NCBI GenBank assembly: GCA_003216295.1
Contig: QCJB01000010.1
Coordinates: forward strand, 1 to 55,337
Origin: Prochlorococcus sp. AG-402-P16
GTDB lineage: Bacteria > Cyanobacteriota > Cyanobacteriia > PCC-6307 > Cyanobiaceae
Length of the DNA stretch: 55,337 bases
Reading direction: 5' to 3'
Shown here: one piece after another, positions 1 to 55,337 of the stretch
Layout of the letters: the number at the start of each line of letters is the position of its first letter
How positions within the stretch are numbered: the first letter of the stretch is position 1
Notes under the pieces: model-generated
Database searches by the model: none
What the model was told of the DNA's origin: nothing
The model's input: only the letters and a program-made list of their open reading frames with translations
Made by a program: the position numbers and the translations under genes

Positions 1-81
1 AAAAGAAAAAATTCAAAAAGAAAATGGAAGTATAGAAAATTTTGATAATAATTAATTTTAATTATTGAAATTATTGAGCCA

Positions 82-303
82 ATGAGTACTAATTCAAAAC
101 CAAAATACTGGGAATTAAAGCCTTTATGGTGTCAACCATGGTCAATTATTGCTTTTGGAATTTTTTTAATTTTTTCAACATACTATTTTAGTAAAAATAT
201 TTTTATAACATCAATTTTAATATTTATTATATTAATTTGGTGGCTATTATTCTTAGTATTAGCCCCTAAATTATATATTAAAAGTAATGAGGATAAAAAT
301 TAA
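82..303 (+). CDS. Small two-helix membrane protein (DUF6737-like)
   Basis: A 73-residue protein with two hydrophobic stretches (about residues 21-35 and 42-62), a short N-terminus holding a KPLWCQPWSI motif, and a lysine/asparagine-rich tail. The Trp/Pro/Cys-rich entry into the first helix resembles a small cyanobacterial membrane family that I recall as DUF6737; this is recognition from memory, not a search. No catalytic motif is visible. The function is unknown. The ATG at 82 is the only reasonable start. The gene stands alone, with AT-rich non-coding DNA downstream. Confidence 0.6.
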   Translation: MSTNSKPKYWELKPLWCQPWSIIAFGIFLIFSTYYFSKNIFITSILIFIILIWWLLFLVLAPKLYIKSNEDKN

Positions 304-644
304 AATTTTTATCAGATAATAAGCCAAATATAAACATTTAGTATGTATTTGTTAATTCAAATAAATTTATTTTTTGTATATATCTTTATAAATTAAATAA
401 AAATTAACTAACTTAGTAAAATAAATTATTTTTTATAGTTAATTACTAAATGTTATTAACAATATTATGGATATATGTAAATAAAGGATATCCATTTTAA
501 GAAAAATCAAATCTAAATTTAGTAATTTAAAAAAAGTACTTGTGAAAATAATAAAATCTGAAAAAATATTTCTCACAATAAAATTAATTATTTGTCATTA
601 TCTTTATTTATAATTAAAAAGTTTTATAGGTTTGGTATTTTTAA
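304..644. other. AT-rich intergenic stretch, no gene seen
   Basis: About 340 bases of very AT-rich DNA between a plus-strand and a minus-strand gene that converge here. I see no open frame of useful length, no RNA gene and no convincing hairpin terminator. Confidence 0.5.
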
Positions 645-842
645 TTAACTAAATGTAAATTTATCGATTATAAGAATCTCTTGATTTGAAAAATCACTCG
701 CGGATATACAATTAATCCATTCTTTATATTCTTGAGCAATAGCTAATTGATCTCCTGAATTTACTTCTACTGTTCTTCTTAGGATATGTGATAAACCTTT
801 AACTAAAATATCCTCAATCCGTTTTTGTTCTTCGTTCATCAA
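645..842 (-). CDS. Small conserved hypothetical protein (paralogue of 26598-26828)
   Basis: A 65-residue hydrophilic protein. The two first codons are both ATG, so the start could be 842 or 839. The middle contains AIAQEYKEWINCI, which closely matches AISQEFCEWITCI in the 76-residue protein encoded at 26598-26828. A KRI motif also lies near both N-termini, so the two are probably paralogues of one small picocyanobacterial family. There are no membrane segments or signal peptide. The function is unknown. The gene is not in an obvious operon. Confidence 0.55.
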   Translation of the reverse strand: MMNEEQKRIEDILVKGLSHILRRTVEVNSGDQLAIAQEYKEWINCISASDFSNQEILIIDKFTFS

Positions 843-1014
843 ATGATTGCATGTATCCTAATTTACCTTTTAAGATAGTATTTGTACAGAGAGAAAATAA
901 AATTAAATTTAAAAATTATTAATTTAACTGATTAAGTCAAAAATAAATCTTGATATATAATTAAAATATTTATTATAAAAATATATTTTGATTTTATAAG
1001 TTTTAATATTATTA

Positions 1015-1338
1015 TCATTTAAGTGATCTTCCCTTAAATTTGCGTTGATAAGGAATATCAAGGGCATTAAATTTCTTTTTTAATATTTTACTTTTATAGT
1101 ATTGGTAATATAGATCAAATAATTTTGAAACTATTATCCAGGAAAAAATAAATGCTATTAATATTCTTGAAGCTTCAGTTGAGGCTAACCAATAAACAAT
1201 TGGATTAACTATGAATTTTAGAGTTATTGCAATTGATATTAGTAATGAACATATTACTATGGAAACAAAGAAGATTCCTCTGCAAAATTTATTTGATAAA
1301 AGTTTTCTTATCTTCATGAATTTAAAAACATAGGTCAA
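1015..1338 (-). CDS. Small membrane protein, hypothetical
   Basis: A 107-residue protein with two or three hydrophobic segments: about residues 21-45, one around 49-53 that is less certain, and about 57-72. The N-terminus is basic (KFMKIRKLLSNKFCRG) and the C-terminal 30 residues are strongly basic (KSKILKKKF...YQRKFKGRSLK). This suggests an inner-membrane protein with cytoplasmic positive ends. I do not recognise a family. It is separated from the minus-strand cluster at 1502-3169 by about 160 AT-rich bases, so it may be transcribed alone. An alternative start is the second methionine at residue 8. Confidence 0.45.
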   Translation of the reverse strand: MTYVFKFMKIRKLLSNKFCRGIFFVSIVICSLLISIAITLKFIVNPIVYWLASTEASRILIAFIFSWIIVSKLFDLYYQYYKSKILKKKFNALDIPYQRKFKGRSLK

Positions 1339-1501
1339 GTATATTTTAAAAGCCTTGAATAATTTTTTTTAATTGATAAACCGGAGCTTTTAATAAAAAA
1401 TACTTTCAATATCAATAGTGATATAGTTTTGAGCAAATTCACTCTAAATCTCTTTATATGTATTATAGGAAGTGGATTCATGATTATTATTTCCATCTTT
1501 T

Positions 1502-1801
1502 TTATTCTTTACTTGGTATAAATCCTGTTTCCTCAATTATTTCAACTAATTCAATATTAGATTTTCCTAGTCTTGATTCTATAGCTTTAATATCTTGATT
1601 CTTTTCGAATAATATATTTTTAGTTTCTATATTATTTTTTCTCATATAATTGATTAATTTTATCATCTCATTTTTATTAATTGAATATAATGATATAATG
1701 ATTCCAATAATTACAAAAATAATATTATGAAACAATAAAAAAGATACTACTAGTGAAAGAGATATATAATCAATTAATTTTATATCAGATAGATTATTCA
1801 T
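1502..1801 (-). CDS. Membrane-anchored small protein at the end of a minus-strand gene run
   Basis: A 99-residue protein. The first 41 residues form one long or two short hydrophobic helices. The remainder is a charged domain rich in Asn, Ile and Glu, ending in EEIETGFIPSKE-like sequence. The C-terminal half resembles a short-linker plus helical segment, with no motif I recognise. It begins 2 bases after the stop of the 106-residue gene at 1804-2124, so it is probably the last gene of the run starting near 3169. The function is unknown. Confidence 0.5.
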   Translation of the reverse strand: MNNLSDIKLIDYISLSLVVSFLLFHNIIFVIIGIIISLYSINKNEMIKLINYMRKNNIETKNILFEKNQDIKAIESRLGKSNIELVEIIEETGFIPSKE

Positions 1802-1803
1802 AA

Positions 1804-2124
1804 TTAAGCAGCATCTTGATGATCATATTCTGTTTGCCTTCCCAGAAGCGTTAAATCATAAGAGGATTGTATTTGATTATTGTAATCTAATTCATCAAGG
1901 AATTTGGATATAGCTTTCCTGCCTTTCCTCCATTCTTTTCTTTGAGTCTTTCGCATGCCTGGCAACTCTAGATTTTTATCTTCATTAGATCTGAGATATC
2001 TTTTCCTTTGACCGCTATCTTCTGCAACTTTTATGCAATGCTTGTCATTATAATTTATAACTCTATGATCTCTTGACTCGGTTAAAATCATCAGTTCGGC
2101 AAGGCTTTTTATAAATGGAATCAT
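1804..2124 (-). CDS. Basic hypothetical protein in mobile-element-like gene run
   Basis: A 106-residue, highly charged protein (SGQRKRYLRSNEDKN; MRKTQRKEWRKGRK) without membrane segments. Its ATG overlaps the stop of the short gene at 2121-2288 by an ATGA junction, and an AGAAGGAGG ribosome-binding site lies just upstream inside that gene. This supports this start and shows translational coupling. The basic composition would fit nucleic-acid binding, but no named domain is visible. Tiny, packed, overlapping genes of this kind are typical of phage or plasmid accessory modules (inference). Confidence 0.55.
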   Translation of the reverse strand: MIPFIKSLAELMILTESRDHRVINYNDKHCIKVAEDSGQRKRYLRSNEDKNLELPGMRKTQRKEWRKGRKAISKFLDELDYNNQIQSSYDLTLLGRQTEYDHQDAA

Positions 2125-2288
2125 GCTGCATGCCTCCTTCTGTCTACTTTAATTGCCTCGGATTCTTCTTTCCTTATTTTATTTTTTGTATACGCATTTA
2201 TATAATGAACATCATAGGTTCCTATCCCTTCTGATTTTGGGTTGTATAAATGTATAAACCCTTTGCGCCATTTCGATGAATTATTCAT
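2121..2288 (-). CDS. 55-residue basic protein (short gene)
   Basis: Reading the minus strand from the ATG at 2288 gives 55 codons then TGA: it begins MNNSSKWRKGFIHLYNP and ends IKVDRRRHAA. The TGA overlaps the ATG of the next gene (2124) as ATGA, and the AAGGAGG serving that next gene lies inside the end of this one. The overlap and the five-codon spacing from the preceding gene argue that this is a real coupled gene. The product is soluble and basic, with no recognised family. It fills the only gap in the minus-strand run 3169-1502. Confidence 0.5.
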   Translation of the reverse strand: MNNSSKWRKGFIHLYNPKSEGIGTYDVHYINAYTKNKIRKEESEAIKVDRRRHAA

Positions 2289-2293
2289 AATTC

Positions 2294-2488
2294 TTATGCC
2301 GCCCGACTGAATGAGCTGTTTCTGATTCTTCTTCTTTCTTTTGGCTTGTATTTATCTAGTAATTGCTTTATTATCCCATTCTTATGATCAAGCGTATGAA
2401 GTTCGCTTTTGTTTTTTTTAACCAATGCTTTGTTTGCCTGTTTGATGTTTTTCATTTTTGTTTTTTTTGTTGTTTGGATTGTTTGCAA
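2294..2488 (-). CDS. Very small lysine/arginine-rich protein
   Basis: Starting from TTG at 2488 this encodes 64 residues. The first ATG, at 2455, would give 53 residues (MKNIKQANKALVKK...) and is perhaps likelier. It is extremely rich in Lys, Asn and Arg (KYKPKERRRIRNSS), so it could bind nucleic acid, but no family is recognisable. It abuts the stop codon of the 226-residue gene (2489) and precedes the 55-residue gene by five bases, placing it in the middle of a compact minus-strand run. Confidence 0.4.
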   Translation of the reverse strand: MQTIQTTKKTKMKNIKQANKALVKKNKSELHTLDHKNGIIKQLLDKYKPKERRRIRNSSFSRAA

Positions 2489-3169
2489 TTAGACTAATGA
2501 CTGAATTTTATCCCTATTCGCTAGCATTTTGCTAAGCTTTTTGTTCTCATCTTGAAGTGTGTTGATTATCTTCTTGTATGATTCAATCTTTTCCTTTAAT
2601 GATCTTATTTTATCATTCTCTGTTTTAGGGCTGACTTCTTTTGGCTTCTTTTTTGCGCCCTTAACTAGCACCCTAACCGTAGATTCTGTTACTCTTTCTC
2701 CACTTTCTAGAGCCTCAAATACTCTTTGCCTTTCCTTGTCTGTCACGCCCTTGCTACCCATAAGCGCTAGGGATCTTGGGGTTAGCGATGCTAGGAGATT
2801 GTCGTCGACATCTGAGCCTCCGAGCCAATTTGTATATGCACTAACAAGGTCTATCGCGAATCTTTCAGAGCAGTTTATAGCGCCCGATTTCAGAAAGGCT
2901 CTCCAATTGCCAGGCTTGATGTTCTCTTTTATGTCGGCGAGATTTGCTGCTACCGCGCGAAGCGACTGACCTACGCAATTTAATTCTTCGTTTATCTCGG
3001 CTACTGATTCTTTGACAAAATCGACCTGGGTTGGTACTAAGCCTTTCGTAACCTCGGTGTTCAGGTTTACGCTTCCAAGGCCGACCACCTCGGTAGGCGA
3101 TAGGTCCATAATTTCACTGCTTACATTCACAAATATAGTCCTTGTGACGATTCGGAACAATAGGTACAT
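2489..3169 (-). CDS. DUF3102-like helix-turn-helix/coiled-coil protein, mobile-element type
   Basis: 226 residues from ATG 3169; an internal ATG at 3109 (MDLSPTEVVGLG) gives 206 residues and a more plausible hydrophilic N-terminus. The middle reads IKPGNWRAFLKSG...CSERFAIDLVSAYTNWLG. This resembles the growth/anchoring segment of DUF3102-type plasmid and phage proteins (GEWLPWLE...FSERTAQRYM pattern). The last ~45 residues are a Lys/Glu-rich coiled coil. Base composition here is visibly richer in G+C than the surrounding DNA (many GCC, GCG, CTC and TCG codons), suggesting transfer. It is the first gene of the run down to 1502. A role in element maintenance or regulation is inference only. Confidence 0.5.
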   Translation of the reverse strand: MYLLFRIVTRTIFVNVSSEIMDLSPTEVVGLGSVNLNTEVTKGLVPTQVDFVKESVAEINEELNCVGQSLRAVAANLADIKENIKPGNWRAFLKSGAINCSERFAIDLVSAYTNWLGGSDVDDNLLASLTPRSLALMGSKGVTDKERQRVFEALESGERVTESTVRVLVKGAKKKPKEVSPKTENDKIRSLKEKIESYKKIINTLQDENKKLSKMLANRDKIQSLV

Positions 3170-3594
3170 ATGTACTATTATTTTATTCAGTCTTTCTGGC
3201 TATTGACTCTCCTGCTTGATTATTTTTTCTTTATGGTTTCTTTTCCCATGATCTCGACTGTTGGCCTGTCTTTTGATTTAGCTGCTTGCTAAGTATTTAT
3301 GCTTATAGCATTAGTGTCTCCCTCTTCCCTGTAGCCTCAGGAGCGTGATGGTTGATCTAGTCATTTCCATTTATTTTCTAAAAATATATAAATATCTCTT
3401 CTTTCAATTCTAGATTTTTTAATACAAATTTATTTTGAATATTTTTGTACTTAGGTCAATACTCAAATTTTAGATGTCAATTATTGCTATTACATCAGTT
3501 GATCCATTACAGCAATGTAATAAAATTAGTTGATTCTAGACCTGTATGATGTATTTTATTTTGATATTATTATTTTAATAATTTCCAGCTAAAA
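3170..3594. other. Intergenic stretch with overlapping inverted repeats
   Basis: About 425 bases without a convincing gene between divergent neighbours. Near 3490-3525 there are two interleaved short inverted pairs (ATTGCT...AGCAAT and ATTACAT...ATGTAAT), which could be a regulatory site or chance in AT-rich DNA. Promoters for both the minus-strand gene run and the plus-strand oxygenase gene should lie here, but I cannot pick their boxes with confidence. Confidence 0.35.
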
Positions 3595-4239
3595 ATGGAA
3601 GTAAGAAGAATATATCCTCCAGTAACTCCTTTTTTTGAAGTCAAATTGGATAAGGAAATTATTAATTATTTATGGAAGATTATTGAAATTGCAAAGACTA
3701 AAAATACAAACTTTAAGGATAAACTTGTAGGTAATATATCTCAAAGTCTCTTACTTGAGGATCTTGATTCTTTTTTTTACAGATCAGTTTGTTTGCCTTT
3801 GATAAAAGAATTTCGTGAAAATAATATTAAGAAGGGTGATCCTGTTTCTCAAAATACATTATTAAAACCTGAATCTAAATTAATATTAAATCAATTGTGG
3901 GTTAACTTTCAATATCAGACAGAATTTAATCCTTACCATGATCATAATGGTGTCTATTCTTTTGCTATTTGGATGAAAATTCCATATGCCTGGGCTGATC
4001 AAAAGAAATTACCACAATTTAATGGTATAAAAGAGCGACATATGAAAGCAGGTAATTTTGAATTTGAGTATCTTGATTCATTAGGTGGTCTTCAGAATTA
4101 TACCTATAACTTGTCTCCTAAATATGAAGGTTATATGGTTTTCTTTCCTGCTAAATTAAGACATTGCGTCTATCCATTCTATGAAACTAATGAACCTAGA
4201 ATTTCAATTTCAGGAAATCTATTTTACTTACCAGCTTGA
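3595..4239 (+). CDS. Putative 2OG-Fe(II) oxygenase (PF13759 type)
   Basis: A 214-residue soluble protein with the features of the putative 2OG-Fe(II) oxygenase family PF13759 seen in marine cyanobacteria, cyanophages and TPR-associated loci. It has a W-V-N-F strand (102-105), then HDH (His115, His117) as proximal metal ligands, a distal His190 in KLRHCVYPF, and an Arg202 in PRISISGN to bind the co-substrate carboxylate. The expected reaction is hydroxylation of an unknown substrate coupled to 2-oxoglutarate decarboxylation. It faces the glycosyltransferase at 4392-5045 tail to tail. The family assignment is fairly secure; the substrate is unknown. Confidence 0.7.
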   Translation: MEVRRIYPPVTPFFEVKLDKEIINYLWKIIEIAKTKNTNFKDKLVGNISQSLLLEDLDSFFYRSVCLPLIKEFRENNIKKGDPVSQNTLLKPESKLILNQLWVNFQYQTEFNPYHDHNGVYSFAIWMKIPYAWADQKKLPQFNGIKERHMKAGNFEFEYLDSLGGLQNYTYNLSPKYEGYMVFFPAKLRHCVYPFYETNEPRISISGNLFYLPA

Positions 4240-4391
4240 TATTATCTGGAAAAATTAAATCAATAAAAATATCTACTAACCACTAATGATTTATGGGATG
4301 TATATCTAGGTAGTTAACAAGGTAAGAGGAATAAAAGAGGACAAACAGGGAGTACATAGAAATCAATCATTGATGCATGCATTGCTTTCAA

Positions 4392-5045
4392 TCATTTGTA
4401 TTTTAGTAGCCAATTATTTATATCTTGTTTGATTACGTTGGATATCTCTTCTCCTTCTTGTTTTAATGATTTTATCGTTGATCCCATAGATATCCTAAAT
4501 CTATTTGCAGGTATGGTAAATACATTTTTCGAATTCCTTACAAGGTAATCATCCCCAAACCATACTTTTAAATCATCAGGTATAGGTTTGTAGTTTTCTT
4601 TTTTTAGGAACATAGCCATGCCAAACAGTCCATTACATTGAATGCCAAGATTTTTTGTTTTATCAATTTTGAATGGAGATAACATAAATCCATTATGATC
4701 TTTACCCCTTATCCCAATTAATTCAATTTCATTTTTATCTGTAAAATTTATTAGATTAATAACCTCAATTATTAATCTGTCAATTATAATGTCATCATTG
4801 CATAGACATATTAAACCATTATTAGCTTCTTCAACTCCTTTGTTCCATGATGGGTTGACGTATATATTCTTCTTAAAGTCTAAGAACTTAATTTTAGGTG
4901 AATTTAGAATATTTATCTTTGGTCGTTTATTCCGATCGTTGTCAATTATTATTATTTTTTTTATTTCACTAATTGATAAATAAGATCTTAGTGCATAAAT
5001 TGTTATTTCAGGTTTTCTCCACATTGTTGGAATTATTATGTCCAC
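4392..5045 (-). CDS. Glycosyltransferase, GT2-like
   Basis: I place the start at the GTG at 5045, because GGGAGGAAGA lies immediately upstream. An ATG at 5090 would add 15 residues that look untranslated. The product begins VDIIIPTMWRKPE, the nucleotide-binding first strand of GT-A fold enzymes. It continues with IIIIDNDRNK, then NPSWNKGVEEANNGLICLCNDDII, matching the GT2 pattern where the acidic pair (NDD) coordinates the metal and sugar nucleotide. At about 217 residues it is short for GT2, covering mainly the catalytic core. It has no transmembrane segment. It probably transfers a sugar onto a surface glycan or protein; donor and acceptor are unknown. Confidence 0.65.
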   Translation of the reverse strand: MDIIIPTMWRKPEITIYALRSYLSISEIKKIIIIDNDRNKRPKINILNSPKIKFLDFKKNIYVNPSWNKGVEEANNGLICLCNDDIIIDRLIIEVINLINFTDKNEIELIGIRGKDHNGFMLSPFKIDKTKNLGIQCNGLFGMAMFLKKENYKPIPDDLKVWFGDDYLVRNSKNVFTIPANRFRISMGSTIKSLKQEGEEISNVIKQDINNWLLKYK

Positions 5046-5240
5046 TCTTCCTCCCTTTAACCTATGAAGTTTAATTATTCTATATATCATTAATACTTCA
5101 TAGCCTCTTTCGAATGTATCAATTTAATATTTATATAAATAATAACCCATTTAAATATCTCTATATTCTGTTTTTTCCTTATTAATTTTTGATTTAAGAG
5201 TATATTAAAAATATTAATTAATTAAGATAATTTACTTAAG

Positions 5241-6113
5241 ATGTTTTTTCAGGACATAATTTCTAGCCTCAATAATTTCTGGAGTGAGAAAGGTTGCTTG
5301 CTTCTTCAACCATATGATTTAGAGAAGGGAGCAGGGACGATGAGCCCTCATTCTTTTTTAAGAGCCATAGGTCCTGAGCCTTGGGCTGTAGCTTACCCAG
5401 AGCCCTGTCGACGACCAACGGATGGTAGGTATGGAGACAATCCAAATAGGGCACAGCATTATTTTCAATATCAAGTTCTTATAAAGCCCTCTTTAGACGG
5501 TATCCAAGAAATTTATTTGTCTTCTCTTGAAGCCTTAGGGATTTCAGCTAAAGACCACGACATTAGATTCGTTGAAGACAATTGGGAATCTCCAACTTTA
5601 GGCGCCTGGGGAGTGGGTTGGGAAGTTTGGCTTGATGGGATGGAAGTTACCCAATTTACTTATTTTCAGCAATGTGGAGGTCTTGATTGTAAGCCTGTTT
5701 CAATTGAGATCACTTATGGCCTGGAGAGATTAGCAATGTATTTACAAAATGTTGAAAGTATTTGGGACCTTTCCTGGAATAAAAAGAATAAATATGGTGA
5801 CATCTGGCTTCCTTTTGAAAAAGGTCAATGTAAGTATAATTTTGAAGAATCTAACTCAGATAGTTTAAGGAAGCTTTTTGAAATATACGAGAAAGAGGCT
5901 CATCAATTAATTGCTAAAAAGCTTCCTTCACCTTGTCTTGATTATGTTCTAAAATGTAGCCATACATTTAATTTGTTAGAAGCAAGAGGGGTTATATCTG
6001 TTACTGAAAGAACTAAGATTATTGCAAGAATTAGATCTTTGGCTCGTAAAGTTGCTGAAGCTTGGCTAGAAGAAAGAGAGGCCCTTGGATTCCCTCTTTG
6101 TACTAAGAACTAG
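5241..6113 (+). CDS. glyQ: Glycyl-tRNA synthetase alpha subunit
   Basis: A 290-residue protein matching the bacterial class II GlyRS alpha subunit along its length. Landmarks are [17 protein letters not shown] at the start, [27 protein letters not shown], the class II motif 2 region [19 protein letters not shown], and [29 protein letters not shown] as motif 3. It activates glycine and charges tRNA-Gly together with the beta subunit (GlyS), which is not in this window. It acts in the cytoplasm. The length is normal for the family and nothing is missing. The ATG at 5241 starts the conserved N-terminus. The identification is secure. Confidence 0.97.
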
Positions 6114-6262
6114 TTAATCTCTAGTAATACTTTTAGATTTCTGATAATAAAATGTTCGAATAATATAATTCGCTGTATAAAAAGATACTTTTGAAAGTTC
6201 AGACTGTGGAATGTCTTATTGAATACACTAATATGATTTTGAAATATTTGTGTGAGGACACA

Positions 6263-7510
6263 ATGAAGCTTTTTCAGCGATTGCTGGTAGCTCCTGCTGC
6301 TTTGGGCCTAATGGCACCATTGGCTGCAAATGCAGACGTTGCTCCTGTATCTAACGAATCAGATCTGAGCTCTGAAGTTATTCAAGCACGTGTTGATGGC
6401 GTTGAAGCTCAACTCGGCGAAATCATGGCTGGTCAGTTCTCTTCATCTACAAAGATGAGCGGAAAGGCTGCTTTCATCACTGGTTATGTTGATGATGATG
6501 CCGAGAATGATACAGATGAGATCACTATGGAATACATGTATCAGTTAAATCTGAATACAAGTTTCACTGGTGAAGACAATCTTTATACTCGTATCAAGAC
6601 TGGTAACGTAAGTGATCATTTTAAGGACAAAGGACAGAACACTTACTTATCAGCTGCTAACGGTAATGGTGGAGAATTAAAGGTAGATAAGCTTTGGTAC
6701 CAGTTCCCTGTTGGCGATAGCCTTCAAGTTTGGGTTGGACCAAGAATCGAGAACTACTACATGTTAGCTAGTGCTCCATCTATATATAAGCCAATTACTA
6801 AGCAGTTTGCTTTAGGTGGTAATGGTTCTGCTTATGGATCAAGCACAAGCCCTGGTTTTGGTGCTGCTTGGACACAGCAAGTTGAAGATCCTATGGATCC
6901 AAGATTTGCTTTAAGTGTTAACTACACTTCTAAAGATGGCGCTTCTTCATCAAAAGGTTTGTTGGGAGACAACAACAGAAACTTCTTATTGACTAAGGTT
7001 GAGTATGGTTCACCTCGCTGGCAAGTTTCTCTAGCAGCTGCAAAGAAAGATGGTCATTCTTCAAAAGCAGGATATGACGGTTATTTCCATTCATCATTAG
7101 CTAGTTCCACTGTTGGCGAAATGACAGCTTACGGTTTAAGAGCTTATTGGAAGCCTGAAACTTCAGGTGCTGTTCCTTCTGTTCAAATTGGTTATGACAC
7201 TGCTTCTTTCGATGAGGCAACAGCTGGTCAAGCTGAGGAGACAGAAGGTTGGATGATTGGTCTTGGTTGGAGAGATCTATTCATTGATGGCAACAGTGCA
7301 GGAATTGCTATTGGTTCCGAAATGGCTGCTACTGAAATAAAAGGTGGTGGAACTGATCCATCTGAAGATAATTCAGTTTGGGAAGCTTATTACACTTTCA
7401 AAGTTAATGATGGTGTGAGTGTGACTCCAGCTATCTTTGGAAGCACTGATGTCTCAGGTGCTGACAAAGATGTAAATGGCGCAGTTCTTTTAACAGAATT
7501 TAGATTCTAA
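6263..7510 (+). CDS. som: Outer-membrane porin, SomA-like
   Basis: From ATG 6263 the protein has a classic signal peptide (MKLFQRLLVAPAALGLMAPLAANA) cleaved before DVAPVSN, giving 415 residues in total. The in-frame start at 6191 would bury the signal and is rejected. After the signal comes a short coiled-coil segment (SSEVIQARVDGVEAQLGEIM). Amphipathic beta strands then run to a terminal phenylalanine (LLTEFRF), the usual outer-membrane insertion signal. It resembles the short picocyanobacterial porins called Som; a full SLH domain is not obvious. Codon use is unusually G+C-rich for the window, as expected for a highly expressed gene. A strong terminator follows. Confidence 0.85.
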   Translation: MKLFQRLLVAPAALGLMAPLAANADVAPVSNESDLSSEVIQARVDGVEAQLGEIMAGQFSSSTKMSGKAAFITGYVDDDAENDTDEITMEYMYQLNLNTSFTGEDNLYTRIKTGNVSDHFKDKGQNTYLSAANGNGGELKVDKLWYQFPVGDSLQVWVGPRIENYYMLASAPSIYKPITKQFALGGNGSAYGSSTSPGFGAAWTQQVEDPMDPRFALSVNYTSKDGASSSKGLLGDNNRNFLLTKVEYGSPRWQVSLAAAKKDGHSSKAGYDGYFHSSLASSTVGEMTAYGLRAYWKPETSGAVPSVQIGYDTASFDEATAGQAEETEGWMIGLGWRDLFIDGNSAGIAIGSEMAATEIKGGGTDPSEDNSVWEAYYTFKVNDGVSVTPAIFGSTDVSGADKDVNGAVLLTEFRF

Positions 7511-7530
7511 TTTCTAGTTAGGACTTTTTA

Positions 7531-7559
7531 AAACGCCCCAAAAGGGGGCGTTTTTTTTT
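7531..7559 (+). terminator. Rho-independent terminator of the porin gene
   Basis: CGCCCC pairs with GGGGCG around an AAAAG loop, flanked by A and T runs and followed by nine T residues. It lies 20 bases past the porin stop codon. Confidence 0.9.
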
Positions 7560-7580
7560 GTTTATTTATTGGCTATTAAA

Positions 7581-7601
7581 AAAGCCCGTTGAACGGGCTT
7601 T
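7581..7601 (-). terminator. Terminator for the minus-strand gene at 7625
   Basis: AAAGCCCG and CGGGCTTT form a perfect hairpin with a TTGAA loop. On the minus strand it is followed by a T run (plus-strand A run at 7577-7583), so it should stop transcription of the 81-residue gene. It may also act in the plus direction. Confidence 0.8.
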
Positions 7602-7624
7602 ATATTTATAAATTTAAAAACCTT

Positions 7625-7870
7625 TTACCAACAATTTTCTCCCTCTCCAATAGGAATGCAAATATCAGACTTTTTAGCTTTATCAGCAGCTTTTTGAGCT
7701 GCTTCATCAAGCTTTCCATCCTCATCTGCTTCTTGATCTGTAGTCCATTCCTTTAATCCACCCATATCTCCATGTTTTTCCCCAGCCATTGAATTGTCAG
7801 GAATAATTGCGTTAGTAGCTAATGCAGCTGCTGCAGCAAGGAATATTCCGATAGGTGTTTTACTTGGCAT
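7625..7870 (-). CDS. Small exported protein with C-terminal cysteine pair
   Basis: An 81-residue protein with an N-terminal export signal (PIGIFLAAAAALATNAI), then an acidic/Lys-rich linker (EADEDGKLDEAAQKAADKAKK) and a compact ending CIPIGEGENCW. Two cysteines ten residues apart at the C-terminus could form a disulfide or hold a cofactor. I do not recognise the family, although small periplasmic proteins of this build are common in marine picocyanobacteria. It lies between the porin and the iron-linked pair piuC-like/futA and has its own terminator. Confidence 0.6.
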   Translation of the reverse strand: MPSKTPIGIFLAAAAALATNAIIPDNSMAGEKHGDMGGLKEWTTDQEADEDGKLDEAAQKAADKAKKSDICIPIGEGENCW

Positions 7871-7956
7871 ACCATTTTAAATTTTCATATATTTTGATGG
7901 GTCATAGATCCTAATGAAAGCTCTTTTTTTACCTCTTCCTGTATAAAGTGATCGAT

Positions 7957-8622
7957 TTAATCTCCTAATCTTCTTAGAAGATTGCTGTATGCCTGGAAAA
8001 TCAAATCTAGTTCATCAGACCTTCCATGTTTTGCCAGTAGTCCTTTTGCTCCGGCATCAAGTCCGAATAAGAAATTTCTATCTTCATTATTTTGCACATA
8101 GCTTTGAATCCAGCCTACACATACATGACGCTCCCCATGTTTGACTTCAGAAACAGAATGTAATTTTGTGCTGGGATAAATTATCATTTCTCCAGCAGAT
8201 AGTTTAATTTTTTCAGTTTTATTTATTGTCTGAATACATAATTCACCTCCTTCATAATCTTCTGGCGCGTTTAAGAATAACGTAAAAGATAGATCACTTC
8301 TCCCTGAGGGCATGTAAGGATTATCAATATGTGAGCCATAGCCATGTCCAGCTAAGGATTGAGTAAACATTACTCCATGGATAAGACTAGGTAATGTAAA
8401 ACTTTTTAGAAGAGGATTTGAAATTATTTTATTAACAATAATATCTCTAAGCTTCATTGATAATTTTGAGGTTTTATCTAATTGAAAATTAGATTTGATT
8501 TCTGCAGCATGGCTTCCCGCAGTTTTTTTACCATCTTTCCATGATGATTTTTCTGCTTTTAGTTTATTAACTATTTGAAGTGACTCGGATTGATTGAGTA
8601 ATGAATGTGTCAAATATTCCAT
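7957..8622 (-). CDS. PKHD-type Fe(II)/2OG hydroxylase, PiuC-like
   Basis: A 221-residue protein of the Fe(II)-dependent PKHD-type hydroxylase family (PiuC/YbiX). The iron ligands are visible as His98 and Asp100 in SHIDNP and His155 in TKLHSVSEV, with Arg165 (GERHVCVGW) placed to bind 2-oxoglutarate. PiuC-type genes usually sit with iron-uptake genes. Here it is divergent from the FutA-type iron-binding protein at 8772, sharing a 149-base intergenic region with a perfect inverted repeat. It acts in the cytoplasm; the substrate is unknown. The length matches the family (about 220-230). Confidence 0.85.
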   Translation of the reverse strand: MEYLTHSLLNQSESLQIVNKLKAEKSSWKDGKKTAGSHAAEIKSNFQLDKTSKLSMKLRDIIVNKIISNPLLKSFTLPSLIHGVMFTQSLAGHGYGSHIDNPYMPSGRSDLSFTLFLNAPEDYEGGELCIQTINKTEKIKLSAGEMIIYPSTKLHSVSEVKHGERHVCVGWIQSYVQNNEDRNFLFGLDAGAKGLLAKHGRSDELDLIFQAYSNLLRRLGD

Positions 8623-8652
8623 CTTTATTATCTAGATTTGATTACTATCCTA

Positions 8653-8681
8653 AAGTATAAATAGGATATCAATTTATACTT
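8653..8681. promoter_or_regulatory. Perfect inverted repeat in the piuC-like/futA divergent promoter
   Basis: AAGTATAAAT (8653-8662) and ATTTATACTT (8672-8681) are exact reverse complements separated by nine bases. The repeat sits 30-60 bases from the hydroxylase start and about 90 bases from futA. It does not match the classical Fur box well, but its position fits an operator for iron-responsive control of both genes (inference). Confidence 0.5.
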
Positions 8682-8771
8682 AAATACGTATCAAAGTTTC
8701 GAAGCTAAATTTAGCAGTATCTTCTTGTCTAGTCTATAGGAAAGATATTAATCCCTTCCCTAGATAGATTA

Positions 8772-9797
8772 ATGAATTTAATTAAGCGTCTTTTAGCTCC
8801 AGTAATAGCAAGTTCTCTTTTGGTTTCCTCAAGTTTCAATTATGTAAAAGCCTCTGAAAGAGAAGTAAGGATTTACTCAGGCAGGCATTACAACACTGAT
8901 AAGGAGATATACAAGAAATTTGCAGAGGAGACTGGGATCAAAATACGGTTAATTGAGGCTACTGGCATTTCTTTAGTTGAAAGATTAAAGAGAGAAGGTG
9001 CTAATTCTAAAGCTGATGTAATTCTTCTTGTTGATGCTGCTCGAATTAGCAATGCTGCAAAAAGTGGACTTCTTCAGTCATATAGATCATCTGAATTAGA
9101 TAAGAATGTTCCAGTTGAATATCGAGATCCTCAAGCAAGATGGTATGCCTTAACAAGAAGGGTAAGAGTTATGGTTGCTAATCCAAAGAAAGTCGATACA
9201 AATACAATTAAAGATTATTCGGATCTCGCTAGTCCTTCTTTGAAAGGTCTTGTTTGTGTAAGAAAAAGAAGTAGTCCATACAATCAATCTTTAGTAGCCA
9301 ATCAAATAGTAAATAAAGGTGAAGTGAAAACTAAAAAGTGGCTTAAAGGAATGATTTCAAACATTTCTCAACCTTTTTTTCCAGGAGATATAGGAGTTAT
9401 TAGAGCTGTCGCTCAGGGGAAATGTGGGGTAGGTATTGTTAATCATTACTATGTGTCAAGAATGCTTGCTGGTGTTAATGGTCGAAAAGATAAAAGTTTG
9501 GCTAAAAAAGTTAAAGTTTTAACCCCTAATCCTGCACATGTGAATGTAAGCGCAGGTGGAATTGCTAAATATTCAGAAAATAAAGAAGAGGCTATTCAAT
9601 TACTCGAGTATTTAGCTTCTCCTTCCGGGAGTAGAGGACTAGCTGGACCAACATATGAGCATCCTTTAGTAGGTTTTAATACAACAGAAGAAGTTACCCA
9701 GTTTGGCAAATTTACACCAGATAGTGTAACTATTGATCAATTGGGTGCAAATAATAAAAAAGCAATCAGACTTATGAGAATGGCTGGTTGGGATTAA
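8772..9797 (+). CDS. futA: Iron(III) ABC transporter substrate-binding protein, FutA/IdiA type
   Basis: A 341-residue exported protein with a signal peptide (IKRLLAPVIASSLLVSSSFNYVKA). The mature start EREVRIYSGRHYNTDKEIYKKFAEETGIKI is diagnostic of the FutA/IdiA ferric-iron binding family. Later tyrosine-rich segments (RWYALTRRVRVMVANP, GIVNHYYVSRMLAG) supply the usual Tyr iron ligands. It would capture Fe(III) in the periplasm and deliver it to an inner-membrane permease and ATPase; futB and futC are not in the window. It is divergent from the PiuC-like hydroxylase and probably iron-repressed. The next feature downstream is tRNA-Ser. Confidence 0.92.
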   Translation: MNLIKRLLAPVIASSLLVSSSFNYVKASEREVRIYSGRHYNTDKEIYKKFAEETGIKIRLIEATGISLVERLKREGANSKADVILLVDAARISNAAKSGLLQSYRSSELDKNVPVEYRDPQARWYALTRRVRVMVANPKKVDTNTIKDYSDLASPSLKGLVCVRKRSSPYNQSLVANQIVNKGEVKTKKWLKGMISNISQPFFPGDIGVIRAVAQGKCGVGIVNHYYVSRMLAGVNGRKDKSLAKKVKVLTPNPAHVNVSAGGIAKYSENKEEAIQLLEYLASPSGSRGLAGPTYEHPLVGFNTTEEVTQFGKFTPDSVTIDQLGANNKKAIRLMRMAGWD

Positions 9798-9869
9798 AAA
9801 GTTAAAAACTAATTTTTGATTTTATAATTTTCAAGAGAACATAAAATATTGCTTTAAAATTTCATTAAA

Positions 9870-9956
9870 GGAGAGGTGGCTGAGTGGTCGAAAGCGAACG
9901 ACTCGAAATCGTTTGATAGCTACAACTATCCGTGGGTTCGAATCCCACCCTCTCCG
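9870..9956 (+). tRNA. tRNA-Ser (anticodon CGA)
   Basis: An 87-base class II tRNA. The acceptor GGAGAGG pairs with CCTCTCC, with G as discriminator. The D arm contains GGCTGAGTGGTCG and the anticodon loop reads ACTCGAAATC with CGA. A long variable arm (GATAGCTACAACTATC) is typical of serine tRNAs, and the T arm is GTGGGTTCGAATCCCAC. CCA is not encoded. The last 12-13 bases are repeated at 11269-11281, so the 3' end looks like an integration target. Confidence 0.97.
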
Positions 9957-10153
9957 TTTTTAGTCCGTCTCAACTGGTGCTGACTGGGCTCAACTAGTCT
10001 CCTGTTTTTCGAAAGAGCTGTATTTTCAGTGGTTTTCTGTTTAATCCAGTCTCCACTGGGCTCAACTGGTGCGTAGCTTTAAAACGATTTATATGTTGGA
10101 AAACATGTTGGATTTATTTGTGAAACATGTTGGATTTTAGTGAACATGTTGGA
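9945..10153 (+). repeat. Left repeat cluster at tRNA-Ser 3' end (putative att/arm sites)
   Basis: CCACCCTCTCCGT (9945-9957) at the tRNA end is repeated exactly at 11269-11281. Behind the tRNA lie repeated words: CTCAACTGGTG at about 9969 and 10062, CTCAACTAGTCTCC at about 9989, AGTCTCCACTGG at about 10048, then four ATGTTGGA-type units between 10092 and 10153. The tract ATGTTGGAAAACATGTTGGA (10092-10111) occurs again at 11179-11198. This looks like the end of an integrated element with recombinase-binding repeats. No gene is seen in 9957-10307. Confidence 0.6.
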
Positions 10154-10307
10154 ATCTCTTATGAGAGTAAGGGAAAGCAGAGTTGACTCTTTTTAAATTA
10201 GAGAATAACAATTAGGCTTTTTGAGTAAAGCTGTTATGAAGTTTCCAAAGGCATATTAACTAGGAAAATTAGGCTAAAATTGGTTGATAGTATTTTGCTT
10301 AAAGAGT

Positions 10308-11009
10308 ATGGTTGATGAAGCTAATCTTTCTAGTTATCAATTAGCAAAGAGATCTTTGCTTAAAGGTGTTAACCTTGAATTCATAAAAGGAATAATTATT
10401 TACTTCATAGTATATTTTTTAGTATCAAATTCTATACAAAACAATTTAAAGTTTATTCCTTTTCCTAGCTCTAATTTCTTTGTAATATTTCTGACTGCGT
10501 ATGCTTTTATATGTATTCCTAGTTACATCTATTATTCCATATTAATAATTGCAATTAGGAGTTCGGAGGAGAAATCGAAAATCGTATTACCTGATTTATC
10601 CAAGATCTTACAAAAGGCTTGGAGGCTCTTTTTATCATGCAATATAGTATTTGTTTTTGTTTTACTTGGTCTTATTTGCTTTATTGTTCCTGGACTTATA
10701 CTCCTCAAAAGATATATTTATGTGCCAATTATCACTGAAAAAGAAGAATCACTTGGTTTAATTGACATATTAAGGCGAAGCAAAGCTCTTTCCGAAATAA
10801 ATGGGTGGGTTTCTTTGAGAGCAGGCATGTATTTATTTGCGGTATCATTAATTGGAATTTATTTAGTAGGCTTTACAGCTATGATCTTTAATCCATCTTT
10901 TAATGCAGATAATATTCCGTGGTTTGCTCAACTACCATTGAACTTAGTTTCATTCACTGCCTACTTTTCAATAGCCTTTTTTGGTTATAAGGATGCATTA
11001 AATAAATAG
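10308..11009 (+). CDS. Multi-pass membrane protein, YciC/DUF-type
   Basis: I start at ATG 10308 (MVDEANLSS), which has AAAGAG just upstream; an in-frame TTG at 10284 is less likely. The 233-residue product has about five or six transmembrane helices. The block LICFIVPGLILLKRYIYVPIITEKEESLGLIDILRRSKALSEINGW is the hallmark of the YciC/UPF0259-like family of bacterial membrane proteins (helix-PG-helix followed by a polar ALxRS helix). The function is unknown. It is the only gene between the two tRNA-Ser 3'-end copies, so it appears to be the cargo of an integrated segment. Confidence 0.6.
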   Translation: MVDEANLSSYQLAKRSLLKGVNLEFIKGIIIYFIVYFLVSNSIQNNLKFIPFPSSNFFVIFLTAYAFICIPSYIYYSILIIAIRSSEEKSKIVLPDLSKILQKAWRLFLSCNIVFVFVLLGLICFIVPGLILLKRYIYVPIITEKEESLGLIDILRRSKALSEINGWVSLRAGMYLFAVSLIGIYLVGFTAMIFNPSFNADNIPWFAQLPLNLVSFTAYFSIAFFGYKDALNK

Positions 11010-11176
11010 CTAGTTTCTTTTACGATTTGCTCACTTTATTGACATTTAATCTCTAAGGTATTTAACCAATTAAATATATTCTTGACTATATGTAAGATCT
11101 TCTGGTTCAAGATCATTGGAATCCTTTTGGATCATCTCCCAACTCTATAATTAAATGCGAATAGACCCATATCGAG

Positions 11177-11281
11177 ACATGTTGGAAAACATGTTGGAAA
11201 TAGCAATCCGATTTCAGCAACTAGTCTCAACCAGTCTCCACTAGTGCAATTTTCTCCGAAATCGGACTCCACCCTCTCCGT
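11177..11281 (+). repeat. Right repeat cluster with duplicated tRNA-Ser 3' end (putative att)
   Basis: It contains two ACATGTTGGA units (11177-11186, 11189-11198), then an ACTAGTCTCAACCAGTCTCC-type tract at about 11220-11247. It ends in an exact copy of the tRNA-Ser 3' end, CCACCCTCTCCGT (11269-11281). A short inverted pair (CCGATTTC/GAAATCGG) flanks the middle. It mirrors the left cluster in direct orientation. The rest of 11010-11451 holds no convincing gene. Confidence 0.6.
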
Positions 11282-11451
11282 GTTAAACCTTCTGACTAGA
11301 GCAAATTCCTTTTGCTCTTCTTCTGGGAGTTTGTCTTTGACACTCCAACTAATTTCCAATACAGGAATTACCTCTTACTTTTGTTCATGTAGACAATTTT
11401 AAGCATCAAAGTTAAAATGTTAAATAGTAGATTTTGATTTGTGTGTGAAAT

Positions 11452-13527
11452 TTGAAAACAAATATATACCAGGCAAAGTTACTCTTTAAACAGAAGAGAT
11501 ATCAAGAGACAGTAGATACTTGCAAGAAATTACTAGAAATCGATGATAATTCTTTAATTATTTTAAAATTAATTTCACAATCTTTATTAGCAGTAAATCA
11601 AATAGCACAAGCTCGTAGATATCTTCAAAAAGCACTTGATATTCAACCTGATGATTATGAGATTATTAAAGATATAGGTAATACTTTCTTGGCAGAAAGA
11701 GATTTAAATACTGCAAAAAAATACTATCAAAAATCATTGTCAATTAATAATTCTTATGCCCCGGCATTAACAAATCTGGGAAATCTTTCTCTTGATTTTG
11801 GTAAAAAAGAAGAAGCCTTTTCTTTTTTTAAGCAAGCTACAGAATCTGATCCTTTGTATGCTATCGCTTGGGAAAAATTAGCTAAAACTTATTTTCAATT
11901 CCAGAAACTAGATTACGCAGAGAATGCTTGTCGCGAGGCAATTAGTATAGACCCTAATCTTTTTAATTCTCATTTTATCCTTGCAATTATTCTTTTCGAA
12001 AAAGAAAAATATATAGATTCTGAAGATTATTTTCGTAAAACTATTGTTCTGAATCCTACGTTTGCAATAGCACATTTCTATCTAGGAAATTTGTTAAAGA
12101 CTACAGGTAGATTTCTTAGCGCTGAGTCTTCATACCGTAAAGCTATTTCTATTGATGCTAATTATTTAAATGCATATTTAAATTTGGGCAATATGTTAAG
12201 AGATCTAGGAAAATTAGATGAAGCAGAAACTATAACTAGAACAGCTATAAAAATTAAACCTGATTTCGAAATTACCTATTTTAATCTTGCAAACATATTG
12301 AGAGATCGTGGCAAATTAAAGGAATCAGAATCTTTGATGCGCAAAGCAATTAACTTAAAACCTAACTTTGCCGCTGCATATGCAAATCTTGGTGGTTTAT
12401 TGAATGATCTTGATAAATTAAATGATGCCGAAATATCAACTCGTAAAGCTATAGAAATAGCACCTGATTTCTCTGAAGCACATAATAATCTTGGTATTAT
12501 TTTAAAAGATCTTGGCAAATTTCATGAAGCAGAAATTTCTATAAGAAAAGCTATTAAAATAAAACCTGATTATTATGATGCTTTCTATAATCTTTGTACT
12601 ATACAACTACTTCAAGGTGACTATCAATCTGGTCTTATTAATTATGAGTTTAGAGATAAAAAAAAGATACCTACTTCTCATCATGCACAACCAATAATTA
12701 GAAGGACCACAGAAGACCATTTACCAACAGGAGAAAAGCTTTTAGTTATAACAGAGCAAGGTTTAGGAGATACTCTTCAATATATGCGGTACGTACCATA
12801 TCTTAAGAAGCAAAATTTTGATATTTCCTTTTGTGCTCAGTCAAAATTACATTCACTAATCAAAGCATCAGATATTGATTCTGATCCATTGAATGTAGAA
12901 CAAGCAAATATAGTTTCAAAGGGAAGTTGGATTCCACTTTTATCAATACCTAAATATTTAAAAGTAAACCCTAAAAATCCAATTGTTACTAAACCTTATA
13001 TTAATTCAACAGTTGAACTTAATAATAAGTGGAAAAATATTCTATCCAAAGAACAAAAACCAATTATTGCAATCAATTGGCAAGGAGATCCACAAACAGA
13101 AAAAAATTATAAGGGCAGATCAATTCCTCTACAAAGTTTTTCAACGATAGTTGAAAACAATAATATTTCTTTACTCTCTCTTCAAAGAGGATTTGGTATG
13201 GAACAATTAGATTTTTGCTCTTTTAAAAGTAAATTTGTTAAGTGTCAAGAAGAAATAAATTGCATTTGGGATTTTCTTGAAAATGCTGCAATAATTGAAA
13301 ATTGTGATCTAGTAATCACTAATGATACTTCGATTGCTCATTTGGCTGGAGGTATGGGGAAAAGAGTTTGGTTGTTATTGACTAATATCCCTTTTTGGAC
13401 ATGGGGACTCTATGGTAAAAGCACGTTTTGGTATCCATCTATGAGGTTATTCCGACAAAAAGAAAAAAATAACTGGCATGAAGTAATGGAAAGAGTTTCA
13501 ATAGAATTACAAAAGTTAATTAGGTAA
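11452..13527 (+). CDS. TPR protein fused to a GT9-like glycosyltransferase domain
   Basis: A 691-residue protein. Roughly residues 1-395 are tandem 34-residue TPR units (pattern NLGNxLRDLGKLDEAExxxRKAIxIKPD). Residues ~420-691 form a heptosyltransferase/GT9-like domain (VITEQGLGDTLQYMRYVPYLK near its start, NCDLVITNDTSIAHLAGGMGKRVWLLL near its end). No ATG lies near the start; TTG at 11452 is the best choice, and the N-terminus matches its paralogues at 44187 and 46268. It probably glycosylates a surface polymer or protein. A DUF6165-like gene follows after five bases, so the two are cotranscribed. Confidence 0.8.
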   Translation: MKTNIYQAKLLFKQKRYQETVDTCKKLLEIDDNSLIILKLISQSLLAVNQIAQARRYLQKALDIQPDDYEIIKDIGNTFLAERDLNTAKKYYQKSLSINNSYAPALTNLGNLSLDFGKKEEAFSFFKQATESDPLYAIAWEKLAKTYFQFQKLDYAENACREAISIDPNLFNSHFILAIILFEKEKYIDSEDYFRKTIVLNPTFAIAHFYLGNLLKTTGRFLSAESSYRKAISIDANYLNAYLNLGNMLRDLGKLDEAETITRTAIKIKPDFEITYFNLANILRDRGKLKESESLMRKAINLKPNFAAAYANLGGLLNDLDKLNDAEISTRKAIEIAPDFSEAHNNLGIILKDLGKFHEAEISIRKAIKIKPDYYDAFYNLCTIQLLQGDYQSGLINYEFRDKKKIPTSHHAQPIIRRTTEDHLPTGEKLLVITEQGLGDTLQYMRYVPYLKKQNFDISFCAQSKLHSLIKASDIDSDPLNVEQANIVSKGSWIPLLSIPKYLKVNPKNPIVTKPYINSTVELNNKWKNILSKEQKPIIAINWQGDPQTEKNYKGRSIPLQSFSTIVENNNISLLSLQRGFGMEQLDFCSFKSKFVKCQEEINCIWDFLENAAIIENCDLVITNDTSIAHLAGGMGKRVWLLLTNIPFWTWGLYGKSTFWYPSMRLFRQKEKNNWHEVMERVSIELQKLIR

Positions 13528-13532
13528 AATAA

Positions 13533-13940
13533 ATGATTGAAAAAGATAGATATATAACAAATATCTTCTCTCCAATTTCTTTAGGAGAGCTAATAGATAA
13601 AATTACTATATTAGAAATAAAAAGGGAAAATATGAGTGGCGAGCAATTAAAAAATGTATTAAAAGAGCTTGAATATTTACAATCGATTCTTAAAAATCAG
13701 AAATTTGAAGTTTCTATAGATTTATTTGAAAATTTAAAGAAGGTAAACAGTTTGCTTTGGATTATAGAAGACAAAATAAGAATCAAGGAATTTAAAAAAG
13801 AATTTGATAATGAATTTGTTCAATTAGCAAGATCTGTTTATCAACAAAATGACAGAAGAGCATCAATAAAAAGAGAAATAAATATAAAATATAATTCAGA
13901 GATAACCGAAGAAAAATCATATATAGACTACAAAATATAA
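13533..13940 (+). CDS. DUF6165-like protein
   Basis: A 135-residue soluble helical protein. The pattern SLGELIDKITILEIKRENM...LKKVNSLLWIIEDKIR...QLARSVYQQNDRRASIKREINIKYNSEITEEKSY is that of the family I recall as DUF6165, found next to TPR-glycosyltransferase genes in marine bacteria. No catalytic residues are evident. It begins five bases after the TPR-glycosyltransferase stop, which argues for a joint role, perhaps as an accessory or scaffold to glycosylation (inference). The length is normal for the family. Confidence 0.65.
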   Translation: MIEKDRYITNIFSPISLGELIDKITILEIKRENMSGEQLKNVLKELEYLQSILKNQKFEVSIDLFENLKKVNSLLWIIEDKIRIKEFKKEFDNEFVQLARSVYQQNDRRASIKREINIKYNSEITEEKSYIDYKI

Positions 13941-14274
13941 TTCATATAACTCTTGTTTTTATGGATCAAGCAGTTATTCTGTTACTGTCAACATGTTAAT
14001 CATAGTTATGGTTAAATTAAATAGTAGGAAATTTTCACGAATTAGGTCTTATTTTCAATTACTTATAAATGAATTTTCTAATTCATAATATTTAAGCCGT
14101 TGATCTTTCCCTTATATCTAGGATCATTTAAAATATTGTTTTATCTTATCAATATCAAAAATGGTAAGGGTTTGCTCTCTTTTCACTTTAAGTATTTTTT
14201 ATTAAGTACTTTATTTAACATTTTTTATGAAAGTGTTTAGATTGTGTATACAATGAGTATGAGGTAAAAGTAAT
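13941..14274. other. AT-rich intergenic stretch, no gene seen
   Basis: About 330 bases between the DUF6165-like gene and the TPR-like gene. I see no open frame, RNA gene or strong hairpin. A promoter for the downstream gene is expected towards 14200-14260. Confidence 0.4.
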
Positions 14275-14916
14275 ATGAAAAATCTCGACGATACTTCATT
14301 CTTTTATAATGAAGTAATTAAGTTATTTGATCTGAATGACTTTAAGGGAGCAATAAAGTTCATTAAAAAAAATTTAAATATTTTTGATAATCAAGATGAC
14401 ATTGCATTGGCATATTTAAACTCTGGCTTTCTAAATAATAAATTGAGAGATTACGTCTCTGCGATATCTGATTTTTCTAAGTCCATAGCGTATGAGTCTA
14501 GAATACCTATTTTGAATGGTCGTTCTAAAGATATTTCATTAAATGGTAGAAGTAATTCTAGGTATAGAAATGGAGATTACCTTGGTGCTATAGAAGATAA
14601 ACGAAAAGCAAAAAGTATTTATCGCTTAGAAAATGAAGCTCCTTTAGAGTTTATTGATTTTCGTATAGACTATAAACATATTCTATTGGGTACTTTCCTT
14701 AATGCAGATCTTGAACCTAAATATACTACCTTAATTAAAACCTCAAAAATTAAAAAAAGTAAGTATGATCTAATTGATGATTATAAGAAAGTGATTGGTG
14801 AGAAAAGGAAAGAGGAGGTAATAAACAAATTAGAGATTATCAGTGAATCAAAGTATAAAATTGGAGATTATAGAGCTTCTATTAAAGCCCTTAGGAGGGC
14901 AGAGAAATTTTATTGA
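14275..14916 (+). CDS. TPR-like repeat protein, hypothetical
   Basis: A 213-residue soluble protein with three or four degenerate TPR-like helical pairs: NDFKGAIKFIKKNL, RDYVSAISDFSKSIAYE, GDYLGAIEDKRKAKSIY and GDYRASIKALRRAEKFY. Units of the form (G/N)DYxxAIxDxxKA are common in picocyanobacterial repeat proteins. No enzymatic domain is attached, unlike the neighbouring TPR-glycosyltransferase. It is probably a protein-interaction scaffold. It ends the accessory stretch behind tRNA-Ser; the next gene is core and on the opposite strand. Confidence 0.55.
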   Translation: MKNLDDTSFFYNEVIKLFDLNDFKGAIKFIKKNLNIFDNQDDIALAYLNSGFLNNKLRDYVSAISDFSKSIAYESRIPILNGRSKDISLNGRSNSRYRNGDYLGAIEDKRKAKSIYRLENEAPLEFIDFRIDYKHILLGTFLNADLEPKYTTLIKTSKIKKSKYDLIDDYKKVIGEKRKEEVINKLEIISESKYKIGDYRASIKALRRAEKFY

Positions 14917-14944
14917 TTATCTAATAAGTTGAATTTATTTTTTA

Positions 14945-15178
14945 TTACCAATAAGGATCACTAAAAAATTCAACATTTAGTTCCTTTCCTTTCGGAACTG
15001 TGGCAATACATGCACGTATTACTTTCCCGTTAACTTCTATTTCACATGCCCCACAGCTTCCTCCAAGGCATCCAGTAGGGATCTCGATATTTGCTTCATA
15101 TGCAGCTTTTAACCATTCAACTCCAGGAGAGCAATTGCTTGATTTTTTGTTTGGCCAGTTGATTTTTACATTTTCCAT
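14945..15178 (-). CDS. 2Fe-2S ferredoxin
   Basis: A 77-residue plant-type [2Fe-2S] ferredoxin fold. The cluster cysteines are in GCLGGSCGACE plus a fourth in VIRACIATVP. It starts MENVKINWPN and lacks the acidic surface stretches of the main photosynthetic ferredoxin, so it is probably a specialised electron carrier rather than PetF. It follows cobQ (15187-16701) on the same strand after eight bases and may be cotranscribed with it. Electron partners are unknown. Confidence 0.85.
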   Translation of the reverse strand: MENVKINWPNKKSSNCSPGVEWLKAAYEANIEIPTGCLGGSCGACEIEVNGKVIRACIATVPKGKELNVEFFSDPYW

Positions 15179-15186
15179 TATTTAAA

Positions 15187-16701
15187 TCATTTGATTAAAA
15201 TATCTATATTGATATTTCTTTCGAAAGAATCAGTTAGCAAATCTAATAACCTCTCTCTTTTATCATGATTCTTCTCTTCATTAGTATTTAGTTTATTTAT
15301 TCCTTTTTTTTGTCTTATTTTATTGATCCATTGCCTACGCCATTCATCATTTTCAAAAATTCCATGTAAATAAGTTCCTCCAATAAAGCTTTTATCTTTT
15401 TTTTCAATTATCCATCCTAAGGAACAGTTTTTAAAAAGAGAAATAATATCGTAATCTTTATTATTGATCAAATCACTTTCTCCATAATGCATCTCAAACC
15501 CTTTTATCTTCTGTGAATCTGGCCATGTGATGCTTTCTTCTCTTCGTGAAGTCTGCTTGATTTCCCTAAAGGTTGTTTTTATTGGAAGAAGATTCATCCC
15601 ATGATTTGAAAATGCATTGATTTCATTAATACTTTCCTGCTGATGTGGATCTTCTAATGATTTTCCTAGCATTTGTAATCCTCCACATATGCCGAATATA
15701 CTGCCCCCTTTTTTTGCATAATCTTTTATTTGATTACTCAAGCCAGTTTTATTTAGAATCTCTAGATCTTTAATTGTTTGTTTGCTTCCAGGAATTATTA
15801 ATACATCTGGCTCACCAAGTTCTTGGCCAGGTTCTATCCATCGCATTTGAATACTTGAATCGCTAATGAAAGGATCTAGATCTGAAAAATTGCTAATTCT
15901 AGGTAATTTTATTATTGCTATTTCTATTTCTGCACTTTGATTTATTTGCTTCCTTTCAAGTAGATCAAGAGAATCTTCAGGTGGAAAAATTTCTTTTAGC
16001 CAAGGTAATATTCCTAAAACTGGAATTCCCGTTTCTTTTTCTATCCATGTGACTCCAGATTCGAACAAGGCTTTATCTCCTCTGAATCTATTGATAATTA
16101 TTCCTTTAATTAATCTTTTTTCATCGGGTTGCATTAATGCAATTGTCCCAATAATTTGTGCAAAAACGCCTCCTCTTTCAATATCTGCCACTAAAATACA
16201 ATTTGCATTTAGAAATTTTGCTAATTTCAAATTTGTAAGATCTTTATGTTGCAAATTTACTTCTACGGGACTTCCAGCCCCCTCAAGAATCAGTCTTCCG
16301 TCTTTTTTACTCTTCAATAAAATTTCTAGGCCTTTTTTAATAGCTTCCCACCCTGAATCGAACCAGTCTTCGTAATAATTTATCGCTTTACTAGTGCCGA
16401 CACTTTTACCTAAGTGAATTACTTCACTTGTGCAATCCCCTTTTGGCTTTAAAAGTATGGGATTCATTTCAGCACTTGGTTCTAAGCCTGCAGACCAAGA
16501 TTGAAGGGCTTGAGAATATGCCATTTCTCTTCCCTGAGTATCAACCCAAGCGTTATTGCTCATGTTTTGACCTTTAAAAGGTATTGGCTGTTCACCTTTT
16601 CTTTTTAAACATCGACAAATAGCAGTTGCTATTAGCGTTTTGCCTGCACCACTAGATGTTCCTAAAACCATTAATGGAGTATGCTTGAGTTCTATGTTCA
16701 T
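15187..16701 (-). CDS. cobQ: Cobyric acid synthase
   Basis: 504 residues from ATG 16701, which overlaps the preceding gene's stop as ATGA; the upstream in-frame ATG at 16728 is less likely. The N-terminal half is a dethiobiotin-synthetase-like ATPase with the P-loop GTSSGAGKT and KGQNMSNNAWVD. The C-terminal half is a class I glutamine amidotransferase domain with the nucleophile in GICGGLQMLG. It amidates four side chains of adenosylcobyrinic acid a,c-diamide using glutamine and ATP, in pseudo-B12/cobalamin synthesis. Length and motifs are normal. Confidence 0.95.
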   Translation of the reverse strand: MNIELKHTPLMVLGTSSGAGKTLIATAICRCLKRKGEQPIPFKGQNMSNNAWVDTQGREMAYSQALQSWSAGLEPSAEMNPILLKPKGDCTSEVIHLGKSVGTSKAINYYEDWFDSGWEAIKKGLEILLKSKKDGRLILEGAGSPVEVNLQHKDLTNLKLAKFLNANCILVADIERGGVFAQIIGTIALMQPDEKRLIKGIIINRFRGDKALFESGVTWIEKETGIPVLGILPWLKEIFPPEDSLDLLERKQINQSAEIEIAIIKLPRISNFSDLDPFISDSSIQMRWIEPGQELGEPDVLIIPGSKQTIKDLEILNKTGLSNQIKDYAKKGGSIFGICGGLQMLGKSLEDPHQQESINEINAFSNHGMNLLPIKTTFREIKQTSRREESITWPDSQKIKGFEMHYGESDLINNKDYDIISLFKNCSLGWIIEKKDKSFIGGTYLHGIFENDEWRRQWINKIRQKKGINKLNTNEEKNHDKRERLLDLLTDSFERNINIDILIK

Positions 16702-17072
16702 CTTGGCGATAATTGATATTTTAGGCATGTAATTATTTTTTTTATAGGCGATATTTTTTTAGTAAATAAATCTGAACAGCTTTCTAGGACTTGTCTTCCT
16801 ATTGGTGTAATACGAACTTTTGAAGTAAGACCTTGTCCGTCAACTTCCCTTCTTAGAACACCTATTTTAATTAAGTTGAGAAATTCATTCTCTATGAATA
16901 AAGAATTATTGATAAACTTAAAATCTTGATTCAAGTATTTGGATTTATTCTCAAAAACATCTTGAGCACTGAGACTCTCTGTTTGAAGAATTTGAAATAG
17001 AAATAAGTTAAAGGGACAATTCTTAATCCCTTTCTTTGCTCTTTTAATGATTTTTTTGTCGATCAGCAACAT
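16698..17072 (-). CDS. Conserved cyanobacterial protein, Npun_F0494-like
   Basis: A 124-residue protein with the line NEFLNLIKIGVLRREVDGQGLTSKVRITPIGRQVLE, which matches a conserved cyanobacterial family I recall as Npun_F0494. The segment suggests a winged-helix-like fold (helix, GVLRREVDGQG turn, beta strands ending in TPIGR). The function is unknown; DNA binding is possible but not shown. Its stop overlaps the cobQ start by four bases, so the two genes are translationally coupled. Confidence 0.65.
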   Translation of the reverse strand: MLLIDKKIIKRAKKGIKNCPFNLFLFQILQTESLSAQDVFENKSKYLNQDFKFINNSLFIENEFLNLIKIGVLRREVDGQGLTSKVRITPIGRQVLESCSDLFTKKISPIKKIITCLKYQLSPR

Positions 17073-17142
17073 TTAATTAAAAGGATTTATTTTTTAATAG
17101 ATGATCAATAATGATCTTGAGTATTAAAAAATTTAGATTTCT

Positions 17143-17778
17143 ATGTTTGTGCTTGCCTCTGCATCCAAAGCACGTCAAAAATTACTTGATCAAATAGCTA
17201 TGAGATACAAAGTTATTGTAAGTGATTTTGATGAGACACAGCTTCAGGAACTTGATCCAATTTTGAAGGTCAAGTTATTAGCAAAGGCTAAGGCTGATAG
17301 TGCATTAAAAAAGTTGATAAAAGAAAATCATGACTTAAATGCTTTTCAAGCTTTATTAGGATGTGACTCTTTGTTTGAGTTTGAGGGGGAAATTTTCGAA
17401 AAGCCAATTAATCAAGAGCAATTGATATCCAGATGGCAAAGGATGTCAGGTAAAACCGGTTTTTTACATACTGGTCACTATTTAATTTTATTGGACAATT
17501 CCAAATCTGATATAGAAACTATTTCACAAAATAATTGTTGCGAGGGAGTTGTGAGCACAAAAATTGAATTTATGAATTTATCCAATTTTGAGATTAACAA
17601 GTATGCTTCAACTTCAGAACCATATAATTGTGCAGGTGGATTTGCGATTGAGGGTTATGGAGGAATATTTATAAAAAAAATAGATGGCTGTTTTAGTAAT
17701 GTTATTGGACTTAGCTTGCCCTGGTTAAAAAATAATTTAGAAAAATCCGGTTTATCTGAGTTGCTTATAAATAAATAA
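17143..17778 (+). CDS. maf: Maf-family nucleoside triphosphate pyrophosphatase
   Basis: A 211-residue protein starting MFVLASASKARQKLL, which carries the S-x-x-R substrate-binding motif of Maf proteins near the N-terminus. The central LGCDSLFEFEGEIFEKP is the Maf D-x-x-x...E-K-P block with the catalytic Asp, followed by MSGKTGFLHTGHYL. The family hydrolyses non-canonical or selected NTPs to NMP and PPi. It diverges from the Npun_F0494-like/cobQ pair and converges with psbC at a shared hairpin. Confidence 0.9.
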   Translation: MFVLASASKARQKLLDQIAMRYKVIVSDFDETQLQELDPILKVKLLAKAKADSALKKLIKENHDLNAFQALLGCDSLFEFEGEIFEKPINQEQLISRWQRMSGKTGFLHTGHYLILLDNSKSDIETISQNNCCEGVVSTKIEFMNLSNFEINKYASTSEPYNCAGGFAIEGYGGIFIKKIDGCFSNVIGLSLPWLKNNLEKSGLSELLINK

Positions 17779-17811
17779 ACAAAAATAAGATCAAATATTT
17801 TTAAGCATAAA

Positions 17812-17837
17812 AAAAGCCCTCTTTATAGAGGACTTTT
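17812..17837. terminator. Bidirectional terminator between maf and psbC
   Basis: AAAAGCCCTC and GAGGACTTTT form a ten-base stem with one mismatch and a TTTATA loop, flanked by an A run on the left and a T run on the right. It can therefore end both the plus-strand maf transcript and the minus-strand psbDC transcript. Confidence 0.8.
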
Positions 17838-17853
17838 TTATTTATTTAGGAAT

Positions 17854-19236
17854 TTAATCCAGATCAGGCATTGAAAGAGCAGGCTCTTGTGAACGACTGA
17901 TTCCTTTTTCAAATCCAGCTGCTGCGGCTCTTGCACGACCAGCATGCCAAAGGTGACCTACAAAAGTAAACCAACCAAGGAAGAACTGAGCTCCTGCAAG
18001 CCATTGACGCAAGTTAACAAAGTTAACAGCATTTGGCTCAGTAATGATTCCACCAACTGAGTTGATAGAAGCGTTAGGAGCATGTGTCATGTATTCAGCT
18101 GCACGGCGAACTTGCCAAGGCTGAATATCATTTTGAATTTTATCAAGACTTAATCCATTAGGACCTCTAAGAGGTTCTAACCATGGACCTCTAAAGTCCC
18201 AAAAACGCATTGTCTCTCCACCAAAGATGATTTCTCCTGTAGGAGAGCGCATTAGGTACTTACCTAAACCTGTTGGTCCCATAGTTGAACCCACATTTGC
18301 ACCAATTCGTTGGTCACGAACTAGGAATGTGAAACTTTGGGCCTGAGAGGCTTCAGCGTTTGTTGGACCGTAGAACTCAGATGGATAAGCTGTGTTGTTG
18401 AACCAGATGAAACATGAAGCTACAAAACTAGCAACACAGATTCCACCAAGTGCATAACTTAGAAGACCTTCTCCATTCCAGATAAAGGCTCTTCTTGCCC
18501 ATCCATATGGAGCTGTAAAGATATGGAAAAGTCCACCTATTATCTCAATCACACCCAGGTAAACATGTCCTCCGACAATATCTTCCATTGAGTTGACACC
18601 AACTATCCAACCTTGTCCACCCCAAGGGGTTGAAACTAAGTATCCAAAAATAACTCTTGGATCGAGAGTTGGATTGATTAGCCTAACTTCTCCTCCACCA
18701 GGAGCCCATGTGTCATATGCACCACCTATGTACATCCAGTTAATGGACCATAGAAGAGCACCAACTCCAAGTACAACCAAATGGAAGCCAAGAATATTGG
18801 TCATTTGATTTTTGTCTCTCCAATCAGTGGAGAAAAATGGGAAATCTTCTTCAAGTTTCTCTGGCCCAGCTAGGGAGTGGAAAACTCCTCCAAAGCCAAG
18901 AATTCCAGATGCAACAAGGTGAATAACACCAGCAATGAAGAATGGCCAAACATCTGTGACTTCTCCCCCAGGACCAATGCCGTATCCAAACATGGCTACG
19001 TGAGGCATACAAATTAAGCCCTGTTCCCACATGGGTTTGTCCATGGTGAAGTGACTTACTTCGAAAAGCATCATCGCGCCAGCCCAGAACACAATTAGTC
19101 CTGCGTGAGCAATGTGAGCTCCTAATAATCTTCCAGAAAGGTTGATTAGCCTTGCATTTCCTACATACCAGGCGTAACCAGTCTCTTCAAGACTTTGATT
19201 AGGGGCTTTAAGTAAACTATTAAAGGGCGTTTCCAC
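17854..19236 (-). CDS. psbC: Photosystem II CP43 chlorophyll-binding protein
   Basis: 460 residues from the GTG at 19236. This start is supported by AGGAGGT eight bases upstream and by the family N-terminus (first codon read as Met, then ETPFNSLLK...). A longer frame from 19263 is rejected. It has six transmembrane helices with chlorophyll-binding histidines ([56 protein letters not shown]). The large lumenal loop contains [22 protein letters not shown], which contributes the Arg/Glu near the Mn cluster. It is a PSII inner antenna. It overlaps psbD by 17 bases, the conserved psbDC arrangement. Confidence 0.98.
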
Positions 19237-20296
19237 GTGGGAGTACCTCCTCAGGGAATACAAAGTTTTCGTGTGGTTGGTCTACAGAAGACATCCATGC
19301 ACGCATACCTTCATTAAGAAGGATGTTTTTGGTGTAGAAAGTTTCGAATTCAGGATCTTCAGCAGCTCTGATTTCTTGGCTAACAAAGTCGTAAGCACGA
19401 AGGTTTAGAGCTAGACCAACGATTCCAATTGAAGCAGCCCACATGCCTGTTACTGGCACGAAGAGCATCAAGAAATGAAGGAAACGCTTATTTGAGAAAG
19501 CAATACCGAAAATCTGGCTCCAGAAACGGTTTGCAGTAATAAATGAGTAAGTCTCTTCTTCCTGTACTGGGTCGAAACCTCTGAAAGTTGTACTCTGATT
19601 TTTACCATCAGAATAAACACTTGAATCTTCGTAAAGAGTGTTCTGAACTGTTGCGCCATGAATAGCACAAAGTAGAGCACCACCAAGAATTCCTGCTACT
19701 CCCATCATGTGGAATGGGTTAAGCGTAATGTTGTGGAAGCCTTGAATAAAAAGAATGAAACGGAATATTGCTGCAACTCCAAAAGAAGGAGCGAAGAACC
19801 AACTGTGCTGACCTAATGGATAAATAAGGAAGCAAGCTGTAAATACTGCAATAACTGCTGAGAAAGCAAGTGCGTTATAAGGACGGATACCAACAAGTCT
19901 TGCAATTTCGAACTGACGAAGCATGAAGCCAATAAGACTAAATGCACCGTGTAGAGCAACGAAATTCCATAGGCCACCAAGTTGGAACCAACGTGTTAAA
20001 TCGCCTTGCGCTTCTGGTCCCCAAAGGAAAAGAAGACTGTGACCCATGGCATCGCCAGGAGTACTAACAGCAGCAGTGAGGAAATTACATCCCTCAAGAT
20101 AAGAGCTGGCTACACCGTGGGTGTACCAGGAAGAAACGAAGGTTGTACCTGTAAACCATCCACCTATAGCTAGAAAAGCAGTAGGAAAGAGAAGTAGTCC
20201 AGACCAACCAACAAATACGAATCGGTCGCGCTTTAACCAGTCATCGAGGGCGTCAAACCAACCTCGTTCTGTTGCGCTTCCAACAGCGATCGTCAT
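19220..20296 (-). CDS. psbD: Photosystem II D2 reaction-centre protein
   Basis: A 358-residue protein beginning [33 protein letters not shown], the standard D2 N-terminus, with five transmembrane helices. Visible landmarks are [14 protein letters not shown], the QA/Fe region [35 protein letters not shown], and the C-terminal [22 protein letters not shown]. It binds P680, the pheophytin partner and QA in the PSII core. The stop lies inside psbC, so the genes are cotranscribed. The promoter should lie in 20297-20495, shared with divergent ycf4. Confidence 0.98.
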
Positions 20297-20495
20297 GGGA
20301 GGAGCGTTGCTGAGCTTTTGTATACGTCGGAGACTTTAACAACGATGACGGGGTTTGTGGGTAAATCTTTAACTTGATGAAATCCCTTGTATTGAAATGA
20401 GATAAAATGAATTTTTTTTATTGCTAGTTAGTATTTCTCAAAAACTTAGTCACTATAATGATTTAAAGGGATGTTATTCCTAATTTTACTTGATC

Positions 20496-21071
20496 ATGAC
20501 AACTGAACCCAATTTAAGTCAATCAGAAAAAGAGTTATCTGATTTTGTTTTAGAACAAGAAATTAAAGGTTCGCGTAAGATTTCGAACTATTTAGTTGCC
20601 TCCATGCTCAGTATTGGAGGTGTTGGATTTTTGTTGGCTTCTTTCTCTAGTTATTTTGGAAGAGACTTTTTACCATTAGGAAATCCATCTACATTGATTT
20701 TTATTCCTCAAGGCTTGGTTATGGGGCTCTATGGGGTCGCAGCTTTTTTATTAGCTATTTACTTTTGGAGACTAATTAGTATTGATTACGGTTCAGGAGT
20801 AAATAGATTTGACAAAAACAAAGGGGTTTTATCTTTATCTAGAAGAGGATTGTTTAAAAATATAGAAATAGAGGTTCCTATTAATGAAATTAAAGCTGTG
20901 AAGTTAGAGGTTAGAGAAGGTTTTAATCCGCAAAGAAGGGTCTCTTTAAGAATTAAAGGTAGGAAGGATCTTCCAATATCTAGAGTAGGTTCCCCTAAGC
21001 CTTTGCTTGAACTAGAGAATGAAGGGGCTGAAATTGCTCGCTTTTTAGAGGTCAACCTTGAAGGTATTTAG
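20496..21071 (+). CDS. ycf4: Photosystem I assembly protein Ycf4
   Basis: 191 residues from ATG 20496 ([19 protein letters not shown]). It has two transmembrane helices near the N-terminus ([23 protein letters not shown] and [19 protein letters not shown]), then a soluble domain ([23 protein letters not shown]...[29 protein letters not shown]) that is diagnostic of Ycf4. It is a thylakoid scaffold helping assemble PSI. It is divergent from psbD, and its 3' end overlaps the start of the cyclophilin gene by 14 bases. Confidence 0.95.
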
Positions 21072-21750
21072 AAAAATATCAAAAAAGTTAAATATATTTT
21101 TTAAAATATCTAAACCAACAAGTATTTTTTTATGTCTTAATTTAATACCTTTATTTGGATGCACAAATTTAAAGAAAATTGAAGATACAAATATTTGTTC
21201 TCTATCAAGTCTTCCTTGCTTAACTTCTACTGAACACGTTCTTTTCATTACTAATAAAGGAGAAATAAAAATAGAACTCTACGGGGAATCTGCACCAATA
21301 ACAGTTGGAAACTTTATTGATTTTGTTGAGAAAGGTTCATATAATAAAACTATTTTTAATAGAGTTATTCGTGAACCCTACCCTTTTATAATTAGAGGTG
21401 GTAAAAATAGTTTAATAAAAGAAAAAGATAGATTTATTGATAATAAAACAGGAAAGATAAGGTATATTCCTTTGGAAATCAAGCTAAAAAATAATAAATT
21501 ACCAACATATGGGAAAATAATAGATGTATCTCTTCAAAAAAATAATATTGAACTTAAGCATAAAAGAGCTTCTTTATCAATGGCGAGATCAAAAGAAATT
21601 AATTCTGCAAGTTCCCAGTTTTACATATCATTAAAGTCTTTACCAGAGCTTGATGGTAGATTTGCTGTTTTTGGAAAAGTTATAAGTGGTATGAATATTG
21701 TTGATTCGATCCAAGAAGAAGATTTTATAATCAAAGCATCAAGACTATAA
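21058..21750 (+). CDS. Cyclophilin-type peptidyl-prolyl isomerase, lipoprotein
   Basis: A 230-residue protein whose start is best placed at TTG 21058 (no ATG is available). The basic N-terminus, a hydrophobic stretch ([14 protein letters not shown]) and its Cys look like a lipoprotein signal with a lipobox. The rest is a divergent cyclophilin domain: [42 protein letters not shown], then [46 protein letters not shown]. It would catalyse proline isomerisation at the membrane surface (periplasm or thylakoid lumen). It is cotranscribed with ycf4. Confidence 0.85.
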
Positions 21751-21764
21751 CTTAAGCAAAAAAT

Positions 21765-22274
21765 TTATTTTTTTGCCTTTAGCATCTCTGTATTTACGCC
21801 GGAAGCTCTTTTTAGAGCAACTTTGCCTGTCCTTGCGATTTCTAAAATTCCATAAGGCTTTAAAAGATTCTCTAGCGCAACAAGTTTGCCTGGATCTCCA
21901 ACAACTTCTAAAGTCAGTGCATTATCTGAAACATCTACAACTTTTGCTCTAAAAACTTGGACTAGATCCAAAATTTTACTCCTACTATCTGATGATGCTG
22001 ATACCTTTAAAAGCATTAATTCTCTCTCTACTGCAGGTAAAGTTGTTAAATCAAGTACTTCCAAAACATTTATTAATTTATTTAGCTGTTTGGTCATTTG
22101 TTGGAGAGTTAAGTCGTCCCCTTGAACAACCATTGTTAATCTAGATATTCCTTTTGCCTCTGCGGGACCAACTGCCAAGCTATCAATATTAAATCCCCTT
22201 CTTGCGAAAAGTCCTGCAATCCTGCTAAGTGCTCCAGATTCATCTTCGACTAAAACTGAAAGTGTGTGCTTCAT
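21765..22274 (-). CDS. ilvN: Acetolactate synthase small (regulatory) subunit
   Basis: A 169-residue protein beginning [39 protein letters not shown], the ACT domain of IlvN/IlvH that binds valine for feedback control. A second ACT-like half follows ([46 protein letters not shown]). It partners the catalytic subunit IlvB, absent here, in branched-chain amino-acid synthesis. Length and order are normal. It converges with the cyclophilin gene. Confidence 0.95.
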
Positions 22275-22283
22275 ATTTGTTAC

Positions 22284-23252
22284 TTAGAAGTTTTTAAGCC
22301 ATTTCAGAACAATTTGATTGAAATGATTTGGTGATTCATCGTGGGGACAATGTCCTACATCATCAATTACAGTTAATTTAAGCCAAGGATGGAGCTTTAT
22401 TAGTTTTTTTGCCAAAAATAAAGGTATCAATTTGTCTTGCTTTCCCCAAATCAACAAAATTGGTGGCCGATTGGTAATGTTTTTAATCTTTGAGAGAATC
22501 GAAGGACCTTTTGCTGAATTTGGTCTATTGCTCATGCCAATGCACATAGACCTAAGCGCTTTGTAAGCATTAGGTCTTCGAGCAGGGACGGTAACGATCC
22601 TTTTGAGAGAATTATCTTTTTTAATTTGGCGAAAATATGCACCCTGAAGAGCAAAAGTAATTAGTTTTTTCTTTGAGATTAAATTTATTAAAGTTTTTAG
22701 TGGAAGAAGATAAAAGAAAAGTTTGATTAGAAACCTTTTAGCTTTGTTAAACCAGCTTGGAAACAATGGTTGAAATGGATTAACAAAAACAGGCTCAGGA
22801 AGCGGAGCTGAAATTACTGTTTTAATTAAATCTGGCCTTTTAGATAGAGTTGTAATTGCTGTTAAAGATCCTAAAGAATTTCCAATTAAAATAACCTTTC
22901 CGTTCCTTTGTACCTCAACTACTTCCTCAAGAAAAGCAACTAATTGATCTGCCCAAAACTCATTATCAAAATAGTTGGTGTTACCTTTTGAATATTGCTC
23001 AGATTTGCCAAAACCAATTAAATCTATCCCATAAACTCTAAATCCTTCAGTCGAAAATACTTCCGCGTTATATCTCCAATGATCGCTGCTTGCTCCAAAT
23101 CCATGAATTAAAACGATTGGAGGATCTGATTCGTTTCCCGTAACTCTAAAGTGAACTCTGAAATTTTCGTAGAACCAATACTTGGACGCTCCCCAATTTG
23201 CAGACCCTATAAAATTGTCCAAATTATTTCTCTTGGAATAAAATTCATTCAA
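22284..23252 (-). CDS. Alpha/beta hydrolase
   Basis: A 322-residue alpha/beta-fold hydrolase. The oxyanion strand is IVLIHGFGASSDHWRYN, the nucleophile elbow is GNSLGS, the acid is probably in LLIWGKQDKLIPL, and the catalytic His is in VIDDVGHCPHDESP. These place it with cyanobacterial/plastid hydrolases of the pheophytinase-like or haloperoxidase-like group; the substrate is not determinable from sequence. There is no clear signal peptide. It lies nine bases upstream of ilvN on the same strand, so the two may be cotranscribed. Confidence 0.85.
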   Translation of the reverse strand: MNEFYSKRNNLDNFIGSANWGASKYWFYENFRVHFRVTGNESDPPIVLIHGFGASSDHWRYNAEVFSTEGFRVYGIDLIGFGKSEQYSKGNTNYFDNEFWADQLVAFLEEVVEVQRNGKVILIGNSLGSLTAITTLSKRPDLIKTVISAPLPEPVFVNPFQPLFPSWFNKAKRFLIKLFFYLLPLKTLINLISKKKLITFALQGAYFRQIKKDNSLKRIVTVPARRPNAYKALRSMCIGMSNRPNSAKGPSILSKIKNITNRPPILLIWGKQDKLIPLFLAKKLIKLHPWLKLTVIDDVGHCPHDESPNHFNQIVLKWLKNF

Positions 23253-23388
23253 AATAAATACCTAGTTTGAATTTGAACCAAACTTACTGTTCATCTTAAG
23301 TATATTTTTAAAATTTATTTGCGAGTTTTGATTTTTAGCTGAATGTCAGGGCTTTAGGTTTTAATAGTTGATGAGTTAAATTACGTGA

Positions 23389-23487
23389 ATGGCATCAGAA
23401 ATTTTCGGAATCGCTGCAGTCTTTTGGGTTTTAATCCCGGTTGGACTATTAGGCGGAGTTCTTCTTTTGAAACTTCAAGGTGATTAA
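23389..23487 (+). CDS. petM: Cytochrome b6f complex subunit PetM
   Basis: A 32-residue protein starting [15 protein letters not shown] and ending LLLKLQGD, a single transmembrane helix with the PetM consensus. It is a small peripheral helix of the cytochrome b6f complex in the thylakoid membrane. It lies just upstream of ycf39 on the same strand. Confidence 0.9.
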
Positions 23488-23529
23488 TTTCCACAATCCA
23501 TAGTCTTCCCATTTAGGCTCCATCTTGTA

Positions 23530-24504
23530 ATGAATTCAACTATGCAAGTTCTGGTGATTGGTGGTACTGGAACTCTTGGTCGCCAAATAGCCAAAAATGC
23601 CATAGATGCAGGACATAAAGTCCGGTGCATGGTTAGAAAGCCAAAATCTGCTTCATTTCTTCAAGAATGGGGCTGCGAGCTTACTCGTGGAAATTTATTG
23701 AATAAGGAAGATATCGAATACGCTCTTGATGGTGTTGATGCTGTCATTGATGCTGCAACTAGCCGACCTGATGATCCTCTAAGTGTTTACGATATTGATT
23801 GGGATGGAAAATTAAATCTATACAATGCTTGTGATAATAAAAATATTAAAAGAGTAATTTTTCTATCTTTACTCGGTGCTGAAAAATATAGAGACATTCC
23901 TTTAATGGATATTAAATACTGTACAGAAGAATTATTAGTTAATTCCTCATTGGATTACACCATTCTGCAAGGAGTAGCTTTCATGCAGGGTGTGATAGGT
24001 CAATTTGCTATTCCAATACTAAACAATGAACCTGTTTGGGTTAGTGGCAATCCTACTGATATTGCATATATGAATACGCAGGATATTGCTAGATTTGCTG
24101 TTGCAGCTTTAGATAGGCCTCAGACTATTAAAGGGAAATTTCCAATAGTTGGTCCTAAGGCTTGGAGTGCTAAAGAATTGATCAATTTGTGCGAAAATTT
24201 TAGTGAAAAAAGGGCAAGAGTATTAAAAGTTTCTCCAACGGTAATTTCTATCGCTCAATCAGTTGTTTCTTTTTTTGAACCAACTTTAAATGTGGCCGAA
24301 AGACTTTCTTTTTCTGAATTGAGCGGAAGTGGAGGCAAGTTAGATGCTCCAATGGAAGAAACATATACTGCTTTTGGCTTGAATGAAGCTGATTTGACAA
24401 CTATGGAAAGTTATATAAAAGAGTATTATGGGGTTATTTTAAAAAGGCTTAAAGATATAGGTGTTGATCTTGATATTGAAGAGAAAAAGAAATTTCCTAT
24501 CTGA
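23530..24504 (+). CDS. ycf39: Ycf39, atypical SDR of photosystem II assembly
   Basis: A 324-residue NmrA-like atypical short-chain dehydrogenase. The Rossmann motif is QVLVIGGTGTLGRQIAKNA; DGVDAVIDAATSRPDDPLSVYDIDWDGKLN and RVIFLSLLGAEKYRDIPLMDIKYCTEELL are characteristic of Ycf39. The second methionine (23542, MQVLVIGGTG) matches the usual family start and may be the true one. In cyanobacteria Ycf39 works with Hlips in delivering chlorophyll to newly made D1. It follows petM by 43 bases. Confidence 0.92.
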   Translation: MNSTMQVLVIGGTGTLGRQIAKNAIDAGHKVRCMVRKPKSASFLQEWGCELTRGNLLNKEDIEYALDGVDAVIDAATSRPDDPLSVYDIDWDGKLNLYNACDNKNIKRVIFLSLLGAEKYRDIPLMDIKYCTEELLVNSSLDYTILQGVAFMQGVIGQFAIPILNNEPVWVSGNPTDIAYMNTQDIARFAVAALDRPQTIKGKFPIVGPKAWSAKELINLCENFSEKRARVLKVSPTVISIAQSVVSFFEPTLNVAERLSFSELSGSGGKLDAPMEETYTAFGLNEADLTTMESYIKEYYGVILKRLKDIGVDLDIEEKKKFPI

Positions 24505-24558
24505 AGTTATTGCAAAAAAATAGTTAATATGTACTATTAAGGTAGATTCCTTTAAGTG

Positions 24559-24774
24559 ATGTCTGTCAGCCAAATTAAAAATCTAAATAGAAGATTAGAA
24601 AATCTTTCCAAAGAAGCTTCTTCTGAATTAGATAAGTTATGTGGAAATGAATTATGGAAAAGTATAGGATTTGAAGCTTTTGATGGCTTTGCTGATTCTG
24701 ACTTAAGAGCATCTGCAAATTATTATTATGGTCAATTTCAAACAGCTCGAGAGTTACAAGACATTTTTAGTTAA
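24559..24774 (+). CDS. Small conserved hypothetical protein
   Basis: 71 residues from ATG 24559 (an overlapping GTG at 24556 is also possible). It is a soluble, alpha-helical protein: QIKNLNRRLENLSKEASSELDKLC, then FDGFADSDLRASANYYYGQFQTARELQDIF. There are no membrane segments and one Cys. The regular helical pattern suggests a small two-helix protein. I do not recognise a function. It sits between ycf39 and the IF-1-like gene on the same strand. Confidence 0.55.
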   Translation: MSVSQIKNLNRRLENLSKEASSELDKLCGNELWKSIGFEAFDGFADSDLRASANYYYGQFQTARELQDIFS

Positions 24775-24849
24775 TCAGTTTATTCATTCGGTAATTCAAG
24801 ACTTTTTAGAATACAATTGGCTTAATTAATTAGTGATACTGAAAAACAC

Positions 24850-25119
24850 ATGATTGAAACATCCGGGGTTATAGAAAAAGAGCAAGGCAATGGTTTCTAT
24901 CTTGTAACTCTAGAACAGCCAGCTGGTCATCAATGCTTGTGTAGGGCCGCAGGAAAATTAACAAAATTTCGAATAAAATTACTTGCTGGAGATAAAGTTC
25001 TTGTAGAAATAAGTCCTTATGACCTTACTAGAGGTCGAATTACATATCGGGAGAGAAATGTTGGTCCAGGAGGAGGAAGACAAGGGGGGAATAGACCAGG
25101 CGGTCCTAGAAGAAGATAG
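24850..25119 (+). CDS. infA: Translation initiation factor IF-1 paralogue
   Basis: An 89-residue OB-fold protein. The second half, RIKLLAGDKVLVEISPYDLTRGRITYRERN, is the IF-1 signature. The first half (GVIEKEQGNGFYLVTLEQPAGHQCLCRAAGKLTKF) is divergent, with two Cys, and the C-terminus has an added glycine/arginine-rich tail (GPGGGRQGGNRPGGPRRR) absent from ordinary IF-1. Canonical infA normally sits in the ribosomal-protein operon, so this is probably a second, diverged copy. It would bind the 30S A site or single-stranded RNA (inference). Confidence 0.75.
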   Translation: MIETSGVIEKEQGNGFYLVTLEQPAGHQCLCRAAGKLTKFRIKLLAGDKVLVEISPYDLTRGRITYRERNVGPGGGRQGGNRPGGPRRR

Positions 25120-25131
25120 GTTTTTAATTAC

Positions 25132-26508
25132 TTATTTAATTAATTGATCCAAAGCAGTTTTGTATTCAGTCCTTGATTTAACACCTTTCCATTGTTTTCT
25201 TAATTCCTTATTTTTAAAAAGATGAACAGTTGGAGTTCCACTAACTTCAGCTTGCTTGGCAATCTCTTGATCAATTTCAATATCAATTTCAACTCCTAAA
25301 GCTTTTCCATTAGATTCTTTAAGAACTCTATTAAGTTGAGGCTTAAGAATATGACAAGGACCACAACTTGTAGAGGTATAGATGACGAAAAGTGGTTTTT
25401 GACTTTCATGGTATAACTTTCTTAATGCATAACTACCTTTTTGCCATATCTTGGATGGATCAAAATTTTCTTCATTACTAGTTTCTAATTTTTTAGATGT
25501 TTCGGCTTTTGAAGGCTCTAAGTCTTTTCTTTCAATTAAAGAGGCAAGATTATTTTTAGTTAGCCATCTTTCAGCAGCGAGTGCTGCTTTGCATCCACTA
25601 CCTGCGGCTGTAATACCTTGACGCCATTCTGAATCAGCAACATCTCCAGCGGCATATACACCCTCTAAAGAAGTTTCAGGCCTTCCTGGTTTTGTTATTA
25701 GATAACCTTTGGAGTCTGTATCTAATTGATTGATTAATAAAGATGTATTCGGTGTATGACCAATTGCATAAAAAAGCCCTTTGGCGACAATTTCATTTTC
25801 TTGGTTAGTTTTTCTTTGTTTTACTTTTAATTTCTGAAGCCAATCATCACCTAAAACTTCAACAAGCTCGGTATCCCAATGAATAGTTATGCTTGAGTTG
25901 GCTTTAACTCTATCTGCCATTGCGGCAGACGCCCTTAACTTGCTTGATCTAACTAATAAATGTACATGGCTTCCATATTTTGTTAGATACTCTGCTTCTT
26001 CGCATGCAGAGTCTCCACCTCCTACAACTGCTAGTTCTTCTTTTCTGAATTGAGGAGTTGCTCCATCACAAATTGCACATGCACTAATCCCTCGACTCCA
26101 GAATAATTTCTCGTTTTTCACCCCTAATCGATTGGCACTTGCTCCAGTGGCAATTATTAAGGAATTAGATTTGATTTTTTGTGAATTTGTTGTGATACTA
26201 AAGGGTCTTTGGCTTAGATCAATTGAAGTGGCATCTTCTTCTATAAGCTTTGTCCCCCATCTCAAGGATTGAGCTTTTATTAAATCCATTAATTCAGGCC
26301 CTTGGACTCCATTAGGGAAACCAGGGAAGTTTTCTACAAATGTCGTAGTCATTAATTGACCACCGGGAATTCCACCTTCTTGGAAACCTGTTATTAGAAG
26401 TGGTTGTAAATTGGCTCTTGCCGCGTAAATTGCTGCCGTATATCCAGCAGGACCAGAACCCACTATTACTAAATTTTCAGTTTTTAATTCTTGGTACTCG
26501 GCTGCCAT
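25132..26508 (-). CDS. trxB: NADPH-thioredoxin reductase C (NTRC), reductase-thioredoxin fusion
   Basis: A 458-residue two-domain enzyme. Residues ~1-320 are a thioredoxin reductase: the FAD site [16 protein letters not shown], the redox pair CAICDG, the NADPH site [13 protein letters not shown], and the closing FAD segment [11 protein letters not shown]. Residues ~350-458 are a thioredoxin with the active site SCGPCHIL. The domain order defines NTRC, which uses NADPH to reduce 2-Cys peroxiredoxin and other targets in cyanobacteria and chloroplasts. Both cysteine pairs are intact. It converges with the IF-1-like gene. Confidence 0.95.
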
Positions 26509-26597
26509 GCAATAGCCAGTTCATATTGACTTACACCATAAAAGAAAAAATCTTGAAAGTGAATGAAAACATTTAAAAAGGCAATTATTTTCGAATA

Positions 26598-26828
26598 TTA
26601 AAGTTCTAGAAGCTCATCAGCATCGAAATTTTCTCTTTGAAAATTGGGGACTTTTAAAGTTGAAGCTTTTAATCCTTCAGGGTAAGTATTAATACAAGTT
26701 ATCCATTCACAAAATTCTTGGCTAATAGCGTAACTATCTTCATACCTCTCTACGCTGTCAAGTAAAGCTATTCTGCTTGCTGCCCAACAGCTTGCGATAC
26801 TTATTCTTTTGTTGAAAGAAGCATTCAT
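26598..26828 (-). CDS. Small conserved hypothetical protein (paralogue of 645-842)
   Basis: A 76-residue protein, MNASFNKRISIASCWAAS..., containing SYAISQEFCEWITCINTYPEG. The segment AISQEFCEWITCI parallels AIAQEYKEWINCI in the 65-residue protein at 645-842. The C-terminus is acidic (ENFDADELLEL). There is no signal or membrane segment. The function is unknown. It is on the same strand as trxB but about 90 bases upstream, so possibly in the same transcript. Confidence 0.55.
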   Translation of the reverse strand: MNASFNKRISIASCWAASRIALLDSVERYEDSYAISQEFCEWITCINTYPEGLKASTLKVPNFQRENFDADELLEL

Positions 26829-27051
26829 GGTTAATCCCCAACGACGCTACCTTGACATGCCAAAGGGAGGTTAACTTGTGTTTTTTGGTACAAATTAGCG
26901 TTTTGTCTGGAAAACGAAATTATCACTTAAGATTTTAGATTTGCTTAATATTTAAAAAAGAACTCACGGTAAACCTTAAATATACAAATTCAACTGTTTA
27001 CTTTTACCTATAATTTCGATCAAGTATTCTTGAGCCTATTTTATTTATTAA

Positions 27052-27630
27052 TTATACCGCTTCTGTGTGATTAATTAAAAGTTTCTCAACGTCATTTATA
27101 CCTTCAATTGCTGCTGTTTTTGCTAAATTGAAATCACCATTAGCCTCTTCTTCAAGGGCTCTTGCTATTTTATTCGTTAACTCTTCTTTTTTGCCTTCAA
27201 TCATAACTATTAGCTCATTTTCTATTACTTTTCTAACAGCCTTAGATGGTAATTTATCGTCTTTAGCTTCAGCAAAGGTTCCTTGTACAAGTTCTTGAAT
27301 AAATAAGCGATGAACCTCGCTGCTCCTTAAAAAACTTTCAGTAGCATTGATGATACCTTCTACTAGAGCTTCATCAGGTTCCGATTCTTTATTGGCTAAT
27401 TTAAATTCCCAATCTAGATGTTTTCTTTGCCATCCCGATGAATGTAAGCTTGGCATTACTGTCTGTGAAAAAGTATCTACAGACATTTCATAAATTCTTT
27501 CTGCCAATCGCTCACACCATTCTTTGCCATGATTTTGCAGATTTTTTTGCATTGCCGTTCTGGGAACTGCATGCCCACCGTGATGGCTGTGACATACACC
27601 ATCGGGACATTCGATCGCGGTGAGGCTCAT
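27052..27630 (-). CDS. Conserved protein with His/Cys-rich N-terminus
   Basis: 192 residues from ATG 27630 (MSLTAIECPDGVCHSHHGGHAV); a TTG at 27648 would add six residues. The N-terminal CPDGVCHSHHGGH packs two Cys and four His into thirteen residues, a likely metal-binding tail. The rest is mostly alpha-helical and charged, with WCERLAERIYEMSVDTFSQTVMPSLH and a C-terminal helix set (TNKIARALEEEANGDFNLAKTAAI). I do not recognise the family. It is divergent from pntA. Confidence 0.55.
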   Translation of the reverse strand: MSLTAIECPDGVCHSHHGGHAVPRTAMQKNLQNHGKEWCERLAERIYEMSVDTFSQTVMPSLHSSGWQRKHLDWEFKLANKESEPDEALVEGIINATESFLRSSEVHRLFIQELVQGTFAEAKDDKLPSKAVRKVIENELIVMIEGKKEELTNKIARALEEEANGDFNLAKTAAIEGINDVEKLLINHTEAV

Positions 27631-27761
27631 TTTTCTGATCGATAACAATTTCTCATTTCCTTCATAGCCAAGAAAAACTATTAGGAAAACCTTTCTTAAC
27701 TAAAAATGCTGGTATTCAAACGTTTACTCTTCTAATCTAAAAGAGGATAATTTTTTTTACT

Positions 27762-28907
27762 TTGGTAAGTTTCTTAATTCCCTGCGAATCAGCTTTATTG
27801 GAAACTCGCGTTTCTGCTACTCCAGAGACTGTAAAAAAGTTTTTGGAGTTAGGCTGTAAAGTATTTTTTGAAAAAGGTGCAGGCGAGGCAGCAGGCTTTT
27901 TGGATGATTCTTATCTAAATGCTGGTGCTGAATTAGTTGAAAAAGAAAATAATGAAGTAAAAAAAATTGTTGATATTGTTCTTTGCGTCCAGCCTCCTAA
28001 CGAAAGATTTCTGTCAAATTTAAAATCTGGGACTCTACTTGTTGGATTATTAAATCCTTATGGAAATAAATTATTAGCTGAGACATTAAAGTCCCAAAAA
28101 ATATCAGCAATTTCTTTGGAGTTACTTCCTCGAATTAGCAGAGCTCAATCATCTGATGCATTGTCCTCTCAGGCGAATATAGCTGGATATAAATCTGTTC
28201 TTTTAGCGGCTAGTGCGCTTGATCGATATTTTCCAATGTTAATGACTGCAGCTGGCACTATTCAGCCTTCTAAAGTTGTTGTTCTTGGAGCTGGGGTAGC
28301 AGGACTACAAGCTATAGCAACAGCAAAAAGACTTGGCGCTGTCGTTTATGTGAGTGATATTCGAGAAGCGGTAAAGGAGCAAGTTGAATCACTAGGAGCA
28401 AGATTTATTGAGCTTCCAAAGATTGATGAAACTCCATCAGAATCAGGTGGATATGCAAAACAAGTCTCGGATGAATTTCTTATCGAGCAAAGAAAAGAAT
28501 TGGCAAAACAATTATCTGAAGCTGATGTAGCAATTTGCACCGCTCAGGTGCCGGGCAAAAAAGCCCCCAAACTCATTGATGAAAAAATGTTGGATGACAT
28601 GCGTCCTGGTTCTGTAGTAATTGATCTTGCTGTTCTAAGTGGTGGAAATTGCGCATGCTCAAAACCAGGAGAAACTATTGTTAGAGAAGGTGTGAAGATT
28701 ATTGGTGCTTCTAATCTTCCCTGTTCAATTCCAAATCATGCTAGTTCTCTATATTCGAGGAATTTGTTGTCTCTTCTCCAACCAATGTTTAAAGAGGGTA
28801 AGTTTTTGATTGATAACGATGATGAGCTTATTGCGGGTTCTTTGATTAGTAAGGATGGGGTAATACTTAAATCTGAAATTATTGAGAATGGAGGAACTTG
28901 GTCATGA
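27762..28907 (+). CDS. pntA: NAD(P) transhydrogenase alpha subunit, soluble part
   Basis: A 381-residue protein of the split PntA type. It has the AlaDH/PNT N-terminal domain (IPCESALLETRVSATPETVKKFLELG, LNPYGNKLL, ALSSQANIAGYKSVLLAA) and the NAD-binding Rossmann motif VVLGAGVAGLQAIATAKRLGAVVYVSDIR. The start is a TTG at 27762; no closer ATG exists. It binds NAD(H) on the cytoplasmic face and works with PntA2 and PntB to drive NADPH formation from the proton gradient. It is followed by pntA2 with an ATGA overlap. Confidence 0.95.
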   Translation: MVSFLIPCESALLETRVSATPETVKKFLELGCKVFFEKGAGEAAGFLDDSYLNAGAELVEKENNEVKKIVDIVLCVQPPNERFLSNLKSGTLLVGLLNPYGNKLLAETLKSQKISAISLELLPRISRAQSSDALSSQANIAGYKSVLLAASALDRYFPMLMTAAGTIQPSKVVVLGAGVAGLQAIATAKRLGAVVYVSDIREAVKEQVESLGARFIELPKIDETPSESGGYAKQVSDEFLIEQRKELAKQLSEADVAICTAQVPGKKAPKLIDEKMLDDMRPGSVVIDLAVLSGGNCACSKPGETIVREGVKIIGASNLPCSIPNHASSLYSRNLLSLLQPMFKEGKFLIDNDDELIAGSLISKDGVILKSEIIENGGTWS

Positions 28908-29197
28908 GTTTTTTTAGTGAAGCTCTTTGGGTGCTGCTACTCGGAAGCTTATTGGGTTTAGAACTAATAGGTAAGGTCCCTCCAACTTTGCATACTCCAT
29001 TAATGAGTGGAGCAAATGCAATCTCAGGCATCACCATGTTGGCAGCTTTAACATTAATAATAAAATCAGGAGACAACTTACCTCTACTAATAATTGGCTC
29101 AATATCTCTTGGATTCGCTTTGTTTAATGTGATTGGTGGCTTTCTGGTTACAGACAGGATGCTTGCAATGTTTAGTCGTAAAAAAACTCGTAAATAG
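28904..29197 (+). CDS. pntA2: NAD(P) transhydrogenase alpha subunit 2, membrane part
   Basis: 97 residues from ATG 28904, which overlaps the pntA stop (ATGA 28904-28907); the in-frame TTG at 28898 is rejected. It has three or four transmembrane helices: EALWVLLLGSLLGLELIG, then PTLHTPLMSGANAISGITMLAALTLI (the PntAb core), then LPLLIIGSISLGFALFNVIGGFLVT. It forms part of the proton channel together with the PntB membrane domain. pntB begins 12 bases later. Confidence 0.93.
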   Translation: MSFFSEALWVLLLGSLLGLELIGKVPPTLHTPLMSGANAISGITMLAALTLIIKSGDNLPLLIIGSISLGFALFNVIGGFLVTDRMLAMFSRKKTRK

Positions 29198-29208
29198 GAT
29201 TATCTCTT

Positions 29209-30645
29209 ATGACTTTTATTGCTCCCATTAAGTTTGCTATTGATCTGCTGGCAGTTTTATTGCTTGCTTTAGGCATTAAAGGCCTTTCAAAAGTTAGATC
29301 AGCAAGAGAGGCAAATAGGCTTGCCGGTATTGCGATGATGTTGGCTGCTTTTGGAGTGTTGCTTAACTCTCAAGGCACCATAGGGATTTCTATTAACTCT
29401 TGGATTTGGATAATTTGTGGAACTTTAATTGGAGGCCTTTTAGGAGCTTTAACGGCTAAAAGGGTTCCAATGACTGCAATGCCTGAGATAGTTGCTTTGT
29501 TTAACGGTTGTGGAGGAATGTCATCGTTATTGGTCGCACTTGGCGTGGCTTTGTTCCCATCCTCAGGCGGCTCTGATGGCGTTGTGGGTGAACTTATTAG
29601 GAATTTTTCAATAGTCGTTTCACTCTTTGTAGGAGCTATTACATTCTCCGGATCAATAGTTGCAATGGCTAAGCTTCAGGGCTGGCTGTCTACTCCTTCT
29701 TGGACCCAAAGTAAGGCTAGGCATTTTTTCAATATTTTTTGCGCTGTTCTTGCTTTGATCGGTGGAATCTATCTTTCAATCGATGGACAAAATGGTCTTT
29801 TTCTTATTGTAATTGCCTCGTCTTTACTTGGCATTGGAGTAACTCTTCCCATTGGTGGGGCAGATATGCCAGTAGTCATATCTCTACTGAACAGCTACTC
29901 AGGTGTTGCAGCAGCAGCAGCTGGATTCGTCGTTGGTAGTCAACTTTTGATTGTTGCTGGTGCAATGGTTGGAGCTGCTGGTTTGATACTTACTCAAGTC
30001 ATGTGTGATGGCATGAACAGATCATTAGTGTCTGTGTTGTTTGGCGGTGCACTTGGTTCTAGTTCAGTTGCTTCAGGAGGAGGTGGAGAGTATACAAACA
30101 TCACTAGTTGCAGCCCAGAAGAATGTGCACTGTCTCTCGAGGCTGCAGAGAGAGTTGTAATTGTGCCAGGTTATGGCCTTGCCGTTGCTCAGGCTCAGCA
30201 CACTCTTAGGGAAGTCACCAGAGTTTTAGAAAATGCCGAAATTGAAGTCACCTATGCCATTCATCCTGTCGCTGGAAGGATGCCCGGTCATATGAATGTT
30301 CTTTTGGCGGAAGCAGATGTACCTTATGAGCAACTAAAAGAAATGGATGTAATTAATCCTGAATTCCCTGCAACGGATGTTGTATTGGTTCTAGGAGCAA
30401 ATGATGTGGTTAATCCACAGGCTAAGACTGATCAGTCTTCCCCTCTTTATGGAATGCCGGTTTTAGATGTTCAAGAAGCGAGAACTGTTTTTGTTGTTAA
30501 AAGAGGAATGAGCGCTGGATATTCAGGTATAAAAAACGATCTTTTTGACCTGCCTAATACTTCTATGGTCTTTGGAGATGCAAAAAAAGTTCTTGGCGAT
30601 CTTTTGTTGGAACTAAAGGATCTTGGAGTTGGTAGCAAAGGATAA
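29209..30645 (+). CDS. pntB: NAD(P) transhydrogenase beta subunit
   Basis: A 478-residue protein. Residues ~1-265 hold about eight or nine transmembrane helices (TMLTAKRVPMTAMPEIVALFNGCGG-type core, GADMPVVISLLNSYSGVAAAAAGFVV). The last ~185 residues are the NADP-binding domain, with VVIVPGYGLAVAQAQHTLREV, HPVAGRMPGHMNVLLAEADVPY and VLVLGANDVVNPQA, the dIII signature. It completes the split three-gene transhydrogenase typical of cyanobacteria. The alpha/beta hydrolase gene downstream starts inside its 3' end. Confidence 0.96.
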   Translation: MTFIAPIKFAIDLLAVLLLALGIKGLSKVRSAREANRLAGIAMMLAAFGVLLNSQGTIGISINSWIWIICGTLIGGLLGALTAKRVPMTAMPEIVALFNGCGGMSSLLVALGVALFPSSGGSDGVVGELIRNFSIVVSLFVGAITFSGSIVAMAKLQGWLSTPSWTQSKARHFFNIFCAVLALIGGIYLSIDGQNGLFLIVIASSLLGIGVTLPIGGADMPVVISLLNSYSGVAAAAAGFVVGSQLLIVAGAMVGAAGLILTQVMCDGMNRSLVSVLFGGALGSSSVASGGGGEYTNITSCSPEECALSLEAAERVVIVPGYGLAVAQAQHTLREVTRVLENAEIEVTYAIHPVAGRMPGHMNVLLAEADVPYEQLKEMDVINPEFPATDVVLVLGANDVVNPQAKTDQSSPLYGMPVLDVQEARTVFVVKRGMSAGYSGIKNDLFDLPNTSMVFGDAKKVLGDLLLELKDLGVGSKG

Positions 30646-31738
30646 TTTGAAAAGAGAGGAGTTACTTTCAGATTTAGGAATAAGCTCTTTTAAAGAGCGT
30701 TTCCCCTGGATTGGAGCTGACCTTCAGACCCTAAGAGATACATTTGCTTCCGATGCATTGCCCGATGTCAACACATCAGAGATTCGTATAAATGTTCCAC
30801 CTCTAAAAAGTAGAAAAACTGGAGGAGGCTCATTGGTTGCATACTTGGATAAACCATCAAGTTCTTTTCGCATTAATGGTTTAGTTCTACTTCTGCATGG
30901 ACTTGGTGGTTCTTCTCGTAGAAGAGGGTTGACCAGGATGGCGAATGCTTTGGTGCAATCAAATTTCGCCGTTTTGAAACTTAATCTTAGAGGTTCAGAT
31001 CCTTGTAGAAATTATGTTGATGGTACCTATGCTGCTGAGTGCAATAGTGATTTGGTTCCTGTATTAAGGCGAGCCAGAGAGATTTCATACCAATTAACAA
31101 ATTACTATCAATTTTCAAAAAGCATTCCTCTTTTTGGGGCTGGGATTTCTTTGGGTGGAACCATTCTTTTAAATGCTTGTATGACTGATGAGTCTTTATT
31201 AGATGGATTGGTATGTATTAGTAGTCCTTTGGACTTGAATGAATGTAGTTCTTCTATTGAAAGACCAAGAAATTTTATTTATCAGAAATGGTTGTTAAAT
31301 CGTTTAATTAGGCAAACTTTAGAAGATCCTTTTGGGATAGAAGAAAAAGAAAAGAATGCATTAGTAATAAATAAAAAAGATAATAAAAGAAAAATAAATG
31401 ATATTAGATCTTTTGATAATTTTATAACTGCTCCAAGGTGGGGATATGAAAATGTTGAGGAATATTATGAGAAGGCATCTCCATTTTTCTCTCTTATTAA
31501 GAATGAAAAACCTCTTCCTAAAACATTATTTATTCAATCTAAAGATGATCCTTGGGTGCCTTTTTTAGCTGCAGAAAAACTAATGGAAAAAATGAAGTTT
31601 TCTAATAATCATGATCTTTATAAATTTATTTTTACAGATAAAGGTGGACACAATGGATTTCATGGAGTTGATGGGTGCTGGGGGGATCAAGTTGTTTCAA
31701 AATGGTTTTTATCCTTGAAAACTATTAATCTTAAATAG
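30623..31738 (+). CDS. Alpha/beta hydrolase, YheT-like
   Basis: A 371-residue protein resembling the YheT/COG0429 group: [14 protein letters not shown] near the start, [44 protein letters not shown], the nucleophile elbow GAGISLGG, and a late His in [10 protein letters not shown]. The start is uncertain; TTG 30623 overlaps pntB by 23 bases, and TTG at 30629 or 30647 are alternatives. There is no signal peptide. Overlap with pntB suggests cotranscription, though no functional link is known. Its end overlaps the dxr stop by eight bases. Confidence 0.82.
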
Positions 31739-32969
31739 CAATTTTTGTAATACTTTTTTCTGAATAATCTAAAACTTCTTTTCTTGCCCAGCTATCAATT
31801 GCAAGAATATCACTTAGGCTTGGATTTAGATTAAGGTCGCATTTATGTTTCTCGCAAATTGCCTCAATTACTTTTGGAATATCGATAAATTTAAATTTTT
31901 CTTCTAGAAATAGTTCTACTGCTTTTTCATTAGCGGCATTAAGAACTGCTGGCATTGTGCCTCCTAATCTGCCTGCGCTGTAAGCAAGTTCCATGCATGG
32001 ATATTTTTTAGTATCTGGCTCCTTAAAAGTTAAACTACCTACCTCAGTAAGCTTTAATTTTCTCCATGGCGTTTTAAATCGAGCAGGCCAACTTAAGCAA
32101 TACAAAATAGGGAGCTTCATATCTGGCCATCCTAATTGAGCTAAAACTGATGAATCATCCAATTCAACCATTGAATGAATAATGCTTTGTGGATGGATAA
32201 TGATTTCGATTTGATCATATGAAAGTCCGAAAAGATAATGTGCTTCAATCACCTCGAGCCCCTTATTCATAAGGGTTGCAGAATCTACAGTTATTTTCTT
32301 TCCCATGCTCCAATTAGGATGGCTAGTTGCGTCCTTGACAGTTGCCTTGGCTAAATCTTCTGCTTCCCAATCTCTAAAAGCTCCACCTGATGCAGTTAAT
32401 TGAATGGACTTAAATCCAGGAGTAGGCACTCCAGTTGAGAGCCTTGCATTGTCAGCCCATGGCGTTCCTTGGAGACATTGAAATATCGCCGAGTGTTCAG
32501 AATCTGCAGGTAATAATCTGCTTCCACTTTTTTTTAAAGCAGGAATGACAACTGGTCCTGCTGCAATAAGAGTTTCCTTATTTGCTAGAGCTAAGTCCTT
32601 CCCTGCTTGAATAGCTGCAAGTGTGGGTAAGAGGCCAGCACAGCCAACTATTCCAGTTACAACAAGATCTGCACTTTCCCAGGCTGCTGCAGTATTAAGG
32701 CCATCGGCTCCCGCCATCAATATGGGCTTCTTGAATATTTTTGGATCTTCAGTAAAACTATTTATTCTCTTAGATAGTTCTGGTAAAAGCGACTCATCGG
32801 CTAGAGAAACAACTTCAGGTTGATGAGTTTCAATTTGCTTGATTAATAAATCAAGGTTTTTGCCTGCTGTTAGTGCAACAATTTTGAATTGATCAGGAAA
32901 CTCTTCTGCAATTTGAAGGGTTTGAGTTCCAATAGATCCTGTTGAGCCTAAAACGCTTATGGCTTTCAC
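31731..32969 (-). CDS. dxr: 1-deoxy-D-xylulose 5-phosphate reductoisomerase
   Basis: A 412-residue protein with the NADPH site [36 protein letters not shown], the metal/substrate region [15 protein letters not shown], and [32 protein letters not shown]. All are standard DXR motifs. It converts DXP to MEP, the committed step of non-mevalonate isoprenoid synthesis that feeds carotenoid, phytol and quinone pathways. Length is normal. It is divergent from the NSS symporter gene. Confidence 0.96.
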
Positions 32970-33061
32970 ATTGTGAAGGCAAGTATGACCAGTCTCCCAT
33001 TTAAAGGTATAACCCAGTTAAGTATTTACCAGTTTCTTCTGGATTTTAATAGAGATTTATT

Positions 33062-34387
33062 ATGCAAGAAAGGGAACAATGGAGGTCAGGACTAGGATTC
33101 GCGCTTGCCGCGGCTGGTAGTGCGGTAGGTCTTGGTAACCTTTGGGGCTTTGCTTATAGGTCATCTCAAGGAGGGGGACTTGCGTTTCTTGTCCTTTATG
33201 TATTGATTGTTTTAGTGGTTTGTCTGCCTGTGTTAGTGGCAGAGATGGTCTTGGGAAGGAGTACTGCTAGTAGCCCTTTCCTTGCGCCAATTAAAGCTGC
33301 AGGTGAAAATTGGAAGCCTTTAGGATGGCTGTTTGCAATTGCTTCTTGTGGAATTCTCTCTTATTACGCAGTGATAATGGGATGGACAATTGATACTTTT
33401 TTCCATTCCTTATTTATCGGACTACCTTCAGACATGACAGAAGCTGGAGAATTCTTCGGCAAAATTAGTAGTGGTAATAGTGTATTTGTTGGTCAAATAA
33501 TTAGTTTAATATTGACTTCTTTAGTTGTTTTTGCCGGCGTTCGAGGAGGTATTGAAAAACTAACAAAATGGGCTATGCCTTTTCTATTTGGCTTGCTTTT
33601 AATATTAGCTATATGGGCTGCAACTTTGCCTGGGGCGTGGGAAGGTTATACGTCATTTTTACTTAAATGGGATTCATCTCAACTTTTTGATAAAAACACA
33701 ATAAGTAATGCATTCAAACAGGCTTTCTTTTCTTTAAGTTTGGGTATTGGAATTATGGTGGCCTATTCTTCATATCTCAATCGTAAAAATCACCTTCCTA
33801 AAGAAGCTTTGAGAGTTGCAACTTTGGATACTGCTGTTGGTTTGCTTGCTGGGTTGATTACATTTCCAGTCGTTATGAGTTTTGGTTTGAAAGACGTTGT
33901 AAGTGAATCAACTGTTGGGACCTTATTTATTGCTCTGCCAACTGGATTTGCAAATCTTGGATTGTTTGGGAGATTGATTGCTGCAGTTTTCTTTGGATTG
34001 GCTTTTATAGCTGCTATTACTTCTTCTGTTTCATTAATGGAAGTACCAGTATCTTCTTTTATGGACAGGCTTAATTGGAGTAGGAAGAAGGCCGTTTGGA
34101 CTTCAACTTTGTTGATTTTCTTGATTGGAATACCGTCTGCTATCTCTACAGACTTTTTAGGCAAGTCTGATGCTATTTGTAATACACTTTTGATATTAGG
34201 TGGTCTTCTAATTTCAATTCTTTTGGGTTGGATTGTCCCAAATCGTTATGATGAGGACCTTTCTAATTCTAATTCTAATTTGAGAGTTAGAAGGTATCTA
34301 AAATTTATGCTGCGATGGGTTTCTCCACCAGTTATTGCTATTGGACTTTATTTAACAGTCTTGTCTACAATAGAAGCATTTGCTTGA
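33062..34387 (+). CDS. Sodium-dependent NSS-family transporter
   Basis: A 441-residue, 11-12 helix protein of the neurotransmitter:sodium symporter family. Helix 1 reads ALAAAGSAVGLGNLWGFAYRSSQGGGLAFLVLY, the unwound substrate/Na+ site. Most family members have LGN(I/L)WRFPY here, so the usual gating Arg is Gly in this protein. Other landmarks are VCLPVLVAEMVLGR (helix 2) and FKQAFFSLSLGIGIMVAYSSYL (helix 6/7). It probably imports an amino acid with sodium; the substrate is not predictable. It converges with cysS three bases later. Confidence 0.88.
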   Translation: MQEREQWRSGLGFALAAAGSAVGLGNLWGFAYRSSQGGGLAFLVLYVLIVLVVCLPVLVAEMVLGRSTASSPFLAPIKAAGENWKPLGWLFAIASCGILSYYAVIMGWTIDTFFHSLFIGLPSDMTEAGEFFGKISSGNSVFVGQIISLILTSLVVFAGVRGGIEKLTKWAMPFLFGLLLILAIWAATLPGAWEGYTSFLLKWDSSQLFDKNTISNAFKQAFFSLSLGIGIMVAYSSYLNRKNHLPKEALRVATLDTAVGLLAGLITFPVVMSFGLKDVVSESTVGTLFIALPTGFANLGLFGRLIAAVFFGLAFIAAITSSVSLMEVPVSSFMDRLNWSRKKAVWTSTLLIFLIGIPSAISTDFLGKSDAICNTLLILGGLLISILLGWIVPNRYDEDLSNSNSNLRVRRYLKFMLRWVSPPVIAIGLYLTVLSTIEAFA

Positions 34388-34389
34388 TC

Positions 34390-35886
34390 TCAAAATCGTC
34401 TCCATTCAGTATAGCCCTTTGGTTTATCAATTAAATCAATTCCCATATCTTTCAATTCATTTCTTATTTTATCAGCAAGAATAAAGTCTTTATTTGCTTT
34501 CGCTAAGGATCTATTATTGATAAGCTCTTCAATTTTATCAGTGTCAATTTCTAGTTTGTTTTTTGGAGTTTCTTGCTTTAAATTTACTTTTAACCCTAGA
34601 ACTCCTGCTAACTCAGAAAGTAGTTCCCATTTTTTAAAAACTTGATTTAATTCATCTTGATTAATTTCATTAATATCTTTTTCTTTTATTAAATTTATGA
34701 ACTTCCTGATTGGTTGAGATAGTTCAAAAAGAATAGATAAAGCTCCAGATGTATTTAGATCATCATCCATGTATTTTTCAAAGTCTGATAATAATTTAAA
34801 TGAGTTTTTATCAAGCTCACTGTTTATAGATCTTTTTATAGGTTTGTCTAGGTTGATTTCATTTATGTTTTGATCTTTTGTTTTATAAATATGACCAAAA
34901 GCAAGGCAATTGTTTAATCTTTCCCATCCTTTTGATGCGGCTTTTAGTGCTTCTTCAGTAAAATCTAATGGCTTTCGATAATTAGTTTGCAAAACAAAAA
35001 ATCTCAATGTCATAGGTGAAATGTCTTCATCTAATAAAGCTCTAATGGTTGTAAAGTTACCTAGTGATTTGCTCATTTTTTCACCTCCAACATTAACCAT
35101 TCCATTGTGAAGCCAGTATTTTGCTAGCTCTTTACCATTGCAGGCTTCTGATTGAGCTATTTCATTCTCATGATGAGGAAAAATCAGGTCTGATCCACCA
35201 AGATGGATATCAATACTTTCTCCTAATTCTTGTTTAACCATTGCTGAACATTCAATATGCCAACCTGGTCTACCTTTTCCCCAAGGAGAAGAATAACTAA
35301 TCTCATCTGACTTGGACTTTTTCCATAGAGCAAAATCAAGGGAATTCTTCTTGCTTTTTTCTTGATTAATTTTTAAACGACCAGCTGCATTGTCTATTTG
35401 ATTCTCAATTTCTCTACCACTTAATTTTCCATAGCTTTTATGTTTATCTACTGAAAAATAAACATCACCATTATTGGAGTAAGCTATATTTTTTTCTTCT
35501 AAGTCTTCTATAAAATTAATAATTTGATGTAGGCATTTTGTTGCTCTTGGCATGCTATTTGGCCTAAGAATAGAGAGAGTATCCATGTCTTTATGAAATT
35601 CATCAATATTTCTCTCACTTAACTCATCAGTTGAGCAACCTTCTTTCTTCGCTCTTTTAATAATTTTATCATCAATATCTGTGAAATTTTGCACAAACTT
35701 AACTTCAAATCCTTTCCAAATTAAAAATCGTCTTAATACATCCCAATTAAGATAACTTCTTGCATGACCAAGATGACAAAGATCATAAACAGTTACTCCA
35801 CAGCAATATATTTTGACTTGATTTGGATTTATAGTAATAAAATCCTCTTTCTTTTTTGATAAGGTGTTTGTGAATTTTAAGGACAA
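34390..35886 (-). CDS. cysS: Cysteinyl-tRNA synthetase
   Basis: A 498-residue class I synthetase. The HIGH motif appears as CHLGHARSY and the KMSKS motif as KMSKSLGNF. Zinc ligands are in CCGVTVYDLCHLGH, GWHIECSAM and HHENEIAQSEA. The C-terminal anticodon-binding helices are present (ANKDFILADKIRNELKDMGIDLIDKPKGYTEWRRF). It charges tRNA-Cys in the cytoplasm. Length is normal. It lies just downstream of polA on the same strand (44 bases). Confidence 0.96.
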   Translation of the reverse strand: MSLKFTNTLSKKKEDFITINPNQVKIYCCGVTVYDLCHLGHARSYLNWDVLRRFLIWKGFEVKFVQNFTDIDDKIIKRAKKEGCSTDELSERNIDEFHKDMDTLSILRPNSMPRATKCLHQIINFIEDLEEKNIAYSNNGDVYFSVDKHKSYGKLSGREIENQIDNAAGRLKINQEKSKKNSLDFALWKKSKSDEISYSSPWGKGRPGWHIECSAMVKQELGESIDIHLGGSDLIFPHHENEIAQSEACNGKELAKYWLHNGMVNVGGEKMSKSLGNFTTIRALLDEDISPMTLRFFVLQTNYRKPLDFTEEALKAASKGWERLNNCLAFGHIYKTKDQNINEINLDKPIKRSINSELDKNSFKLLSDFEKYMDDDLNTSGALSILFELSQPIRKFINLIKEKDINEINQDELNQVFKKWELLSELAGVLGLKVNLKQETPKNKLEIDTDKIEELINNRSLAKANKDFILADKIRNELKDMGIDLIDKPKGYTEWRRF

Positions 35887-35929
35887 TTTCTTAGATAAAA
35901 ATGTGAGGAATTATTGAATTAGTTAGCAA

Positions 35930-38881
35930 CTATTTTGCCTCCATCCAATTTACTCCAACGCCAGTTTCAACGATAAGAGGGATGCTGAGCTTCACAGCAT
36001 TTTCCATAGTTCTTTGGACAAGAAATTTGGTCTCTTCCAAATCTTTTGGATCAACTTCTAGCACGAGTTCGTCATGAACTTGAAGAAGAATTTTAGCTTC
36101 TAATCCAGTCTTTTTTAAAGCAGTATTCAATTGAATCATTGCAACCTTAATGATGTCTGCACTTGAGCCCTGAATAGGCGCGTTTGCTGCGGCCCTTAAC
36201 TGTTGCGCTTCCATGCCTGCTCTTCTGGCTGTCGTTAAATCAATTTCATCTGGTGGTGTTCCTAGAAGTCTTCCAAGCCCATTTCTATTGAAATGAAAAT
36301 ATCTTCTTCTCCCAAGCAATGTTTCAACAAAACCTTGGCTTAGGGCTAGTCTTTCTTGATATTCAAGAAATTTAAAAACTGCTGGATAACGTTCTTTATA
36401 TCTACTTAAAAAATATTTTGCTTCAATTATTGATACTCCTGTTGATCTTGCAAATCTTTGAGCTCCCATGCCATAAATAACTCCAAAGTTAATTGTTTTT
36501 CCTATTCTTCTTTCTTCTTCGTCAATAGAATCTTTTTCAAATAAAATTTTTGCTGTTAAGGAGTGGACGTCCTCGTTTTTTAAATAAGCGTTTTTTAGTA
36601 CTTCTTCACCCGAAAGATGTGTAAGGATACGAAGCTCAATTTGTGAATAATCTGCACTTATAAGTTTCCAATTTTTTTGTGGAAGGAATGCTTTCCTTAT
36701 TCGCCTACTAAATTCTGTTCTAACAGGGATATTTTGGAGATTGGGATTACTGCTGCTCAGTCGCCCCGTAGCTGTGACGGCCTGATTAAAATCTGTATGT
36801 ACTCTTCCTGTTTCTTTTTCTATAAGTTGAGGTAAGGCATCTACATAAGTATTAAGTAACTTACTTATAGTGCGATGTTCAATGATCATTTTTACTATTG
36901 GATGGTCTGATTCCAGTTTTTCTAATACACCTACATCTGTACTCCATCCTGTTTTTGTTTTTCTTGATTTCTTCCTATCTAAGTCAAGTTTCTCAAAAAG
37001 CATTTCACCTAATTGCTTTGGAGAGGAAAGGTTAAACTCATTACCTGAAACTTTATAAACTTCCTTCTCAATAGTATTTAATTTTTTTGTTAATTCTATG
37101 GACAGATCTTTTAGATAAGGGATATCAATTATTATTCCAGTTGATTCAATTTCTGCTAATACTTCTTCAAGTGGTTGTTCTACTTCTATAAGTAATTTTG
37201 TTAGTCTTTTACTATTCTCTTTTATTCTTTCCATATAAATGATTGCTAATTTTCTTGTTAAATAAACATCCATACCGCAGTAAATACTTGCAGTCTTAAT
37301 ATCTACAGATGAGAAGTCATCTCCTTTTTTGACGATATCAGAAAAACTCTTGGGTTTAAAGCCAAACTCTCTATATGAAATTTCATCTAAACTATGCTTA
37401 AGCGTTGCATCAAATATATAATCTGCAAGCATAGTATCTATAACAACACCATTTAATGTGACACCATGTCTTAACAGAATCAATCTGTCGTATTTTGTAT
37501 TCTGAAGGGTTTTAGGATTTTCTTTGCTAGAAAACCAATTTTTAAGTGCAAAGATAACTTCTTCAATTTTAAGTTGATTTATATGATTAGTTTCTATTAA
37601 TTCGTCTTTTCTTTTTCTATGTCCAATTGGTATATAAACTATATCTTTTAATGATGGGCCAAAACAAAAACCCAAGCCAACAAGCTCAGCTTTAAAAGGA
37701 TTTAAGTTTGTTGTTTCTGTATCAAGGGCTACAGGCTCTTTCTTATCTGTATATTTCATTAGCTGTTCAACAAAAATATAAAGTTCTTCAATATTGTTTA
37801 TTATCTTAGGTTCTATCTTCGGGATCTTGTTTGTTTCATCAGGAGAAGTTAATTCATTATTTTTAGTCTTATTATTGTGTTCTTTTGATGAGCTTTTAAT
37901 ATCAATATTTGATAATCCTTCTTTGGAAAATAGAGCTTTAAAAGTTGAAACTTGTTTTAATAAACTATATAACTCAAGTTTTTCAAGATTTTCAGATAGC
38001 TTTGTTTCATTAATACCTTCTAAATTATAATCTATTGTTGGATTTATAGGTATTTTAATTAATATTTCTGCAAGTTTTCTTGAAAGATAGGCATTATCTT
38101 TATCTGCTTTTAGTTTTAACTTTACTGCTCCTTTTATGGCTCCACGTTTAGCTTTGTCTCCTTCTTTTTCTAACTCTTGGAGTGATTGATAAACCCCATC
38201 AAGGTCATTGTTTTCGTTTAAAAGATTTATTGCTGTTTTTGGACCAACTCCTTTGACACCTGGAATATTATCTGAGCTATCACCAGTTAAGGCTTTCAGG
38301 TCAATAACTTTATTTGGATTCACTCCAAGTTTCTCCCTTACTCCTTCTTCATTAATTAGTTTAGGATTGCCGCTTTTTGCGTAAGGACCTCCTCCCATAT
38401 ACAAGACTGCTATGTCTCTTGCATCATCTACTAATTGAAACAAGTCTCTATCTCCAGAAAGTATTCTGACACTCCACCCTTTTTCAGCGGCATCATTAGC
38501 AAGTGTCCCTAAGACATCATCCGCCTCATATCCTGGCGCTTTGCAGATTGAAAGATTGAGACTTTTTTTTAGAATCTCTTCAAGCTTTTCTAGATCTTGA
38601 AAAAATATATCTGGTGCCACATCTCGATTGGCTTTGTAGTTTGGGTCTTCTTTATGGCGAAATGTTGGCTCAGCGGTATCAAAAGCAATTGTTATTCCTT
38701 TAGGTTGGATAGTTTTGCAATTATCTAAAAGGCTTTTTAGAAAACCATAGGTGACACTTGTAGGAAATCCATCTTTTGTGGTTAGACCCCCTTCCCCCCC
38801 TTTGCTAAAGGCATAAAAGCTTCTAAAAGCTAACGAATGGCCGTCAATTAATAATAAGGTTGGCTTTTGTATTTCTTTCAT
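35930..38881 (-). CDS. polA: DNA polymerase I
   Basis: A 983-residue three-domain enzyme. Residues 1-~310 are the 5' nuclease (LLIDGHSLAFRSFYAF, YEADDVLGTLA, LTGDSSDNIPGVKGVGPKTA). The central 3'-5' exonuclease keeps its acidic residues (VALDTETTNLNPF, TKYDRLILL, YCGMDVYLTRKL), so proofreading should be active. The C-terminal polymerase has motif A (ADYSQIELRILTH), motif B (RRIGKTINFGVIYGMG) and motif C (LQVHDELVLE). It serves Okazaki-fragment processing and repair. It is the longest gene in the window. Confidence 0.97.
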   Translation of the reverse strand: MKEIQKPTLLLIDGHSLAFRSFYAFSKGGEGGLTTKDGFPTSVTYGFLKSLLDNCKTIQPKGITIAFDTAEPTFRHKEDPNYKANRDVAPDIFFQDLEKLEEILKKSLNLSICKAPGYEADDVLGTLANDAAEKGWSVRILSGDRDLFQLVDDARDIAVLYMGGGPYAKSGNPKLINEEGVREKLGVNPNKVIDLKALTGDSSDNIPGVKGVGPKTAINLLNENNDLDGVYQSLQELEKEGDKAKRGAIKGAVKLKLKADKDNAYLSRKLAEILIKIPINPTIDYNLEGINETKLSENLEKLELYSLLKQVSTFKALFSKEGLSNIDIKSSSKEHNNKTKNNELTSPDETNKIPKIEPKIINNIEELYIFVEQLMKYTDKKEPVALDTETTNLNPFKAELVGLGFCFGPSLKDIVYIPIGHRKRKDELIETNHINQLKIEEVIFALKNWFSSKENPKTLQNTKYDRLILLRHGVTLNGVVIDTMLADYIFDATLKHSLDEISYREFGFKPKSFSDIVKKGDDFSSVDIKTASIYCGMDVYLTRKLAIIYMERIKENSKRLTKLLIEVEQPLEEVLAEIESTGIIIDIPYLKDLSIELTKKLNTIEKEVYKVSGNEFNLSSPKQLGEMLFEKLDLDRKKSRKTKTGWSTDVGVLEKLESDHPIVKMIIEHRTISKLLNTYVDALPQLIEKETGRVHTDFNQAVTATGRLSSSNPNLQNIPVRTEFSRRIRKAFLPQKNWKLISADYSQIELRILTHLSGEEVLKNAYLKNEDVHSLTAKILFEKDSIDEEERRIGKTINFGVIYGMGAQRFARSTGVSIIEAKYFLSRYKERYPAVFKFLEYQERLALSQGFVETLLGRRRYFHFNRNGLGRLLGTPPDEIDLTTARRAGMEAQQLRAAANAPIQGSSADIIKVAMIQLNTALKKTGLEAKILLQVHDELVLEVDPKDLEETKFLVQRTMENAVKLSIPLIVETGVGVNWMEAK

Positions 38882-38907
38882 GAATCAGTCAGAGTGGGAT
38901 TAATTTA

Positions 38908-39981
38908 TTAACTTTTTCTTTTTTTAGCCCAAGGAGGAAGATCAATAAAAACTTTGTCTCCTGGTTCTAATCCAGATATTATTGCAGTCTTACTACCACT
39001 ACTTGTACCTAACTCAACTTTTATAAATTCTGGTTGATTGTTATTGCCAACTATAAGAACCCCCGTCTTCCCCTCCTCCGTGACAATTGCAACTGTTGGA
39101 ATAAGCGTGCTGATTTTGGTTGCTCCCGTTTGAAAGTTGATATCAGATGTCATCCCTAGGCGTAAATCTTCAGGCTTATTGCCTAATAACAACGTAACTT
39201 CAAATGAAGTTACGTTGTTATTCTTGATTGCACTTGGAGAGATTTTGGAAACAACTGCTTTAAAACGCTTGTCAGGAAATGCATCTACTCTAATAGTTGC
39301 TTCTTGACCAGTTTTTATTCTTCCAATATCACTCTCAGGAACTTTCGCAACTATTTCAAGACCTTGAGAAAGTTTGACTATTGATGAGCTTGTAGATCCC
39401 CCCTCTCTTGATGAAGAAGCAGAAGTGGTAGGAGTTACAAATGCACCAGGAACAGCATATCTGCTCGTTATCACTCCTTTAAATGGCGCTCTTATGTTTG
39501 TCTCATTCTCTTCGACTTCTATTTGCTTAAATTTCGCTTCGCTTCTTAAAAATCTATTTTTATATTCTTCATACTCTTCTTCACTTATTGCACCTTCATT
39601 GAATAGCATCTTCCTTCGAAGGTAACTTGCTTTTTGCGTCTCATAATTTGCTTTTATTTCGTCAATTCTAAATTCCAAGTCTCCAAAATCCATTTTTGCA
39701 ATTAGATCTCCTTTATTGACCTGATCTCCTTCCTCCACGAATATTTCATCAAGTATTCCTTGTCTTTTTGGACTTACATTGACGCTTTTATTAGCTTTTA
39801 ATTCACCACTTGCTGTGATCAAACCAGGCAAGCTTCCGCTCTCAGCTGCAACCGTAAATTCAGTTATGTCTTTGTTTGAAGCATTTCCTTGTGAAAGTTT
39901 CAAACTAATTCCACCAACACTTAAAACCGAAAGTGCAACAAGGCCTAAAAATTTTTTCTTTTTGAAGTTTTTCCAAATCAT
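38908..39981 (-). CDS. RND/HlyD-family membrane-fusion (periplasmic adaptor) protein
   Basis: A 357-residue protein with an N-terminal anchor (KKFLGLVALSVLSVGGISLKL). It has a biotinyl-lipoyl-like half motif (GILDEIFVEEGDQVNKGDLIAKMDFGDLE), a coiled-coil hairpin (YETQKASYLRRKMLFNEGAISEEEYEEYKNRFLRSEAKFKQIEVEE), the second half motif (NIRAPFKGVITSRYAVPGAFVTP) and beta-barrel domains. It would bridge an ABC or RND exporter to the outer membrane; no exporter gene is adjacent, polA lying immediately downstream. Confidence 0.9.
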   Translation of the reverse strand: MIWKNFKKKKFLGLVALSVLSVGGISLKLSQGNASNKDITEFTVAAESGSLPGLITASGELKANKSVNVSPKRQGILDEIFVEEGDQVNKGDLIAKMDFGDLEFRIDEIKANYETQKASYLRRKMLFNEGAISEEEYEEYKNRFLRSEAKFKQIEVEENETNIRAPFKGVITSRYAVPGAFVTPTTSASSSREGGSTSSSIVKLSQGLEIVAKVPESDIGRIKTGQEATIRVDAFPDKRFKAVVSKISPSAIKNNNVTSFEVTLLLGNKPEDLRLGMTSDINFQTGATKISTLIPTVAIVTEEGKTGVLIVGNNNQPEFIKVELGTSSGSKTAIISGLEPGDKVFIDLPPWAKKRKS

Positions 39982-40147
39982 TTTGTGAAAATCAAGTACT
40001 CAAGAGCTTTAGAAGTTTTGATGATGTAAAGAAAAAGCTTAAAAACTTTCCTTTGGAGATTTATAACTATATTTTCGCTGTTAAAGGGCACTATTGGGTT
40101 TAATTTAGTCAGATTAATCAGCTGGCGTCTTTTAAAGACCCATTTCA

Positions 40148-41239
40148 ATGCTTAAGGCCGGAATTGTTGGGCTCCCAAATGTTGGAAAGTCCACTTTGTT
40201 TAATGCTCTTGTCGCGAATGCTCAAGCTCAAGCAGCAAACTTCCCTTTTTGTACGATTGAACCCAATGTAGGCTCTGTTTCAGTACCGGATCAACGCTTA
40301 AATTTGCTTGGTGAACTCAGTAACAGTAAGCAAATTATTCCAACAAGAATGGAGTTTGTTGATATTGCTGGTCTTGTTAAGGGAGCAAGTAAAGGTGAGG
40401 GACTAGGTAACAAATTCTTAGCAAATATAAGAGAGGTGGATGCAATAGTTCATGTAGTTAGATGTTTTAGCGATGATGATGTTATTCATGTCTCTGGATC
40501 AGTAGACCCAGCAAGAGATATTGAGATAATAAATCTAGAATTAGCATTGTCTGATTTAAATCAGATCGAGAAACGTCAAACCAGATTAAAAAAACAAATA
40601 AGTACTAATAAGGAAGCAAAGTTAGAAGATGAGGTGTTGGAAAAATTAAGTGAAGCTCTTGAGAATGAAAAGGCAGTTAGGACTATCTCCTTGACTGATG
40701 AAGAAAAAAAATTAATTAAACCATTAGGCTTATTAACGGAAAAACCAATTATTTATGCAACTAATCTTGGGGAAGATGAACTTGCGAAGGGTAATTCCTA
40801 TTCAGAAAAAGTAAAGTTACTTGCAACGAAAGAAGATTCTGAATGTGTGAAGATTTCAGCCCAAGTTGAGGCTGAGTTGATTGAATTAGGAGAAGAGGAA
40901 AGAGATGATTATTTAAAAGGCTTAGGTGTTGAAGAAGGAGGTTTGAGCAGTCTTATTAAAGCTACTTATAGGTTGCTGAGATTAAGTACATATTTCACAA
41001 CTGGGGAGAAAGAAACAAAAGCTTGGACTATTTACGATGGGATGACTGCTCCTCAAGCTGCTGGAGTGATTCATACTGATTTTGAAAAGGGATTCATCCG
41101 TGCTCAAACAATTTCATATGAGAAACTTCTTGAGGCTGGTTCTCTAGTAGAAGCTAAAAATAAAGGTTGGCTTAGGAGTGAAGGGAAAGAATACGTGGTA
41201 AGTGAAGGAGATGTTATGGAATTTTTATTCAACGTATAG
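40148..41239 (+). CDS. ychF: Ribosome-associated ATPase YchF
   Basis: A 363-residue Obg-like ATPase. It has a G1 loop ([14 protein letters not shown]), [20 protein letters not shown] (G3 region), an adenine-specific NxxE-type loop in [10 protein letters not shown], a helical coiled-coil insertion, and a C-terminal TGS domain ([37 protein letters not shown]) ending [10 protein letters not shown]. YchF binds ribosomes and responds to oxidative stress. Its last ~30 bases are duplicated five times downstream (43901 to 52791), so the 3' end appears to serve as an integration site; the native C-terminus is intact. Confidence 0.96.
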
Positions 41240-41297
41240 CAGACTAGTCATAGTAAGGGTTCTCAAGGGTTAGACAAAACGCTTGTCTAACCTTTTT
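41210..41297 (+). repeat. Native ychF-end repeat (copy 0, attB-like) with terminator hairpin
   Basis: The ychF 3' end from 41210 (GATGTTATGG...) and the following ~60 bases are the reference copy of a direct repeat found again at 43901, 44017, 50412, 51853 and 52736. The segment 41222-41252 is identical for 31 bases to the 50412 copy. Downstream, GGTTAGACAA and TTGTCTAACC (41268-41292) form a perfect ten-base stem followed by five T residues, a good terminator for ychF. Confidence 0.8.
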
Positions 41298-41381
41298 GTC
41301 TAACTTTTTGAGACGGGAAAGGCTGTCTTTTTTTGAGACAGGGTGCCTAAATAATCAAATATCTAGGTAATAAAACAATAA

Positions 41382-41396
41382 TGATTATCGTTTTCA
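41382..41396. promoter_or_regulatory. Zur-box-like operator
   Basis: TGATTATCGTTTTCA has the TGA-N9-TCA frame and matches the cyanobacterial Zur consensus TGAWAAYNRTTWTCA (from memory) at all but one position. It sits 40 bases upstream of the COG0523/CobW-like start (ATG 41436). COG0523 genes are commonly Zur targets, so zinc-responsive control is plausible. It has not been tested. Confidence 0.45.
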
Positions 41397-41435
41397 TATC
41401 CAGTGTATATTCTTATACATTGATTTGTGTGCTGT

Positions 41436-42224
41436 ATGGGCAGCAATACGTGGCTGATTTCAGGATCGCCAGGCTGTGGCAAAACGAATTGGATTCTTAA
41501 TAATCTCAAGTCACACAAAGGTCGTTGTGGCTTTTTGCGTCTATCTGGTTACGGAGATATTGATCTACAGCAAGTAGCTTCTACAGATATTGACTATGCC
41601 TTTCTTAAAGATCAAATTCCTCAATTAATAGATTTATCAAGGTCCAGTACAGACTCTATTTCGTATCAAGATGATTCTTTGATATTGATTGAGCTTCCTC
41701 AGTTTCGAATTCCTAAAGAGCTTGGTTTGGCTGGAATTGATCCGCGCGTAATCAAACAACTTGCAACTTTAAATCTCGAACCAGATAAATACCTTCATTT
41801 TGGACGTGATAGGGAATTACCCATTAATGACACATTAAATTTCAATCAAATTGAATCATGCAGGTTCAAGCTTCATCGGAATGTTTGGGATCCACCTAGT
41901 CTGAATACCTTTTGGTTCGAACTGGTTAATGGTGCTTATGGAGATGTTTATAGAGCTAAAGCCTTGATGAATATCCCCGATGGTAGATCTATGTTCTTTA
42001 ACTGGATTGTTAGTCAAAAAGGTTCGCAATTTTTACCTCTTAATACTGTCTCACCTCCTAGTGGTAGACCTACAAGAATATCTGAACTTGTTGTTCAAGG
42101 GAAAAATCTTGACTCCGTACGAATTGAATCAACTATTCAGCTTTGTCTCTTGAATGATTCAGTTTTGGAGCTTCATCAAGCCCCTCTTAGAGATACACAA
42201 ATGCAGCCTAGTTATTCAACTTGA
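41436..42224 (+). CDS. Shortened COG0523/CobW-like protein
   Basis: 262 residues from ATG 41436 (an in-frame GTG at 41427 is possible). The Walker A loop is GSPGCGKT (10-17). The C-terminal ~110 residues (NTFWFELVNGAYGDVYRAKALMNIPDGRSMFFNWI) look like a CobW_C domain. The GTPase half is compact: I see neither the CxCC metal motif nor a clear NKxD guanine loop, so it may be a reduced metallochaperone relative. It heads a three-gene operon with two metallophosphoesterase-like genes behind a Zur-box-like site, suggesting a zinc-limitation response (inference). Confidence 0.7.
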   Translation: MGSNTWLISGSPGCGKTNWILNNLKSHKGRCGFLRLSGYGDIDLQQVASTDIDYAFLKDQIPQLIDLSRSSTDSISYQDDSLILIELPQFRIPKELGLAGIDPRVIKQLATLNLEPDKYLHFGRDRELPINDTLNFNQIESCRFKLHRNVWDPPSLNTFWFELVNGAYGDVYRAKALMNIPDGRSMFFNWIVSQKGSQFLPLNTVSPPSGRPTRISELVVQGKNLDSVRIESTIQLCLLNDSVLELHQAPLRDTQMQPSYST

Positions 42225-42228
42225 CGAT

Positions 42229-43044
42229 ATGAAACACGCAGTAATTTCTTGTTTACATGCCAATCTCTCAGCAGTGGAAGCTGTGCTAGGTGATATTGAT
42301 CGGCAAGGAATTGAGACCATTACATGTCTAGGCGATCTTGTTGGCTATGGTCCTCAGCCAAATGAAGTTGTTGAGCTTATTAGAGATAGGAAGATAGAAA
42401 CCTGTCAGGGTTGCTGGGATGAAGACATAATTGATGGTCTTGATGCTTGTGATTGCAGCTATCCATCTCAGCTTGCAGAAAGGCGAGGGCATATGGCTCA
42501 TCAATGGACAACGGAGAAGTTGACTGATGAAAACAAAGAATTTCTAGCTAGTCTCCCAACCTCGATTAGAAGAGGTAGATCGTTATTCGTACATGGAAGT
42601 CCCAACAGTCAGCATGAGTATCTGCTTCCAGATATGGATGCATTCGCAGCATTAGAACGAGTTGAGATGAGTGGAGCCGATACTTTGTTTTGCGGTCATA
42701 CTCATCTCCCATATGTACGTGAATTAGGGAATGGATCAATCCGCGTAAATATTAAAAATTCTTCCGATCGTGAAAGAGAAGATATAAAAATGACTTTACC
42801 TATTAGAAGAATTGTAAATGCTGGATCTGTCGGAGAACCTCGTCATGGAGGAGTAAATGCTACCTATGTTATTCATGACGAAATAAAGAATGATGTTGAG
42901 ATTAGAGAAGTTGCTTACGACATTGATCGAACATGTGAGGCAATTATTGAGGCTGGTCTACCCCATGTGTTTGCATGGCGTTTGAGCAACGGTTTTGAAT
43001 TTGCTGAACTGGCTGAAGATGCTAGCCACGTGTGCGAACGATGA
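42229..43044 (+). CDS. Metallophosphoesterase-like protein with cysteine-substituted metal site
   Basis: 271 residues from ATG 42229, four bases after the CobW-like stop; an upstream in-frame start inside that gene is rejected. It has a calcineurin-like fold: CLGDLVGYGPQP (Asp36), FVHGSP and GHTHLP are standard. However, the first motif D-x-H reads CLH (Cys8, His10) and GNH(D/E) reads GCWD (Cys62, Trp63, Asp64). Two metal ligands are thus replaced by cysteine. It may prefer a different metal or have altered activity. The next gene overlaps its stop as ATGA. Confidence 0.75.
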   Translation: MKHAVISCLHANLSAVEAVLGDIDRQGIETITCLGDLVGYGPQPNEVVELIRDRKIETCQGCWDEDIIDGLDACDCSYPSQLAERRGHMAHQWTTEKLTDENKEFLASLPTSIRRGRSLFVHGSPNSQHEYLLPDMDAFAALERVEMSGADTLFCGHTHLPYVRELGNGSIRVNIKNSSDREREDIKMTLPIRRIVNAGSVGEPRHGGVNATYVIHDEIKNDVEIREVAYDIDRTCEAIIEAGLPHVFAWRLSNGFEFAELAEDASHVCER

Positions 43045-43754
43045 TTGAACGTTGGGCACTTTTAAGTGGTCTTATGGGTGATCTTGAGACCTATGAATTG
43101 ATTCAAAAAGATTTAAAAAATACTCGCGGAGATATAACTCTTTTTGTTTTAGGAGACGTTGTAGGACCAGATAAGAATTGTGATGCACTTTTAAATAGAT
43201 TAATAAATCCTCATCGTGGTGATTTGAAACCTCACTGTATCTATGGCTGGTGGGAGGAACAATTATTGGCAGAATCAGGTTACCGTGGGGAGAGAAAGGC
43301 AGATGCTTTACGACTCAATAAAGGAGACGATGCTGTCAATGCTCTTATGAATGCTGTAGATCCATATTATTTGGGATGGATATCATCACTACAATTTGGA
43401 TTTGTAGAACTTGATTGTGGTTTGATTCATGGAAGCTCAAAAGATGTAGGAGACATTCTGACAATGCAAACACCTCCACTTACTCTTCTTGATCGAATTA
43501 CCCGCCTTAATGTGAATAGATTATTCACAGCTAGAAGTAAACAGCAATTTCATCTTGAGTTGACTGATGCTGTAGTTGATTCAAAAGTAAAAGATTTAAA
43601 TGGAAAACGAAACCAGGAACATACTCTTCCTAAACGTGCAGTGATAGGAATTGGAGCAGGGGCTAATTACACTCTTTATGACGTTGGCAGTGATCAGACT
43701 CACTTCTTAACGGTGGGAGATGTCACTAAATCCAGAGGGCGAGGGTTCGCGTAA
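43041..43754 (+). CDS. Degenerate metallophosphoesterase-like protein
   Basis: 237 residues from ATG 43041, translationally coupled to the previous gene by ATGA. It shares its outline: LLSGLMGDLETYELI where D-x-H should be, FVLGDVVGPDKN (motif II intact), IYGWWEEQL in place of GNHD, and LIHGSSKDVGD. The GHxH motif is not recognisable (LFTARSKQQFHLEL). With most metal ligands missing it is probably non-catalytic, perhaps a partner subunit for the gene upstream (inference). A hairpin terminator follows at once. Confidence 0.65.
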   Translation: MIERWALLSGLMGDLETYELIQKDLKNTRGDITLFVLGDVVGPDKNCDALLNRLINPHRGDLKPHCIYGWWEEQLLAESGYRGERKADALRLNKGDDAVNALMNAVDPYYLGWISSLQFGFVELDCGLIHGSSKDVGDILTMQTPPLTLLDRITRLNVNRLFTARSKQQFHLELTDAVVDSKVKDLNGKRNQEHTLPKRAVIGIGAGANYTLYDVGSDQTHFLTVGDVTKSRGRGFA

Positions 43755-43756
43755 CC

Positions 43757-43776
43757 ATTCTTTCCGAAAGAATTTT
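43757..43776 (+). terminator. Terminator of the CobW-phosphoesterase operon
   Basis: ATTCTTT and AAAGAAT form a seven-base stem with a CCG loop followed by a short T run, immediately after the stop codon of the third gene. Confidence 0.65.
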
Positions 43777-43817
43777 AAGGATAGTTAGTTCAAAGACTTA
43801 TTGGAATCTCAAGATGG

Positions 43818-43984
43818 CTCGTCTGGTTGTCTAACTTTGTCTAACTTTTTAGCGTTTATGTCTAACCGCGATTTTTGCTCGTAATCGACTGGTATAACTG
43901 GATGTGATGGAGTTTTTATTCAACGTCTAAAAAGTCTGTAATACCAAGGGTTCTCAGGGGTTAGACTAAGGCTTGGTCTAACCC
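43818..43984 (+). repeat. ychF-end repeat copy 1 with left end block and hairpin
   Basis: Left block 43818-43900 includes GTCTAAC at 43829, 43839 and 43860. Positions 43818-43875 match 51771-51828 at 57 of 58 bases. The core at 43901 (GATGTGATGG, then TTTTTATTCAACGTC) repeats the ychF 3' end. GGGTTAGAC and GTCTAACCC (43958-43984) rebuild the downstream hairpin of the native site. Confidence 0.75.
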
Positions 43985-43999
43985 TGATTTTTGCTCGTA

Positions 44000-44070
44000 A
44001 TCGATTGGCATGACTGGACGTTATGGAGTTTTTATTCAATGTATAAACCTTCAGTCATAGAAGGGTTCTA
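44000..44070 (+). repeat. ychF-end repeat copy 2
   Basis: Left-block sequence GTAATCGATTGGCATGACTG is followed by the core from 44017 (GACGTTATGGAG, TTTTTATTCAATGTATAA) and GAAGGGTTCT. It lies only 116 bases from copy 1 and encloses no gene. The remaining bases up to 44186 hold no gene and probably the promoter of the next one. Confidence 0.7.
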
Positions 44071-44186
44071 AAATATTCTCAATAGACTTCTGTCCTGTCT
44101 TGCTCTAACTTTGTTTTAAACTTAAATCATGTTTTTTTTTGCGAAATTCTAAGTGAAAAATATTTGGATTATGTAAGAATTACTAT

Positions 44187-45746
44187 ATGGATAGTGCTAG
44201 TTCGCTGTTTAAGGCTAAAAAATATAAAGAGACAATTCATATATGCATCCAATTGTTAGATAAGAATCCTGATTTGATAGAGGCTTTAAAGCTAATCTCA
44301 AAATCTCTTTTAGCAATAAACCAGATTGATAAAGCACGTTTATATTTAAATAAAGCCTTAAAAATTAATCCTGACGATTATGAGATTTTTAAAGACTTAG
44401 GAAATACATATCAAGCTTGTGGAAAGATTGATATTGCTAAAGGTTATTATCAACAAGCGATAAAAATTAATAGTTCTTATGCTCCAGCATTAACGAATCT
44501 TGGTAATGTTGAAATCATAGGTGGAAATAAAAATGAAGGAATATCACTACTTGTAAAAGCAACGGAATGTGACCCAAAACTTACCTCAGCCTGGAGAAAC
44601 CTGGCAAATGGTTATATACAGCTAGGAAATATGAAAAAAGCTGAAATTTCAATCAACAAATCTATAGAACTAAATCCACATCATTTTAACTCTTATTTTC
44701 TTCTTTCCACTATTTTAATCGCTCAAAACAAACTGGAATCGGCTGAACAATCTCTTCTAAAAGCAATTGAATTGAAACCTGAACTTTGTCAGGCACATAT
44801 AAATCTTGGAGCTGTATTGAAAGACTTAGGGAAATTGCAAGAAGCTGAAAGCTCCATACGCAATGCAATAGAAATTAATCCATATTTATTTAATTCATAT
44901 TTTCTTCTTGCCATGATACTAATTGAACAAAAAAAATTAAAAGAAGCAGAAAAATCTCTTCGCAAAACAATTGAACTCAACCCTGATTTTGGACATGCCC
45001 ACATAGTCCTAGGAGAAGTTTTACAAGACTTAGGCAAATCACAAGAGGCAAAACTGGAAACCAAGAAAGGTGTAGATGCATGTTTTATTCAACATATTGA
45101 TTCAAAATCAAAAGACAAATGTTTGAAAAACTTAAGTCTTTCAAAATCTCAATTTAGACAAGACTTATTTACCTTAAGTGAGCTAGGTTTCAAAAAAAAT
45201 GGTTTCTTCGTGGAATTTGGCTCATGTGATGGTTTAGTTGGTTCAAATTCTTACCTTCTAGAAAAATTCTATAATTGGAATGGTATTTTAGCTGAACCAG
45301 CACTGTATTGGCATCAAAGACTTAAAAGGAATCGTTCAGTAAATATAGAAACTAAATGTGTATGGAAATCTTCTGGGAAAGAAATTTTCTTTAATGAACC
45401 ATTTGAATATAAACAGAAATCCTCAATAGAAGAATTTACTAATATTAAACAAACACCCTACAAAGAAGGCAAACGGTACCAAGTCACAACAATTTCATTA
45501 TTAGATTTGTTAGACCTTTATAATGCACCAAAAAATATAGATTACTTATCGTTAGATACTGAAGGTAGTGAATATGAAATACTAAAGGCCTTTGATTTTA
45601 ATAAATATAGGTTTAATGTAATCACATGTGAACATAATTTTACTTCTATGCGAGATAAAATCTATAATTTATTGACTAGTAATGGTTATAAAAGAAAATT
45701 AACGGAGATATCAAGAGTAGATGATTGGTATGTTTATTGTGGATAA
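44187..45746 (+). CDS. TPR protein fused to FkbM-family methyltransferase
   Basis: A 519-residue protein. Residues 1-~300 are TPR units, the first 150 or so closely resembling the N-termini at 11452 and 46268 (SLLAINQIDKARLYLNKALKINPDDYEIFKDLGNTY, INSSYAPALTNLGN). Residues ~315-519 form an FkbM methyltransferase: SQFRQDLF, FFVEFGSCDGLVGSNSYLLE (SAM-binding motif I), WNGILAEPA, and NIDYLSLDTEGSEYEILKAFDF. It probably O-methylates a sugar in a surface glycan. It starts with a normal ATG, unlike the next two genes. Confidence 0.82.
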   Translation: MDSASSLFKAKKYKETIHICIQLLDKNPDLIEALKLISKSLLAINQIDKARLYLNKALKINPDDYEIFKDLGNTYQACGKIDIAKGYYQQAIKINSSYAPALTNLGNVEIIGGNKNEGISLLVKATECDPKLTSAWRNLANGYIQLGNMKKAEISINKSIELNPHHFNSYFLLSTILIAQNKLESAEQSLLKAIELKPELCQAHINLGAVLKDLGKLQEAESSIRNAIEINPYLFNSYFLLAMILIEQKKLKEAEKSLRKTIELNPDFGHAHIVLGEVLQDLGKSQEAKLETKKGVDACFIQHIDSKSKDKCLKNLSLSKSQFRQDLFTLSELGFKKNGFFVEFGSCDGLVGSNSYLLEKFYNWNGILAEPALYWHQRLKRNRSVNIETKCVWKSSGKEIFFNEPFEYKQKSSIEEFTNIKQTPYKEGKRYQVTTISLLDLLDLYNAPKNIDYLSLDTEGSEYEILKAFDFNKYRFNVITCEHNFTSMRDKIYNLLTSNGYKRKLTEISRVDDWYVYCG

Positions 45747-46267
45747 ATAGGTTGATTAAATATGCAAAACTAAAAATAGAAATCAAGTATAAGGATCATA
45801 TAATCAATGAGTATAGGTTGTTTTTTATTTGATTAAGTTCTTATATTTATTATATCATCAAAAAGTTTTAAAAGAATGTTCTTTTGAATAAGTTAATTTG
45901 AAGATTTGAAATAGTCTCAAATCTTACTAAATAGTGTAATGATAATGATAGATTGGTAAAATATTATTCATGCAATTAAAAATATTCTTCTTGTTTGCTA
46001 TTTGCATGGTTTCGTTAGTACTAAACGTTCTCATCTGTTTAGATTAGTTAGACTTTAATCAATATAAAATTAAAAGGTGAGTTAGTAAAAAATTAATATT
46101 TCGATCTAATAAAAAAGAACGAAAAGGTAGATACCTTGCTCGAAAATATTCTAATAAGCAACAAGCTAAAAAGTATTTTTCCTATTGTGAATAGTTCCTT
46201 TTATAACCAAATATGAAAAATCAAATATCAGCCTGTTATATTAATTGTATGGATTGCTTTCTTAGAC
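45747..46267. other. Long AT-rich intergenic stretch inside the island
   Basis: About 520 bases with no open frame of useful length. One GTTAGAC heptamer (46047-46053) matches the island's repeated word in inverted orientation, possibly by chance. TATATTAAT-like sequence near 46235 could be a promoter -10 for the TTG-started gene downstream. Nothing else is evident. Confidence 0.4.
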
Positions 46268-48655
46268 TTGGAAAAGAGTATTGATATAGCCCAATCACTC
46301 CTTAGACAAAAGAAATATCAAAAGGCAATAGATACTTGCAGAGAGATATTAGAAGTTGATAGTAACTCTTTAATTGCTTTAAAAGTGATCTCCATATCCT
46401 TACTAGCAAACAACCAAAGTAAAGAGGCCCGTTTATATCTCACTCAAGCATTAGATCTTGATCCTGATGATTATGAATTGATTAAAGATCTTGGTAATAC
46501 ATTTCTTGTAGAAGGAGATCTCTCCAGAGCAAAAATATACTATCAGCAATCACTATCTATTAACAATTCATATGCTCCTGCTCTCACCAATCTTGGAAGC
46601 ATTTCACTCAAGTCTAGAAATAATAAAGATGCACTATCTTTTTTAAAAAGAGCAACAGAAGCTGATCCTTCCATAGCAATTGCCTGGGAAAAGCTAGCCA
46701 ATGCTTATCTTCAATCTAATGAATTAAAACATGCTGTATCTGCTTGTCACAAAGCTCTTGGTCTCAACAGAAATCTCTTTAATTCTCATTTCCTTTTAGC
46801 AAATATCTACCTTCAACAAAAAAAACTATCGGACGCTGAGACTCATTTACATCAAACAATTCAAATTAAACCTGATTTTGCTGAGGCTCATTACAATCTT
46901 GGAATCATATTAAAAGAACTTGGCCAATTAGAAGATGCAGAATTATCTACTCGAAAAGCTATTGAATTAAAACCTGATCACGCAGAAGCTTTTAATAATC
47001 ATGGAATCATATTAAAAGATCTTGGCCAATTAGAAGATGCAGAATTATCTACTCGAAAAGCTATTGAATTAAAACCTGATTACGCAGAAGCTTTTAATAA
47101 TCATGGAATTATTTTAAAAGATCTTGGCCAATTAGAAGATGCAGAACTATCTACTCGAAAAGCTATTGAACTTAAACCTGATTTCACTACAGCTTATTAT
47201 AATCTAGGAAATATTTTAAATGATCTTGGTCAATTAAAAGACGCAGAATTTTCTACTCGTAAAGCTATTGAATTAAAACCCGACTTCGCAGAGGCTTATA
47301 ATAATCTTGGTACTATTTTAAAAGAGCTTGGTAAATTAGAGGATGCAGAATTATCTACTCGAAAAGCTATTGAATTAAAACCTGATTTCCCTAATGCATA
47401 TTACAATCTAAGTCATATATTAATAGATCAAGATAGACTAAAAAAAGCAGAAATAGTACTTAAAAAAACGATAGAATTAAAACCCAATTTTGCAGAAGCA
47501 TACAATAGTCTAGGAAGTATTTTAAAAGATCTTGGTAAATTAGAAGAAGCAGAAATATCTACTCGTAAAGCTATTGAATTAAAACCTGATTATGCAATGG
47601 CTTATTCTAATCTTGGTAATATTTTGGTTGATAATGGAAAGATTCAAGAGGGTGAGTTATTGAGTCGCAAAGCTATAGAAATTAATCCTGATTTTGCCGA
47701 TGCTCGTTTCAATCTTGCATTAATACAACTTTTAAATGGTAATTATGAATCTGGCTTTTTCAATTATGAATTTAGAAATAAAAAAAACAGTCCAATATAT
47801 CCCCATGCTAAGCCAATGATTGAGAGAATAGATGTGGAAAATCTTATACAAGGACAGAAGATTTTAGTGGTCAGTGAACAAGGATTAGGTGATACATTGC
47901 ATTATATGAGATATATTCCCTATATTAGAAAAAAAGGTTTTGATATTACCTTTTGTGCTCCAAGAAAATTACACCCTCTGATAAAAAGTTCTGGTATTGA
48001 TAATAATCCAATAGATCCAGATGATGTACATAAAATCGACTCTGGTGTATGGATATCCCTATTATCTCTTCCAAAATATTTAGGAATTAATCCTAATAAA
48101 GTTATTATAAATAATCCATATATCCATGCAAGAGATGAACTTAATTATAAATGGAAAAGTATTCTTGCAGAAGAAAATAAACCCATTATTGGTATTTATT
48201 GGCAAGGAAATCTTAAAATGGAAAAATTTTATCAGGGTCGATCATTCCCTTTAGAAACTTTTAAATTAATACAAGAGCAAAATGATATAAAATTTCTTTC
48301 ATTACAAAAAGGAAATGGTTCAGAACAAATAAAAGATTGTTCTTTTAAAGAAATATTTGTTAATTCTCAGGATGAAATTGACAAGACTTGGTGCTTTGAG
48401 GAAACAGCAGCTATTATGGAAAATTGTGATTTAATAATAAGCATAGATAGTTGTTGTGCAACAATGGCTGGAGGTATGGGTAAGGAAGTTTGGCTTCTTC
48501 TCAAAGACATTCCATATTGGACTTGGGGCATGCAAAGTGACAAAACTTTCTGGTACCCTTCTATGAGGTTATTTAGACAAGAAGAAAAACATAATTGGCA
48601 GAAAGTGATCGAAACAGTTTCATTTGAACTTCAGCAAAAAATATGGAATAAATAA
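46268..48655 (+). CDS. Large TPR protein fused to a GT9-like glycosyltransferase domain
   Basis: A 795-residue protein with about a dozen 34-residue TPR units (residues ~1-500, consensus LGQLEDAELSTRKAIELKPDFAEAYNNLGIILK) and a C-terminal GT9-like domain (VVSEQGLGDTLHYMRYIPYIRKKGFD; NCDLIISIDSCCATMAGGMGKEVWLLLKDIPYWTWGM). It is a paralogue of 11452-13527 across the whole length, but with extra TPRs. The start is TTG 46268; the N-terminus aligns with both paralogues. Three central TPRs are nearly identical in DNA (46919-47224). A glycosylation role is inferred from the domain. Confidence 0.82.
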   Translation: MEKSIDIAQSLLRQKKYQKAIDTCREILEVDSNSLIALKVISISLLANNQSKEARLYLTQALDLDPDDYELIKDLGNTFLVEGDLSRAKIYYQQSLSINNSYAPALTNLGSISLKSRNNKDALSFLKRATEADPSIAIAWEKLANAYLQSNELKHAVSACHKALGLNRNLFNSHFLLANIYLQQKKLSDAETHLHQTIQIKPDFAEAHYNLGIILKELGQLEDAELSTRKAIELKPDHAEAFNNHGIILKDLGQLEDAELSTRKAIELKPDYAEAFNNHGIILKDLGQLEDAELSTRKAIELKPDFTTAYYNLGNILNDLGQLKDAEFSTRKAIELKPDFAEAYNNLGTILKELGKLEDAELSTRKAIELKPDFPNAYYNLSHILIDQDRLKKAEIVLKKTIELKPNFAEAYNSLGSILKDLGKLEEAEISTRKAIELKPDYAMAYSNLGNILVDNGKIQEGELLSRKAIEINPDFADARFNLALIQLLNGNYESGFFNYEFRNKKNSPIYPHAKPMIERIDVENLIQGQKILVVSEQGLGDTLHYMRYIPYIRKKGFDITFCAPRKLHPLIKSSGIDNNPIDPDDVHKIDSGVWISLLSLPKYLGINPNKVIINNPYIHARDELNYKWKSILAEENKPIIGIYWQGNLKMEKFYQGRSFPLETFKLIQEQNDIKFLSLQKGNGSEQIKDCSFKEIFVNSQDEIDKTWCFEETAAIMENCDLIISIDSCCATMAGGMGKEVWLLLKDIPYWTWGMQSDKTFWYPSMRLFRQEEKHNWQKVIETVSFELQQKIWNK
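46919..47224 (+). repeat. Near-identical 102-bp tandem repeats inside TPR gene
   Basis: Units beginning CTTGGCCAATTAGAAGATGC start at 46919, 47021 and 47123, exactly 102 bases apart (34 codons). They differ by only a few bases, while the outer TPR units are much more diverged. This indicates recent unit duplication or gene conversion, and a likely spot for length variation. Confidence 0.85.
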
Positions 48656-48763
48656 TAATTGAAGCGATATAATAAAATAATTAGACATGCTAATTTAGAA
48701 ATAAAGACACAAAAGCAATTATAGATTATATGATACAATTGATTAGCTTAAAAATCTACTAAT

Positions 48764-50026
48764 TTGGATTGTCGAAAAAGTATAAAAACAATTGATCGAT
48801 GCATAGTCTGTGAAGGAAAAAATTTGCAAAGTATATTCTCTCTGGATAATATATTTTTAACAGGTTATTTTCCATTAAAAAGTGAATCAAATATCGTTAA
48901 TACTTCAATAAATCTAAATATTTGTAAAGATTGCAATAGTATACAAATGAGAGAGAAAGTAGATCCTAAGGATATGTTTGTTAAGTATTGGTATCGTTCA
49001 TCAACGACTAATACTATGAGAGACCATCTTAGTAAGATAATCTCTCTATATGGTTTTGCAAAAGGTCGTCTATTTGATATTGGCTGTAATGATGGAACGT
49101 TAATTAAGTTTGCGGATAGTATTGGAATGGAAGCCTTTGGAATTGATCCATCAAACGCTATTGAGGAAATACCACAAAAGTATAAAAAAAAAATATTTAA
49201 TGAATTCTTCAGCCTAAGTTTTTGTAAGACCAAACTAATTGGTCTAAAAAATTCATTTGATTTAATAACAGTGATTTCAATGTTCTATGATATCTCTGAT
49301 CCAATCGAATTCTTATCCGGCATAAAATTTCTTTTGAAGAATACTGGAAAGGCTGTAGTTGAGGTTAATTACGCAAAGGACTTCTTTAATAAAAAAAATG
49401 TAGATATGCTTGGCCAAGAACATTTAATCTATTATTTCATAGAAACATTCGAAAAAATCTGTATAAAATCTGGACTATTTCTTCACGACTCATATCTTAC
49501 AGAAATGAATGGAGGGAATATAACCTTTATTATTACCAAGTCCAATATGGGGAAAACTGAAAACCTAAATAAATTAATTCATAAAGAGAAAGAGTGGTTA
49601 AACAAGTTTAATTTTTATATTTTCGAAGATAATGTTAAGAATGAATTTAAACTTTTTGTTAAATGGCTTAAAGAAAAATCTAATTTTTCTTCCATTAAAA
49701 TTCTTGGTGCCTCTACTAGAGGCGCATTAATATCTCAAATGTTAAAGCTAGATAACACAATAATTGATTCAGCTGTTGATTTGCAAATCAATAAAAAGGG
49801 TAGAATGATGCCTGGAACAAATATTTCAATTGAACTTGATTCAGAGCATGAAATACCAGATTGCTATTTAGTTATGCCCTATCAATTTAAAAAGGAGATT
49901 ATAAATCGATATAGCTCTTTTTTGGAGAATGGTGGAGAATTAATTTTCTATAGACCTAATTTTTCGATAGTGAAATACAATATAAAAGAAAAAAATATTA
50001 TTGAAGAACTAATTGATTTGCGTTAG
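48764..50026 (+). CDS. Sugar C-methyltransferase-like SAM enzyme
   Basis: 420 residues from TTG 48764. The N-terminus has a zinc-binding motif (CIVCEGKNLQSI...NLNICKDCNSIQM, two CxxC pairs) and KYWYRSSTTNTMRDHL. These are followed by a SAM-binding domain (GRLFDIGCNDGTLIKFADSIGMEAFGIDPSN) and a C-terminal half with LGASTRGALISQMLKL and PDCYLVMPYQFKKEII. This three-part layout is that of NDP-sugar C-methyltransferases (NovU/TylC3 type). It would modify a deoxy-sugar nucleotide for the glycans built by neighbouring transferases. It lies about 108 bases after the TPR-glycosyltransferase. Confidence 0.8.
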   Translation: MDCRKSIKTIDRCIVCEGKNLQSIFSLDNIFLTGYFPLKSESNIVNTSINLNICKDCNSIQMREKVDPKDMFVKYWYRSSTTNTMRDHLSKIISLYGFAKGRLFDIGCNDGTLIKFADSIGMEAFGIDPSNAIEEIPQKYKKKIFNEFFSLSFCKTKLIGLKNSFDLITVISMFYDISDPIEFLSGIKFLLKNTGKAVVEVNYAKDFFNKKNVDMLGQEHLIYYFIETFEKICIKSGLFLHDSYLTEMNGGNITFIITKSNMGKTENLNKLIHKEKEWLNKFNFYIFEDNVKNEFKLFVKWLKEKSNFSSIKILGASTRGALISQMLKLDNTIIDSAVDLQINKKGRMMPGTNISIELDSEHEIPDCYLVMPYQFKKEIINRYSSFLENGGELIFYRPNFSIVKYNIKEKNIIEELIDLR

Positions 50027-50143
50027 TTATAAATTTAAATATGTTAATTCATAATAATTTTACCTATTTCTTTCTTGAGCTTAAAAGATTAGTTTTTTAT
50101 TTTTCTAGTGATTTACTAGAAGCCACGACAGTAAGTTGCAGCA

Positions 50144-50222
50144 TTACTGAAAAATCTTGGATAAAGTTTTAGATTTTAGGCAGTGACGGCTAACCGACGT
50201 ACGGCTTCAAGGTTTTCAGTAA
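50144..50222. repeat. Inverted repeat pair in non-coding DNA
   Basis: TTACTGAAAA (50144-50153) and TTTTCAGTAA (50213-50222) are exact reverse complements enclosing 59 bases, including the G+C-rich tract GACGGCTAACCGACGTACGG. The region 50027-50360 has no gene. It could be a structured RNA, a relic of an element end, or a regulatory site. Confidence 0.4.
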
Positions 50223-50359
50223 AAACAACTAATGTATTTTGAAAGTTTTTGTTAACTAATTCTTAGATTGTTGATCTGACTATATCTATAATGTTATGAA
50301 GCTACTACGGCTTTAATCAGAACGCTTTGGGGTGGAGCTGTTTCAATTTTGTTCTACTC

Positions 50360-50470
50360 TTCTAACTTACGTCTAACCGCAATTTTTGCTTGTAATCAAC
50401 TGGTATGACTGGACGTGATGGAGTTTTTATTCAACGTATAGCAGACTAGTCATACCAAGGGTTCTCAGTA
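50360..50470 (+). repeat. ychF-end repeat copy 3 with left end block
   Basis: Left block: TCTAACTTAC, GTCTAACC (50371), then GTAATCAACTGGTATGACTG. The core from 50412 matches the native ychF end from 41210 with about five differences over 57 bases, including 31 identical bases (TTTTTATTCAACGTATAGCA and the 11 that follow), so it also carries the native stop codon and 3' flank. Confidence 0.8.
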
Positions 50471-50522
50471 TTCTCAAAAGAGCCTTGTCGAACTTTTTTG
50501 CCTCGTCTGGTAGGCGTTTCAT

Positions 50523-51146
50523 TTAATCCATATCCATTGGTGAAGTGATTGATGTTCCTCTGCATTTTGGGTGATTTTTATTCCATGCACCATTTCGACA
50601 AGCTAATGGTATTTTCTTTTTCTTGGTTTTTTTAGACCAGTCTTTAATTGGTTCATTGTCGTATGGGTTTAAGCCTTTATCCCTTCCTTGTGTATCTTGA
50701 GGACCTTGGCTTCCTGGATATCGATAATTAGGATTTGGAAGATAATCTTGTCTTTTCCATTTCATGAAAGCTCTCATGAAATCTCTTTGAGCAAATTGAT
50801 GAGCAAATAGAAAAAGTGCTTCCTTTGTTTCTCCATTTTGTCCTCTATAAGTTATGTAGTTGTAATGATCTTCATCTACATAAAGGCCATCACCTCCATC
50901 TTTGTCATAGCGATACCGAATTAACTGAGATATATCGATTCCACCTTTCCCCTCTACCCACATTGATCTTCCTTGGAAGCGAATTCGACAATCATTTGTT
51001 AGGAAACGGCACCAGCCATCGTGATAGCTCCTATGACCTTCTTTAAAAGTATCCAATGGAAAATCAGCATCACCAAAATCAGCTTTTACTGGTGAAATAA
51101 AAGCAATTAGTGCAGTGAAAAAAAATATGTTGAGGGTCTTTTTCAC
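50523..51146 (-). CDS. Exported hypothetical protein
   Basis: A 207-residue protein with a signal peptide (KKTLNIFFFTALIAFISPVKA) cleaved before DFGDADF. The mature part has four cysteines in two clusters (GWCRFLTNDCRIRF and LACRNGAWNKNHPKC), plus aromatic-rich segments (YNYITYRGQNGETKEALFLFAHQFAQRDFMRAFMKWKRQDYLPNPNYRYPG) and a lysine run (KKTKKKK). The family is not recognised. It starts three bases after the stop of the membrane-anchored gene at 51150, forming a two-gene unit read opposite to the other cassettes. Confidence 0.55.
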   Translation of the reverse strand: MKKTLNIFFFTALIAFISPVKADFGDADFPLDTFKEGHRSYHDGWCRFLTNDCRIRFQGRSMWVEGKGGIDISQLIRYRYDKDGGDGLYVDEDHYNYITYRGQNGETKEALFLFAHQFAQRDFMRAFMKWKRQDYLPNPNYRYPGSQGPQDTQGRDKGLNPYDNEPIKDWSKKTKKKKIPLACRNGAWNKNHPKCRGTSITSPMDMD

Positions 51147-51149
51147 TTT

Positions 51150-51686
51150 TTATTCTTCTAAACATACAAAAGCCATTTTTTCATAGTTGTACCTGCCATC
51201 AAAAGCTCTTGGTGAAGAAATCCATTGCGCACCCATTAGCTGACAAGTATCGACATCTTTCATAGGTATTGTATCGAGAGCGAAGGTGAAGCCTCCCACG
51301 TTGACTAATCCAGGTACGTCTTCTCTACCACCGTATTTAAGTACCAACCAAACTTTGACCTCGTCACCGCTTGCTTGTCCTATAGCTTTTAATGCTTCTT
51401 TCCTTGCTGCTTTAACTTCAATTAATGCATTTGTTCTGTCTGATTTGAGTTCATTTAGGGAGCTGGATCTGATTATGTTCAATTCTTTAATTACTTCTGA
51501 TCTAATTGATTGGACTTCAGATAAAGCATCTTTCCTTGCTTTTTTAAGTTCAAACATTGTTTTAGCTAGTTGATTTTCTGCGTTGTTGCTTTTTCTTAAA
51601 ACAGTTGAAACTTGAGTCCAAGCTATTGCAAGTAAACACGCAGCACTTAAAGCAGCTGAAACTTGATAGATAGAAAACTTTCCCAT
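51150..51686 (-). CDS. Membrane-anchored coiled-coil protein, hypothetical
   Basis: A 178-residue protein: one N-terminal transmembrane helix (IYQVSAALSAACLLAIAWTQV), a coiled coil of about 75 residues with repeated SEVxxIRSEV/ELKSDRTNALIEVKAARKEALKAI units, and a C-terminal globular domain of about 70 residues (EVKVWLVLKYGGREDVPGLVNVGGFTFALDTIPMKDVDTCQLMGAQWISS...FVCLEE) with two cysteines likely to be disulfide-bonded. The topology suggests a domain displayed on the periplasmic side. The family is not recognised. It is the first gene of the minus-strand pair. Confidence 0.55.
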   Translation of the reverse strand: MGKFSIYQVSAALSAACLLAIAWTQVSTVLRKSNNAENQLAKTMFELKKARKDALSEVQSIRSEVIKELNIIRSSSLNELKSDRTNALIEVKAARKEALKAIGQASGDEVKVWLVLKYGGREDVPGLVNVGGFTFALDTIPMKDVDTCQLMGAQWISSPRAFDGRYNYEKMAFVCLEE

Positions 51687-51770
51687 TAGTTTTTATATCG
51701 TCATATCATTCTGGTTTAGCTCGTCTAGCTTTAGCTAGATTGCCTAGTTTTATGAATAGATTTTAATACT

Positions 51771-51905
51771 CTCGTCTGTTTGTCTAACTTTGTCTAACTT
51801 TTTAGCGTTTATGTCTAACCGCGATTTTGCTTGTAATTAATTGGTATAACAGGAAGTTATTGAGTTTTTATTTAACGTCTAGAAACAAGTCATACCAGGT
51901 TTCTT
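51771..51905 (+). repeat. ychF-end repeat copy 4 with left end block
   Basis: Left block 51771-51852 contains GTCTAAC at 51782, 51792 and 51813 and matches copy 1's block over 58 bases with one difference. The core from 51853 (GAAGTTATTGAG, TTTTTATTTAACGTCTAG) is the most diverged copy. The remaining bases to 52016 hold no gene and probably the next promoter. Confidence 0.7.
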
Positions 51906-52016
51906 GATATGCTCGATTGGCTTCTGTTTTAACTTTGTGATGGTTTTTAAGAACGCTTAGTTGGCTAATTTCTTAATTAGTTAATGGTAGAAAATGATTA
52001 ATCTTTACTAGGAGAA

Positions 52017-52637
52017 ATGGTTTTTTATGGAGAAAATATAGATATACTGGAAAAAATACAAATAAATATGAAGGGTGAAAACAAGTCTCAGCTTAACATT
52101 AAGATTGATCCGAAACTCTTGCTTAGATTGAAGTCTAAGGCAATTAAGAGTGGAAAAACACTAACAGCTTTTATCACTGAACTATTAGAAGAAGGTTCTA
52201 TCAAGGCGATCAGTGATATTGAAATCCTTGAAAAGAGACTCTTAAGAATAGAAGAAAAACTTAATTTGAAGGAAAATTTCTGGTCTGATAAAGAAGAAGG
52301 TTTAAATCAAAGTGAGTGTATTTTTTCTGATAGTGGAGCAAAGAGATATGGTGAGATCGCTAGAGAATTGTTTGAGTTTCATCGGAAAGAAAAGAAACTT
52401 TCTTTGGAAGAGGCCATCTCAGAATTATCTACCTTTCTTGGTAAGTATGATAGTCAACCTGAACTAGTGTTTGAAATCCTCTTGGGGAGTCATGAATTAA
52501 CAGGTTTAGAAATGACAGATGCCTACAGAAATGGATCTTGTGGAATGAGAAGCGCTCTATCTGATTGGGCCAAGAGTTCTTTAGAGCCATTAAACGAAGC
52601 TTTTCTAAAAGCGGTCGATGCTAAAAATCTTGTTTGA
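52017..52637 (+). CDS. Ribbon-helix-helix protein, putative regulator
   Basis: 206 residues from ATG 52017, with AGGAG two bases upstream; a second in-frame ATG at 52068 precedes the domain directly. The segment SQLNIKIDPKLLLRLKSKAIKSGKTLTAFITELLEEG is an Arc/MetJ-type ribbon-helix-helix DNA-binding domain. The remainder is helical and acidic (coiled-coil EKRLLRIEEKL, then a ~120-residue domain) without a recognised family. It is the sole gene between ychF-end copies 4 and 5, so it could regulate the island or be an orphan antitoxin-like regulator (inference). No toxin gene is adjacent. Confidence 0.6.
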   Translation: MVFYGENIDILEKIQINMKGENKSQLNIKIDPKLLLRLKSKAIKSGKTLTAFITELLEEGSIKAISDIEILEKRLLRIEEKLNLKENFWSDKEEGLNQSECIFSDSGAKRYGEIARELFEFHRKEKKLSLEEAISELSTFLGKYDSQPELVFEILLGSHELTGLEMTDAYRNGSCGMRSALSDWAKSSLEPLNEAFLKAVDAKNLV

Positions 52638-52684
52638 CTACAGATTGATCGATCTGATGCAAATTTCTCTTAATGCTTGAGCTG

Positions 52685-52800
52685 TTCTAACTTAAGTCTA
52701 ACCGCAATTTTGCTTGTAATCTGTTGGTATGAAAGGACGTGATGGGGTTTATATTCAACTTATAGCAGTCCAGTCATACTTAGTTTCTCAGCATTCTCAA
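52685..52800 (+). repeat. ychF-end repeat copy 5 with left end block
   Basis: The left block TTCTAACTTAAGTCTAACCG (52685) closely matches that of copy 3. The core from 52736 (GACGTGATGGGGTTTATATT, CAACTTATAGCAG) is followed by CAGTCATAC and TTCTCAGCATTCTCAATAGAG. Diverged from the native end but clearly homologous. The stretch 52638-52949 contains no gene. Confidence 0.7.
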
Positions 52801-52949
52801 TAGAGCTTTTCTAACTTCTTAAAACCTTATATGAAATAATCCCTAAGTCAAAATATATTTCATTGCTCGCGTTGTTGTATTCGTTATATAGATAAAAACT
52901 AGAATAAATTGATAAGATAGAATTTATTCCTAATATAATATAAATAAAT

Positions 52950-53828
52950 ATGGAAGTTGCTGGTAAAAATGAGCGTGAAGATAATCAAGTTGCTGAAGTA
53001 AATACATACCCAGTTCCATTATCTATGTTCAAAATAAAAAATAACTTATCTATCTCAATTAATAGTTCGTCAAAAATCTCTAGAGAAAATCTAATTAATA
53101 AGGCATTTTACTTTCATTCTGAGGGTGATCTTGCAAATGCTGAAAAATATTATCAACTTTTCATAAATCAAGGTTTTAATGACTACAGGGTTTTTTCTAA
53201 TTATGGAATAATCTTACAAAAATCAGGTAAATTTAGAGAGGCAGAATTATTAACTCGGAAAGCAATTTTGCTAAATCCTGATTTCGCAGAGGCTTATTCT
53301 AATTTGGCAATTATTTACGAAAATCTTGGCAACTTAGAAGAATCAGAAAAATTATTTCGTCAAGCAATTGAAATCAACCCTGATCTTGCAGAGGGGTATT
53401 CAAATCTGAGCAGGATCTTGAGAGATCTAGGGAAATTAGAAGAAGCAGAAATCACATCAAGAAAAGCGATTAGACTTAACCCTAATTATGCAAATGCCTA
53501 TTATAACTTGGGAACCATATTTAGTGATCTTGGCAATTTAGAGGAAGCAGAAGTATCATTCCGAAAAGCAATTAGACTTAATCCTAATTATCCAAATTCT
53601 TATCATAACCTGGGAACAATATTGAAAGATCTTGGAAAAGTTGATCAAGCTATTTTAAATTACGAGAAATCTATAAAATTAAAACCAGATCTCTATGAAA
53701 GCTTCACTGGCCTGGGCTTTTTACTTTTAATTAAAGGCCAATATAAAAATGGATTAAAAATGTTAAAAAAAGGAGATGGTACTATCTCCTTTGATTTAAA
53801 GAATGGTGTATCAGTAAATAGGTTATGA
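52950..53828 (+). CDS. TPR protein coupled to 2OG-Fe(II) oxygenase
   Basis: A 292-residue soluble protein: a ~50-residue non-repeat N-terminus, then about six TPR units (FREAELLTRKAILLNPDFAEAYSNLAIIYENLGNLEESEKLFRQAIEINPD), ending GDGTISFDLKNGVSVNRL. Its TGA overlaps the ATG of the oxygenase gene (ATGA 53825-53828), so the two chains are made together. In the other island TPR proteins the enzyme domain is fused; here it is split into a separate gene. The TPR domain probably presents or recognises the protein or glycan substrate (inference). Confidence 0.75.
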   Translation: MEVAGKNEREDNQVAEVNTYPVPLSMFKIKNNLSISINSSSKISRENLINKAFYFHSEGDLANAEKYYQLFINQGFNDYRVFSNYGIILQKSGKFREAELLTRKAILLNPDFAEAYSNLAIIYENLGNLEESEKLFRQAIEINPDLAEGYSNLSRILRDLGKLEEAEITSRKAIRLNPNYANAYYNLGTIFSDLGNLEEAEVSFRKAIRLNPNYPNSYHNLGTILKDLGKVDQAILNYEKSIKLKPDLYESFTGLGFLLLIKGQYKNGLKMLKKGDGTISFDLKNGVSVNRL

Positions 53829-54430
53829 TTAAGACTTTTGAATTAAACAAATCTGAACTAACCCCTAATTTTATTGGGTCTTGGTTCATAGAAAATAACT
53901 TATGTGATGAATTGATAGCTTTTTTTGAAAGTAATCAAAAGAATCAAGAGCAAGGTGTTGTAGGAAGTAAAGGATCTATTAATTTAGAAATGAAAAATAG
54001 AATAGATTTAAGAATCTCCCCAAAGGATATAAATTTTAATAATGATAATCTATTTAAAAATTATTTTGAAAATTTATTTGAATGTTATAAAGACTATAAT
54101 AATAAGTGGCCTTACTTATCCAAGATTGCTAGCCATTTAGAAATAGGTGCATTTAATATTGGTAGATATGAAACTGGTCAACACTTTCAAGAAACACATT
54201 GCGAAAGGTCTGGAATAGGAAATCTTCATAGACTTTTTGCTTTTATGACTTATTTAAATAATGTTGAACAAGGAGGAACTACATATTTTGATAATTATGA
54301 TCTAGAAATAGAACCTAGGAAAGGTCTAACCTTAATTTGGCCAGCAGAGTGGACTCATACCCATAGAGGAAATAAAGTTATAAAAGGTTGTAAATATATG
54401 ATTACAGGTCATCTAAATTTCTCTTCTTAA
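53825..54430 (+). CDS. Phage-type 2OG-Fe(II) oxygenase (prolyl-4-hydroxylase superfamily)
   Basis: A 201-residue protein of the prolyl-4-hydroxylase superfamily in the form common in T4-like cyanophages. The block GRYETGQHFQETHCERSGIGN is followed by RLFAFMTYLNNVEQGGTTYF and LTLIWPAEWTHTHRGNKV. Proximal ligands are His125 and Glu127 (H-x-E rather than the usual H-x-D), the distal His is 178 (or 180), and a Lys about ten residues later could bind 2OG. It would hydroxylate a protein or small molecule. It overlaps the TPR gene by four bases. Confidence 0.78.
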   Translation: MIKTFELNKSELTPNFIGSWFIENNLCDELIAFFESNQKNQEQGVVGSKGSINLEMKNRIDLRISPKDINFNNDNLFKNYFENLFECYKDYNNKWPYLSKIASHLEIGAFNIGRYETGQHFQETHCERSGIGNLHRLFAFMTYLNNVEQGGTTYFDNYDLEIEPRKGLTLIWPAEWTHTHRGNKVIKGCKYMITGHLNFSS

Positions 54431-54867
54431 TAATTGGAAACTAGGTTTTTTCCTAATAATAACGTGACAAGATATTTGTTTTTATTTCTTGAGAGCTTTT
54501 TCTCATAATTCTTGTATGAATCGATTTTGATAGAGACAGAAAATGTTGCTGACTCTATGGATCTTTTTACCCTCATTATTTCTATCTATATCTTTCCTAA
54601 GAGAAATTATCTTATAACCTATAACTATTTGAGAAATTATGGTTTTAATATTCTATTTCTATAGTAAGTAATTTTCAAGATAGCCTAGGTGAAGGTTTTA
54701 GCGGATCTCAATATTGCTCGAAAAAAGCCTAACTTTTGTTGTACTGCTCTAAAAAGTGTTTTTTGGGCTGAAAATCTAAAAATTCGAATTGATAGTAATA
54801 AGCTTTTATTCTAATTCTAAAAAAAAGTATCGGATGAATTTCTTGAAGGTTTTAATTACATAAAAAA
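54431..54867. other. AT-rich non-coding stretch at the island's end
   Basis: About 440 bases without a convincing gene or further ychF-end copy. Words such as GCCTAACTTTTG (about 54727) recall the island's repeats only weakly. Nothing else can be supported. Confidence 0.4.
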
Positions 54868-54886
54868 GCTGCAAGTTAATTGCAGC
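54862..54886 (-). terminator. Terminator of the 45-residue gene
   Basis: GCTGCAA and TTGCAGC (54868-54886) form a perfect seven-base stem with a GTTAA loop. On the minus strand it is followed by a run of T (plus-strand A run 54862-54867), about 60 bases after the stop codon of the gene at 54945. Confidence 0.75.
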
Positions 54887-54944
54887 CCATAAAAATAGTT
54901 TTTTTTTTTTTTAATATGCCAAATCAAAAATTAGATTTTTTATA

Positions 54945-55082
54945 TTAAACAAACAGAGCTGAAGCAACCCCAGCAACAGCTATTACTATTCCACCCCACT
55001 TAATGACAGGCTGATTTTTGTCGTAGGTATTTGAAACAAGAATTGCGGCGAGAAGGATCTCTACAAGGTTCTCATTAATCAT
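54945..55082 (-). CDS. 45-residue small membrane protein
   Basis: Minus-strand frame from ATG 55082: it begins MINENLVEILLAAILVSN and ends AVAGVASALFV. It contains two hydrophobic stretches (about residues 6-17 and 30-45) separated by a charged turn (TYDKNQPVIKW). A dedicated terminator lies downstream on the same strand, which supports its being a real gene despite the size. The family is not recognised. It may mark the return to backbone DNA beyond the ychF island. Confidence 0.5.
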   Translation of the reverse strand: MINENLVEILLAAILVSNTYDKNQPVIKWGGIVIAVAGVASALFV

Positions 55083-55337
55083 GGGTCGAAGCCAGAAATG
55101 TAGTTGTTGATACTTTTTCTAGCGAATCTTTGGCAAAGAAGCAACAAATATTAAGTAAGCAACGAACTATTTGTGCCAAAAGTAGAAAAGCGACTGAATT
55201 AAGATGCCTGATCAGATTTATTAGATGTGTATGCACCTATGATTTTATTGAAGATTTGAATATCATTCATTAATACGAGTTGCTTAGTATTTCAATAGTT
55301 TTCTGTTTTTAAATTGTTTTATTTGGTTACTTTTAAT
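55083..55337. other. Window end, no gene recognised
   Basis: The last 255 bases show no open frame I can support; an upstream promoter for the 45-residue gene is expected here. The window boundary may cut off a gene further right. Confidence 0.3.

What the first reader, a model, noticed from the sequence alone, without database searches (positions are those of the whole stretch)
41210..52800. Cassette array built on six direct copies of the ychF 3' end
The last ~30 bases of ychF and ~30 bases of its 3' flank occur at 41210 (native), 43901, 44017, 50412, 51853 and 52736, all in the same orientation. The native and 50412 copies share 31 consecutive identical bases. Between successive copies lie unrelated gene sets: CobW plus two phosphoesterases; nothing; TPR/glycan genes; two exported proteins; one ribbon-helix-helix protein. 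A protein gene's 3' end used as a repeatedly re-formed attachment site, with accretion of single-function cassettes and no recombinase inside, resembles the tRNA-targeted tycheposons of Prochlorococcus but with a ychF target. I know of no description of a ychF-anchored array.
Basis: partly seen in the sequence, partly recalled or inferred. Interest (0 to 1): 0.92.

Follow-up and report, generated by a model that had tools for sequence, protein, structure and literature searches.

The report
Gene cassette array anchored at ychF
In a genus of the ocean cyanobacterium Prochlorococcus, the end of one housekeeping gene seems to serve as a docking site where interchangeable gene cassettes line up, get reshuffled and pass between species, much like an integron but with no recombinase gene found in the array.

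Summary
The six copies are real and were found nowhere else in the held genome. The array runs on to a conserved terminator and 45-aa ORF at 54.87-55.08 kb. Anatomy: B-O-P' at ychF, P-O-P' between cassettes, P-O-B' at the right edge. In 41 genomes of the genus, 30 have copies; of 29 with ychF found, 28 carry a native site with arm and G009 looks empty. 35 loci hold 120 copies and 82 intervals between copies. The same cassettes sit at different positions; two types are 97-98% identical between species whose ychF is about 90%. Left half-sites track the upstream cassette and right half-sites the downstream one (0 of 2000 permutations each; cross-controls negative), so joins fall in the ~21-bp ychF-like core. 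No tyrosine or serine recombinase was found in the array stretches seen. The same arm motif stands behind rpsD in seven other genera, beside integrases, and at an integrase-bearing ychF element in one genome. Best reading: an integron-like array worked by a recombinase in trans; the enzyme is not identified.

The parts
40148..41239 (+). ychF (363 aa, open reading frame intact); its last ~10 codons and stop form the presumed attB core
41210..41301 (+). native site, B-O-P' (matches site model from position 43 on); followed by TGTCTAAC repeats
43860..43957 (+). internal site P-O-P'
43976..44073 (+). internal site P-O-P', 116 bp further on; no ORF of 60 aa between
44187..50026 (+). cassette with a TPR/FkbM-methyltransferase protein, a TPR protein and a C-methyltransferase
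50370..50468 (+). internal site P-O-P'; folds as single-stranded DNA better than shuffles (z -2.63)
51813..51904 (+). internal site P-O-P'
52696..52791 (+). internal site P-O-P'
52950..54430 (+). last cassette: TPR protein (by its repeats) and 2OG-Fe(II) oxygenase
54820..54886 (+). decayed right end; terminator GCTGCAAGTTAATTGCAGC at 54868-54886 (B'). No site copy passed the model's threshold here in the window
54948..55082 (-). conserved 45-aa ORF, chromosomal right flank, found in 18 of 35 loci

Best explanation
An integron-like cassette array. Each unit is a cassette with no recombinase found in it, plus one composite site. In its inferred circular form the site is P-O-P': a core like the ychF 3' end, flanked by inverted arms (TTGGTATGACTGG ... 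CCAGTCATACCAA) and GTCTAAC repeats. A tyrosine recombinase supplied in trans joins O of the circle to O at the ychF end, or to O at a cassette already present. This regenerates the ychF end, leaves B-O-P' at the gene, P-O-P' between cassettes and P-O-B' at the far edge, and allows later loss and reordering. SHOWN by comparison: site anatomy, joins inside the core, different positions of the same cassette, recent spread of two cassette types between species, no recombinase found in the array stretches seen. INFERRED: circles, and an enzyme in trans, either the core ~390-aa Y-recombinase or a tycheposon-type integrase (about even odds).
For: 120 copies in 35 loci, one orientation per locus. B-O-P', P-O-P' and, in some loci, P-O-B' seen. 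86 non-native sites: same upstream cassette, left arms 0.796 vs 0.737 expected (0 of 2000 permutations), right arms 0.710 vs 0.703 (323 of 2000); same downstream cassette, right arms 0.754 vs 0.705 (0 of 2000), left 0.753 vs 0.747 (480 of 2000). CobW cassette at position 0 in nine, 2 in one and 3 in two of the 12 loci where the position is known; F5-F7 at 0, 0, 1, 1, 1, 2, 4. These cassettes exceed ychF identity in 66 of 66 and 21 of 21 pairs that have a ychF value. Stop codon to arm is 4 nt in 21 of 21 native sites that the regex could read (of 28) and 40 of 41 others. No PF00589 or PF00239 hit at array coordinates in 41 genomes. G173 has a ychF core, arm and Y-recombinase in a row. Core Y-recombinase in 186 of 201 family genomes, 10 of 10 of this genus sampled there.
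Against: No circle, junction read or enzyme assay. The permutation test ignores relatedness of genomes. Empty-site evidence is thin: G009 has a core with three changes and 52 nt before the terminator and could be a loss scar. BLAST edges of shared cassettes fall in the core in only some pairs (left 7 of 21 and 7 of 78, right 5 of 21 and 26 of 78; median left edges lie 65 and 77 nt inside). Several recurrent families are no closer than ychF (F3 above ychF in 3 of 55 pairs, F4 0 of 21, F8 0 of 15, F17 0 of 3, F9 1 of 6), so much cargo is old. Many arrays are cut by contig ends, so a recombinase could lie unseen. The core Y-recombinase is near-universal, so co-occurrence cannot single it out. The arm motif also occurs beside phage and plasmid replication genes, and was absent within ~1.5 kb of 24 of 30 integrase loci related to that of G173, so it may not be a recombinase site.
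Confidence: 0.82

Rival explanations
1. Stacked satellites (degenerate tycheposon-like elements), each integrated once by a helper's integrase; arms are the helper's attP and replication signals. This overlaps with the best explanation and differs in denying a cassette system of the cell's own.
For: The arm motif stands 41-207 bp from seven Y-recombinase genes in other genera, near ~524-541-aa integrase frames in four loci (L431, L432, L437, L439), and in five of 18 inspected phage contigs downstream of a replication gene. G173 has an integrase-bearing ychF element.
Against: No integrase seen in the 35 array loci; most intervals hold 1-3 ORFs with no shared mobility gene noticed; a 21-base ychF-core pattern hit 0 viral contigs.
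Confidence: 0.4
2. Cassettes move only by homologous recombination between repeats that are relics of a few old integrations.
For: Many arms are decayed; some shared cassettes extend past the core.
Against: Half-site linkage switches across the core; the other four non-native window copies are only 71-86% identical to the 50384 copy; constant spacing.
Confidence: 0.12
3. The repeat is a terminator or regulatory RNA duplicated with its genes.
For: GTTAGAC..GTCTAAC hairpin-like stretches behind several copies; two of six tested sites fold clearly better than shuffles.
Against: Rfam search of 40000-55337 gave two sub-threshold hits away from the sites; cargo unrelated between copies; half-site linkage; ORFs between copies run 112 with and 62 against ychF.
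Confidence: 0.03

Closest known systems
Integrons, above all CALINs (attC clusters without an integrase; recalled)
   Same: Tandem exchangeable cassettes, one site each, at a fixed anchor, order differing between strains, enzyme in trans
   Different: Anchor is a protein gene's 3' end; joins lie in a core shared with that gene, not at an R' box; cassette genes in either orientation
Tycheposons of Prochlorococcus (recall and passages in PMC10872708)
   Same: Cargo islands of Prochlorococcus at 3' ends of genes; arm motif also near some integrases
   Different: ychF instead of a tRNA; no recombinase found in the array; many small cassettes in a row
Additive flexible genomic islands (PMC10872708, passages: repeats of the last 20 bp of tRNA-Lys)
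   Same: Repeats of a gene's 3' end separate accreted gene sets
   Different: tRNA end there; here a protein gene, arms, and half-site linkage
pdif modules moved by host XerCD (PMC6449649, start of abstract in a listing)
   Same: Modules without recombinase, bounded by sites of a host enzyme
   Different: dif-likeness not tested here; enzyme not identified
Integrase-bearing ychF element of G173 (this work)
   Same: ychF 3'-end core and arm motif, 3 nt behind the stop codon
   Different: Has its own 459-aa Y-recombinase; probably one 7.3-kb element, its right core being weaker (19 of 25 bases)

Membership tests
Integron/CALIN | attC with R''/R' boxes and crossover at GTTRRRY (consensus recalled) | tested here: not met
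   GTCTAAC/GTTAGAC occur in flanks, but half-site linkage places joins in the ychF-like core
Integron/CALIN | IntI-type integrase, in cis or trans | not tested
   PF00589 hits were not sorted for IntI features
Integron/CALIN | Tandem exchangeable cassettes | tested here: met
Tycheposon | Attachment at a tRNA gene | tested here: not met
   the only tRNA in the window is tRNA-Ser at 9870-9956
Tycheposon | Element-borne tyrosine recombinase | tested here: not met
   no PF00589 hit at array coordinates, none of the array ORFs of 150 aa or more matched the core Y-recombinase HMM; arrays cut by contig ends remain open
pdif module | XerCD/dif-like sites | not tested
   no dif search was run
Tyrosine-recombinase att array | Hybrid half-sites around a shared core | tested here: met
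Tyrosine-recombinase att array | Catalysis by a named recombinase | not testable with these tools
   needs an assay

The most novel reading that the evidence does not exclude
Picocyanobacteria carry a chromosomal integron equivalent: a domesticated core tyrosine recombinase inserts and shuffles recombinase-free cassettes at the 3' ends of essential protein genes (ychF in this genus, rpsD in sister genera), through composite sites whose arm motif is shared with phages, small plasmids and integrative elements.
Probability: 0.35. Interest if true: 0.95.

Novelty: new variant of a known kind. Interest (0 to 1): 0.82.

Why it matters
Prochlorococcus has a small streamlined genome yet a large shared gene pool, and how genes enter it is an open question. 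A genus-wide cassette array at one gene, with joins mapped to a ~21-bp core and two cassette types that crossed species recently, gives a concrete route, candidate enzymes, and probably a cultured test strain (G002 has the length that I recall for NATL2A).

Tried and rejected
Integron attC was considered because GTCTAAC/GTTAGAC fit the R-box consensus (recalled) and dropped because joins lie in the core. Ungapped per-base breakpoint curves did not separate same-upstream from unrelated pairs; gapped arm comparison replaced them. In some searches three of 117 sites with weak cores (13, 12, 13 of 21 bases) were dropped, and sites with unknown or empty neighbours kept no label. A two-arm regex printed nothing on 35 loci of other genera and outgroups. 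ychF core in viral contigs: 0. Rfam: one sub-threshold hit in seven phage-contig loci and two in the window. The structure job for the core Y-recombinase was interrupted. One PDB sequence match of its profile, a XerC-like recombinase, E 0.0036. Pfam, PHROGs and PADLOC scans of 93 cargo representatives of 90 aa or more: the commonest Pfam and several PADLOC matches are TPR-type; for Pfam and PHROGs only the 25 commonest of 122 and 72 families were shown, so rare recombinases are excluded only. The motif at 8799 lies in a coding region and is taken as chance; that before a tRNA-Leu-like sequence is at the same place in four genomes of the genus and looks vertical. Of 10 ORFs beside motif copies or on motif contigs, Pfam named PF00589 in three, one below cut-off; the core-family HMM found seven beside the motif plus that of G173, but not the 475-aa ORF of L402.
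Full report
OBSERVATION. The six repeats exist as described. In the held genome (G000, 83% complete) a 96-nt query gives these six places and six chance-level hits (E >= 0.46). The five non-native copies share about 40 bp upstream that ychF lacks. The locus runs on to a terminator at 54868-54886 and a 45-aa ORF at 54948-55082.

GENUS. Of 41 genomes of the genus 30 have copies. ychF was found in 29 of 41; 28 of these carry a native site with arm and G009 does not. Of the 11 genomes without copies, ten also lack a ychF match; G008 and G026 have array pieces without ychF. One of the 28, G025, has only 116 nt between ychF and the terminator and no cargo; in G010 the contig ends there. The genus is Prochlorococcus: G021's contig length (84577) equals that of the record of Prochlorococcus sp. 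AG-402-K04, YchF 92% identical. That G002 (1842899 bases) is NATL2A is recall. A site model run over the window and 34 fetched loci (30 genomes) found 120 copies, each locus in one orientation: 28 native ones and one internal one that match only from position 39 or later, 87 near-full, four others.

ANATOMY. The 45-aa ORF was found in 18 of 35 loci. In several loci the last copy runs from a decayed core into AAAAAAGCTGCAAATTATTTGCAGC; in the window itself no copy passes the threshold there. So B-O-P', P-O-P', P-O-B'. G009 has 52 nt and no arm between ychF and the terminator. Where a regex could read the arm (21 of 28 native, 41 of 92 other copies) it starts 4 nt after the stop codon, one exception with 3. 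As single-stranded DNA the 50370 site (z -2.63) and an L052 site (z -4.57) fold better than shuffles; three other window copies (-0.94, -0.43, 0.25) and the native one (-0.01) do not.

CASSETTES. ORFs were called mechanically (60 aa or more, overlaps filtered). Of 99 closed intervals 82 lie between two copies (median 2.27 kb; 3 without ORF, 29 with one, 17 two, 29 three, 4 more; 112 ORFs with and 62 against ychF) and 17 end at the right flank, ten of these being stubs without ORF. The CobW cassette F0-F2 is in 14 loci, at position 0 in nine, 2 in one, 3 in two, unknown in two fragments; F5-F7 in seven, at 0, 0, 1, 1, 1, 2, 4. Median nucleotide identity between genomes is 0.972-0.985 for F0-F2 and 0.974-0.981 for F5-F7, against 0.902 for ychF (25 genomes, 300 pairs); they exceed ychF in 66 of 66 and 21 of 21 pairs with a ychF value. 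Against general recent mobility: F3 3 of 55, F4 0 of 21, F8 0 of 15, F17 0 of 3, F22 0 of 1, F9 1 of 6, F13 1 of 3; F14 2 of 3, F21 and F24 1 of 1.

JOINS. For 86 non-native sites: same upstream cassette, left arms 0.796 vs 0.737 (0 of 2000 permutations), right arms 0.710 vs 0.703 (323 of 2000); same downstream cassette, right arms 0.754 vs 0.705 (0 of 2000), left arms 0.753 vs 0.747 (480 of 2000). The two halves of a site thus come with different cassettes and the join lies in the core GGAGTTTTTATTCAACGTATA. The test does not allow for relatedness. BLAST edges agree in a minority of pairs.

RECOMBINASE. I compared the places of PF00589 and PF00239 hits with array coordinates and found none inside; no array ORF of 150 aa or more matches the core Y-recombinase HMM (871 ORFs of 114 sources). 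The core enzyme (G000:C4, ~390 aa, beside a gene that I read as cobA/btuR) is in 186 of 201 family genomes, 127 of 130 near-complete ones; 38 of 41 genomes of the genus have some PF00589 match. In 44 homologues the R of GLR, K of KTG, GHS and TY are invariant; LRHA is too, but it was my filter. xerC is called rare in cyanobacteria (PMC5101192, passage); dif prediction failed in the five cyanobacteria tried, said to have XerCD (PMC3025954, passages). The HMM also finds Y-recombinases 41-207 bp from the arm motif in seven regions (L364, L394-L397, L399, L405) of the 17 that I took from other genera, at least two of which I chose because an integrase hit was on the same contig. ARAGORN confirms a tRNA in one of them (L394, tRNA-Ser); tRNA-like ends in others are my reading and ARAGORN found no tRNA there. 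It further finds a 459-aa recombinase directly behind ychF in G173 (L231:7119-8498; PF00589 above cut-off): ychF core and arm at L416:989-1036, recombinase at 1119-2498, a weaker second core (19 of 25 bases) at 8305.

OTHER TARGETS AND THE ARM MOTIF. With up to two mismatches CCAGTCATACCAAGGGTT is in 62 of 201 family genomes, 35 of 59 genera; the reversed control in 2. Not all are att-like. Of 30 short loci read it stands 4 nt behind rpsD (..VVEYYSRKV*, identified by me from the translation) in seven, of seven genera, 3 nt behind ychF in one (G173), and at a third core (CATTAGCCAGTAG/AATAG) in several. rpsD has three sites in a row in G093 and four in G059, with a pilin-like gene, by my reading, between two in G093. 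Around 30 relatives of the G173 integrase, that one included, the motif (three mismatches allowed) is within about 1.5 kb in six. Exact copies are in 46 IMG/VR contigs; of 18 inspected, in five it lies downstream of a D5/NrS-1-type, Prim-Pol/DUF3987, DUF3987 or primase-type gene and in one upstream of a DUF5906 gene. At a permissive E limit of 10 a 30-base version hits 24 plasmid records (Priestia 10, Planococcus 4) and 122 phage records (Synechococcus 57, Bacillus 18; many near-identical), some surely by chance; three plasmids looked at have a rep gene 0.2-1.2 kb away. TTGGTATGACTGG is also in a rolling-circle origin used in PMC7072734 (passages). Whether the recombinase or another factor binds the arm is open; the fixed spacing from the core suggests a role in integration.

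LITERATURE. Searches: ychF with 'attachment site' (5 papers); ychF with Prochlorococcus (4); tycheposon terms; genomic-island terms; integron and cassette terms; XerC/dif terms; motif letters (7 papers). No listed title or abstract start describes such an array. I did not open the ychF papers; listings were capped; the tycheposon paper is not held. Passages were seen in PMC10872708, PMC7072734, PMC5101192, PMC3025954 and PMC8776855, no paper as a whole. Novelty is provisional.

VERDICT. The array is real and genus-wide, and its joins are site-specific by comparison; the enzyme and the moving form are not shown.

Noticed in passing
viral loci L310-L355; plasmid hits H1-H24; phage hits H25-H64: An 18-nt motif, CCAGTCATACCAAGGGTT, often able to form a small hairpin between iteron-like repeats (by eye), recurs near replication genes of phages and small plasmids and near att sites. 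I know no function for it.
   Followed up: partly
L223 (G093), L226 (G059), L227 (G053): rpsD 3'-end sites in a row with the same arm motif in sister genera.
   Followed up: partly
L416:989-8330 (G173): Probable 7.3-kb element at ychF with its own tyrosine recombinase and a resolvase-like gene (by eye).
   Followed up: partly
L229, L251, L253, L254, L259, L262, L431, L432, L439: A third core (CATTAGCCAGTAG or near) with the same arm, in L431, L432 and L439 near large integrase frames; target gene not identified.
   Followed up: no
window 52017-52637, family F3: A protein family in 12 of 35 loci, in several alone in its cassette; might be a directionality factor or an antitoxin (guess).
   Followed up: no
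window 41380-41440: Zur-box-like palindrome (recalled motif, by eye) before the CobW-phosphoesterase cassette, suggesting zinc-regulated cargo.
   Followed up: no
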